The notes beneath the pieces were generated by a model. The model did no database searches. It saw only the letters and a program-made list of their open reading frames with translations, and was not told the origin of the DNA. Source: Cliona cf. orientalis (Eukaryota; Porifera; Demospongiae; Clionaida; Clionaidae). From it: a DNA stretch of 64,000 nt. Every line of letters starts with the position of its first letter. Positions within the stretch are counted from its first letter, which is position 1. The position numbers and the translations under genes are program-made. The stretch lies in contig OZ005689.1 of assembly GCA_963930775.1 (NCBI GenBank), positions 16,460,760 to 16,524,759 on the forward strand. The letters run 5' to 3'. Of the stretch, positions 1-64,000 are shown piece by piece.

Positions 1-439
1 TAAGCTCATGTGCTTATCACTCTCGGTGGTAAAAAAATATGTGCCTATTAAACGATACATGCCTAATAGAGAGCAAACTTTCGACCCCACCCACCACCAG
101 CACGTTTGAGCGCTCAATCACAAAGCTAGCAAATTATGAACATAGCGATTCTTGGAATAAGCTCTGTAATGGAAGTTTGATCAGAAGCCATTGCTAGAAG
201 AAAACGGTGAAAATAGCTGACTGTTTTTGGCAAGACTCACTTTGAAGTTGAGGTCAAGAGTCCTAATCTGTCTTGGTGGAATATCACAGTGTCGAGTATA
301 GCCAGTCTTGTGCAGCTGGCTATCTGAAAACTCATGTAGAGTGTGGATAACTTTTAATTGAACGATGAATATTACTGTCGTCTAGCTATATTGGGCGCAT
401 GCGCTTATTATAGACAATATTTAAGGAGTATGCACTTGT

Positions 440-950
440 TAACCGCTTATGCGTAGTTCTGCTCCATTACCAGATGTTAACCTTTGCATGCATGCTTTCC
501 TTATTTGACTACAGTGTTCATGACTGTAGTGTTCTTATTTAGACGGTGGCAGATATACAGGGCATTTCATTGATATAATTATCACAATAATATTATAATT
601 GTAAATTTTCCAGTTTCCTCATATTTGTGATTATCATGATGCAATATATGCTGTTACCATACTGGATGAAGATCAAAGAGTTTACCGAACAGATGATGTA
701 GTCTATGATGGAGATGGCCCACAAAATGTTGAGGTTGAAGTGAGATATGGCATGGAGATCAACAGATTGTACACTGCAGTCATTAACATCACCACAGCAG
801 TCCAATCAACTACTACAGAGTTTGTATTTAGTAAGCACCTGATAATAATTATATATGGTAACAGTTGCTTCAACTACTTCAATCATTTCAGGTACCAGCA
901 TACGAAGAGGAAACCTCACACCAGGAATAGCCACTGAATCAAGTTAGTTA
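440..950 (+). pseudogene. Partial receptor paralogue: FN3-like exon plus stalk mini-exon
   Basis: Two exons match the Ig-FN3 receptor further right in order, phase and flanking intron sequence. Exon 614-830 (217 nt, phase 0 start, phase 1 end) follows a ttttccag acceptor and encodes the FN3-like segment with the motif ITTAVQSTTTEFVF. Exon 892-942 (51 nt, phase 1 at both ends) encodes a stalk unit containing TPGIATES. The upstream intron (about 440-613) is also alignable with the intron before exon 10258-10474. Neither frame has a stop. No transmembrane or tail exon was found between 943 and 2421, where repeats begin. It may be the 3' part of an upstream gene or a partial duplication left without an end. 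The homology is clear; pseudogene status is inferred. Confidence 0.6.
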
Positions 951-1007
951 TAATATGAAAAACTTGGACCACATCCCCAGTCAGGCTTTCATTTAGGATT
1001 TTGGCAA

Positions 1008-1027
1008 GGGGGGGGGGGGGGGGGGGG
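1008..1027. repeat. Poly-G run (20 G)
   Basis: An uninterrupted run of 20 G, followed at 1056-1064 by a shorter run. Run length is unreliable in draft assemblies. Confidence 0.9.
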
Positions 1028-1472
1028 CAGCAAACGTGACAATTGTGGAGTTAAAGGGGGGGGGTGAGGACTATAGTAATACGTCATCCATCAAGAATAA
1101 AATTATAATGTAGAATAATAATTATTACATTAGGGGGATCTGGGGTAGCTATACTCCCCCAGGAAAGTGAGACTGTTTCTGGTAGCTTCTGAGACCCGGT
1201 TGGGGAGAAGCCTGTCAGGGATATCCCTCCATTTTAATAGTCAAATGTTGGATGGGGAATGCGTTTCCTAACGCGGGTAGCACGAAGCTTCAGATAGCTA
1301 GTTAGCTAGTAAGTTAAATATGAGCAAGACTGCCTTGTTGGACACTTTCACTGCTTCAACTTTTTACATGTATATGTATTGTACGTATGGTTGGTGGCTA
1401 TTCTCAAGGGGGGCAGCCAGCTTCCAAGGGGGATGAGTGCCCCCCCCCCCCAAATGAAATCCTGCCAGTATA

Positions 1473-1843
1473 TTTACCCCGCGCGCATGCGCAAGGGGTA
1501 ATGTGATCGGTTTTGTCTGTCGTCTGTCTGTCGTTAGCACAAAAATCGCCAGATCTGGAGATCTAGGCATCTGAGCGACTCGTAAATATAACTTACCCGT
1601 CGATATCGTCGAAAAACTGGCTTCATTATGCTTCGAATCGTTTGGCAAGGTCTATGAGCGTCGCAAATACTGCATTTTGTTGGCCACGCCTATCAACACT
1701 ACCCACCATGTGCTTTCTGCTCATGCGCACAACCTGGCACAATATGTAGGTAAAGGTCGGCAACAGCCTACAGGTGGCATGCAGCTAGAGAGTTCGAGAT
1801 CGACGCTGCAGCGCGCGGGGTATGTGCTCTATAGAGCTCTAGT
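1473..1843 (+). repeat. Dispersed repeat family R1
   Basis: The element starts with a short hairpin (TTACCCC, GC-rich loop, GGGGTAA) and ends with GGGGTATGTGCTCTATAGAG followed by CTCTAGT. Related copies lie at 3186-3847 (longer, diverged), 57114-57405 and 59976-60280 (both reversed), with end fragments at 24985-25032 and 51533-51560. No coding capacity. It is probably a non-autonomous mobile element. Confidence 0.65.
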
Positions 1844-2226
1844 TTAATGGTGTATTATGGTAAAAGGTCGTCAATATAGTATGTACATAGTCTACAAGCC
1901 ACATCTAGTGCAAGATTAGCTTTATTTATCCACAAGATTACATAAACCAAGAGAACGCATACTTGTCAGAGAAAGTAGCACTCAGCTTTTAATGTATTCA
2001 CTGGATACAGCCATCAGATACTCTACCATATCCAATCTAATTAACGCGTCCATCCTAGGTGGCGCATTTATTACAGAGGCGCCTTAATTAGAACGGGTAC
2101 AGTACATACTTAAAATTTCAAGTCCCAGAACGGCTGATCCTGAATTTTCTCATAATTACCTCATAGATTACACCATAGGTTTCATACCATAGTTACCTCA
2201 TAACCACAAAAAGTAAACTGGGGATG
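1844..2226 (+). repeat. Dispersed repeat family R2, diverged copy
   Basis: It abuts the R1 element directly. It shares with other R2 copies the blocks GGTAAAAGGTCGTCAAT, TTCAAGTCCCAGAA, CATAATTACCTCATAGATTA and a terminal AAGTAAACTGGGGA. Intact copies at 55741-56134 and 56148-56618 have terminal inverted repeats of the type TCCCCAGTAG / CTACTGGGGA. Confidence 0.6.
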
Positions 2227-2555
2227 TTATAATATTAGGCCATATAAAATAACTTACTTAATTCTCATCCCCACCCGTCCCAATTTTTATATACCGCCCT
2301 ACAAATTTTATTGCTATTGCATGTGAGCAGTAGCGACCCTTTACTAAATATATCTGGAAACATACTCCACATTACTGCAAATGCTATAATATACTCTTGC
2401 TAGTGTCCTGATGAGTAAAAAATAAAAAAAAATTATGAAATGCCTCCTCCCGCCCCAATTTTTTGAGAAAAAGTGGATGAAAATGAAGTAAGGTAAATTG
2501 TATAGCCTTATACACTATAGTAATAATAATTATTATGATTATGACTACTACAGAT

Positions 2556-2620
2556 TATGCTACTGCAGTCATTAACATAACCACAGTTAGTAAGCATCTG
2601 ATAATTTTTATGATAACAGT
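2556..2620 (+). repeat. Stray fragment of the receptor FN3-like exon end
   Basis: The bases GCAGTCATTAACATAACCAC followed by TTAGTAAGCATCTGATAAT resemble the 3' end and donor site of the receptor exons at 614-830 and 10258-10474, with the middle of the exon missing. A duplicate lies at 12650-12714. It is too short to code on its own. Confidence 0.45.
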
Positions 2621-2906
2621 TGTAGCAAGTATTGTATAAGATTACAACAATGTCATGATATTATATAGAATTGGACAATGTGCATTTGTTTAGTTAATAT
2701 TGACTTATACTTGTCTTGTTAATAATAGGATCTAATTCTTATGCAACATGTTATCATTAATTTTGTGCTTAGTATGTTTGGTAACATTAGTTATACGATA
2801 TTATCCGGGTATTAACCACTTCAGTGGTGATCCTTTTGCTTTTTTTGGGAGTCTGTAAACAGTGGACTGGACTACTGGAATGGATTACTGGACTGGACTA
2901 TTGGAC

Positions 2907-2919
2907 TGACCTTTGACCT
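2907..2919 (-). promoter_or_regulatory. Perfect DR1 nuclear-receptor half-site pair
   Basis: TGACCTTTGACCT is the reverse complement of AGGTCAAAGGTCA, the consensus for RXR/HNF4-type nuclear receptors. It sits in the left arm of TIR-1. Function is not shown by the sequence. Confidence 0.4.
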
Positions 2920-3185
2920 TAAATTTAGCATACATGTATAGATATGTCGATTTTATAGTGTGTTCTATAGGTGCCCTCATAAAAGCTAATGACATGTATC
3001 AGTTGTATAACAATTTATGGGAACTAAATACTTTTTATTTCTGCAACACAATAGAAGTTGAGTATCACTCTGAGCTAAGATTGGCCACTGAAGTATCCAT
3101 AATCACGTACAACCACAGATTATAGGCAGTATTAATTGGGGGGAGGAGGAGGGGAGGGGGCGCCCTCACTTTTCTTCGTTATCAT

Positions 3186-3847
3186 TACCCCGCGTGCGCG
3201 CATGTGCAGCAGGGGTAAAGCAATCAGTTTGACTGTCATCTGTCGTCTGTCAGCATAAAAATCGGTAAATCTCAACATTTAAGCAAATGTAGGGTCCATA
3301 AAATGGTGTAAGACAGCGAAAAAACACCTTCCGTCTCGTTCTTAACCCTAGGCAATACCCAAGGGAGCTACAAATCGTGCAAATATATTGGACACGCTCA
3401 CCTAGTACTTATGAACTGGGGAGTCTACTGCGCATGCTCGAGCTTCTCTACAGCATGCAATGCTGCCAAAGATTAGGATTTTATCCTAATAATATTATTA
3501 GGATTTTTGAACATCTATTTTGCTTCATTAGCATGTGCTAATTGGGGATATTAGGATTTTTTAGCCTTCTACTCCCATAAGGTAGTACTACAATGTTTTC
3601 TATAATTGGCTATCTCAGGATTTGGGGTAATATGTTCCTTAGGATTTATTGTTAAAAGATTATGGCAGCCCTGAGCATGCTTCTAGCACAAAATTAGTGC
3701 CATCTGTGATCATGGATCTCAGAAGGGAACGAAAAAGCTCGTGAGTAGCAAGAGATTAAAATTCAAAGAATGGAGGCCTCTAAGAAGAGGCATGGTCATG
3801 GGTGGTATTGCCATGGCACGCGGGGTATGTGCTCTATGAGCTCTAGT
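3186..3847 (+). repeat. R1 repeat, longer diverged copy nested in TIR-1
   Basis: It starts with TTACCCCGCGTGCGCGCATG and a GGGGTAA partner, and ends with the R1 tail GGGGTATGTGCTCTATGAGC followed by TCTAGT. The middle includes an AT-rich stretch with repeated TTAGGATTTT units near 3475-3665. The second copy is at 13280-13941. Confidence 0.6.
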
Positions 3848-4299
3848 ATTCTGGATGTTTTTGTTTATTTAATATGCACTCCTGATTTTCCAGAATGTAC
3901 TTATTATCAGATTTTGGGAATGTAAGTATTGAACTAAAGTATTCTGAAACATTGTTCAGATGCAGAGGAACTGATATCAGATTCTGGGCATGTACGTAAA
4001 TATTTAATTAAACACAAGCTTTATGTGCACAAATACACAATGCACATTCTGAAAGCACTGGAATCTGAGCATATACAGGTAATCTTCGATATGCTCATCG
4101 ATCTAAAGGGGATTGACTCAGTGACATGATGTATGTAGCTAGCTATATTAAACTCCAATACTCAGGGATTTACTAAAATGTATTCATGTAGGTAGCCATA
4201 CCAAGTTGTGCTTAAATTCTCCAGGCTCTCCACAAATAACATCCTTGTCACTTGTGACTATTAATCTGATATGTATGCCCTATTTAGTGGCTAAATTTG

Positions 4300-4312
4300 A
4301 GGTCAAAGGTCA
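4300..4312 (+). promoter_or_regulatory. Perfect DR1 nuclear-receptor half-site pair
   Basis: AGGTCAAAGGTCA in the right arm of TIR-1, mirroring the motif at 2907-2919. Confidence 0.4.
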
Positions 4313-4613
4313 GTCCAGTAGTCCATCCCAGCAGTCCAGTCCACTGTTTACAGACTCTCCTTTTTTTTCTATAGTTATAGTGCTTTGTACTTTACATCTG
4401 TTAGGCCTCATTATTGTTTATTGTCTCATTATTCTATATACTTAATACTGAGCTATGTATGTTCATTGGGGTTGTATTCAATATCTTTAGTAGCTATAGC
4501 TAATAATAAGCTCAAGAATCTCTTCTGCGATTGTTCGCAAGCTCCCTCAATTGGCATAGTCGGCATGATCACTTCTATCAATAAGATAATCTGAGAACCG
4601 TATACGAGTCGCA

Positions 4614-6185
4614 AGATGAGCAGACCTGCAGTACTCCCTGGACTCTACACCGGCAAATAGAGCTGGGATGAGTGGGTTCATCAATTTGAAAGTGTCTCGA
4701 CAGTGAATGGGTGGGATGAAACTACTAAGCTCAACTGGCTGTGTGTGCGTGTCACAAGCAGGGCAGGAGTTAACTGTGTTCAGGAGGCTGCCTGACGATA
4801 CACAGCTACTACACGAAGGAACTGTGATCAGATCAAGAAAGCGTCGAAGGAGTGATTTGAACCAGATAGCAAGAAAGAGCTGTATTTGGCGGAGCTACAG
4901 ATGCGAGCAAAGAAGAGGAAGGAAGATTGGGCTACTATGGGGAGGACCTCAAATTGCTAGCAGAGAAGTCATACCCTGCAGCTGGGCCAGATCTGACAGA
5001 CGATGCGAGAGAACAACTTGCATTAAATCAGTACCTCACCATGGGAGTGCAAGGAAACCCTCTACATCTTCATAGCTTGACACAATAGCAGCTATGTGTG
5101 CAAGGTGATGTGTTCCCTGCCAATATGATTGCTGATATCTGACGTTATTCTGGGACGAGATTTCTTGAAAAAGCATGAGTGTACTGTGTATTTGAGTAAG
5201 GATAAAAATGTATTGCATTGCAAGGAGCATGGGGTGGTGGTTGCCCTGAGTGATAGTGTAGACAAGCCAGAAATTTGCAGTGTTAACGTTGTCTTGGAGG
5301 CTATAGCTACTACAGGTGCCACTGCACAGTGAGATCGAAACAACAGGAAGAGTTCCACAAGCTGCATCCAATCGGACTTGGATGGTTGGAAACATCAAAC
5401 AGAAGGAAAGTGCATGCATGGTGGCCAGAGCCATTGTCAGATGGTGTACGGGGTTCCACTAAGACTCCTCAGGCCTCAGGGATGAGATGATCACTATTCC
5501 CAAGGAAACCAAGATAGCAAAGATGGAGCAAATCCCAGATGATGCCTGTTGCCTCAACACAGGAAATACTTCAGAAACCTCAAGCGATCACTGCAGCACT
5601 CTGTGGAAAATGGTCGACAAGGTAGACAACAGACTCACCCACTGTGAGAAGGAACAGCTGTACATGATCTTACTAGATTACAGTGATATCTTTGTACAGA
5701 GCCCAGATAATTTTGGTCAAACAGGAGAGATTCAGCACAGAATTGACTCCGGTCATTCACAATCAGTCCATCAGCAAACCTGGCGGATGCCTACATTTCA
5801 GAAGGACGAAGCAAGGAAACTAGTCCAAGAGATACTGGATAAGGATTTCATTCATTGCAACCCTCAGAGAGTCCTTTGGCTTCTCCAGCAGTACTCATCA
5901 GGAAGAAGGACGGATTGGTGTTGACTACAGATGAGTCAATGCTGTGACTAGGAAAGGTGCCTACCCACTTTCCTGAGGGGATGAACCCTTGATACACTTG
6001 CTGGTTCTAAGTGGTTCAGCATTGTGAACCTTATCAGTGGTTACTGGCAGGTGGAGGTGAGCCCAGAAGATTGGGAGAAGACCACTTTTACTACTCCTTG
6101 TGGCTTATTCAAGTTCAAGGTGATGCCTTTGGCAATTGTGCCACCTTTCAACGGCTGATGGACATGGTTAGCTACTCTCGCTCGC
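4614..6185 (+). mobile_element. Degenerate Ty3/gypsy-type LTR retrotransposon relic (gag-pol fragments)
   Basis: Broken coding segments appear in the order expected for Ty3/gypsy. There is a gag-like stretch (about 4614-4800), the end of an aspartic protease with the motif GRDFL (5129-5332), the N-terminal part of a reverse transcriptase (5487-5924), and a further reverse-transcriptase piece in shifted frames (about 6003-6185). Stops and frame changes separate them. No RNase H, integrase or flanking LTR was recognised, so the element looks old, truncated and immobile. The second copy is at 14708-16279. Confidence 0.7.
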
Positions 6186-6643
6186 CTAGAGTGCCAAGAT
6201 ATTATGCTGGCATGCCTATTGCACTTTGGCTAGAGACCCTATATATAGCTAAGATGATTGCTATCAGACCCAGGACAGTTCAGTCACTGCCACACTCTGT
6301 AGCTACAATTAACTTTCTCTGTGGTGATGACTCATTCAGGCATGCATGCATGACTCTTGGTTGGGATTCGTGACCATCATGATATTGAATGAAAAACACT
6401 GTAGCTAGCTAGCTACCACGCACATAGACTCAGATTACCAGAAATTCACTCGGAGAGACTACGCTGGGATTGAAGGAGAACAGTACTGACACTGATGAGA
6501 TAAAGTAGTAATCTATAAAGTTCTCGTATCATCCCCGTGCGCTTACACTGTACGGAAGTGCAGGTGGTTAGTTTCTATTAATGCTTACGCACACCGGAAC
6601 TGCCAATTATTGCATTCCAGCCAGATGCGGCATTATTCATATT

Positions 6644-8031
6644 GAATCGCACTATGTACCGAGAAGCCCCACAACCTTTGACCTCGCGTTAACCCCTTCA
6701 GCGCTCAAAATGCGGCAAGCTGTGCATGCAACCAACTTGATGCACCAGAACATCGACTCTGCAGCTGGCTTTGATAAGTAACTTAACAGACCTGGCATGT
6801 CTGCAGCGTGTGATAGAAAAGCAGCTGATCCATAGGCAGCCAACAGAGAGGAAGGTACTTATAATTTTAGACGTTCATGGCTCGAAGTTATCAAGGAGGA
6901 AAGCAAAGTACCTTATGTGAGGGTGTTTAACTATTATATGAACCAACTTATCAGAACTCCAGCCTATCTTGGAGCCACATGTAGCTACCAAGGAATGAAC
7001 ACAAAAGAGCCTATCATGAACGGATCAGAGATTGAACTTCAAGTGACCAGTCCGATGTTGCAATGCCATGCAGCTTCCAACAAGTAGAAGAACGATTGAA
7101 TAGCACCACCTTCCATTCATGATTGGCTTTAGTGTTAATTTAAATTAATAATAATTATTATAGTCATCAATCGTGTAAACTGAGTATATATTATAATAAT
7201 TATCACTACACTTAATGTTTTTGATGATAATTATTGTGTCCATCATGCATATAAATATGAAGCTACAATAATTACAAATTATTATCAATCCACAGAGGTT
7301 GTAAAGGAAGACAGTTGGGTGTACCAGTATAGCAGCATGATGGTGTCAAAGTTGGAGACTTGGGTACACAAGTGAACCACTTTTATGAATTTAATAAAGT
7401 GAGTCTAGGTTAGACGCTTGTTCAGTATCCTCTGAGGTTGTGTGAATGTGACTTGTATATAATTTGCGGGATATGATGCTAAATTACTGCCTGCTTACAC
7501 AACCCTTAGAAATATCTGGTGCAATGAGGTATAGCTACCATGCTTACAAATTGCACCTGGCTCAGCGTGCACTAAAATACTGATAGTGGCTATAATATGA
7601 TAGGCTAGCCTTCCATACTGATCCGAGTTAAATGAAAGTACTATTGTGAGAATATTTTTATACGCATTGATTTCTCCTACACAATAGGTAAATGTTAATT
7701 CAATGTTTAAGCTTAAAATACACACTAAACCTCAGAATAATCTCTTAAGTTCTATAAAATTATTTTAGACTTCTAAATCAGTGTAGCATTTAGTATGAAA
7801 ATCGTATACTACAATTTTGAAAATTATATATACAACTTACAAGCTTACAAGTTACAGATCAGAGGATTGATAAAAGTTATCACGTATCCAACCCCCCACC
7901 TTGATGCCATCAAATCTGTATGCCTGGTACTTCCATAATCTGCCAGTTCTTCCTCCGCATTTCGCGCGCTGAAGGGGTTAACGTGAGGTCAAAGGTCGCG
8001 GGCCGACTCGGTACATAGACTAGTGCGATTC
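6644..8031. mobile_element. Inverted-repeat element TIR-2 (1,388 bp)
   Basis: Arms of about 75 bases face each other. The left begins GAATCGCACTATGTACCGAG and carries TTAACCCCTTCAGCGC. The right carries GCGCTGAAGGGGTTAACGTG and ends GTGCGATTC. A DR1 motif (7986-7997) lies in the right arm, with a near-match at 6674-6685 in the left. The interior is AT-rich and I see no transposase. The second copy is at 16738-18125. Confidence 0.7.
7986..7997 (+). promoter_or_regulatory. DR1 nuclear-receptor half-site pair
   Basis: AGGTCAAAGGTC in the right arm of TIR-2, a third instance of the motif inside a transposon end. In the second copy it lies 0.4 kb upstream of the receptor start codon (18080-18091). 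Confidence 0.4.
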
Positions 8032-8409
8032 ATAGATATTAGAGGGCGACCCTTTTGTCTAGACCCTCTCGTGTAAGAGGGGCTGGCGCGCGAGATTAAC
8101 ACTAGTATGAGAAGAATATTATCTTCATACTTAGACGTACCATAATATTGGGAATGTATCCATGGCTTTCAAATTATGTGGTTGCAGCACAGCAACATCG
8201 TGACGACCCTTTCCTTGTAGTCGGAGTCCGTGTCGGCCTGATTCCGCCTTTTGAGTTTTCCACTTACCCGCGATATATCACAAGTCAAGCTCGTGGGCTA
8301 GGCGGAACACTCGAGTCTTCCTTCCGGCGGTGGCAAACTTTGCGGCTGTCGATATATAGGCTGTTGTGGTTACGATATTGAATAGCGTATGAGACGCACA
8401 CTCAAAACA

Positions 8410-11400
8410 ATGTTCGGCCTAGAAACCTATTACTTCTTGTCATTTTACATAGTCTGTCAATACCCTTCGTACATAGGCGGTACAGCAGCAGGTGGGTGAC
8501 GTTTTACTTTTCTGTCATGGGGGTATTATAGCTACAGCCTTTTTATTATTATTTTTTTACAATGCAGCGATTTTCTGGGCACCATCGAACCTGACTATTT
8601 CCGTCCAGTCTTCTTCTCCAGCAGTGTTTCAATGTGGTGGACAGGGAACTCTCTTACTGTGGTATATCAATGGGGATATAGTGGTATCGTCTACAAGACC
8701 AACTTATGAGGCTAAAGGATTCAGATTTACACATCAAGTCCATAGCAATAATACGATTGTCAATACCCTCACAATTCCAGCCAGAGTGGAAAATAATAAT
8801 ACTCTACTGAGTTGTCATGCAACTGGCACACCAGGACCTGACACTTCTGAAAATGCCAGGCTAACAATAGCAGGTAATTGAGACTATTAATTAACAACAT
8901 GCATGACATGTATATTGTAACACTAGCTACACCTAAATCAATAGAAGCCTCTATAATATGCGAATTGGTACTTATGGAGTCTTTCAGTGGCTGATCTAAG
9001 CCCTGGCCATAGATACGTAGCCATGCAGGCTTCAGGTATCCCTGGTATAATATGGTATAATTGTGTGTTCAGAAATTTACTTGAGCAACAACTGAGGTAA
9101 CCTAGCTAGACTGGGTTAAAATAACTCTTCTATTTTTATGGATATAGCTAACAATAATTAATTTTGGCAAATCCACACAATGTCATAATGATGTTACACT
9201 ATCTTGCAAGTTTTTCATTGTATAGGTCCACCTCTCCCACCTCAGCCAGTATTCCATGTTGTGAATGCCACTCACATTGAAGTACAGTGGGAGAAACCGT
9301 TTGCTCTCCCAGAGTTTGACATCAGATATTACACACTATCAATTTGGAATACAAGCTCAAATAGTCATGTTCAGCCAAATCAACTAGTTTCTGTCTCTAC
9401 AAACACGGAATATCCTATCAGATATCGCATCAGCAATGGAGGAAACATACCAGATAGCTGTGTGTACCTCAATTTCACTCTCAATGCCTCAAGTGATGCT
9501 GGGACAAGTGCAGTTGGGTTTACTACTGGAGGCTTTGCTATTGGTAGGTACTTCACTACTTTATGCATCAATGTTCAGTTTAGATGACAGTCATAATAAT
9601 TATAGAATATTGTTTAGAATAATATTGGCTGGTGACCAGATGGGATATTCTGGTAGTACTATACATACTTACTTAGAAGGCTTCATTCCAAGAAAATGAT
9701 CCTTATTAAAGCTTAGAGTTTACTGTAACTGTAAAACATAAACCCATGATGGTTATGTAGCTATAATATTATTACTATGCTGTGATGTTAGTATCCAACA
9801 CACATTCTGTGCTCATCACAACAGCTCCTTCACCCATTGATAGTCGGACACTGCATTATGAGGTGACATTTTCCATCAATATTACTCCTATGCTACATAT
9901 AAACTTTACTGTAAGTTCACATACTTACTAATAATGATATGAAAATTAATCATAAAGATATGTCAGTGCCTAATTCATTCATAGAAATTAATGCATGAAA
10001 TCTATATATATACTTTTATAGGCTCCCAAAACTTCATTCATAGTAATGTTACTGTTGAGATAAAAATTCTAGAGAATAATTCTAACAAGCTGCATGAATA
10101 ATAAGTGTATGCCCACCAAAGAATAGTCCTACTCCATTAGCAGGCGTTAACCTGTGCATGCCCTTCCTTGTTTGATTCACCATTCACGCATGACTACAGT
10201 GTTTTTCTATAGACAGTGGCATAATTATTATAATTTATTTTATTGTAAAATTTCCAGTTTCCTGATGTTTGTGATTATCACGATGCAATTTATGTTGTAA
10301 CCATACTGGATGAAGATCGAAGAATTTACCAAACAGAGGATGTTCTTTATAATGAAGATGGCCCCCAAAATGTTGAGGTAGATATTAGAAATGGCATGGA
10401 GAAGAACAACAGGTACACTGCAGTCATTAACGTCACCACAGCAGTCAAATCAACTACTACAGAGTTTGTATTTAGTAAGCATTAATTTTGATATGATAAC
10501 AGTTACTTCAATCACTTCAATCATTTCAGATACCAGCCCACTAACAGGAAACCCCACGCCAGGAATAGTCACGGAATCAAGTTTGTTATATAATTTATTA
10601 TTATTATTATTATAGCATAATTATGACTGTTACAGATTATGCTATATTATTATATCATTTCAGGTACTAGCCCACAAGTAGGAAGCCTCAAACCAGGAAT
10701 AGTCACTGAATCAAGTTTGTTATATAATTTATTATTATTATTATTATAGCATAATAATTATGACTGTAACAGATTATGCTATATATTATTATATCATTTC
10801 AGGTACTAGCCCACAAGTAGGAAACGTCAAACCAGGAATAGTCACTGAATCAAGTTAGTTATATATTATTATAGCATATTATTATGACTGTTATAGATTA
10901 TGCTGTAATATTATAGAGTATTATGATGGTGTACTTAGATGCTTGACTGCTTAAATTTCCCAAGCAATGATATTATAGTGGATAAGATAAATTTGATAGC
11001 TTTAAGCTTGTTTGCAATGAAGTGTGCGCAAACACATCCAAGTATGAACTTTCACACAATTCATGTCAACTTTCAATATGAAAAATAGCAACAGCACGTT
11101 TTAAGAACGGCCATTGTTAGCCAACAACAGCCTAAGTCAGTGTTATTATTATTAGTACAAAGCAAAGTAAGTATACGTTACATGTCTTTGTAGTAGTACC
11201 ATCTTTATATTATATGCGGTAATAGTAAGTTGTAAAGAGCCCACAGAGTATAATTATACAGAAGCATCGTTGGTACTGATGATTGTTTGCAGCCGTGGAT
11301 TTGGGCACATTTCAGTTCGTACCTCAGCAAAGTACTGTTACACAAGCACTACTAAATAATTTTGGCTCACTGCGATTCTATAATTATGCTATACTTATCA

Positions 11401-11559
11401 TATTTACATCTACTTAATATTGTAATATCTTGACAGACCACAAGGTCATCATCTCATCGTCAGTGGCTGGAGGATGCTTCATAATCCTGCTTATAGTTAC
11501 TGTATTCCTGCTGACAGGTTTCATTCTAAGAAGAAGGAAGTTAAAAAGAAGAATGAGAG
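8410..11559 (+). CDS. Ig-FN3 receptor gene, copy 1 (3' end lost at the contig edge)
   Basis: Same exons as the full gene at 18504-23629, shifted by 10,094: 8410-8479, 8568-8873, 9226-9543, 9825-9910, 10258-10474, 10530-10580, 10664-10714, 10803-10853 and 11437-11559. The two cytoplasmic-tail exons are missing because the contig stops at 12315. It should not be counted as a second gene unless the duplicated block is confirmed in the genome. Confidence 0.6.
10530..10853 (+). repeat. Tandem array of three 51-bp stalk mini-exons (copy 1)
   Basis: Units 10530-10580, 10664-10714 and 10803-10853 each start and end in phase 1 and encode 17 residues of the type TSPQVGSLKPGIVTES. The introns between them are also alike, with AT-rich TTATTATTATTATAGCATA blocks. 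The second copy is at 20624-20947. Confidence 0.8.
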
Positions 11560-12315
11560 GTATGATTGTAGTAATCTATTCACTGAGCCATGCATGGGTA
11601 TAGCTATTAATACTTCAGCTGCATGCATTTGGGGAAACCTTTATGTCCATGGGACATCAGGAAAGTGAGTATACTGACAAGAATTCTAAAACTGTATAAC
11701 GTATGCATGCACTGTCAGCCAACCACCTGAACCAATAATGATTTGGAACAGTATTATTGTTGTACACAATACAATACAACATTATGAATCCCTCAAACAG
11801 ATCAAAGGTGGATTCTAGAGTTATATAGTCTAAGATTGTTAGAGTTTTTATTGTGAGCATTCACATGCAGGCACTGATTGTAAACACATGAATGATACTG
11901 AAAGTGGTGATAAGTGTCATGAAGTGTTATCAGTGTGCACAATCATTGTGTGATTTGTGCCACAATGAGGAATAAGCAATACCCTAAGCAACAATAATGA
12001 TATTATAGCTAAAGAAAAACCAGTATAATAGAGTGTATTGCAGCAAACCTTTGAGGATTGATATAGAAAGAAAGTATTTTGCAGACAATTTTTCGCGGAA
12101 TGTTAAACTGATTGCACAGATGAGTGTGGGAAAACATTCGTGGATGGCTGTAACATCACAAAATTTGTGGAAATTTTCTCCCCCAAAAATTTCTCACTAT
12201 ACGTTAGTGTTCATTGTGTCTATACGCACCATGCTTGCAAAAAGGAGTTTCTAAAGTTACTGCTATAAAGGGATTGATAATGAAGCACTATTGTGCAAAA
12301 TCGTCGGTGAAATTG

Positions 12316-12515
12316 NNNNNNNNNNNNNNNNNNNNNNNNNNNNNNNNNNNNNNNNNNNNNNNNNNNNNNNNNNNNNNNNNNNNNNNNNNNNNNNNNNNNN
12401 NNNNNNNNNNNNNNNNNNNNNNNNNNNNNNNNNNNNNNNNNNNNNNNNNNNNNNNNNNNNNNNNNNNNNNNNNNNNNNNNNNNNNNNNNNNNNNNNNNNN
12501 NNNNNNNNNNNNNNN
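12316..12515. other. Assembly gap (200 N)
   Basis: Exactly 200 N, a placeholder length. It separates the two identical blocks. Confidence 0.99.
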
Positions 12516-12926
12516 ATAAAAAAAAATTATGAAATGCCTCCTCCCGCCCCAATTTTTTGAGAAAAAGTGGATGAAAATGAAGTAAGGTAAATTGTATAGC
12601 CTTATACACTATAGTAATAATAATTATTATGATTATGACTACTACAGATTATGCTACTGCAGTCATTAACATAACCACAGTTAGTAAGCATCTGATAATT
12701 TTTATGATAACAGTTGTAGCAAGTATTGTATAAGATTACAACAATGTCATGATATTATATAGAATTGGACAATGTGCATTTGTTTAGTTAATATTGACTT
12801 ATACTTGTCTTGTTAATAATAGGATCTAATTCTTATGCAACATGTTATCATTAATTTTGTGCTTAGTATGTTTGGTAACATTAGTTATACGATATTATCC
12901 GGGTATTAACCACTTCAGTGGTGATC

Positions 12927-14466
12927 CTTTTGCTTTTTTTGGGAGTCTGTAAACAGTGGACTGGACTACTGGAATGGATTACTGGACTGGACTATTGGAC
13001 TGACCTTTGACCTTAAATTTAGCATACATGTATAGATATGTCGATTTTATAGTGTGTTCTATAGGTGCCCTCATAAAAGCTAATGACATGTATCAGTTGT
13101 ATAACAATTTATGGGAACTAAATACTTTTTATTTCTGCAACACAATAGAAGTTGAGTATCACTCTGAGCTAAGATTGGCCACTGAAGTATCCATAATCAC
13201 GTACAACCACAGATTATAGGCAGTATTAATTGGGGGGAGGAGGAGGGGAGGGGGCGCCCTCACTTTTCTTCGTTATCATTACCCCGCGTGCGCGCATGTG
13301 CAGCAGGGGTAAAGCAATCAGTTTGACTGTCATCTGTCGTCTGTCAGCATAAAAATCGGTAAATCTCAACATTTAAGCAAATGTAGGGTCCATAAAATGG
13401 TGTAAGACAGCGAAAAAACACCTTCCGTCTCGTTCTTAACCCTAGGCAATACCCAAGGGAGCTACAAATCGTGCAAATATATTGGACACGCTCACCTAGT
13501 ACTTATGAACTGGGGAGTCTACTGCGCATGCTCGAGCTTCTCTACAGCATGCAATGCTGCCAAAGATTAGGATTTTATCCTAATAATATTATTAGGATTT
13601 TTGAACATCTATTTTGCTTCATTAGCATGTGCTAATTGGGGATATTAGGATTTTTTAGCCTTCTACTCCCATAAGGTAGTACTACAATGTTTTCTATAAT
13701 TGGCTATCTCAGGATTTGGGGTAATATGTTCCTTAGGATTTATTGTTAAAAGATTATGGCAGCCCTGAGCATGCTTCTAGCACAAAATTAGTGCCATCTG
13801 TGATCATGGATCTCAGAAGGGAACGAAAAAGCTCGTGAGTAGCAAGAGATTAAAATTCAAAGAATGGAGGCCTCTAAGAAGAGGCATGGTCATGGGTGGT
13901 ATTGCCATGGCACGCGGGGTATGTGCTCTATGAGCTCTAGTATTCTGGATGTTTTTGTTTATTTAATATGCACTCCTGATTTTCCAGAATGTACTTATTA
14001 TCAGATTTTGGGAATGTAAGTATTGAACTAAAGTATTCTGAAACATTGTTCAGATGCAGAGGAACTGATATCAGATTCTGGGCATGTACGTAAATATTTA
14101 ATTAAACACAAGCTTTATGTGCACAAATACACAATGCACATTCTGAAAGCACTGGAATCTGAGCATATACAGGTAATCTTCGATATGCTCATCGATCTAA
14201 AGGGGATTGACTCAGTGACATGATGTATGTAGCTAGCTATATTAAACTCCAATACTCAGGGATTTACTAAAATGTATTCATGTAGGTAGCCATACCAAGT
14301 TGTGCTTAAATTCTCCAGGCTCTCCACAAATAACATCCTTGTCACTTGTGACTATTAATCTGATATGTATGCCCTATTTAGTGGCTAAATTTGAGGTCAA
14401 AGGTCAGTCCAGTAGTCCATCCCAGCAGTCCAGTCCACTGTTTACAGACTCTCCTTTTTTTTCTAT
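12927..14466. mobile_element. TIR-1, second copy
   Basis: Duplicate of 2833-4372, including the nested R1 element (13280-13941) and the DR1 motifs at 13001-13013 and 14394-14406. Confidence 0.7.
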
Positions 14467-14707
14467 AGTTATAGTGCTTTGTACTTTACATCTGTTAGGC
14501 CTCATTATTGTTTATTGTCTCATTATTCTATATACTTAATACTGAGCTATGTATGTTCATTGGGGTTGTATTCAATATCTTTAGTAGCTATAGCTAATAA
14601 TAAGCTCAAGAATCTCTTCTGCGATTGTTCGCAAGCTCCCTCAATTGGCATAGTCGGCATGATCACTTCTATCAATAAGATAATCTGAGAACCGTATACG
14701 AGTCGCA

Positions 14708-16279
14708 AGATGAGCAGACCTGCAGTACTCCCTGGACTCTACACCGGCAAATAGAGCTGGGATGAGTGGGTTCATCAATTTGAAAGTGTCTCGACAGTGA
14801 ATGGGTGGGATGAAACTACTAAGCTCAACTGGCTGTGTGTGCGTGTCACAAGCAGGGCAGGAGTTAACTGTGTTCAGGAGGCTGCCTGACGATACACAGC
14901 TACTACACGAAGGAACTGTGATCAGATCAAGAAAGCGTCGAAGGAGTGATTTGAACCAGATAGCAAGAAAGAGCTGTATTTGGCGGAGCTACAGATGCGA
15001 GCAAAGAAGAGGAAGGAAGATTGGGCTACTATGGGGAGGACCTCAAATTGCTAGCAGAGAAGTCATACCCTGCAGCTGGGCCAGATCTGACAGACGATGC
15101 GAGAGAACAACTTGCATTAAATCAGTACCTCACCATGGGAGTGCAAGGAAACCCTCTACATCTTCATAGCTTGACACAATAGCAGCTATGTGTGCAAGGT
15201 GATGTGTTCCCTGCCAATATGATTGCTGATATCTGACGTTATTCTGGGACGAGATTTCTTGAAAAAGCATGAGTGTACTGTGTATTTGAGTAAGGATAAA
15301 AATGTATTGCATTGCAAGGAGCATGGGGTGGTGGTTGCCCTGAGTGATAGTGTAGACAAGCCAGAAATTTGCAGTGTTAACGTTGTCTTGGAGGCTATAG
15401 CTACTACAGGTGCCACTGCACAGTGAGATCGAAACAACAGGAAGAGTTCCACAAGCTGCATCCAATCGGACTTGGATGGTTGGAAACATCAAACAGAAGG
15501 AAAGTGCATGCATGGTGGCCAGAGCCATTGTCAGATGGTGTACGGGGTTCCACTAAGACTCCTCAGGCCTCAGGGATGAGATGATCACTATTCCCAAGGA
15601 AACCAAGATAGCAAAGATGGAGCAAATCCCAGATGATGCCTGTTGCCTCAACACAGGAAATACTTCAGAAACCTCAAGCGATCACTGCAGCACTCTGTGG
15701 AAAATGGTCGACAAGGTAGACAACAGACTCACCCACTGTGAGAAGGAACAGCTGTACATGATCTTACTAGATTACAGTGATATCTTTGTACAGAGCCCAG
15801 ATAATTTTGGTCAAACAGGAGAGATTCAGCACAGAATTGACTCCGGTCATTCACAATCAGTCCATCAGCAAACCTGGCGGATGCCTACATTTCAGAAGGA
15901 CGAAGCAAGGAAACTAGTCCAAGAGATACTGGATAAGGATTTCATTCATTGCAACCCTCAGAGAGTCCTTTGGCTTCTCCAGCAGTACTCATCAGGAAGA
16001 AGGACGGATTGGTGTTGACTACAGATGAGTCAATGCTGTGACTAGGAAAGGTGCCTACCCACTTTCCTGAGGGGATGAACCCTTGATACACTTGCTGGTT
16101 CTAAGTGGTTCAGCATTGTGAACCTTATCAGTGGTTACTGGCAGGTGGAGGTGAGCCCAGAAGATTGGGAGAAGACCACTTTTACTACTCCTTGTGGCTT
16201 ATTCAAGTTCAAGGTGATGCCTTTGGCAATTGTGCCACCTTTCAACGGCTGATGGACATGGTTAGCTACTCTCGCTCGC
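14708..16279 (+). mobile_element. Ty3/gypsy relic, second copy
   Basis: Duplicate of 4614-6185 with the same breaks, which argues that the two copies have not diverged independently. Confidence 0.7.
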
Positions 16280-16737
16280 CTAGAGTGCCAAGATATTATG
16301 CTGGCATGCCTATTGCACTTTGGCTAGAGACCCTATATATAGCTAAGATGATTGCTATCAGACCCAGGACAGTTCAGTCACTGCCACACTCTGTAGCTAC
16401 AATTAACTTTCTCTGTGGTGATGACTCATTCAGGCATGCATGCATGACTCTTGGTTGGGATTCGTGACCATCATGATATTGAATGAAAAACACTGTAGCT
16501 AGCTAGCTACCACGCACATAGACTCAGATTACCAGAAATTCACTCGGAGAGACTACGCTGGGATTGAAGGAGAACAGTACTGACACTGATGAGATAAAGT
16601 AGTAATCTATAAAGTTCTCGTATCATCCCCGTGCGCTTACACTGTACGGAAGTGCAGGTGGTTAGTTTCTATTAATGCTTACGCACACCGGAACTGCCAA
16701 TTATTGCATTCCAGCCAGATGCGGCATTATTCATATT

Positions 16738-18125
16738 GAATCGCACTATGTACCGAGAAGCCCCACAACCTTTGACCTCGCGTTAACCCCTTCAGCGCTC
16801 AAAATGCGGCAAGCTGTGCATGCAACCAACTTGATGCACCAGAACATCGACTCTGCAGCTGGCTTTGATAAGTAACTTAACAGACCTGGCATGTCTGCAG
16901 CGTGTGATAGAAAAGCAGCTGATCCATAGGCAGCCAACAGAGAGGAAGGTACTTATAATTTTAGACGTTCATGGCTCGAAGTTATCAAGGAGGAAAGCAA
17001 AGTACCTTATGTGAGGGTGTTTAACTATTATATGAACCAACTTATCAGAACTCCAGCCTATCTTGGAGCCACATGTAGCTACCAAGGAATGAACACAAAA
17101 GAGCCTATCATGAACGGATCAGAGATTGAACTTCAAGTGACCAGTCCGATGTTGCAATGCCATGCAGCTTCCAACAAGTAGAAGAACGATTGAATAGCAC
17201 CACCTTCCATTCATGATTGGCTTTAGTGTTAATTTAAATTAATAATAATTATTATAGTCATCAATCGTGTAAACTGAGTATATATTATAATAATTATCAC
17301 TACACTTAATGTTTTTGATGATAATTATTGTGTCCATCATGCATATAAATATGAAGCTACAATAATTACAAATTATTATCAATCCACAGAGGTTGTAAAG
17401 GAAGACAGTTGGGTGTACCAGTATAGCAGCATGATGGTGTCAAAGTTGGAGACTTGGGTACACAAGTGAACCACTTTTATGAATTTAATAAAGTGAGTCT
17501 AGGTTAGACGCTTGTTCAGTATCCTCTGAGGTTGTGTGAATGTGACTTGTATATAATTTGCGGGATATGATGCTAAATTACTGCCTGCTTACACAACCCT
17601 TAGAAATATCTGGTGCAATGAGGTATAGCTACCATGCTTACAAATTGCACCTGGCTCAGCGTGCACTAAAATACTGATAGTGGCTATAATATGATAGGCT
17701 AGCCTTCCATACTGATCCGAGTTAAATGAAAGTACTATTGTGAGAATATTTTTATACGCATTGATTTCTCCTACACAATAGGTAAATGTTAATTCAATGT
17801 TTAAGCTTAAAATACACACTAAACCTCAGAATAATCTCTTAAGTTCTATAAAATTATTTTAGACTTCTAAATCAGTGTAGCATTTAGTATGAAAATCGTA
17901 TACTACAATTTTGAAAATTATATATACAACTTACAAGCTTACAAGTTACAGATCAGAGGATTGATAAAAGTTATCACGTATCCAACCCCCCACCTTGATG
18001 CCATCAAATCTGTATGCCTGGTACTTCCATAATCTGCCAGTTCTTCCTCCGCATTTCGCGCGCTGAAGGGGTTAACGTGAGGTCAAAGGTCGCGGGCCGA
18101 CTCGGTACATAGACTAGTGCGATTC
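16738..18125. mobile_element. TIR-2, second copy
   Basis: Duplicate of 6644-8031. Its right end lies about 380 bases upstream of the receptor start codon at 18504. Confidence 0.7.
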
Positions 18126-18503
18126 ATAGATATTAGAGGGCGACCCTTTTGTCTAGACCCTCTCGTGTAAGAGGGGCTGGCGCGCGAGATTAACACTAGT
18201 ATGAGAAGAATATTATCTTCATACTTAGACGTACCATAATATTGGGAATGTATCCATGGCTTTCAAATTATGTGGTTGCAGCACAGCAACATCGTGACGA
18301 CCCTTTCCTTGTAGTCGGAGTCCGTGTCGGCCTGATTCCGCCTTTTGAGTTTTCCACTTACCCGCGATATATCACAAGTCAAGCTCGTGGGCTAGGCGGA
18401 ACACTCGAGTCTTCCTTCCGGCGGTGGCAAACTTTGCGGCTGTCGATATATAGGCTGTTGTGGTTACGATATTGAATAGCGTATGAGACGCACACTCAAA
18501 ACA

Positions 18504-21500
18504 ATGTTCGGCCTAGAAACCTATTACTTCTTGTCATTTTACATAGTCTGTCAATACCCTTCGTACATAGGCGGTACAGCAGCAGGTGGGTGACGTTTTA
18601 CTTTTCTGTCATGGGGGTATTATAGCTACAGCCTTTTTATTATTATTTTTTTACAATGCAGCGATTTTCTGGGCACCATCGAACCTGACTATTTCCGTCC
18701 AGTCTTCTTCTCCAGCAGTGTTTCAATGTGGTGGACAGGGAACTCTCTTACTGTGGTATATCAATGGGGATATAGTGGTATCGTCTACAAGACCAACTTA
18801 TGAGGCTAAAGGATTCAGATTTACACATCAAGTCCATAGCAATAATACGATTGTCAATACCCTCACAATTCCAGCCAGAGTGGAAAATAATAATACTCTA
18901 CTGAGTTGTCATGCAACTGGCACACCAGGACCTGACACTTCTGAAAATGCCAGGCTAACAATAGCAGGTAATTGAGACTATTAATTAACAACATGCATGA
19001 CATGTATATTGTAACACTAGCTACACCTAAATCAATAGAAGCCTCTATAATATGCGAATTGGTACTTATGGAGTCTTTCAGTGGCTGATCTAAGCCCTGG
19101 CCATAGATACGTAGCCATGCAGGCTTCAGGTATCCCTGGTATAATATGGTATAATTGTGTGTTCAGAAATTTACTTGAGCAACAACTGAGGTAACCTAGC
19201 TAGACTGGGTTAAAATAACTCTTCTATTTTTATGGATATAGCTAACAATAATTAATTTTGGCAAATCCACACAATGTCATAATGATGTTACACTATCTTG
19301 CAAGTTTTTCATTGTATAGGTCCACCTCTCCCACCTCAGCCAGTATTCCATGTTGTGAATGCCACTCACATTGAAGTACAGTGGGAGAAACCGTTTGCTC
19401 TCCCAGAGTTTGACATCAGATATTACACACTATCAATTTGGAATACAAGCTCAAATAGTCATGTTCAGCCAAATCAACTAGTTTCTGTCTCTACAAACAC
19501 GGAATATCCTATCAGATATCGCATCAGCAATGGAGGAAACATACCAGATAGCTGTGTGTACCTCAATTTCACTCTCAATGCCTCAAGTGATGCTGGGACA
19601 AGTGCAGTTGGGTTTACTACTGGAGGCTTTGCTATTGGTAGGTACTTCACTACTTTATGCATCAATGTTCAGTTTAGATGACAGTCATAATAATTATAGA
19701 ATATTGTTTAGAATAATATTGGCTGGTGACCAGATGGGATATTCTGGTAGTACTATACATACTTACTTAGAAGGCTTCATTCCAAGAAAATGATCCTTAT
19801 TAAAGCTTAGAGTTTACTGTAACTGTAAAACATAAACCCATGATGGTTATGTAGCTATAATATTATTACTATGCTGTGATGTTAGTATCCAACACACATT
19901 CTGTGCTCATCACAACAGCTCCTTCACCCATTGATAGTCGGACACTGCATTATGAGGTGACATTTTCCATCAATATTACTCCTATGCTACATATAAACTT
20001 TACTGTAAGTTCACATACTTACTAATAATGATATGAAAATTAATCATAAAGATATGTCAGTGCCTAATTCATTCATAGAAATTAATGCATGAAATCTATA
20101 TATATACTTTTATAGGCTCCCAAAACTTCATTCATAGTAATGTTACTGTTGAGATAAAAATTCTAGAGAATAATTCTAACAAGCTGCATGAATAATAAGT
20201 GTATGCCCACCAAAGAATAGTCCTACTCCATTAGCAGGCGTTAACCTGTGCATGCCCTTCCTTGTTTGATTCACCATTCACGCATGACTACAGTGTTTTT
20301 CTATAGACAGTGGCATAATTATTATAATTTATTTTATTGTAAAATTTCCAGTTTCCTGATGTTTGTGATTATCACGATGCAATTTATGTTGTAACCATAC
20401 TGGATGAAGATCGAAGAATTTACCAAACAGAGGATGTTCTTTATAATGAAGATGGCCCCCAAAATGTTGAGGTAGATATTAGAAATGGCATGGAGAAGAA
20501 CAACAGGTACACTGCAGTCATTAACGTCACCACAGCAGTCAAATCAACTACTACAGAGTTTGTATTTAGTAAGCATTAATTTTGATATGATAACAGTTAC
20601 TTCAATCACTTCAATCATTTCAGATACCAGCCCACTAACAGGAAACCCCACGCCAGGAATAGTCACGGAATCAAGTTTGTTATATAATTTATTATTATTA
20701 TTATTATAGCATAATTATGACTGTTACAGATTATGCTATATTATTATATCATTTCAGGTACTAGCCCACAAGTAGGAAGCCTCAAACCAGGAATAGTCAC
20801 TGAATCAAGTTTGTTATATAATTTATTATTATTATTATTATAGCATAATAATTATGACTGTAACAGATTATGCTATATATTATTATATCATTTCAGGTAC
20901 TAGCCCACAAGTAGGAAACGTCAAACCAGGAATAGTCACTGAATCAAGTTAGTTATATATTATTATAGCATATTATTATGACTGTTATAGATTATGCTGT
21001 AATATTATAGAGTATTATGATGGTGTACTTAGATGCTTGACTGCTTAAATTTCCCAAGCAATGATATTATAGTGGATAAGATAAATTTGATAGCTTTAAG
21101 CTTGTTTGCAATGAAGTGTGCGCAAACACATCCAAGTATGAACTTTCACACAATTCATGTCAACTTTCAATATGAAAAATAGCAACAGCACGTTTTAAGA
21201 ACGGCCATTGTTAGCCAACAACAGCCTAAGTCAGTGTTATTATTATTAGTACAAAGCAAAGTAAGTATACGTTACATGTCTTTGTAGTAGTACCATCTTT
21301 ATATTATATGCGGTAATAGTAAGTTGTAAAGAGCCCACAGAGTATAATTATACAGAAGCATCGTTGGTACTGATGATTGTTTGCAGCCGTGGATTTGGGC
21401 ACATTTCAGTTCGTACCTCAGCAAAGTACTGTTACACAAGCACTACTAAATAATTTTGGCTCACTGCGATTCTATAATTATGCTATACTTATCATATTTA

Positions 21501-23629
21501 CATCTACTTAATATTGTAATATCTTGACAGACCACAAGGTCATCATCTCATCGTCAGTGGCTGGAGGATGCTTCATAATCCTGCTTATAGTTACTGTATT
21601 CCTGCTGACAGGTTTCATTCTAAGAAGAAGGAAGTTAAAAAGAAGAATGAGAGGTATGATTGTAGTAATCTATTCACTGAGCCATGCATGGGTATAGCTA
21701 TTAATACTTCAGCTGCATGCATTTGGGGAAACCTTTATGTCCATGGGACATCAGGAAAGTGAGTATACTGACAAGAATTCTAAAACTGTATAACGTATGC
21801 ATGCACTGTCAGCCAACCACCTGAACCAATAATGATTTGGAACAGTATTATTGTTGTACACAATACAATACAACATTATGAATCCCTCAAACAGATCAAA
21901 GGTGGATTCTAGAGTTATATAGTCTAAGATTGTTAGAGTTTTTATTGTGAGCATTCACATGCAGGCACTGATTGTAAACACATGAATGATACTGAAAGTG
22001 GTGATAAGTGTCATGAAGTGTTATCAGTGTGCACAATCATTGTGTGATTTGTGCCACAATGAGGAATAAGCAATACCCTAAGCAACAATAATGATATTAT
22101 AGCTAAAGAAAAACCAGTATAATAGAGTGTATTGCAGCAAACCTTTGAGGATTGATATAGAAAGAAAGTATTTTGCAGACAATTTTTCGCGGAATGTTAA
22201 ACTGATTGCACAGATGAGTGTGGGAAAACATTCGTGGATGGCTGTAACATCACAAAATTTGTGGAAATTTTCTCCCCCAAAAATTTCTCACTATACGTTA
22301 GTGTTCATTGTGTCTATACGCACCATGCTTGCAAAAAGGAGTTTCTAAAGTTACTGCTATAAAGGGATTGATAATGAAGCACTATTGTGCAAAATCGTCG
22401 GTGAAATTGTGTAGTACTGAATTACCTGAGTAACAGCAGGCGATAATAATAGTAGAGCTTTCACGTTACCATACTTACAGAATGCACACTATATCCCTTA
22501 CTCGTGTGCCGAGGGTTCACTAACAGTATTGATGCCAAAACATCAAACTAACCTAAGTAGTTCAGTTGTGCATGGCTCTAATAAGGATTCCACTGTACAA
22601 CTTCTATAGGGTTACTTTTATGATGACTGAAAGCGTCACTAGCTATATAGACATTAGGTTTCCTTGATAAACTTTTTAGTTTCTTTTTTGTGGATTTGTG
22701 TGATCATACACAGTGCAATCATGCTTACTTTGCGGGTAATATTTGCAGATAACAGCTTATCTATGAAAACCACAAAAATTGAATTTTTCTGCTACATGTA
22801 TACAGCATGTATCTCTTGTGTACTGAAGTTATACTTGAATAATGCTTGAACATTTGTGCAGCATATCAACACGACGTAGATACTGATGAGGCTGTACAGA
22901 GAGCAGCCTTAGCTATGATTCCCAACCCTATTTACTCTGGAAATCCCATCTATGATGAGATAGCTGACCCTAAACTGCTCAAGTTTCTCCAGAATAAAGA
23001 TTCAGAGCCTCAGTCAAGGGATGAAGGCTACATGGAAATTCCCAGTCAGGCCACTAACATGTTTGGTGGTGCTTTACAACCAAACATGGGGAATAAACTT
23101 GTCAGGGACAAGTCCACAACTTTGTCCGTGAGTTCAATGATTTCATGATGGATATAATAATTTACTAACTTAGAAGATGATGTTCAATAAACTTTCAACT
23201 ATAGGACTGCATGTGCTATTTAGATAAACATAACGTACATTATTAATACTGTATATATAATGTGGACTGAGACAAACATCTGTAATTTTTAATATTGTAC
23301 ATGTACCAACCTGCTCACAAACAGCTTCCTGATATTGATATTAAAATAACAAGCACATATGTGTTGTGTTGACCCTCCAGGAAGACACCTACACTTTCAT
23401 GAATCCAGTGGGTACTCTATCGAACCAAATATGGAGCTCTCCAGAGAAAGGATCGGCTATGATGTACAGTGGAGGAGATGAAACCTTTTCTTCAGAATAT
23501 CCACTAGGCAGTGCCACTCAATCGGATGGCAACCAGACTGGCATAGGAAGCAGTATGTCAAGTTCAGCATTCCCAATTGCTCATCATCAGGATGAACTTG
23601 AAGAGAGATATGTAAAGGGAGCTTTTTAA
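18504..23629 (+). CDS. Single-pass Ig-FN3 cell-surface receptor with tyrosine-rich tail
   Basis: Exons 18504-18573, 18662-18967, 19320-19637, 19919-20004, 20352-20568, 20624-20674, 20758-20808, 20897-20947, 21531-21653, 22862-23127 and 23381-23629 join into 595 codons. Order: weak signal segment (1-23), Ig-like domain (24-125; Cys-Trp-Cys pattern), FN3 domain (126-231; PPLPPQPVF start), second FN3-like unit (232-332), three 17-residue stalk units (333-383), transmembrane helix (about 393-414), basic stop-transfer (RRRKLKRR), and a 181-residue tail. The tail has many tyrosines: PIYSGNPIYDEI, GYMEI, DTYTFM, MMYSGG and EYPL. YDEI and YMEI are 26 residues apart, but neither has the -2 hydrophobic residue of a strict ITIM. 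Extracellular junctions are mostly phase 1. The first exon is the least certain: ATG at 18504 and donor at 18574. Ligand and signalling partners are unknown. Confidence 0.75.
20624..20947 (+). repeat. Tandem 51-bp stalk mini-exons (three units)
   Basis: Units 20624-20674, 20758-20808 and 20897-20947 are spaced 134 and 139 bases apart. Each can be skipped or duplicated without changing frame, so they act as a length cassette for the stalk next to the membrane. A fourth relative lies at 892-942. Confidence 0.8.
23128..23191 (+). promoter_or_regulatory. Possible intronic polyadenylation site in the receptor tail
   Basis: If the donor at 23128 is not used, the frame continues for six codons (VSSMIS) to a TGA at 23146-23148. 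AATAAA follows at 23186-23191. This would yield a receptor lacking the last 83 residues, including DTYTFM, MMYSGG and EYPL. RNA evidence would be needed. Confidence 0.35.
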
Positions 23630-25955
23630 AAAAACTAATGCTACTGAAACTATCATGAGATGTCATTGTAATAATAATTATTGAAAGCCGCCATAATTGT
23701 TTTTACCGAACTTGCTTTGCTAGTTTTAAACCATAATGTCATGTATGCAAAAACTCACTTCACTCACTTCACATTATTTTATACTAATATTATAATATGT
23801 AGTAACATTCGTAATAATGTGCAATATCATGACATTGTATAGAAAAGGTACACCTTGCAGCCATGAAGAGGTAGCTAGCTGGGGACGTGTAAACATAAGT
23901 GCTTGACAAGTGTTTTTTATTACATCCCACTCTAATGCTCAATGACAAGTGATACGATCTCTTATCTCCCATGGTCAAGTTGTCTCCTGTATGTAACAGC
24001 CTGATGGGTGCACATGTACACACAAACGAAGATCATAAAGCTGAATGGGGAAGGGGTGGGAGTGGGGATATTATTATTATGGTGATCATAGTGAAGGAGA
24101 CCAATAGTAGGGTATTAATAATGTAAATTTTAAAGGCACACACATTATTTTGATGCTGTGACACTAGCACATGCACTTGTTACATCCTGAAACTCATTGA
24201 CATCTCTCTAATGTGAAAATCATGTCAAGGCAAGAAGTAAAAAATATATAGACTCCACTACTTCCTTGATAATGACTTGGAGAATACCATAATACATGTC
24301 ACTAGCTGAGTATTGCCAGTTACTTTAAGAAGCTAGTGTTCATGCCTGTTGCTATCTTAGTTCTACATTCTAATACACAATGGCTGGAGATACAACCTCT
24401 TTAGTTTTGAGATCAAATCTGTTTCTAATTTCCAGTGCGTGGACGATCACACAGACACACAAACAAGATTATCATATCTTAGACATCTAATTAAGATGAT
24501 AACCTGATAAAACATCATCTAACTCTGCAAAGTAGCTAATTTCACCTGCAATAGCTACTTAGTATTATATCACATTCGCAAAATTAAAGAGGAATCAATT
24601 CAACAAGCCAATAAAACTTGAAGGTCACCCCAGCCAAAGTTAGAGCTCTGGTGACAAGGCTGAAAGATAGATACCGGTAGATACCAGTGTAAACCATTTC
24701 GATTGGGGCTGAAGCCGCTAAACATACAAGAGTGTCCACATTTTTGCTGTGTTTTGGGCCGTGATAGTGGGCACTGGCATGGTTGATAGGTAAGGCTCAG
24801 TAATATCAAGACAGTCCGAGTACTCCTACAGATAGAAGTCTATTGCGCCTAACTATGGAGCCTCAAAAAATTATTAAACGAAAATCTATCAGTCTAGTCC
24901 ACCAATAATATTATTATCGATAGCCCCGGCCTGGGACGAAGCTAGATGTCAACAGGCTGCTAGCATCAATTCATGGAGCTCTCTGACATTGACGCTGTAG
25001 CACACGGGGTATGTGCTCTACAGAGCTTTAGTAGTTAGGGGCTCATGTTGTAATAATTTCGGTGACAGATACATAATAATATAATAAGTTACATATAACC
25101 TATTATGCTTTGCAAGCTAGAAATGACCACTACTATAATATGCTTAAAGTAAGCTATATATAGCTACTATGATAGTAGCTAGCTATGATGCAGCTACACA
25201 AATGGCACTGGGATATATACGACAATCGGAGAAATTCCCATGCAGTTGCTTCCTTGGCCATCAGCTTGAAAAACATTGGACTATAGTTTCTTTGAGTAGC
25301 TACAAAGCTTGAGACTCGTGTTATAGTTTATTACATGGAAGATTCTGTGTTTTAAAAGTATGATAGAGAATATTTGTGTCACAATCCAAGATACTGAATC
25401 GCGGTTAGCTTAATTGTCATGATCCAAGGCACTGACTTGCCATTATAGCTTGACCGTGGACATGACCCAGTAGGTATAAAGTTTCAGTGGTATATATATA
25501 CATGTATTGGGGTATTCAGTAAACACTTGCAGACATTTCTTACATACCACTCAGAGCCACGTGCATGAGTTGCACATCTGCTTTGAATAGCTGAGTAGTA
25601 GCTAGCTACACAGGAGCATAACATGGTGAAGGTCAATCACACCAGGCTAAATGATAAGTCTTACCAGACACTATACCGATTGATCACAGCCTGAGTGGTA
25701 TACTTTTTGATAACATTATGGAGCACTTTAAATGAATGCACTAGGGTGCAGAACCCTTACCGCTACATGCATGCATGACTCATGCACATGTAGATCTATA
25801 GCATTGGCTCTGTGACTGTGTGTATGCCTGTTCAATATCAGGAGTATTGTACTAGCTATGTACCCAGCACCTCAACAGGGTTCTGGTGTCTGTTCTCTTC
25901 AGATTCTGATTCTAGGAGTTGGGGGAAAGCACCTGCCTATCGGGGGTGTTAGAAT

Positions 25956-26003
25956 GGGGGGGGGGGGGGGGGGGGGGGGCAGTTCTCCCCCCCCCCCCCC
26001 CCC
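25956..26003. repeat. G24 run facing a C17 run (potential hairpin or G-quadruplex)
   Basis: Twenty-four G (25956-25979), a seven-base spacer and C17 (25987-26003). The strands could pair or form quadruplexes. The length may be mis-assembled. Confidence 0.8.
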
Positions 26004-27107
26004 AAAAGTGGAAGGCTACTGTAACTGTAGATAGCTGTTTAACTGGGTGCAAGTCATCGAAAGTTTGGGTTTGGGTTTGGGTTATTGAAAGTAATCGCAC
26101 TGGTGGATGCATAAATAATACTATTAGCGAAAATGTACTATTATAATAGTACACATGTAGTACTATCAATTCAGTGTAACAATCTATAGGTACTATTCCA
26201 TATAGACAATCAACATAATAATACTACGTATAGTTTACATATTTATTATAATAATAATAATATTATTATATACATGACATGTTAGTAACTTATATCACTG
26301 GCTGTGATAGTGTAGTGAACAATGCATGCTGCATGTGACAGGCTACTGTAACAGGTAAACAATAAAACTACACAAGCATAGGATGGGTGCACACGTGCAT
26401 GGATTGGGTGCAAACGAACCCATATGTCAGCCGCCTCTGCCTATGTCACTATATAAACTGAAAGCCTCTGTGACATAATATTATTATGCACTTGAGAGCC
26501 ACTGCCTGTTCACACTGTCACTGCATTGACAACTGACCAGCAAGGAACAGAATGGCAATCAGTCATGTAGCTCAGACTAGCAAAATTAAAAGCTGCACAC
26601 CACTATACCACTGGGCAGGATTTAACATGACCTTTATAAATCCTTCAGATAATAAGGCCACTGACTACCTATAGTGCCATTTGCCGTATGTGACTATACA
26701 TGGATCATGGATGGACACGATGGATAAAACTTAATATTCAAAGCTACCACATTAATAATTTTCTAGTTATGTACTAGCATAGATCTAGTCACTATTACGT
26801 ATACAGTACTACTATCATGATAATAATTATCATACAGGTCATGTGAAATTGCATGTATTCCAGATTTCCGTCCAATCCAGAGTCCAGTGGCATAATCAGA
26901 GCTATGTGCAATTTTTGGCCACAAGTACAGAGTTCTCACTGTACAGAGTTCACGATTGTTAATTTTGTGATGTTTGGTCTTTCCATAGTCCTACCTGTAA
27001 CATTGATCATCACCTCTGGCAATGTCAATATGACTGGGGGCTGATAACTATTGTGACGAAGTCAGCAGCATTATAAGCACACACTGGCGTGCTGGGTCTC
27101 TGTACTC

Positions 27108-27385
27108 AGGCCCGTAGGCAGGGGGGTGCAGGGGGGTGCATGTGCACCCCCCTTTTTTCAGCCTAATAATTGCATGTCATTTCACAGAAGTTCTTAATTG
27201 CATGAGCAATAGACTGAGGCTGCATGCTATCCTCTCCATCAGCTTGACAAACACTTAGTGCAGCTAATTAACATCACACCTCAATCAATAAGCAGTTGTG
27301 ACCAATACATGCATAATTATTATAGTAGTCACTGTATACCCATACACATGTGCACCCCCCTTTTAAAAAGTCTGGCTACGGGCCT
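27108..27385. mobile_element. Short hAT-like inverted-repeat element (278 bp)
   Basis: It begins AGGCCCGTAGGCAG and ends CTGGCTACGGGCCT. The flanks CTGTACTC and GTGTACTC match at 7 of 8 bases, like an 8-bp target-site duplication. Inside is a palindromic block of GGGGGGTGC and GCACCCCCC. A relative with similar ends lies at 50409-50766. Superfamily is inferred from the duplication length. Confidence 0.6.
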
Positions 27386-29100
27386 GTGTACTCATAGTGT
27401 TTTGTCATGTTTGGGCACTCAGGGGTCCATATTTCACTTAGGGGAATAGGCACCCCGTCCCCATAACACTAGTGAGCGATATGGAGTTGGGGATGCACAA
27501 AAATTGGGGTCCCCATATCCCTGCTATACACCTCGAATGCAAACCTTCTTCTCTGACGACCACTCTTCTATGATGCCTGATATGTACCGTCTCAAACGCG
27601 TACTTCCTCTCAGACGACCCTTACCATTTAATATGGGAGGGTTGGGAAGGCGATTGCATTAATCCTCCGCCATGTGCTTTGACATTGAAAACGTGGGAGT
27701 GGCCCGCGGACGAGGCTACGTACTACTCCGCAGCCGTTTAGTGCTTTCAAGCGGGGGAGGGTCTGGCTCACTACCTATGCCCGTTTCGTGATTGCGTAAC
27801 ATTATGACGCTCAATTGCGTGTGATGCAATTCAAAACCTCGCCGGGGCTCGAAAACGGCAGCCACGGAAGCATAAAGAAACAACTTGAACAAGAGACGAT
27901 ACTTTTTCGATATATAGTAGAAAATGGCCAAACGGTAAGTCAACTAAAAAAAAAACAAAACCTAGCCGTGTGACCAGCTATACGCCCGATAAACATTTAA
28001 CTTTACGTAATCATATTTTCCACGAATCAGACAACATCTTGTCTGGCAGTGGGTCAGACCCTCCCTCCGCGTGTTTTTCCTGAAAGAACTAAAACGCTGT
28101 GAAGTCTGAGGGTCTGGCTTACCTATCCGATAGGCGTGGTCAAATCGTTACGTTTTGTGCGTGAATGACGATTGATGACCATCACCCCTTACGCGCATGT
28201 GCGCGGGTAAACATCATGAACGTGCCCTTACATGGAATTGTGTATTCACTTCCTTGCTCGGCCAATTGTTACAAATTGCTTCTGTTGTGGTCACACACGT
28301 GGTTACATGGTAACACCTGTACTGCAGTGTATGCCTATCACTGCATATTCATTTTATGTTCTGCCTTTCAAGGGCTTCACAAATTACTACAGACTGAAAA
28401 GGCATCATCTGGTCATAAGCCGACCATATGTGGTGCATGCTACAGGCCTCACCCCACTGCACAATACTGTGATCTTGTGACATTGTGGCAACAGCATTGT
28501 CAGCCTGTTGCCTTACAGAATACAAGTAAACCTTATCACTGAGGTACTAGCCTATCAGTGAATGAACTAACAAGGACTAGAGAACATCTGTCAGTATTAT
28601 TCAATGCTAGCTTGGGACTCTACCAGTTGATCAGTACTGAGCCAAGTGGACCTATTGAAGTGGCTGGTATAATTCTATTGGATTACTGAGGTAAGTTGAT
28701 TAGCATATTATAGGGCTGCAATAAAGTGAATTAGCACATGGTTAGTCCATTATCAACTACACTATAAGGATATTGCACAACCGTTCTGGTCACTCTAGGG
28801 CTAGCAGTGTCAGTGATAAGTAGCAGTCAGCTTCATGATCAGTACTGAGTACTAGTCTGTATTGAACAATAAGTATAGCCAAAGTTTTCTGGTGCGTATA
28901 CATTAATTTTGCCAAGATAGTGTTTTAGTAATCTTGTACTGTTTTATGTTTACAGGAACTAGAGGAGATTGTCATTCATTACTTAGTGCAACACAGTGGT
29001 TCATCCTTTCCGAGTGCATCATTGAGTTTTTCACACCTCATTTAATGTGCAGAGTACCCACATGTTTATCGTCCACCCTTCATTAGTCCACAGCACAATC

Positions 29101-30456
29101 ATGTCAACACCTGCCCAGATCCTGAGTGCGATAGATGGTGTTCTTAGCAACACAAAATGGCGTGGCCCACCTTCAGATATGACCCACCTTCATGACCCCC
29201 AGCACCTGGAGGTTTTCAAGCACCTAGGCAATTCTGAATCCATCATTAGCCAGAGAATAGTTGATAAAACTCAGGCATTAATCGAATCTTCAAGCCCAAA
29301 AGAGTTCAGAATCTGCTCTGTTGGATGTGAAGATGGATCACTGGACAAAGTGGTCCTTGATAAACTCAGTAAAACCTATCCATCGATCAAATTCTACTAC
29401 ACTGGTATAGAAACAGATGAACAAGTATGTGAAGCAGCAGAAGAGAGACTATCAGAGATCGCATCAAATATCCAAGTCAAATTTGTTGTTAAAGATTACG
29501 AAGAACTTTCAAAGGAAGATTTCACCGAGGCGTTTGATCTCATGTTTATGGTGAATTGTACCTATTATGCTTCATCTCTTGAGCAACTACTAAAAGGGGC
29601 AGTGCAGCTATTGCAACCATCTGGAGAGCTAATCATCATCAGTTCAAGTCGCCAATCTTTCGAAGAGCTTATAACCCGGTTCTGGTCTCACCAGCGCATG
29701 CATGACCTTCATACCAGTGAGACTGTTACTGCCACACTCTCAAAGCTGGGAATCAAGCACTCGGTTGACAAAGCACCCGTAACTTTTGATCTGACGGAAT
29801 GCTTTAATGATGACTTTAAGAGTGCTTCATCACTGCTCATTTTGGATCACCTTGTCTTTACAAGGTACAGTATAGCATGCCAAGTTCCATTTTTGGTTAT
29901 TACTTTGATTATGTACTAGATAGTATGACCAATGGTATGTGGCTAGATTCCTTCTCCTGGTGTTGACTGTGTGTGCATTCTCACCCTTAATGGCCACACC
30001 TGATGAGTGGCCACCCTAACAGCTACTCATCTTAAGCTCATCTTGGTGCCATAACGCTACTCCTACCCAGTTATAATGGTTCATTCCTAAGTGGTGGCCA
30101 CTATAGTGTATACAAGGCAGTTCAATACACACTCATTATAGGTAGGGTGGCCATTAAGAGGGGGTTCCACTGTGAGTTGAATACACACTTAAGTAAACGA
30201 TGCTATCACCATGTTTACCGTGTGATAACTCTTGTTATGCACTCATACATTAGTGATGAAGGAATGCTGTCATACATTATGATATTATTATTATTCTAAT
30301 TATTGTACATAGCAACTTAATTATCTTATTTCCAGGTTGAAAGACTACCCTCCTGAAGTGCCTGAGCTGTGTATCAAGTTCCTTCAAGCAATTGCCGAGA
30401 AAATCAACTCAAAGACTGTTGTCAAATCAATCAGTGACGTGATAGTTTGTCAGTAA
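29101..30456 (+). CDS. Histamine N-methyltransferase-like SAM-dependent methyltransferase
   Basis: Exons 29101-29864 and 30336-30456 join (codon split AG|G) into 294 codons, close to the 292 residues of vertebrate HNMT. A Rossmann-type methyltransferase motif I is seen as ICSVGCEDGSLD (about 71-82). Further HNMT-like features are an acidic strand end (GIETDEQ), FDLMFMVNCTYYASS where HNMT has its YYV motif, LIIISSSRQSF, and DLTECF near the C-terminus. HNMT transfers a methyl group from SAM to the imidazole of histamine in the cytosol, but substrate cannot be read from sequence alone. The ATG at 29101 was chosen over one at 29061 because the similarity starts there. An ATTAAA at 30456-30461 overlaps the stop codon, implying a very short 3' UTR. 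Confidence 0.75.
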
Positions 30457-31207
30457 TTAAAGCCATTTATTGAAGAGTATTGTTATCTAAAAGTAGGTAT
30501 GTATAATATTATTATAATATACAATGTCATAGTAATAATATTATTGTCGTGGAGTGTGATTTCAAGAAATATTGATTATCAATGAGTGCAGGGTGTGTGC
30601 ATGCTTTGTATTAGGAAGATGGTGGAAATCCAAAAAAGAGGGAAATCCACAGTATTAAGAATTACTGAAACTCCATGGATAACGCAATACCTATGACGTC
30701 ATGGTTAGTTACACCATATGCAAGAACTGCAGAGCTCTGAGGTTACAATTATACACACTTAAGCTTTCAAGTCATGAAGTGTAATATTAATTCACACACA
30801 ACTGCTGATGTCTATACTCATAAACATAGCATAATGTTATTGTAATGTCTCGTAATAGCTTGCATAAACATTTTTCCAAGACAACATACCTTTTAGAGTA
30901 GGGGTGAAAGGAGAAATGGAGCGTAGCGCTTCATATAAACTATAGCTATTAATGGATAGTAATAGATTTAAATGCTTGAAATTCTTGCTGACTTAAGCTT
31001 TTCTTGTTAAATATCAGCATACTGGAATTGTTTGATCCATCAATAAAAAGATACCTGTGTATTTCATTAGCACTTAGTATGCATCTGAAGGATTTCACTT
31101 TAAATTTGATCTCCTGTAAAATATCAGCGGAATTTTCTAAGAAATAAATTTCCAATAAATCTGTGGTATTAAGTTTTTGTAAAAGTAAGGCTAGTAATAA
31201 TGCAATT

Positions 31208-31385
31208 AACAATGAGTTTAAACATCACATGGCAGTTCTTTTGTGTTTCGTTTGTATTTTGGTGATTTAGACTAGTCAGCAGCAGTAATAATGAAATAAC
31301 AATGATTTTAAACATTATATGACAGTTCTTTGTGTTTCGTTTGTATTTTGAAGATTTAGATTAGTCAGCAGTAGTAGGGTTTGAG
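31208..31385 (-). repeat. Imperfect 90-bp direct duplication over the receptor 3' end
   Basis: 31208-31297 and 31298-31385 align, sharing TTGTGTTTCGTTTGTATTTT and TAGTCAGCAG. The right unit contains the last codons and stop of the multi-Ig receptor. The left unit is its downstream echo. Confidence 0.65.
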
Positions 31386-34300
31386 TATAATACTGAACCT
31401 TCCAATTCACTAGCTATAGCTTCATTAATAGAATCATTGTAGTCGTTTCTACTTCCATCATCAATATCATTATTATCCTCACCCAGAATCTGAGATTGTC
31501 TTTTGCACTTAATTATAAGACTGATGATTATCAGAGTGAGTGCTCCTATCACAATCATAGTTACTGTAGGTGTAGTAATAATGATTGAGACATCTCTGCT
31601 TGAGAATCCATCAAAGAAGTTGGGGGCTGTAATAATAATTTCTCTCCATAATATTATATACATTTCACCATATGCATCTAGTAAATATATTATCATAAAA
31701 GTGGCTACTCAAAGAAAATGGACCACTGAGGAGTTTTTAGGGGATATTATGATAGCACCATGTGTATTGAGTGTATCAAGATTAAGCAATGCAAGTACAA
31801 TATTAATGACCATTCTTATACAACCACTTTTCGGACATTTGGAAGCAATTTACTGTGTCCGCGTTATTAATAAGGTATACTCACTGAAAATGACATGGTA
31901 TACATAGCAGTGTTAAAATTAATTTAATTTACAACAAACCTTTCTCAACTATGATGATATCGGTGAAGGAATTAAATACAGGATCACTCTCTTCAGTTTC
32001 CTTTGCAGCACACTGCACAATCAAATTATTCAGTTCCATAAAGGCAGTTATGGTGACATGAAAGTGCTGAAGACTATCTGTTGGAAAATTAGAATCATAG
32101 AAGTGAAACCCCATGTTTTCTAATACACTCTTGTTCTGGGTGTAGAAGTAATGTGTTCCATCTGGGAGTACAAATTTCCATTCTGCATAGGTATCAGTGT
32201 TCCTGGTACATGAGATTGTCACATGATCTCCTTCTTTTGTGGTTAGATTCTTCGGCTGATCACTGAAAATCTTCACAGCTGGACAGAATGAAGCCAAAAT
32301 TATTAACAAGCTAATCACTGAAATGATATGGTAGCAGTGTTAAATTAAAACAAACCTTTCTCAATTATGATGATATCGGTGAAGGAATTAAATACAGGGT
32401 CACTCTCTTCAGTCTCCTTTGCAGCACACTGCACAGTCAAATTATTCAATTCCATAGTGGCAGTTATGGTGACATGAAAGTGCTGAAGATTATCCGTCGG
32501 AAAATTTGAATCATAGAAGTGAAACCCCATGTTTTCTAATGCACTTTTGTTCTGGGTATAGAAGTAATGTGTTCCATCTGGGAGTACAAATTTCCATTCT
32601 GCATAGGTATCAGTGTTCCTGGTACATGAGATTGTCACATGATCTCCTTCTTTTGTGGTTAGATTCTTCGGCTGATCACTGAAAATCTTCACAGCTGGAC
32701 AGAATGAAGCCAAAATTATTAACAAGCTAATCACTGAAATGATATGGTAGCAGTGTTAAATTAAAACAAACCTTTCTCAATTATGATGATATCGGTGAAG
32801 GAATTAAATACAGGGTCACTCTCTTCAGTCTCCTTTGCAGCACACTGCACAGTCAAATTATTCAATTCCATAGTGGCAGTTATGGTGACATGAAAGTGCT
32901 GAAGATTATCCGTCGGAAAATTTGAATCATAGAAGTGAAACCCCATGTTTTCTAATGCACTTTTGTTCTGGGTATAGAAGTAATGTGTTCCATCTGGGAG
33001 TACAAATTTCCATTCTGCATAGGTATCAGCGCTCCTGGTACATGAGATTGTCACATTATCTCCTTCTCTTGTGGTTAGATTCCTTGGCTGATCACTGAAA
33101 ATCTTCACAGCTGGACAGTAAAACAAGTAAGCGTAAATGATTTCCTGAGCTATAACCAATAATTTAGTCGATAATTTTTGGAATACAAGTTAGTGTTAGT
33201 AATTAGTTTTGTGCATAGTACATCATTCAAAAGTTATTAATTCAAGTCAGAGAATAAGAAGTAGCAAGAGACATATTAGGATCATAAATCAGTGCATCCA
33301 TGATGTGGCTGGCCATGGCTGCTCTAAGATGTTAAATTTATGATATTCGTCACCACCCTATTGGTGAGGTGCTGCATGGGCCCTGGGGAAATGGGACCAG
33401 TTCCCTCTTGAATGTACCAATACTCAAATGATCCCTTAAAATTTACTAGAAGCAAGCAGAAACTGTTTATTCAGCTAGTGTGTGACAGAGTTGTGCTAAC
33501 CATTTTCCACAATGATTATATCGATGAAGGAGTTCAACACAGGATCGCTTTCCTCTCTTTCTCTTGCTGCACATCTGATTTTTGTGCCGTTCAGTTGATC
33601 GCTGACATTTATGACAACAGAGAACTCCTGTAGTCTGTCCATGGTTGATCCTGAATCATAGAAGCTAAACCCCATGCTATTAAGCATGGTCTCATTTTGT
33701 GTGTAGTAATAGTAACTTTCATCTTGCAGTATAAAATTCCACTCAAGATGTGTTCCATTGCTCCTTACACATGTGATCGTCACATTATCTCCATCTTTTG
33801 CTGTCAGATATCTAGACTGCTGACTGGATACTATTACTGTTAAACAAAATCATGCAAAAGGGTAGATTTGTATTGTATCGCTATTCGTTCATAAACAAAA
33901 TCTTCCCAGCCTCCATTAAACATTAGCAGTTAAAGTTTAAGTTATTGTTTTGGCCATGCCATGATGGTATAATCAAGAGTATATAAGAGGAGGGAGAGAG
34001 AGTGTCCAACTCCATATTGCTGTGTGCAAGCACCCTTTGCCAAGTACAGAGGTCAACTTACACAATCTTACACACAAATTTACCACAAACGTCTGGCATA
34101 TAACCACGTGCTTGTATTTGCAGGCATGGTAGTGGTCTATCACACATACTGAGCAATGATAGCAGTTATGGATGGTCATGCACCTGTACTGGTTTGTGGT
34201 AACCTTGACCTCTGTACTTGGCAAAGGGTGTTTGCACACAACAATACAGAGTAGGATACTCTCTTGGTATAATAATATTATTATAATAATATTATGCAAT

Positions 34301-35356
34301 GTAAATTAATACAATTTCACTTACGTTTCTTTTGGGTTGTGACAGCTACTACAGCAGTATGTCTGTAATGCAGTGTAATGTTTTTCTCTTCCCACCGCAC
34401 TCCACATTTCACACTCAAGCCATTAGTCTCGGATGTTACATTCAATAATATGATGCTGAAGCTACTAAGTTCTCCAGAAATCGTATCATTGTATGTATCT
34501 TCAAGATCTGTGTCGTTATGCATCATCATAATGGCTGTTAATGTTGCCCCACTTTTAAGTTGAATTAATTGGCTACTATTAATTAAAAGTGGTGCATCTG
34601 CTATCATTAATCCATCCAGTGTCCATCGTGGATATAGTGAGACGCCTTGCCTGGGTACTGGCATCTCACATGTAATCCTTGCATCCTCTCCTTCCACAAC
34701 ATTGATGCTTGGGCTCCTCTCGATTTGCTTGCTTGAAACAGTTGGTTTATCTGAAATAAGAAATCAATGTCATAAGGGAGGAAAAAGAGATTATTGTGCA
34801 ACTCACCCTGAGCCACAACTGCTATAGTATTATCTACTTTAAATGATTCTCTCGTTGTAAGACCACAGGACACTAAAACTTCTTCATAAGGATCAATATC
34901 AAAAAAATTGATAGAGAAGGTTGCATTGATCGTGACATTATTCAAAAGGTTGCATTGATTTTGTAAGTCAGTTGCAGTTGTAGTTATGCTATATTGCAGA
35001 TTTCGTACCACTTGTTCTGATTTGTCGTTCACTAAGGAATGACTCGAATAGCCATCTGATTTCACACGGGCAATCCAGTTCAGTTCCAAGTTACATCCAG
35101 AGTTATTAAATTTTAAGAGACAACAATTTAAATTGATTATTTGGCATGTCACTGTCTTAGGTTGGCCAAACGGAATCGGTGAGTTGTCACGAGTAACTAA
35201 ATTAAAGTCTATGAGAGTGATACGTATTTTCATAATAATTATTATTATGGATATAGCTAACATACCTGGAATCTGACAAGCACAATCCATAGGGCTACCC
35301 GGTTTGATCATCCAGGAGCTTAAAATGATAAAGAACACTAGATCACAACAGTCCAT
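31361..35356 (-). CDS. Six-Ig-domain single-pass membrane receptor
   Basis: Eight exons on the minus strand: 35356-35266, 35208-34807, 34750-34325, 33836-33501, 33110-32772, 32694-32356, 32278-31940 and 31626-31361. They sum to 845 codons with every intron in phase 1. Residues 1-31 form a signal-like segment. Ig-like domains occupy about 31-164, 165-306, 307-418, 419-531, 532-644 and 645-757; the last four show a clear Cys-Trp-Cys pattern (TISC, EWKF, VQCAA). A transmembrane helix (about 779-796, VTMIVIGALTLIIISLII) is followed by a 49-residue acidic tail with NDYNDSI and VLYSNP. Ig4-Ig6 come from near-identical exons. A foldback element sits in intron 3. The role is likely extracellular recognition or adhesion; the ligand is unknown. 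Confidence 0.8.
31905..33119 (-). repeat. Tandem triplication of a 416-bp unit holding one Ig exon and intron
   Basis: Exons 33110-32772, 32694-32356 and 32278-31940 are each 339 nt and spaced exactly 416 bases apart. The 77-base introns are also nearly identical. The middle and upstream exons differ mainly near the start (RNLTTREGDN versus KNLTTKEGDH). The most 3' exon carries SVLENMG, TDSLQ and AFMELNNLIV. Such similarity over exon and intron points to recent unequal crossing-over. Confidence 0.9.
33997..34258. mobile_element. Foldback (MITE-like) element in receptor intron 3
   Basis: The left arm (about 33997-34057) and right arm (about 34198-34258) are reverse complements with few mismatches, sharing CACCCTTTGCCAAGTACAGA followed by GGTCAA. 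A second short pair, TTACCACAAAC / GTTTGTGGTAA, lies further in. The open frame on the minus strand here is not an exon. Confidence 0.75.
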
Positions 35357-35760
35357 TGTTACAGTATCAGATGTTGTTTAGCTTCAGCTACGTAGCCAGT
35401 GATAGTAACTCATGGTCAAAAATGGGTGTGGCCCTACCAAAATTCATACCACTTAACTAGAAAACACATTATGATTACTATTATAGTCAGCAGCATGCAT
35501 GCTTCATTGAATCCGGAGTATGTTGTTAATAGCAATTTGTGCTGCAACTATCTTGCTTCTATCTCCAATGAAGCCTACCTACAGTGCACATATGCATCTA
35601 TACAGTATGTGACTGCAGACAGCATACTTATGTTGATATCATACAAGTACTAATGCTAATAGTGGCGGTGTAGTTGTGTATAGAGAACACGTTCATCTGC
35701 ACGATCGATTTTAATGTAATAAACATAGCATAATTATTATCACAGGATGTTAATATTATA

Positions 35761-36813
35761 TTACCATAGGTCAGCATCATTACTGCTGTCTAAAAGTACA
35801 GCTGTCTGCCATAGATGCTTAGGAAAAGCATCATAATGGTGATTATTGCTATTCATGTTTGTATGTGAGATATGTCTCGCTTGTGCATTGCACTTTTTCT
35901 TCTTATTTCGTAGTTGCCTTCGTAATTTGATATTGTATGCAATGAGCACTGCTATAACTACTGCCAAGAATATGCAGACAGCAGACAAGAGAGCAACAAC
36001 TGGAAAGCTTGCTTCATTTGGCCAGCTGCTTGTGCTTCTCGATCCAATAACAAAAATTGAGGTAGAACTTTGTGTGGTGTTAGTAGTGGAAGAAGTGGTT
36101 GACTCTGTAGGACTTGCTACAGTAGTTGATTCACAAGGAACTGTGCACTGAGTCATATTAACTGGAGGAAAATGATATATACTAATTGGAGGTATGCAGG
36201 CATATTATTATTATTAATGATGTGTACCTGGCCACAAGCGAGCATACTTCCCTACTAGATGATATTCAGCACGAATGGGACCAAACCTCCTTAATCCACA
36301 GACTACCATTAATCCCTCTAGTGATGAAGTGAAGTTGTGTATTGTCAAGCCATACTGAAGTTGTCCTGTTTCATTCAGCAAACACTGTTCAAAGTCAAGA
36401 CTAGAATTAGAGAACTCAATCATTGTGTCGTCAATTTTAAAGCTATGAATGAAATGATTTCTATCGGTATTGATTTTATAGATTTCATCTTCAGAGGGAT
36501 CTATAATCATCCAATCTTGATGAATGTTCTCACTGCAAACATTGAGATTTTCGTTGCTACTTGGACAATATACTGTGCATGAAGTTGTCACACTCTGTCC
36601 GTCCATTACAGGAACAATGTGGTCATTCTTGTAATGTGCATCAATATCTACAAATTTTAAGTTTTAACAAAACTTACAATAAGATAGTATTATCAACTTA
36701 CAAGGCAAATAACGACTTTGAAAACACTCTGACATCGCCGATGCTGACCAGTTGGTAATCACCATTAGGCAGTAGCACAGAATTAGCATCAAAGTCATGT
36801 AAATGGCAGCCAT
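35761..36813 (-). CDS. Single-Ig membrane protein with Ser/Thr-rich stalk
   Basis: Exons 36813-36702, 36647-36228 and 36161-35761 give 310 codons with both introns in phase 1. Residues 1-26 form a strong signal peptide (hydrophobic core LMLILCYCLMVI, end SASA). An Ig-like domain covers about 38-177 (Cys at TTSC, Trp at QDW, Cys at VVCG). A Thr/Ser-rich, probably O-glycosylated stalk (about 188-223) leads to a transmembrane helix (about 231-252), a basic stop-transfer (KLRRQLRNKKKK) and a 58-residue tail with HHYDAF. It lies head to tail with the six-Ig gene, 404 bases upstream of that start codon, and shares its exon logic, so the two are probably related by duplication. An ATTAAA on the minus strand near 35711 could serve polyadenylation. 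Confidence 0.78.
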
Positions 36814-38282
36814 AGTATAGTTAATAACTCAATCCCAAAGTATTCTCGATTTGCTAGCTGGTAGCTATACTGTACAGCAACTGCTAACGGTTGTTAGGCC
36901 AATAGACATCTGTTGGTACGACACACGCATACCATAATGTAATTGATAGCCATATAAAGACTTCAAATGGAATATACATAGATGTGGGTAGTGAATACTT
37001 ATAGTCCAATAATAATTATTACAATTAACCTGCTATAAATATCACAGAAGGCATTTAATAGTGATTCAGTGTACTGCAGTTGAAATCCTTGATACTACCT
37101 GCCTAATTGATACTTATATTTGTACACATCAAAAAATGTATGCTGTCCATTGGTCCTTATTAAATCCCTTATTTCAAGAGTAGCTATAATAATTATTGTA
37201 CATTACCTTACATTTCAACTCATGGTTACAGAATTGAACAGAGTATTCTAAGCTAGAGCGCTATATATAGGTCATCATTGTTGGGGGAGGGTATAGGGAG
37301 TTATAACTATAATAATAGGTTACAAGCTGCTGTTGTTATGTCACGAGTTGCATGGTCAGCATGCATTTCCCTCTTTGTCATGATTATCAATAGCATGCAT
37401 GGCATTGCATGAATTTGTATATTACAGGAATGGGATAAAGGTCCTGTGGAGCTCTAGTGCAATTTTTAGCTGCTACTAGTACCGATGTGCATCCATAATC
37501 GGGCTGAGTCAAACTACATAACATTGTGCAGTACTATAAAATTAATGCAGTCTTTAGGTGGGGTTAACTAGTTACAAGAGAATAAAGATCATTAAGAATC
37601 TTTTTGTTCATAGCATAGGACATTGTAGCTTATTGTATTATGTCAGCTCTATAGTTGTGTCTATTATTGATACAATTAATTATACTCACAAGTTTGTCAA
37701 TACTGTAATTAATTGCGATATTCGTACATCCTGAATGCCTTAGTCACTTCTTTAAAATGCATAACTCCTATTCTACACAGTCCACATTCTTAGTCTGCAC
37801 AGTCCTGTTATAATGTATCACTTCAGTTCTTTTGTGCTCTCTTACCAGTCTCTGTATCTATGTCTCTAGATCTGTGTATTTAAATACGAAATATTTACCT
37901 CAGTGACCTGCCACATGAAGTGTAGTGGTACCCGGTACCCATACACCACAGTATTATTATCAGATTCTAAAATTTTAACACTGCAGTCTTTAGCCAGGCT
38001 AATCAAAGTCTAACATGAGATTGTGTGTGGCTGGTATCAGGATAAAATTCATAGCAGGTTCAGGAGTTCGATTTATTCACACACTGTAACAGTATAGCTA
38101 TGTGCCAATCATGCATAGCTACAATGATTAAATTTATTCCTTCTAGACCTGAAGCTTCAGGTCTAAAAGAATTCCTCAAATTCAATTCAAACATGTGTTA
38201 AAACAATTCTAAACTATCCTTGTATAGTTTTGCTTGCTGCTATTAGAACCAAAGTCACAAGTAATTATTGCTGTCTACCTAA
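36814..38282. other. Intergenic; upstream region of the single-Ig gene
   Basis: No supported reading frame. It contains a 22-base perfect palindrome at 38144-38165 and scattered AT-rich sequence. Confidence 0.5.
38144..38165. repeat. 22-base perfect palindrome
   Basis: The half-site TAGACCTGAAG is followed immediately by its reverse complement. After one mismatch, three more pairs extend it. Confidence 0.85.
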
Positions 38283-38790
38283 GTTGAAGAGCAAAGTCAA
38301 AATTGATACTCTTGATGCACATAATCATTCTTTTTATGCCAAAATGATCCCCAGTATCTGATCCACCATAGTTATTTGGAGCATTCTCACAGCTAGTTTG
38401 CTATGTGGGATCAAGCAATGTAGCCTGGTACTTCACACCAACTTTGTATTGTCTAACATCTCCTTGTAACCAGTTAGTGATTTTGCTACCACTCGGGGGC
38501 TGGGGGAATATCTCCAAACACTGCACTGTGTGCTGGTCCATTATTAACAATGAATGTGATATTTTCCAATACACCACAGCTTTTTAGTGCCACTAAAAAT
38601 TAATCTCTCCACAGTATTATCCAAGTGGTTGATCCTTGCTTGACTCGTATAGCTCGGCGACAATGATGCTATATTTTGTTTATTGTGCACAAGCTGCAAA
38701 TTATCTAAGAAGTGCATATCTGGACCACTACTGTTGGTAATCATAATCGGTGTCTTGCACCCTCTACTCTGCTCACACAAGTATCAAATT
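38283..38790 (-). pseudogene. Unidentified decayed coding region
   Basis: Three reading frames take over from one another with protein-like composition. One contains MITNSSGPDMHFLDNLQLV and ends at a TAA near 38544. The next contains ENITFIVNNGPAHSAVFGDI. The third contains SGSKITNWLQGDVRQYKVGV and, after a TAG at 38401-38403, NNYGGSDTGDHFGIKRM. The frame changes and internal stop suggest a dead gene fragment. I do not recognise the family. Confidence 0.4.
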
Positions 38791-39116
38791 AATATTCAAA
38801 TGATGCGTACGCATCGTTGCTCAATCATTAAAACGTTAAAATTTAATAACACAAAAAATTATAAGTTATCCCTAAAAACCTTGTTTGTGTACTTTTGGGC
38901 ACTGCACATGCATCTCTACTTCATTCTTTATTGAATTTCTTGTTTGCAGATCAACCACATTTTGTTTATATATGTACGTGAAAACAATAATTTTACATGC
39001 AAATGTAGAATTCATTGTCAGAAAAATTATTGTGTTAGCTATAGTATACCAAGTGTGAAACATAATAATATACAAGTAGATCAGAATCTGATAATGAGCT
39101 CAAAGAATAAGTTAGA

Positions 39117-40847
39117 CTATTTACTGTCCGTTAATTTAGCTAATAAATTATGGCAAAGTTTATCTTCAGATAAAGCCCTTTCTCGAAAATGCTCTACTTG
39201 CTTCTTCATGGCGGTGGAACTCACTTGCAGTTCATGAGAACCCACAAGCCAGGCTTGATCATAAAATTTTTCATCTACAGTATAAAAAGCGTCACAAATA
39301 TTCAGGCTCTCAGGACCCAGAGTAGCAACTGCAAGCAGCTTGATAACAAGTACATTGAAGAAATGCACAAACGGATTCGCTGGTGACTGACTGGTATCAG
39401 CATCTCTTTTCTCATCTAAAGGTATTAATTGCTTCAAAACATTTGACCCGATTGCATCAGCTATTTGGCTGTATGAGTTTATTATTTCTTTCTTTTTCTG
39501 TTTGATAATGTGCCACAATGTATCTCTATATTTATCCTGGTCAAGAGCTGCACAGCCAAAGGAGATAGTAAAGCAGAGAAGGCTGGCAAGCCACTGAAGT
39601 ACCAGAACATGATGACAGCAGCAGTAGTAAACACCACTGAGTGCGTATAAGTGGCGATCTATTTTTATCATTTCCTGATTGAGGGTACTACACTGACTAA
39701 TTTCTTGTGACAGGTCATGAATGTACTGACACGCCAGCTCAGCAGGTGTCCCAAAAGGTGATTTGCGTAGTTGCATATGCTCCTTCAGCTCATCTCTGAC
39801 TGATTGATTCCAATTCAAGATATTCATGAAAGAGTCAAACGATTTGTAGGAGACAAAGGCTTGTTCTGTTGTTTTACAAAGTTCTTCAATGTGAAAATCA
39901 TCCAAATAGAGTAGAGACGTCCGTGCTGAATAAGACTGGTTAATTTGCAGCGCTTCTAAGAGGGAAGTTCTGATAAGTGAGCCAAAAGAAATCTTGCAGC
40001 TTGAAGCACTGCATCGAAGGCATTTAGCTAAAGATGACAAGGTTGAATAATCAAAAGATTTCCTAAAATGTCCAGCTATAGGACTAAGCAGCTTAATTCT
40101 CACGTCATTCTTACCCTGAACTTCATTCAGTGATTTCATGTAGAAATCATAAGATTGCTGTTTGGAATGCAAAAGCAATCTAATTTTCAGGTTAAGCTGC
40201 TGTTGGGAAGTAGATAACGTGGTCGCAGGGAGTTGAGGGAATTTGAAGCATTCAAGAAGCTTTGCTAAATCTATCCTCCCTATAGCCTGTAGACATGATG
40301 AAAGTCGATCAAGCACATCGACTGAACTCAAACCACCTTCTTTCTCCAATAGCTGAGCTAATTCAAAACCAGTCATTTGGCTGTACCTTGGATACATAAG
40401 AAAGGCTAGTTTCGTCACGTCTTCAGGTTTTAGATGCTGAGAAAGATGTAGCAGGAACATTCTTGAGTCTGTGTTGGGGTCGCAGGACACACTCAATAAC
40501 GAAGTATCAATTAGACTAGATTCTGGAGTAGTGGGGCTGACAAAACAACCAAAGTATCCCTTGTCTTCAACATTCGATCCTCCAAAAAGAATTTGAAATT
40601 GGTCTGGTAACAGCGAGGCAAGATCATGCCGGCCCACCAGTGTTAATTGCTTCCTTAGGTAGTCATAATTGGCTGGTCCAAGGTAATCTCTTTGTTTTAG
40701 TTCTCGAAAGAGATGAATACCACTGATAATCTGATCAATAGCAGAGGAAGGTAAAACATCACTACAGGCAAACACTAAGTTATCAAGATTTTCCTTTGAA
40801 AGTCTCTGGGACAAATTTGTTAGAAGTGAATAATAGTAACTGGCCAT
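39117..40847 (-). CDS. Tandem death-effector-domain protein without caspase domain
   Basis: One uninterrupted frame of 576 codons from ATG 40847. An upstream in-frame ATG at 40892 would add 15 residues; 40847 was chosen because the first DED starts there and ATGGCC is a good initiation context. DED1 covers about 1-80 and DED2 about 125-203. Each ends with the helix-6 RxDL signature of the family (RHDLASLL, RIDLAKLLE). The remaining 370 residues are helical-looking and lack the caspase HG and QACxG signatures, so this is neither caspase-8 nor an obvious FLIP. A hydrophobic stretch near residues 430-460 (VLVLQWLASLLCFTISF) could be membrane-associated. DEDs assemble death and NF-kB signalling complexes by homotypic contact. 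The partner is unknown. Confidence 0.75.
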   Translation of the reverse strand: MASYYYSLLTNLSQRLSKENLDNLVFACSDVLPSSAIDQIISGIHLFRELKQRDYLGPANYDYLRKQLTLVGRHDLASLLPDQFQILFGGSNVEDKGYFGCFVSPTTPESSLIDTSLLSVSCDPNTDSRMFLLHLSQHLKPEDVTKLAFLMYPRYSQMTGFELAQLLEKEGGLSSVDVLDRLSSCLQAIGRIDLAKLLECFKFPQLPATTLSTSQQQLNLKIRLLLHSKQQSYDFYMKSLNEVQGKNDVRIKLLSPIAGHFRKSFDYSTLSSLAKCLRCSASSCKISFGSLIRTSLLEALQINQSYSARTSLLYLDDFHIEELCKTTEQAFVSYKSFDSFMNILNWNQSVRDELKEHMQLRKSPFGTPAELACQYIHDLSQEISQCSTLNQEMIKIDRHLYALSGVYYCCCHHVLVLQWLASLLCFTISFGCAALDQDKYRDTLWHIIKQKKKEIINSYSQIADAIGSNVLKQLIPLDEKRDADTSQSPANPFVHFFNVLVIKLLAVATLGPESLNICDAFYTVDEKFYDQAWLVGSHELQVSSTAMKKQVEHFRERALSEDKLCHNLLAKLTDSK

Positions 40848-41086
40848 AATCTCAATCTTCAGCTTAATTGCAGTACTTATTAACTCTATCATTTGCTATA
40901 ATTATACTATCGTCGACTTCTAGCTCAGGCTCTTTTATAATGAGATATAATGAAAGGGATTTTCTCCTACACTGCATGGGGAAAATAAACATAAAGAGAA
41001 ATCCTTCATAGGGGAGCTCGAGGGTTTTCCAGAAGTATGATATCATAAATGATGCAAACTGCCCCATGAAAGTATTAAATGTGTGG

Positions 41087-41287
41087 CCTGATATGAGAAA
41101 AGGGACCATTAATAATATTTTTGGGGGAGTATCAACAAGTGTAACAGTGAGTATGTTATTATGATGATACAGTGGATTGCCCTGCAGTACACTGTTACTG
41201 ATCTGTACAACAAGCAACAATGTCATAATAATGTCATGTACTGCAAATAATTTAAAAGTTCCAAAATGTCCCTTTTCTCGTAGCTGG
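41087..41287. mobile_element. Foldback element upstream of the DED gene
   Basis: CCTGATATGAGAAAAGGGAC (41087-41106) faces its inverted partner CCCTTTTCTCGTAGCTGG (ending 41287). The same arms recur at 48677-48720 and 48898-48926. It lies a few hundred bases upstream of the DED start codon and may lie in its promoter. Confidence 0.55.
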
Positions 41288-41299
41288 TCATATTTCGAG

Positions 41300-44032
41300 A
41301 TTTATATTATAGAGGTACATTAATGACATAATGAATTATACTTGTGTTGTGAAGCAATTACTGTATCCTGGTATAATATTATTATTATGCCATAATCACA
41401 ATTGCATGAATGTTATACCTATAGCATAATATTATGCATTAGCTATGTCGTAGGATTTGTCATAGTAAAACTATGTTCCAGCTAGAGCTATATGCATGCA
41501 AGCAAATATTGGCACTGCATATACGCAGATTGGAAAAAAAAAATCTAAACCCAGATTGCGGAGATATATAATAATTATTAATTGATTCAAAAACAAATAT
41601 TATGTGCCAAGCACTATAGGATAAGCATTATAAGCACAACTATCAATTATCATTACGTCAATGGGGACAATATAATACATGCACAAGGTGGATTGATTCA
41701 TGTCCTATTTTTTTACAGTTTTATTAATTTTGGCATAATCCCCATCTATGTATATCAGACAAATTTCTTGTGTATAATGTACTACAGGAAACGCAAACTT
41801 TGATTGAGTAACTGAAACCATTTCCTACAACCAACGTCACATCTATATTCATTATGTAGCAATAACAAAGCTTTCAAGGGAAATTACGTACTGAATCATA
41901 TTGCATACTGCTGCTAGTATCAGTACAATAGGGGTAATTACAATAAAAGATAGCATGCCTTAATAGCAAGTGTAACGCTTTGCCACCTTCAACGCCGCTT
42001 CACAGGGTTTAGATGTTATTCAAGTAGCAGCATTATACACATACAAGATACATAAAGAGAAAGAGAAAGAGAGAGAGAGAGAGATGGTATATAGGGAGAT
42101 GACACCACAACACAATAAGACACACCAGCACAAGGTTCTCCCATTACGTCATACATTCTGTTTAATTTCCTGTTTGTGTGTCTTCCTGTGTGTGGTACAT
42201 TTATAGTTGTGTATTAGTCAGTTAGCGTCACTTGTCACTCCTTCAGTTCAACCTTACACAAGCATTATCTAGATTATTATAGCTCTAATGCAATATCGAA
42301 GTTACTATATTATGTAGCAGTTATTAAAATTTCTAGTTTACCTCAATTGCACCATCTGGTCACAAAGGCAGTAGCTATGTACAATCATACTGAATACATG
42401 CAGGGTAACAACATTGAAAATGAGGTTCTTTACTGAAGATCATGATATATCTTAAACTGACCACCAAGCATTTGAAGCAGCCATAGAAACCTTTTCTAAC
42501 GACTAATGGTGTCAGATCCAATTGCAGCTGCAGACTGCACTTGTGAATGTATTCCAAGAGCACCAGATGGTCATGAATATTAGATAATCTCAGCCTAAAA
42601 TGGCTGAAGCCAAACTCTTACCTTCTATAGGATATCATGATAATAATATTATTCTAGGGCATGCTAGCTAGACTCTAGCTACTTATACGTACTATAGAAA
42701 TCAACAGAAGCCTCTGTATATTTAATTGGTAATTCAAGTACAGAATCTTTAATTTCCCTGGCCATAAACTACCCAGGCTTCAAGTATGTACCCGATATAG
42801 TAGAGGTTCAAATTGCTAGGTTACTTGTGTATGCAACTGGGGTAACCCAAACTGGGTCCATTTTCACAGTGATATATTATAATATAATTGCTATACACTC
42901 ACATTTCAATTTAACTGTCATTTATAAACAATATTTAAGCTATAATAATAATATTATGGATAAGCTATATATCAGTGTAAGCCTTTAGAAAGCTGAAATA
43001 CTGTAAGGTTATGTAGAAGCACTATAGGCAGTGAATAATTTTATCACCTGCATACCCCCATAGCTACTATTAATTTTAGTGATGATATGTTAGTTCAAAC
43101 AAAGTGTGTATTCTGTGGCATGTGGCATAGCTTATCATTATGTGTAATAATATTAAAGTATCAGAATGATTGTGTGCATGAGCATGCATGCAATGACACA
43201 TGATGAACTTGTGAATTAATCAACCAATCACTATAAAAAAAGAGTTCCGCATGATGAAATAATTTTGCTCACATATCAAAAATGATGTAGCTCATCATCC
43301 TGTACACATGCATGGAATGGCTGGATGTATTCATACAAGTACCTATTTAGGTACAGGAAGTGTATATAGCAGTAAACCAATTCAGGCAGTGTCACATATT
43401 TTGTTGCTAAGAACATGAATTGAGGTCTCAAGGTCATTCATTAGACCATGCAGGACATACAACCAATTAACCCTCAGAGCTAGCAAGGAAATGTTTAAGG
43501 TCACTACAATCAGGAAATTATTGGTTGCATGAATTGAATGCATGATAGCATCATCTAAGGTGAGAAATGCTGAACACTATTCCAAACTGGGACTTTTAGT
43601 CTAAGAGGAAAGCAATAAACAAACAGGAAGAGGAGGACTTAGCTATGTACATGTGATAATTCATGACCTAATAATTATATAGATCTGTGTAGCTAGTAAG
43701 AATATAAGGGGTCTTTAGCTTGTGGGTATGACTTCCTTGTACTTGTGTCCAAATGACCATGGAAGTAAAGTTCACTTCAAGCAGAGAGTATTACACACAA
43801 AAAAGGAAGCAGAGGTACTAAATACTTTATGAGATAATATTACACGTATAGTCTGCACAATAAGAATATATAAGGCCCTTAGCTACCTCGTATATATGTA
43901 CTTCCTTCCTCCCACGTCTGCTCATCTCCAAATGCGACCATCTTGGGCTTCAGTGTGACTTGCTATAAAATATGTTGGTCAAGTGGTAGCTAGCACTCAT
44001 CATAACTTTTTAGAAGAAGATTATACCTGAAA
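41300..44032. other. Intergenic; microsatellite, repeat and promoter region
   Basis: No supported gene. It contains a GA-rich microsatellite near 42056-42086 and a segment (42695-42885) similar to the receptor intron at 8935-9135. Two similar blocks at 43699-43765 and 43862-43945 both read AAGAATAT, AAGG, ACTTCCTT, TCCAAATG. A TATAAAA lies near 43963, about 70 bases before the next start codon. Confidence 0.5.
43963..43969 (+). promoter_or_regulatory. Candidate TATA box
   Basis: CTATAAAATATG about 70 bases upstream of the ATG at 44033, at a spacing that allows a short 5' UTR. Confidence 0.35.
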
Positions 44033-45980
44033 ATGAAGCTCACAATCAGATCCATTTCTTTTGCTGCACTTATTTTGGCTGCTACAACCTTTTGTAGCGC
44101 ATCAGCTGGAAATTTCCAACAAGTAATGGACTTGATTGATGAGAAGGGTGAAATACTCTCGCAGCATCATTTTTTCCAGTACCTGGCCAATAAATCGATT
44201 CCAGCTGGCAAAAGGTTACAATTCATGCCTTACTGGACATTCTTCTCCATGGGGGCATCTGATATACTCGATAATTGGATTCGTGTTCGAAACCCCCAAA
44301 CTGAACTTGAGCACCGAATCAATGCCTTCATTGCTGAAGATAACTGGCACTACAACTTCTTCATTCATGACATGGATAACATCCTTAACTACACAATCAA
44401 TGACTTTGGTTCTTATGGAGCTATTCTGCGTCACATCTGGGGAGACGAGAGCAAAGCAGTGCGTATGCTCGTGTACACAACTGCTGAAGTAACCAGGAGC
44501 AAGGATCCCTTAGTTACTCTGGCCAGTTTTGAAGCCATGGAATCAGGCTTAAACTTCCTCTTTGATTCAATTTATGATAACATATTCATGGAGGAGGAAG
44601 AGTTCAAATTCATGCAGTACTTTGGTGCCATGCATATTGACCTGGAGAGGAGCCATACCATCACTGGTGACGTTCTCGGCGACTACAATGCTTCTGAAGA
44701 AACTATACAGCTCTCCCAGGAAATCATTCAAGAGATTTTCTATTGGTAAGTTAACATACTCGAGGTGCACATAATTATTAATGGTTTGGTATAACAGTAT
44801 TGGTGTGCATGTTACAAGTATAACTGCATGCAGTCCACATATACTGTCAGATATTCGCCAACACTTTTAGCTATATACAGTGTTCACTTTATAACACTCT
44901 AGCTACAGCATACTATTAATTATTTACATATACAATGATCCTACATTTGGCAGGCTGATCGATTCATTAATTGGGGTCGATCGCAAATCCTGATCTTAGA
45001 GGCTTGAGAACTAAACTAGTATCAATTTGCACTGGTATACACACATACTTCCCAGGCTGTAACTTATTAAGCAGTGAATATTAGCAAATTAGCAATATAC
45101 ATTATGTTTTTTCCTGTGGATCTAGGATATTATGGTATAACTTCCTCTGTATACTGAATGTGTTCTTATGCAATTTCCATACCAGTTACAGTGAAGTATG
45201 GTAGTAAATAGTGTAAGGGCTGAGCGTAGTTAGGTTTCATGCAATTTTGAAGTCACAGCACTTTCACTAAGTCTTGTAGCTAAGGATATCTAGATACCGA
45301 GTCAAAAGGTCGAACCACTTATACATTTACCGCTAAGTATCTTGGTTGTTTCTATGCAGTTTCTTCTGTATACTGGTAGCTAAAACTGTACTATAATATG
45401 AGCTGAAGTTGAATTCCCCTATTTATACAAGACTACATTGTGATTTCTGATAAGCTTTACAGACTCTGAGGTACATAGGTCGTTGACAGTAATATCTCAA
45501 AGGTGTGGCTTACAATTTTGAACCTTGAACATGCAGACATACTAAAAGTTAGAATCTCAGAGCATAATGTATACCCTTGTACTGCATCATCTTTGAGTTT
45601 AGCCACGACACATTATAACTACTCAAGATCATGAGGCAATAAGTTCTCTGTGTCATCCCTTAATGTCACTTTATCACCCACTCAACTGCACTACAGTAGA
45701 AGTCCTGGTGGTGGGCATGAACTCACTATCATTGTATCAATGCTCTAATACATACTATACACTAGCCCAAGTGTGTTCAGGTATCACATTCTTCCTTTGC
45801 AGGTTTGACAAAGTGTATGACTCTCTCTATAATATCTGCATTGCCGAAGATAGCATTCATCCTGAAAAGTATACTGTAGACGGCCATCCACCCATGAATG
45901 GATTTCCAGCTAATCATCCCAATAGAGGTCTGCAGCTTAATACAGACCCAATTCCAATTTCAATTAAGGATGAACTGTAG
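44033..45980 (+). CDS. Secreted helical protein, possibly heme-oxygenase-like (TENA/PqqC-type) fold
   Basis: Exons 44033-44745 and 45803-45980 (codon TG|G) join into 296 codons. Residues 1-25 are a clear signal peptide ending SASA, and no membrane helix follows. The body is helical and rich in aromatics. FFQYLANKSIPAGKRLQF, an acidic-His cluster AEDNWH (E102, D103, H106) and HIDLERSH (H201-x3-E205-x2-H208) resemble the start and metal-ligand spacing of heme-oxygenase-like di-iron enzymes found mostly in bacteria. If so it might bind iron, but not every ligand is obvious and the match is from memory of the family pattern only. The 1,057-base intron and signal peptide show it is a proper eukaryotic gene. 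The C-terminal exon is proline/asparagine-rich with no recognised domain. Confidence 0.6.
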
Positions 45981-46503
45981 TGATAACAGAATCAGGCTCA
46001 TAATCTTTCATTATCACCACATTTAATTTTTATGCAGAATGAGTATACAGTCTTCCTTTTTATATTCCGTACCATATTAATTTTATTATTACCAGCTGGA
46101 CAATGTTGCGGTAGTAAACATGTACGTGGCAAACCAGTAGCTAATCTGCTGCAAGACATCGGAGTGCAAAATCCTCACTATGCATGCATGTACGTACTAT
46201 ACTGATCAAGAGATAGGAGTATTGTACTCTATAAATGATGTAATCAGTGTAATGTAAACACAGACAGGACAGCAGCAGAGAGTGCTGCACAGCAGGAGAA
46301 TCAGTCAATTTACACCACACAACTGGGCAGGACCACTTTTCATTAAGTTTGTACTATCACTGGGCAGGATGTAACATGACCACTGTTAAAATTCTATACT
46401 GACCAAAAGACAAAACATAGAACTGAGAAATCTGTAGCCTCGTACCCAGGCCCTTTGAGGAGGAGGAGAAAAGATCTGGGTACGAGACTATTCTATATGT
46501 TAG
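45981..46503. other. Short intergenic region
   Basis: No gene seen. It contains a small hairpin-type repeat near 46437-46490, built on GCCTCGTACCCAGGCC and CTGGGTACGAG, also seen at 49715-49760. Confidence 0.5.
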
Positions 46504-47850
46504 CTAGATGGCATTGTCAACAGCTTGCTCGAGTTCAGTGGCCACCTGACCGAGTTCACTGTCATCAAGGAGCTCATAGAGACCCTTCCAGGTGGCAGGG
46601 TAGTGGCGAGGAGGGTGGTCTAGCCAGTGAGAGAGAATAGCTTCACAGCACTCCTTGGAATCCTTCTCTCTCGCCCATACTTCAAGCAGCTGCCTGGGAA
46701 CACCAAGTTGCCAACATCTCTCCACTTGTGCTTGATGAAACTTCTTAATCTCTCCTCTCTCATTCCTCCACCTGATCACCGTCAAATTAGTGGAGGTGGG
46801 CTTGGCTAAAATTATGTATAAACAGAATGTGTGAGTATGACCCGTACTATGAGCTACATAGCACGGCACCTTACACTTATACTTCATTCACCTCTTCAGT
46901 AGACATGGAGTCGACATCCTCTGGGACACATAGTGCAGGTGGGTTGGAGGCTAGGGGAACTATGTAGTGGGAGGTGAATCTGGCAGAGGCTTTGCCCAAT
47001 CAGGAGTGGGTATGGGAGTGAAGACCAACGACTCCTTGAGAAGCTCAGAGAGGTCATCGATAGTGAATATTCATAGTGAATATTCCAGGAACATAGTGTC
47101 TTTGAAACTTTTTTATCGACTCTGGGCTAAGTACACTGTGGTCTCGAAAGTGCCTCCATTTACCTTCGCCAGGAGTGGAATCAGAACTCGACTGTTCCAT
47201 TGGTAGATCTACCCTGAGAAGATAAATTTCTCTGACAAGCTCTGAGATTTTATCGAGTGGAACCTGTGAATCTGCAAAAACAACGTTTGGAAGCACTTTG
47301 AGGGAATATGTGATGACACTGAGCTTGTCAAAAAACACTAAAGCAGCTTCTAAAGCTTTGTCCTTAAAGCCGAGCATATTTGCAACCTCGAGGCACTCTG
47401 CTTTGCTGAGAACCTTTCTTCCTAATCTCTTTGCTAACTTTTGGAGTAGCAGTTCAAAAATGTACCACCAAATTGGCACCACTACTTTTTGTGCTGGTGA
47501 GTTCTCCACAGCCTTTCGGACCACAGTAGCCTGGTTTTATCTGTCTCTTTTAGGTTGAGAGTGTTGAGAGCAATCAGTAGCTGCTTCATATCCTTGGAGT
47601 GATACACCAGCTGATCGGAAAACTCTGGCTCAAGCATTTCACGTAGCTGCTGGTCTTTTTCTTCCAGCGACTCAAAGGGCAAAGAAGCTGCTGACGATCC
47701 TTGTGGTTGACTGGATTCACCAACAGCATGAGTGTCAGAAGCCGCCTGCTTAGCTTTCTCCAGGTAGACCAATGATGATGCAGACGATGTACCTCATCTT
47801 CATTGATCCCTCCTTCAAACCTTCTTCAAGACGTTTTTTGTTTTCAGCTA
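46504..47850 (-). pseudogene. Broken NLR-like / death-domain NTPase gene
   Basis: Read on the minus strand. A short exon from about 47840 ends in a P-loop-like start (YIVCIIIGLPGE) and runs into a stop. A linker (47772-47530; FESLEEKDQQLREML) follows. Next is a helical or winged-helix-like region (47530-47060; IWWYIFELLLQKLAKRLG), then FTIDDLSELLKES and a gap. Last is a death-domain exon (46805-46504; LGVPRQLLEVW, ATWKGLYELLDDSELG) ending in a proper stop. Lesions: a one-base frame change near 47537, a 13-base tandem duplication at 47060-47085, stops after 46990, and apparently most of the NTPase lost. The family order (coiled coil, NTPase, helical domain, death domain) is inferred from sponge-type NLR-like proteins. 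The death domain is the firmest part. Confidence 0.55.
47060..47085. repeat. 13-bp tandem duplication causing a frameshift
   Basis: ATAGTGAATATTC occurs twice in a row (47060-47072, 47073-47085). Counting only one copy lets the frame run from GIFT into IDDLSELLKESLVFTP; with both, a stop follows within a few codons. Confidence 0.8.
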
Positions 47851-48242
47851 AAAATTTTGAACAATGAAATGCTATAGTCAGCTACTGTCAGCCTCTCAGT
47901 ACCTTTAGTGAAATCACTCTCACTGGATAGCTATGAGATTTAACTCAATGCTCAGTGTCATATGTGTGCATCCATTGAATGGTGATCTTCAAATCAAAAA
48001 CCTACATGTATTAAGTGGTTTCCCTACTATTATTAAAGGGATAATGGAGTCTATAAGCCTTGCAGCTATAATTATGCTAAATTTACCTTAGCTGTAGAGA
48101 ACCTTGCTATGGTGCTACCTTACTACTTAGTGGGGATATACATCCAAAGTAGACAATCATATCTCTACACATGCATATAGCCCCCAAAACTTGTTACCAC
48201 TGTTGGATGGAGGTTGTGTGTATGGTGTGTGTTCTTTAGATC

Positions 48243-48290
48243 ATAGATATTATATACATGTGTACGTTACGCACGTATATAATATCTATT
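48243..48290. repeat. Hairpin with 15-bp perfect arms
   Basis: ATAGATATTATATAC and GTATATAATATCTAT flank a short loop. AT-rich; no function apparent. Confidence 0.75.
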
Positions 48291-48676
48291 TATACACAAG
48301 TTTAGGACACCCCACATAATCGATCTGTAGTGTGCACGTGGGCAGCAAGTGTGATGTAATCAGGAAGTTCAAATTACAACCATGTGACATCATCTTTACG
48401 TCACCAAAATTTAATCGGCCAGACTTTCCCCCTTTCCCGCATGTAAAATTGAAAATATGGAATAGGGCTGAGCATGAGGCTACAAACAAGCAGCCCGCAG
48501 TTAGTAGTCTACTAGGACAGAATACATGTATGTGTATCTGGAACTGGAATGGGACTTGTGTCACAGGCAACCACAGTACATACCAATAGCTAACCTCATT
48601 ACATGCCCAGTAGCAATTTACTTTTTTGTGGTTATGAGAATCCATAAAAAAGAATTCGGCTCTTGCTATGATGAAA

Positions 48677-48926
48677 TTATGCTGAAATATGACCAACTGT
48701 GAGAAAAGGGACCATTTGGGTCTTCGTGTTTGTCGTACGTAGCTTGTACTAGTATGTATAGAGTATTATTCTGTAGGTGTATCCGCTGTATGTTGATGTC
48801 AATACACTGATACAAGTAGCTATACTCACTACTACACTTGTAGAAAGCATGTTGGATATTGTCATTATAGAAATTGATCTTGTTTCATACTAACATGAAT
48901 GGTCCATTTTCTCATAGCAGATCACA
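48677..48926. mobile_element. Foldback element, second member
   Basis: AATATGACCAACTGTGAGAA followed by AAGGGACCATTT on the left faces GGTCCATTTTCTCATAGCAG on the right. The arms match the element at 41087-41287; the middles differ. Confidence 0.55.
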
Positions 48927-49393
48927 AATTATGACGAAATTATGATGAAAACTATGATGGAAACTTATGATGTAATTGCTCTGAATACTGCTTCAAACTG
49001 TTTAGCTCGCATGAAAGATTGTTGAGACCCAGAATTCGAACCTACAGCGTAGAAGAGATCATGGACTATCGATGAGATATGGCGATTCTCTCAGTTCACT
49101 TTCTTTGGCGAACTCGCACTCAGGGTGATTTCTCTATTCAGTCTAGCACATGGCAGGTGGAGGTCACGTCCGGTGTCGCAGTATGATTGGACCCCCCCGC
49201 TACGGGACCCCGGGTCCAATAGTACTAGGATGATTGGACCCCCTCGGTCCAATCATCCTAAGGTTCCATGGACCCCTCCCTGGAAGAATGGACCCCCCTT
49301 CGAATCGAAGTTTGCATACTACCCCTGACCTCGATCTCCTTCCCAACCTATTAAATGATACTTAGAGACTGAGTGCAAGGTCTTTACGCTTTT

Positions 49394-49482
49394 ATACTCC
49401 ATAGATAGTAGAAAGGGTAAATAGCCTTTCTACTATAGATAGTAGAAAGGCTATTTTACCCTTTCTACTATCTATGGAGTAT
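49394..49482. repeat. 89-base near-perfect palindrome
   Basis: The arms of about 43 bases differ by a single-base indel (TTTACCC versus TTTTACCC). They begin ATACTCCATAGATAGTAGAA. A large cruciform or hairpin is possible. Confidence 0.85.
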
Positions 49483-49714
49483 GGCCCGAGGCTAGCGCTG
49501 TAGCGTCCCGACCACAGCGAGGGTGCTACTAAGGGCCTGAGAACTTGTAGAGACCGCTGAGTGCCAGGACCAATCAGATCACAGTAGCTATTTGTAATAA
49601 TATTATTATTATTCTAAATAAATAGTGATAGCTATTAGTCTTAGACTAATGAGTCATTTCAACTTTTGCTTTGATTTTCTCCATCATTGAATTTCTTTCG
49701 TGTAGGTTAATTGA

Positions 49715-49760
49715 TAGCCTCGTACCCAGGCCTTCCTCAAAGGGCCTGGGTACGAGGCTA
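49715..49760. repeat. Short hairpin repeat
   Basis: TAGCCTCGTACCCAGGCC and GGGCCTGGGTACGAGGCTA pair around a nine-base loop. Similar sequence occurs at 46437-46490 and partly near 56711. Confidence 0.75.
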
Positions 49761-50189
49761 GTAGGTTGATAGTTATTGCGGCTTTGGATCCAATCCAGCA
49801 CCTCCGCTAAGCATAGATAGCTAGATAGATAGATTTTTATGTCACGCATCAGAATGCATCAAGCCAGACAAGTATTATTTATAGCTATTATGATATTGCC
49901 ATCTTTAGATAACCGTTCGGGATATGTACCACTTTCTAGATAAGTATAAAGCTCGTAATACCCATCCATTTTGTGTGATAGCAAATCCAAGCAAGCAGCC
50001 TGACTAACAGCAACGCACAGGTTCGCGCACGCGCGAGCGGGGTCATTCTATCCATAGAGGGGTCCATTCATGCCTCGTTACGAATGGACCGGGGGTCCAA
50101 ATATCCTTGGGGCTTTGGACCCCGGGGTCCAACTATATTCCGACACCGGGTCAACCGGCTCAAGCCACGCGCCCCAATCTACGTGTATA

Positions 50190-50826
50190 CGGAGTATGGC
50201 TGACGTAATCCCGTGGATAAATAAAGCTAGCCTTGCACTCATAGCACGCACGCTGTGTGCCATGCCACGACCAACCCGATGTTCAGAAGCTGTATGGTGC
50301 TGTCGAGTTCGTCTCCTGTGATTGAAAATTGTCAGTGTTGAGGCCAAGAGTCGGTCTCAGACTCCATCTCTGCGATCGAGGCGCCAACATCGATGTGGCT
50401 TATACTGTATAGGCGTAGGAAACGGAAGGGGGGGGGGGGGCAGTGGGGGCGCTTGCCCCCACAAGCTGCAAGTAGTGGGGGCATTGCCCCCACAACCAGA
50501 GCCATCCATCAAAATTTAATGGTTCACCACATGAAATTCATGAATAAGTGTAGCTATAAGGCATGTTCTGCTTATCTTACTGCTTACTTTTCACTGAATC
50601 TCAGTCAGAAACACTTGCCTGCCTCCTCTAGGTGCAAGCTACAGCCCCGATAGTGCATAAATGGGAGTGGTTTGAAAGTAATGTGGGTGTGGTCAAAAAA
50701 TTCGCGCGCGCTATGCGCGCAACCCTATATTCTGCCCCCACAACCTGTAGCATCTTCCTACGCCTATGTACTGTAGACGCACTATATTGACAACCTTTTA
50801 CCATACCATTATGTCAGCTACTAGGC
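50190..50826 (-). repeat. R2 repeat, reversed, split by a nested insertion
   Basis: 50190-50408 and 50767-50826 together match the first part of an R2 element in reverse: GACTCCATCTCTG, then CACTATATTGACAACCTTTT and CAGCTACT. The break is filled by the element at 50409-50766. Confidence 0.65.
50409..50766. mobile_element. hAT-like element nested in an R2 repeat
   Basis: The ends TAGGCGTAGGAA and TTCCTACGCCTA are inverted repeats. The flanks TATACTGT and TGTACTGT match at 7 of 8 bases, like an 8-bp target duplication. It contains a G run and two GGGGGC...GCCCCC hairpins. It resembles the element at 27108-27385. Confidence 0.65.
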
Positions 50827-51081
50827 ATGTGGTCAAGTTTTTCATTATGATACATCTACTTTACAGTATTATATCACCAAAAGTATTATAGTAGTGGTGT
50901 AGCTAATAGTGCAAAATTAATCATAACCATTGGAAAATTTTGTATGGTGTTGTATCATCAATTGAGTACACATCATTAACATTCATACCAGCCATATTAT
51001 TGTGTAAAATTATTTAGTAGAAAATTTCATAACTTATAATATTCATTGACACGATAAGACACCACTCAACACAAAACAAAC

Positions 51082-51270
51082 CTCCTCTTTTATTGTTGAC
51101 TCCAGCTGCTTGAGTTCCTCTCCATCTTGATTGGCCTTCCCGTCCCAGTAATGCACCAAACTCTTATTCTCCTGAATGTTCCCATCCACCTCCTCTAGTC
51201 TCTGTTGTATCCCCACCCTCACCCAGCGGACAGTGGCTGCTTTCAGGTCATCTTCAAGTTGAGATTTCTC
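51082..51270 (-). CDS. Isolated coiled-coil exon
   Basis: A 189-base exon (63 codons, phase 0 to phase 0) between a TATTATAG acceptor and a GTTTGT donor. The frame is heptad-like: KSQLEDDLKAATVRWVRVGI, QQRLEEVDGNIQENKSLV, ELKQLESTIKEE. It lies upstream, in transcription direction, of the broken death-domain gene and could be its coiled-coil exon, stranded by repeat insertions. Neighbouring exons were not found. Confidence 0.5.
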
Positions 51271-51661
51271 CTATAATATGAACACACATCCAGTTTGAGA
51301 TGTTAGTGCTGAGACAAATGAGGTGGGAATACACAACTGTACATTGACTTTCTACTAAAGCATTAATAATAATAATAATACTTTAACACTGGTTGCATCA
51401 TGCTCACACTCATAGTCAAGAGGAAGTCATGGAGTCAATACACAATCACTCAACAAACAAACCCTTCAACTTGACATCATGTACCACTTGCAGTGGTTTT
51501 AGTAGTCTACCTTTATGACAGCTAACAAATAGAGCTCTGTAGAGCACGTACCCTGCATGCACATTGTGCAGTTTACTCTGTGCATGGCTATAATTTAGTG
51601 AACTTCAGAAAAATAGTGGAAATGCTGGTTATACTGGGGATCCCGGTAACATAACAGACCG

Positions 51662-51930
51662 GATGAAGTAGGGATGGCAGTGCCAAAAACTTACACAAAC
51701 AAGGTTTGTAGGGATAACGTATCACATCCACTATACATCCCTATGCTTGCTTTTCTCGGTAATTAACATCACACACTCCTGATTCAGTATGTAAAGTGTC
51801 ACTATATTTTAAATTGATCCATGTATTGATTTTCCATTCCTGCATGCATGTGCCCCATATATAATACGGGTGTGCACAGCTACTCAAAAAGCAAGTGTAG
51901 GGATGTATAGTGGATGTGATACGTTTATTC
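51662..51930. mobile_element. Foldback element R3, first member
   Basis: The left arm GATGAAGTAGGGATGGCAG ... ACATCCACTATACATCCCTA faces the right arm TAGGGATGTATAGTGGATGT. The right arm is shorter. Confidence 0.65.
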
Positions 51931-51954
51931 TTGATCTATAATCATGAAGATTTT

Positions 51955-52366
51955 ATGGATGGAGCCCTTCTGGGACTTGAAATTCAGTGAAATATATAGA
52001 GTATCTTGCGCGTGTATCCAGCGAATACCATACAAGCAGCGTGTTGCCTTCTCTGACGAGCAGCGACGGCCGAACTTCACGCGTTCTCTAGGCTGACGTA
52101 ATCCTATATAGATAGCCCTGCGCTATATTATAGCACGTACCATGAGCAGCGACCAGTCTAGCTTTCCTGCGCTGTTGAGTTCTCAGCTTGCGTTGAAATT
52201 TTCACTATCGAGGTCCAGAGACACTCTCGGATTCCCGATGATCCGAGGCTAGTCTGCGACTGAGGCGCCGGCATCGTACTGTACAGTGAAGTGAACCCAC
52301 TATATTGACGACCTTTACCACCTACACCATTTCCACTATGCAGCTACTGAGTGCATGGTCAAGTGT
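51955..52366 (-). repeat. R2 repeat, reversed copy
   Basis: It carries the R2 blocks in reverse order, from TTCTGGGACTTGAAATTCAG to GACGACCTTTACC and GCAGCTACTGAGTGCA. The last matches the end of the R2 copy at 58959-59484. Confidence 0.65.
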
Positions 52367-52435
52367 TCATTGAATGAGCAAACCATGTAAAATGGCATTG
52401 ATGAATTACACTGAAAGCAATAAAAAAGGAACAGA

Positions 52436-52850
52436 AACAAGTACATGTATAAAAACAATTGAATGAATTGAAGGATGAAGTAGGGATGGCTGCCGGGCAG
52501 GGTCAAAAAGTATACAAACAAGATTTGTAGGGATAACCACATCCACTATACATCCCTACGCTTGCTTTTTTGAGTAGCTATATGCACGGGGAGCAAAAGT
52601 AACCAGTAATAATGCGATGAATCAAAACTGAGCCATCAGTGATAGGGGACAAAATTTCTCCCACATGTAAATCAAGAAGCTTGGATAGCACAAACAAGTC
52701 GACATCAATGGGTGCATGATAAACAAGCGTATAGGGATGTATAGTGGATGTGGTTATCCCTACAAATCTTATTTATATACTTTTTGACCCTGCCATCCCT
52801 ACTTCATCCTTCAATTCATTCAATTGTTTTTATACTTGTAGAGTAAGTAG
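52436..52850. mobile_element. Foldback element R3, second member with long arms
   Basis: The arms are about 52436-52570 and 52717-52850. They share TACATGTATAAAAACAATTG, GGATGAAGTAGGGATGG, TTTGTAGGGATAACCACATC and CACTATACATCCCTA in opposite orientation. They are almost identical, so the insertion looks young. Confidence 0.75.
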
Positions 52851-53025
52851 GGATGGCCCGGATATGATCATTACAAAAAAAGTAAATAACTCGGAGCAAA
52901 TAAATGCTAAGATTTTTAACTTTTATATTCATAATCTGCATCAAAATACCTGGAAATAATCAATCATCAAAATTATGATAATTATGTCTACTGGGTATAC
53001 GTGTCTTATTTTATTCTAACATTAG

Positions 53026-53317
53026 GCCATCCAATTGGAGCAACTGGCCTTGGATAATGTGCTGAATTATGCTGGCAGGTATGACTTTTCTTAGCCTTTT
53101 CCCCAGGGAAGCTGCTAATCACTTTTTTTCATCCTCTCATCATGGATCATAACATCTTATATTTTATGTAATACAGTTACGAGGGATGTCCAACAAGCGG
53201 CAAGTGGCTGGGGCTCAAGTTGGCCTCCAACAAAATTTTGGTATTGGTGGTGCCGCTGTTGTCACTCTCTACAAGAAATTCAATTCTGATAGGAGATCTC
53301 TACTGGCTAACCTGTAA
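53026..53317 (+). pseudogene. C-terminal fragment of an SCPx-type peroxisomal thiolase
   Basis: Two exons. 53026-53078 encodes the thiolase motif GHPIGATGLG, then a TAA (53055-53057) where the family has glutamine, then CAELCWQ. 53177-53317 encodes [20 protein letters not shown] and [13 protein letters not shown], ending SLLANL and a stop. GHPxGATG is the active-site His loop of SCPx thiolases; the missing catalytic core should lie upstream, but a foldback element sits there. The internal stop and lost 5' part mark a pseudogene. The C-terminal ANL resembles a weak peroxisomal PTS1, with no SCP2 domain after it. Confidence 0.75.
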
Positions 53318-54383
53318 TTTTTTCGTAGTTGTATAGCAATATTTTTTTATTACTGTTTATCTACTAACACTAGAAGTACAACTGCAGTTATTGACACTAT
53401 AATAATTAGCATGGCACAGTGGCATTAAGAGATTTCTCATATGAATGTTTAGGCCGAACAAAAAAATTACTTGTTTGTCGGGCATATTTTTCCTTGAATC
53501 GATGAGGGGATGAGGCTTTTTTTTTAATTGGATTTCTTTTTTTTTTTCAAACATTGAATGTACATAGAAAGTTCCGGAAAAGACATACACATTAAGAGTT
53601 AACTACAAAAGAGTCTGATATAAACACAATTCAGTCAGCTCAGTTTCCTGGCAATAGTACACTGTGTCTGGCAAGCACAGACGGTGTACACAGATATCCT
53701 CAAAACACTCACTCGAGTAGTATGGTACTATTGGGTTATTACAAGTTAAGTTCAACCTCACCATTTAATACTCTGGTGAAAACTGCAGCTGCAGAGGATA
53801 GGTCGCCTTGAAGCGGCCAAGGATAATGGGTTCAATAGTGCGAGCCACGCGCCAATTCATGATAGTACTTACATGTGGCTATGATCATGGGGATCTTTAC
53901 CAGACAAAATGTACACCAACCCCTTAAAAAAAGCCCCATGCGGGGTGGAAAATCCGATGCGGGCGGGCCTGAGAAACAATTAAATTTATTTGTGTGGCCT
54001 TACATAGAAACTGTACATCATACATGACGTCCATTGTGCAAGTATGCTAATTATATGAAAGGCATTTTTTGTGAATCTAGATCTGCTGCTCACAATAATG
54101 CCACCACTGGGCAGCAGTCTATTGCTATAGATAATATCTTGTGGCATGCACTCGAACTTCATCAGGTTGCACTCCTGTGGCGCTGCTCACGCTGAGGTAG
54201 GGGGAGGGGCTGGATGCAGGCGCTCGAGCGACGACCAGGGGGTGGAGTGCAGGGGATATGGGATGAGTTGAGACTGGTTACATGATAATACCAAGAGTAT
54301 TTAATTTAATATACTCTTGATAATACCGGTATACCATCAGCTCGCCAAGGTCCAAGTTGTCTCGTACTCTGAGCGCTGAGATA
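53318..54383. other. Intergenic; upstream region of V-ATPase subunit D
   Basis: No gene seen. There are T-rich and GC-rich patches near 53516-53550 and 53925-53970. No clear core promoter element was identified. Confidence 0.5.
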
Positions 54384-57300
54384 ATGTCGACTAAGGATCG
54401 TCTACAAGTATTTCCATCACGAATGTAAGGGCTGAAGATAATCGCTATTTTAGTATTAAAATTTCACCGAAGTGAATGTGTATAGGGTCTTGAGCCAGAT
54501 GAAAATACGGTTGAAGGGAGCTCAGAAAGGTCATAGTCTACTGAAGAGAAAGGCTGATGCACTAACTCTGAGATTCAGACAAATATTGAGCAAAATCATT
54601 GAGGTAAAATCTTATTAAAAAATTGGCATCTCAAGTAAATTTTTATTGTCGGCACTTTCATGTTTCAAACAAGTGTACTTGGTTTTCATTGGTCATTCCC
54701 TTTCAACAATGTGAGTGCATCTTGAAGGTCAAAGGTTGTGATACCTAGATAATCCTATGAGGTATTTTGCAAGTACATGTATAGTCAGAACAGTGAGCAG
54801 CTAGAGATTACGTGTATAGCTTTGAAAGGATCCATTTATCCCCATTGATTTCAGAACAGTGAGCAGCTAGTAATTACGTGTATAGCTTTGAAAGGATCCA
54901 TTTATCCCCATTGATTTGAACTATGGTTATGACATCAATACAAGTTTCCATCATTCACTGTTGTAATGCACAACGGTGTGATGTAGCTACAAAATTTAGC
55001 ATTGTTGCAGTTTAGTATTATAATAATATTATTATTGACCGCTACAGTGGGGGATAAGTGCATGGTAATGAAAATCCACGTTAGTACAATGTTTCACATG
55101 GGAGGGATACAAGAAAACTCTAGAGCAAATACCTTCGGTATTCTCTCTAGGTAAGCCATGATGGAGGGCACAGTTTGGCTAGGCTGGAGCTTGTGGCCAC
55201 ATCAGCATTTTAGTCTCCCAGTTTCCATATCAAGTACTGGAGGCTTGTATGCCCTACTTATGTTGGGGAGAACACTGAAGTCCCTTGATATATAAATGAA
55301 GCCGGGGGGGGGGGGGGGGGGGGGGGAGGGAGTGCTACTGCTAATTCACAATGTGCATTATTAGTGCCTCAAGCTGCTCTCCTGTCTTTCAGTAGCTATA
55401 AATATTCCCATTTTTTAGTATTTTGCATACATTTTCAGTATTTTACAAAGAGCTCCATGTATGATGTATGTACTGAATTCCCCCAGTTTTCAGTATTATT
55501 GAAATTTTTGTGATCAGAATTCAGTAAAAAATACCATACTTGGAGGCACTGGCATTAAATATGCAAGGACTCTTACAATTGAGCTTGAAAACATTGACAG
55601 TGAGGAGGCCTACTTTGTATTTCAATTGCAAGGTAAAATACATACTGCTAGAAATTCCAAGGGGGGGGGGGGGATCAGTGGATGAATAGAGGGAGAAGAT
55701 CACCTTTGCAGTTAGACTAGACTATGAACACTTGACCGTCTCCCCAGTAGCTGCACAGTGTAATGGTGCATGTGGTAAAAGGTCGTCAATAGAATGCGTA
55801 CACATCGATCGATGCTGGCCCGGGCCCAGAAATCATGGAGATGGCGTCTAAGATCGACTCTCAACCTTGATAGTGACAAGTTTCGATGCTTCAATCACAG
55901 AGACGAATTCGACAGCACAGTATTTCTTCCAAATTTCAGGTTGGTCACGCTGCTGTACACGCGTAAGATACTTTCTACATATTTACTGATTTTCAAGTCC
56001 CAGAAAGGCTCCAGCGAGGCCCTGGATTTTTTCATAATTACCTCATAGGTTGCATCACAATTTCATCATAATTTCACCATATATTACACCACAATTACCT
56101 CATAACCACAGACTAAGTAAATTGCTACTGGGGAAAACTTGACCATGTCCCCAGTAGTTCTAATGGTTCATATGGTAAAGGTCGTCAATATACTGCATAA
56201 GCAATGGCGCCTCAATCACAGAGATGGAGTCTGAGACTGCTCAACAATAATAAGTTTCAATCACAGGAGACGGACTCAACAGCGCCATACAGCTTCTGAA
56301 CATCAGATTGGTCGCGGCATGGCACACAGCGTGCGTGCTATATATAGCACAAGGCTACCTTTATTTATTCATGGAATTACATCAGCCAAGAGAACGTGTG
56401 AAGTTTTGCCAGCGGTACTTGTCCAAGAAAGCAGCACTCAGCTTGTAATGTATTCGCTGGATACATGGGTCAGATACTCTACATAAACATACTGATTTTC
56501 AAGTCTCAGAAAGACACCACGGTTGCGGAGGCCCTGAAATTTCAGGCAATTACATTGTACCTCATAAATTACATCATCATTACCTAATAACTGCAGAAAA
56601 GTAAATTGCTACTGGGGATGTAATTAATTTTGAGTATGCTGCTCCTACAGGTACACGTGTGGGTGCGAAAGTCACTCTGTTGTATTGGTGCATGCACATC
56701 AGGGTTGTAGCCTTGTACCCAGGCTCGTATGAGGCTAATCAAGGTTGTAGCTAGAAAATAGTGGTGGAAGCACAGCAACGACATCTGATCTTTAATTTGG
56801 GTACCATAAAACATGGAGAGGGATACAGCATACACACACAATGTATAATATACTACAGCAGTGTTTACAGTGTTACAATACTTGTGGTTGTATGCAAGGC
56901 TCCTGTTACAGCTGGATGGCTGGTAATGCTAGTATAGCTACCCAGTACGGTTTCCCATCGGACATATGGCCCTGCCCATTTCTTGGTAGGATAGTTATGG
57001 CAACATCCTATACATATACAATTTGAAGTAAGTGAGGACCTTCAAGAATTCTCTAGAGCACTTATCCCGTGTGCTGCATCTGCATGCTGCAGTGCATCTG
57101 GAGTGTGCTGAGAGTTGCAGCAGTGTGCATGTGCCTTGACGACCTTTACCTACACAACATGCTAGGTAATTGTGCATATGAGCAGAAGCACATGGGGGTG
57201 CAGTTGATAGGCGTGGCCCCAATAAATGATAGTATTTGCAAGACAGTACTTATGGGCCTTACCAAACAATTCGAAGGACAATGAAACTGAACCAAATTTT

Positions 57301-60300
57301 TTGGCGATTTTGATGGATTTGTTGTGCTTACGAGTCGCTCAGATGTGTACGTGTGTAGATCTCAAGATCTGGCGATCTTCGTGCTGATCACAAACAAACG
57401 ATTGTGCAAGCCTGAAACAAAGTATCTGAGTTGAGATGGTGATATAATATGCTGCTTAGATCTCACATAATATTATCAAAGCAGCATGTGCTTTTGCTAC
57501 TTACACTTCGCTCCGGGAGCCCATGGGTAGTGCATCAATATTAGCTTATCGATCAAATTATTGTGAAATCATGTTTGTTGATCACAGACTGTCCAAACAA
57601 ATAATTTTGTCGAGAGGGATATAAGACAAGAAAAGGAAATAATTATATGACCATGCCCCTTTTATTGAAGCCCTACCCAGTTAACATGGCAAAATAGGCC
57701 AGTCACGCCCATTTTACTGAAACATGCCTACGTATCTGCCGCGAACGGACCCAAACCCGAGGAAAACTGAGTGGAAGAGGACTTTTAGTACTATAAACTG
57801 TCGAATTTTCAGTCAGATACTAGTTTTCTTGGTGCTGAATTTAGCTATCTAGCCAAATCAGTGTATAACATATTATATGCCATGATGCATGGTGAGCGGG
57901 GTTTACACTATCCCGCTTGGAGGTATGTCGGGATGCGGGAGAATGGGAGAATCCTGCCGAAATCGGGATGGTTAGATTGATGTTCAATCGTATATGCAGA
58001 TATTGTGATAGTCACGGTGTAACATTATGCATACTATACATTTATGATTGTTATCACTGCAGTCAAAAACACTGATGGGAGAAGTAATGAAGGAGGCCAC
58101 ATTCTCACTTGCAGAGGCTAACTTTGCCGCAGGAGATTTCAGGTAATACGAATTATTCTTCAATGTCAATAACATTATAGGATTATTATTAACTTTTACA
58201 GTCAGATTGTGCTTCAAAATGTTGACAAAGCGCAGATCAAGCTGCAAACACGAAAGGATAATGTTGCAGGTATGTGCACTGCACTTAGGCTTTAGATCTC
58301 AACTATAAGTTGCCTGATATTGCCTGAGATTGACTATTTTCATCTGTTGGAGCATGTTGCAGTACAGTGCATTATTGGATAAATTGTGAGAATCCTATAG
58401 TGTCAATGTCACCAAGAGGTATCACTCCAAATTATATAAAAGTCGCCCTTGAATAAGCGCCACCCCCAATTAGTAGCCACATTCCAGCTAATAGTATATA
58501 GCCGCGGCTAGTAAATAAACACGGTATACTATTGTTAGCTAGTTGGCCTCATCTGCAGGCTATAATACGTAGCTGGGAATGGGCCTATGGACAAGGCTAG
58601 TACCATAGGTTGGGTTTTGAATGCGAGGTTCGATCTTTTTTATTATGAATTGCGAGATTTACACAAGATGCAATCAAAAGAATCGCCAAGCGCAACTGTC
58701 ACTTGAGCAGTATGCACCCCACATGCTGCCTCACAAGCCCCACCTCTATAGCCAAGATTGAGGGTGTGGCTTTCTCATTTGGCTATTTGCAATCATTAGA
58801 ATCGCAATCTGGCTTATACAGCACCATTCGGAATCATTTAACTACGCATTCAAAACCCGACCTACGGTAGCCAGTTATGTTTGCATGAGTAGTTGGCGTA
58901 CTGCTATACCTAACACTGTATAGTGGGCACTGATTGGATGGTAATGAAAATTTGATCATGCACTCAGTAGCTGCATAGCTGAAATGGTGTGTGTGGTAAA
59001 GGTCGTCAATACAGTGGGTTCACTTCACTGTACAATGCCGGCGCCTCAGTCGCAGACTATCCTCAGATCATCGGGAATTTGAGAGTGTCTCTGGACCTCG
59101 ATAGTGAAATATTTCAAACCTAAGAAGAGCTCAACAGCGCAGTATAGCTAGATTGGTCCGGCGGCACGCTGCTCATGGTGCGTGCTATATATAGCACAGG
59201 GCTATCTATATAATATTATATTATATCCACGGGATTACGTCAGCCTAGAAAACGCGTGAAGTTCGGCCGTCGCTGCTCGTCAGAGAAGGCAACACGCTGC
59301 TTGTAAGGTATTCGCTGGATACACGCACAAGATACTCTACATTTTCACTGAATTTCAAGTCCCAGAAGGGCTCAATTGAGGCCCTGAATTTCTCATAATT
59401 ACCTCATAGATTACACCATAGGTTTCATCATAATTACTCATACTTACCTAATAACCGCAAAAAAGTAAATTGTTACTGAGTGCATTATAATAATTATTAT
59501 AATGTACATTATTTGTAATTATGCACATCTATGACATTAACACATGTACACAGGTGTCACACTTCCAATCTTTGAATGTTACACTGATGAATCAGATAGT
59601 AAGTTGATTCCATGCTGATATAGCTGGTGATGTACACAGTATTGTTGCTCTTCTCCATTCAGCGTATGGATTGACAGGATTATCTCGTGGGGGTCAACAA
59701 GTAACCAAGTGCAAAGAAGTGTTTGGAAAAGCAGTAAAGCTCTTGGTCGAACTTGCTTCCCTTCAAGTATGCTGGTTTTTAATGTTGTATAATATTATCA
59801 TGTTAGTCCATGCACAGACATCCTTTGTCACCTTGGATGAAATAATCAAAGTTACCAACAGAAGAGTTAACGCTATTGAACATGGTGAGTTTGTGTGCAC
59901 TGTACATGTATGGATAGAAATACTTGCTATTCTTAATTTTGTGGTGTAGTATCACTAAGTAATCTAACTAGTGAGAGCTGCAGCCTGTTGATGACCTTTA
60001 CCTGCATATTGTGCTAGGTTGCGTGCATGAGCAGAAAGCCCATGGCCTGCAGTGGATAGAGTTAATATAGGCGTGGCCAATAAAAGACTGTTTGCATGTT
60101 TGTAAGCCTTGCCAAATGATTAGAAGCATAATGAAGCCCATTTTCAACCATTCAAACATCCGGATACATTGTGGTTTCAAACCACTCAGATGCTTAGGTC
60201 TCCAGATTTTGCGATTTTGTGCTAACAGACAGATGAACAGAACTGATTACTTTACCCCTTGCGCTTGCGTATGGGGTAATCAGTGGGCTTTTATAGCATC

Positions 60301-60974
60301 GTAGCGGTTTGGCTGCCATGTTGCACTTTCAAGCATCTAGAGATATTATAGGATGTATGCTCCAGTTTTGTTATTATAATTATTGTAATCACCCAGTGAT
60401 CATTCCACGAATTGAGAATACATTGAGGTATATAACAACAGAGCTGGATGAAAGAGAGCGTGAGGAATTTTTCAGGTATGACAATACATGATATTGTATA
60501 AAATATTATTATTTATTATGGTGCATGTATGTACACACATTATAAATTCATTATAGACTTAAGAAGATTCAACAAAAGAAAAAAATTCAGAAAGAAAAGG
60601 CTGAAAGGGAAAAGAAATTGAAGGGCATTGAACAAGGTACCAGACCTTATCTATTTTATAAATCCCAGGATAGTAGTTGAAGGCATTTCTGGAATATATT
60701 ATAATAGATGAGGCAATAGTCATTTTTATGTCATGATTGATACTAGAACACTTTTGCCTAGGCTATTAATTTGCAGAATCAGGCATTGAATTTTTGGAAA
60801 AGTGTCCCTGAGCAGTCTCAAAGCAGAGCCTGATGTCATTGACCTCTCAATAGCAATAATATAATACAGTGGTTGTTTTGATTTGTAGCTTAGATTATTA
60901 TTATTTCTCACACAGACAAGGAGGCAAAGACCATTTTTGATGCAGACCAAGATGAAGATTTATTATTCACTTAG
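54384..60974 (+). CDS. ATP6V1D: V-type proton ATPase subunit D
   Basis: Ten exons: 54384-54424, 54486-54603, 58063-58142, 58202-58269, 59554-59598, 59663-59766, 59818-59884, 60397-60475, 60557-60636 and 60916-60974. They join to 246 codons, against 247 in human. Diagnostic segments include [129 protein letters not shown] and a C-terminal DEDLLFT. Subunit D is the coiled-coil central rotor shaft of the cytosolic V1 sector, coupling ATP hydrolysis to proton pumping in endosomes and lysosomes. All splice phases agree and no lesion is seen. Introns 2, 4 and 7 are enlarged by R1 and R2 repeats. Confidence 0.95.
54786..54917. repeat. 66-bp tandem duplication in V-ATPase intron 2
   Basis: 54786-54851 and 54852-54917 are nearly identical, starting CAGAACAGTGAGCAGCTAG. 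They differ at one position (GAGATTACG versus GTAATTACG). Confidence 0.85.
55302..55326. repeat. Poly-G run in V-ATPase intron 2
   Basis: About 24 consecutive G, interrupted only at the right edge (GGGAGGGAG). A shorter G run lies near 55662-55673. Confidence 0.85.
55741..56134 (+). mobile_element. R2 element in V-ATPase intron 2 (first)
   Basis: Terminal inverted repeats TCCCCAGTAGC and GCTACTGGGGA delimit 394 bases. No coding frame; MITE-like. Confidence 0.75.
56148..56618 (+). mobile_element. R2 element in V-ATPase intron 2 (second)
   Basis: TCCCCAGTAG to CTACTGGGGA, 471 bases, only 13 bases after the first copy and in the same orientation. Confidence 0.75.
57114..57405 (-). repeat. R1 repeat, reversed, in V-ATPase intron 2
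   Basis: It contains GACGACCTTTACCTACACAA, AGGCGTGGCC and GAGTCGCTCAGATG ... AGATCTGGCGAT, the reverse of the R1 copy at 1473-1843. The terminal TTACCCC hairpin is absent. Confidence 0.6.
58959..59484 (+). mobile_element. R2 element in V-ATPase intron 4
   Basis: It starts TGCACTCAGTAGC and ends GTTACTGAGTGCA, an R2 variant with different tips but the same inner blocks (GGTAAAGGTCGTCAATA, TTTCAAGTCCCAGAA, CATAATTACCTCATAGATTA). Confidence 0.75.
59976..60280 (-). repeat. R1 repeat, reversed, in V-ATPase intron 7
   Basis: It carries the R1 blocks in reverse and ends with the hairpin TTACCCCTTGCGCTTGCGTA followed by TGGGGTAA. Confidence 0.65.
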
Positions 60975-62638
60975 CTAATGAGGTTCACAATGGATTGAAC
61001 AGTACCACTAAGAATTGCAGTTCATTCATCTAAATACCCACTGTATGGTGTGTGATTGTTTGTAATGGAGGTTGTAAACTATAAAATTAATTATACTATG
61101 GCATTGTAAGTGGTCCCCCCTGGACTGTCCATAGCAACTGTGCATGGTCCCCCGCCATTTACGAGAGGGGTCAGGGGCTCAGTTTTACGCGGTTAGCAGG
61201 GTTAGTCCCAAGGGGTCTCGCAAGCTACACCCCCACTAGTCTAGGCAGGGTTTATCCTGGGGGGACCAAATACGGCGCAGTGGATGTCGACGGGTTTCTC
61301 GACCTGGACTTGTAATGTAATCTTCATTTCATGCAGATGTTATGGGGCTGGCACATGCTGGCACCCAAACTACAGAACCGAGTAATTAATCAAAGCTCAG
61401 CGACAAACCAGCCCCGCCTACTAATTCGGCCCTCATAGGGTGGGTGTGCATTAATTAGGCTATTCAATGGGGTATTAAATAGCCGGTATCGTCGAGGGCA
61501 GGAAACACACTAGCCAGTGTAAGTGGCAGATGACAGTTAATCATCAGTAGAGTAGATGTTGCAGTTATGAGTCACTTAAACAGTGATAGATCACATATAG
61601 GTAATTAGGGGGTTATTATTGTGGTTGCATTTTTAAGGACTTCCCAAGGTGTCTATTGCATGGGTTGCGAACGATATTGCATGTAGAAAAAATGATTTTT
61701 TAAAAATTATTTTGTCAGCCATATTACTGAATGTATTATGGGTCGCCTGCTGGTATTATGAGTCACCACCTTAACTGGCATGTAAATCAGCAGTCACAAG
61801 GTTCTTTCAAGTGATGGTATGTCCATGGCAGCCATCTAGATGTGAGGCATGGTGTGAACACAAACTAATGGCACTTGGATGGGCTAAGAATGATACATTT
61901 TGCTTAGGTAGGACAGCAAAAACGGAAATTCCTTCTTTTTATAAATTCAACACAAAGCATGTGTAAACTCACATGAAAATACATCAGGTAGCAGAGACAA
62001 TTTATCAGATAATAGATCTTGTAAGGTACAGTTTAGTGACCCAACAATTGGACACTTCCTCATTTGTTAGTATGGATGACCCATAATACATGCTGACTCA
62101 TAATAGAAGCATCCACTCTATACTGATCAAGTAAGATACATACAGTTTGTATTAAATTTACCCGTCCTCAAATTATAATAGGCTTATCATACTAAAGTAT
62201 AGTGTCCCAAGTTTAATATAATCACGCTGCTGTTGAGATCAAATGCTGGTCATTTGGCTGCAGCAAGCTAGCTTGTACTTTCAACATATAATATTATGCT
62301 ACTTTTGTGCCAAGCTGCCCCCCAAATAGGATGTAGTAGGAACAGCTAATAAGTTTTGTCTAACATACTCCCACCCACCCCCTAGTCCCATGCAGATGTG
62401 GCTCTTGACAGGCTAGGATGTTTTTTAGGGACAAATCAAATGTGGTTCACTTCAGAGATATGCATAATTATAGTCACTGTCAAACTGCCTGTGGTATTCG
62501 AGTATGTGTATGTAGTATCAAGAAATTGGATACAGTCCTAGGCAGTTTTATTGTCGAACACATACATAGTTGAGGCTTTTTATAAATGTACTTTCATATG
62601 AACAAGGTGTAATTGGTATAGGTACATGCGAAGAGAGC
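60975..62638. other. Intergenic; foldback element and unannotated sequence
   Basis: A foldback lies at 61092-61268. The rest (61269-62638) shows no supported gene or obvious repeat. Confidence 0.5.
61092..61268. mobile_element. Small foldback element
   Basis: TGGTCCCCCCTGGA and TCCTGGGGGGACCA are inverted at the ends of 177 bases. The interior is GC-rich relative to its surroundings. Confidence 0.6.
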
Positions 62639-64000
62639 ATGGCTGCTGGAGATGGACAGAGAAGTCGTCTCAGATTGGTGATTGTAATAACTGTTCTTTC
62701 GCTTCTGCTGCTTGCACCCTTTACCATCTACTATTTATGGAGGTCTCCATACTTGTATACAAAGGGCCTTGTATTTACACCAAGTCCCACACTGGACTTG
62801 AACTGTATAAATAATAAATGTAATTGCCCAGTGATGAATGGAATCATTGATTACACAAGATGTCCATTGGAGCAGGTATTTGCAGTGTATGTGTATAGAC
62901 AAAATGATGTAACCCTGCAATACCCTAGTGACATAAGTGACATTGAGTCTGTCCTGAAAGAAACTAATTCTTGGACAGACACTCCCAGCAAAGCGTGTTT
63001 ATTTGTGTGTATTGTTGGTCCATCGCCCTCTAAAGAGAACTTGCAACTTAACTCCCTACCTCACTGGAATGGTGGCATCAACCATGTTTTAATAGACATC
63101 CCTGAAGTTGGACAAATGTCATCCCCAATTGCCACTATTGGCTCCAGTCTTGTAGCAAGTGGTCAGGCAGTGAGACAAAATCATTTGCATATGCTTACTC
63201 CCCCAGTGTCTCAGAAATACCAATAGCACCTCCGTCACTATATGAAACCCTTTGTACTCACACTTTATACTTTGAAGGTGTGTCCTCACAGAGTGTTTCA
63301 ACTGATTGGTCAAACTCTGCTATGATGAAAGAGTTAAGTTTCAATGTCAAGTTTACCTGTGAACGAACAGGAGCTGTGATTTGTGGTACTGATGAGGAAT
63401 GGGCTCTGTGTACATCTCAAGAGCAACGACTAAGAAGTTGCGCAAATTCAACATTTGCTCTTGTCCTGGGAGTGCCAGATACCAGTGCTATCACATATAC
63501 ACGACTCAGTGAGGCATTGAGATGTGGTGCAGTGCCAGTAGTTGTTGGAGTACGACAACTGCCATTTGATAGTGTGATTAACTGGAACAAGGCAGCAATT
63601 CTCCTGCCATTCCTAACATCACCTCATGATCTGAGTGGCTTACTAACCAGCCTTCAACCAGAAACCTTGGCACTAATGGGTTATCGAAGCCAAGGAAGAT
63701 TCCTTCATGAGACATACTTTTCCAGTCGTAAGGCTGTGCTGCATACCATAATTGCTATATTGAGGTCAAGGTTCATGCATCCTCCGCCGGCAGCTACGGA
63801 TTTCAATGGCAAAATATTTAAAGTTAGCTAATGACGATAATTCTAGAATTTCTCCTTCTCCGAGATTCCTCAACAATTATACAATTTATTCCGAAGAATT
63901 ATTGAACAACCCACCAGGACCTTTTTTCATGTACCCAGTTACTCCATACCGACAGCCATATGTTTCTTCAATGTTTTATGAGCCCAGTAATAATTCACTA
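62639..64000 (+). CDS. Exostosin-like glycosyltransferase (EXTL3-type), 5' part, with two frameshifts
   Basis: Start at ATG 62639 (MAAGDGQRSRLRL), followed by one membrane helix (about 12-32), so a type II Golgi/ER protein. Segments typical of the EXT/EXTL GT47 region are IDYTRCPL, VYVYRQND, LNSLPHWNGGINHVLIDI, RLSEALRCGAVPVVVG and GRFLHETYFSSRKAVL. SPRFLNNYTI and GPFFMYPVTPY then match the linker found in EXTL3 before the GT64 domain, which must lie beyond the window. EXTL3 primes and extends heparan sulfate. Unlike vertebrate EXTL3 there is no long coiled coil after the membrane helix. The frame changes near 63177 (AAAA run) and returns to the first frame near 63809. No intron fits well, so these are one-base indels or sequencing errors. 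Confidence 0.75.

Follow-up and report, generated by a model that had tools for sequence, protein, structure and literature searches.

A hybrid Ig-like exon in a predicted sponge receptor gene probably records a single recent unequal crossover

How did three almost identical exons come to stand in tandem within one predicted receptor gene of the sponge Cliona cf. orientalis? The gene lies in a stretch of 64,000 nucleotides, which was analysed at its full length and is called the window here. The window is part of a 37.5-Mb contig (C1) in a genome of 216.8 Mb and 149 contigs. The original prediction described a recent triplication of one Ig-domain exon inside a receptor gene, with replacements in the domain loops and a possible role in immune recognition or allorecognition. 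In our gene model, the gene has 8 exons on the minus strand of the window, from 35356 to 31361. Once joined, the exons give a single frame that stays open through all 8 exons and counts 842 codons with the stop. In the predicted protein, a signal peptide is followed by six putative Ig-like domains, each encoded by its own exon, and then by a transmembrane segment and a short tail. The features of the gene are as follows.

35266..35356, minus strand: exon 1, 91 nt, with the ATG and the signal peptide (hydrophobic leader judged by eye), ending in phase 1
34807..35196, minus strand: exon 2, 390 nt, phase 1-1, divergent putative domain 1
34325..34750, minus strand: exon 3, 426 nt, phase 1-1, Ig-like domain 2
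33501..33836, minus strand: exon D, 336 nt, phase 1-1, an older relative of the array exons
32772..33110, minus strand: exon A, 339 nt, the 5'-most array unit
32695..32771, minus strand: intron A-B, 77 nt, same sequence as intron B-C
32356..32694, minus strand: exon B, 339 nt, a hybrid that matches C at exon sites 26-81 and A at 137-330
32279..32355, minus strand: intron B-C, 77 nt, same sequence as intron A-B
31940..32278, minus strand: exon C, 339 nt, the 3'-most array unit
31361..31626, minus strand: last exon, transmembrane segment (hydrophobic segment judged by eye) and short cytoplasmic tail to the stop

From these features, judged by eye, the product is predicted to be a type I single-pass membrane receptor. 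Each of the seven introns has GT-AG ends, and all junctions in the gene model are in phase 1, as had been stated for the array exons at the outset. Genes for Ig-domain proteins usually encode one domain per phase 1-1 exon, and exons 2, 3, D, A, B and C of the model all have this form. The profile matches of these exons are weak. Exon 3 matched Pfam Ig_2 with E=0.0048 and 17.5 bits (cut-off 27), and exons A and C matched Pfam V-set with 18.8 bits (E=0.002) and 16.9 bits, respectively, below the cut-off of 26. Exon D gave no Pfam match of its own at E <= 1, and our home-made Ig profile missed the array exons. Exon 2 has no Pfam Ig match; its Ig-likeness is a Cys/Trp pattern seen by eye. When a single sequence was used to search the PDB, the Ig-like protein 9ncf_S came first (E=4.5e-6). 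A profile search of the PDB with four exons placed antibody light chains first (E=0.00053), and 9ncf_S was absent among the 60 matches listed. Comparison of the array exons with exon 3 by hhalign gave a probability of 10%, and the predicted structure has low confidence (pLDDT 52). The weak profile scores probably reflect divergence of these putative members rather than a match to another family. The sub-threshold profile matches, together with the low-confidence model, mark the array exons as putative Ig exons.

TRF found a period of 416 with 2.9 copies, 97% matches and 0% indels at 31924-33118. The three array exons are each 339 nt and the two inner introns are each 77 nt and mutually identical, which gives a period of exactly 416 bp. 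Thus, TRF and the exon comparison agree with the lengths, period and near identity first described. The exons are 94-98% identical: among 339 positions, A and B differ at 6, B and C at 14, and A and C at 20. Across the 20 exon sites that distinguish A from C, the states of B in gene order are CCCCCCAAAAAAAAAAAAAA. In other words, B equals C at the first six differing sites and A at the remaining fourteen, with a single switch. Given six C and fourteen A states, a perfect block order of C then A is expected by chance in 1 of 38,760 arrangements. The switch lies after exon site 81 and before site 137; the 55 bp in between (82-136) are the longest run that A and C share without a difference. Exon B and its intron have 0 private changes in 416 bp, which sets the 95% upper bound of divergence since the last event at 0.72%, at most about one-eighth of the A-C exon divergence (20/339 = 5.9%). 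Because the 416 bp of the hybrid carry no private change, the last event happened recently compared with the divergence of A and C. Exact repeats within the array reach 471 bp, far above chance, a length that corresponds to the 416-bp unit plus the common 55 bp. By inspection, C is without one N-glycosylation sequon (NLT changed to NLI) that A and B retain. The analysis supports a triplication in which an Ig-like exon of a predicted type I receptor multiplied recently and kept the frame, but the units are not equivalent, because B is a hybrid of C and A.

We propose that the receptor quite probably gained one of its six Ig-like domains through a single recent unequal crossover within an exon. 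In an older step, tandem duplication of an Ig exon with part of its downstream intron would have produced units A and C, which would then have diverged under purifying selection. In a later step, which can be read from the sequence, A on one chromatid would have paired with C on another, and recombination would have occurred inside the exon, within the 55-bp stretch. The product would be A, a hybrid with the start of C and the end of A, and then C, with the same intron twice. The C start and A end of exon B have the orientation predicted for the three-unit product of an A/C crossover and thus fit this mechanism, which also accounts for the identity of the two 77-nt introns, both being derived from a single ancestral intron. 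With a length of 339 nt and phase 1-1 borders, every extra exon extends the ectodomain by one domain and keeps the frame intact. The effect would probably be a longer or more multivalent adhesive ectodomain.

The array of three units had been described correctly, but it is not the full set of copies: an older fourth copy, exon D, lies upstream and shares 53% protein identity with exon A. The genome search with exon A found D at 54% (E=2.5e-35). The synonymous sites of D are near saturation (dS 2.6 versus A and 1.8 versus C). With respect to the first duplication that gave A and C, the intron after C aligned to the inner intron with a score of 62, where the maximum of 500 shuffles was 42. The intron before A scored 30, no better than shuffles (maximum 40). 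These scores suggest that, in the first duplication, sequence of the downstream intron became fused to the acceptor of the exon. The original duplicated segment would have been the exon with about 56 nt of the intron that follows it, with the new junction close to the 3' splice site.

A hybrid unit, one switch within shared sequence and the predicted order, as expected for an unequal crossover, were all found; a loop in the assembly would give the same pattern. B would be an invented unit if the true allele consists of A and C and the 55-bp stretch was traversed twice in the assembly graph. Exon B, with its 416 bp free of private bases, is exactly the output of such a twice-traversed loop, and there is an apparent scaffold error nearby:

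12316..12515, no strand: gap of 200 N, adjoined on both sides by 9,894-bp copies, outside the gene

The two copies (2422-12315 and 12516-22409) are 9,894 bp long and 100% identical. They most likely arose where two overlapping contigs were left unmerged, and therefore the Ig/FN3-like gene there is probably not truly duplicated. The Ig/FN3-like open frames at 8477-8881 and 9192-9587 and at 18571-18975 and 19286-19681 are probably a false duplication of this kind. However, an error that resembles an unmerged overlap of contig ends does not resemble a graph loop, and it suggests contigs built from what were probably long reads, which would span 1.2 kb. Moreover, the array is within the gap-free segment 12516-64000, and the gap above is the sole N run in the window. 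We consider it unlikely that B is an artefact of assembly.

Several other features were observed in the window. An open frame of 592 aa at 39117-40895 (minus strand) contains two stretches of the death effector domain (PF01335, E=4.3e-27). At 35761-36663 (minus strand), there is a neighbouring putative membrane-protein gene with, by eye, an extracellular-looking exon, a Ser/Thr-rich stalk and a hydrophobic segment. This gene gave no Pfam Ig match, and its domain has no real similarity to exon 2 (BLASTP E=0.065). An open frame of 101 aa at 22843-23145 (plus strand) contains the tyrosine motifs YSGNPIYDEI and YMEI and has no Pfam match; it is perhaps a cytoplasmic signalling tail. Elsewhere in the genome, two clusters of papain-family proteases with long open frames (C16:190354-197654 and C16:4848102-4863163) contain 11 of the 12 best among 49 genome matches. 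Three of the 49 were inspected for a silicatein signature (L042, L043) and have ordinary cathepsin active sites.

Ig domains with similar repeats are present at other places in this genome. For Ig_3, there were 1805 first-look candidates, of which the best 150 were scored, and all of these were above the cut-off. Eighteen other Ig-rich loci (L021-L038, with L036 extended by L041) were picked for clustered strong Ig_3 matches and not at random. A repeat was counted when both copies covered at least 70% of an Ig domain of the home-made profile, the alignment was at least 150 bp and the copies were less than 5 kb apart. By this rule, Ig-bearing direct repeats of at least 150 bp occur at 4 of the 18 loci (L022, L035, L036 with L041, and L037), a count that gives no random background rate. 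The best repeat pair is at least 95% identical at 2 of the 18. The array in the window is itself uncounted by this rule because the home-made profile misses it. At L029, a pair with 94.3% identity over 175 bp covers about 69% of the Ig domain in each copy and narrowly fails the rule; direct repeats at L028, L030, L032, L033 and L034 also fall outside it. The array on C15 (L036:7223-9901 and L041:43-2222, 3.577-3.582 Mb) consists of paired Ig-like domains with offsets of 578-648 bp. It also holds a pair offset by 1,225 bp, in which mismatches per 100 bp number 0-3 in the core and 7-17 toward the edges, a pattern that resembles the result of a recent unequal exchange. Given the Ig repeats at these other loci, the 416-bp array appears to exemplify a recurrent process in this genome.

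Exchange between copies may also take the form of gene conversion, which likewise yields hybrids. For example, at locus L022 on C10, two Ig exons share 96.7% identity over 330 bp, and the six longest alignments listed for this locus (over 700 bp) are 76-89% alike. In the sponge receptor gene, an older three-unit array could have been homogenised at B, with C as the donor for one side and A for the opposite side. However, at least two events would be needed, in addition to making both introns exactly alike. This is a less simple course than one crossover, and we judge it quite unlikely.

Under the single-crossover mechanism, all three array exons are predicted to be spliced into one product. 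Dscam arrays consist of many divergent, mutually exclusive exons, and exons A, B and C might likewise be alternatively spliced, perhaps in a mutually exclusive manner, and diversify the receptor. Because each exon is phase 1-1 and a multiple of three, any subset would keep the frame. Furthermore, the donors in the array are GTTTGT, which is further from the consensus GTAAGT than other donors of the gene. However, a choice among copies that are 94-98% identical would bring hardly any diversity. Steric exclusion is not expected either, given that the gene also has a 56-nt intron, shorter than the 77-nt ones, and identical introns leave no unit-specific element. Thus, alternative splicing of this type is very unlikely.

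The original prediction proposed a comparison of synonymous and non-synonymous changes among the units. Between A and C, there are 9 synonymous and 11 replacement changes (dS 0.149, dN 0.042), and the dN/dS ratio is 0.28 (Fisher p = 0.007); these values come from one unit pair in one genome, with low power at single sites. The A-C comparison shows purifying selection and does not support diversifying selection, and positive selection among the units is rejected on this ratio. Between A and B, dN/dS is 1.24 on six changes (one synonymous), which is uninformative either way. The replacements had been placed in domain loops. In the pLDDT 52 model, 4 of 10 replaced codons are in predicted strands, and 40% of the residues are strand; thus, there is no loop bias, and loop-biased replacements are rejected at the low confidence of that model.

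We searched the genome with exons A, 3 and 2, and no close paralogue of the gene was found among the best candidates, which were scored. The search with exon A gave 9 matches at E <= 10, namely the gene's own four exons at E <= 2.5e-35 and five other places at E 0.018 to 2.35. Exon 3 returned itself and three places at E >= 0.54, and exon 2 returned itself alone. Because these searches returned the gene's own exons and weak places with E >= 0.018, a close multigene family was rejected for the best candidates. Four of the five weak distant matches of exon A are on contig C1 at 13.37-14.96 Mb, within 1.6 Mb, and are perhaps a remote Ig-like cluster.

An immune or allorecognition receptor with domain number under diversifying selection would agree with the Ig-like ectodomain, the predicted transmembrane segment, the death effector domain frame in the same window and the recent change of unit number, but there is no positive evidence for such a link, which the A-C ratio, the poorly modelled absence of loop bias, the lack of a close paralogue in the searches and the Ig-bearing repeats at other Ig-rich loci make highly improbable.

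With a last event this recent in comparison with the A-C split, polymorphism in copy number can reasonably be expected, and it is plausible that the unit number varies between individuals. There is only a very small chance that ectodomain length is set by a fast-mutating count of 416-bp units, so that individuals differ and length or valency serves as a tag of identity or adhesion. If this were true, intra-exon crossovers would also create new hybrid domains. The mechanism of unequal crossover is already well known, and the array by itself is no evidence of a new recognition system. Instead, the locus is an unusually clean record of a single domain-gain event, in which both parents and the hybrid are adjacent and unaltered since. 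Should the number of units still be variable, a natural population would offer a way to measure how fast unequal exchange within the exon proceeds and how it alters receptor length.

No description of this locus was found in the open-access literature that was searched, and we compared it with known systems. Hydractinia Alr1 and Alr2 belong to a 41-gene family in an allorecognition complex, and Dscam-hv exon arrays are also named in the same source (both from part of PMC11999971). The sponge array exons may resemble Alr1 and Alr2 in being V-set-like, by weak matches. In contrast, the sponge gene has no close paralogues in our searches and is known here from one assembly. The array shares with Dscam the tandem arrangement of Ig-coding exons in a surface receptor. 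However, in place of divergent alternative exons, it has three near-identical ones (94-98%) with identical introns and no sign of exclusive choice. In Podospora, the WD-repeat allorecognition genes het-d and het-e belong to a family of ten genes among which about 70 repeats are exchanged, and four codons of the interaction surface are under positive selection (from part of PMC1805685). The sponge locus is a single gene with three units; its A-C dN/dS of 0.28 represents purifying selection, not the diversifying selection among repeats of the het-d/het-e type. Another known arrangement is that of fish IgD, in which C-delta domain exons occur in tandem blocks and the domain number varies by species (from part of PMC5192425). 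In both cases, whole Ig-domain exons are tandemly duplicated and lengthen an Ig protein. In fish IgD, the repeated blocks contain two to three exons of a vertebrate antibody locus (same part of PMC5192425), whereas in the sponge gene one exon of an unrelated predicted receptor is repeated, and the crossover hybrid is explicit.
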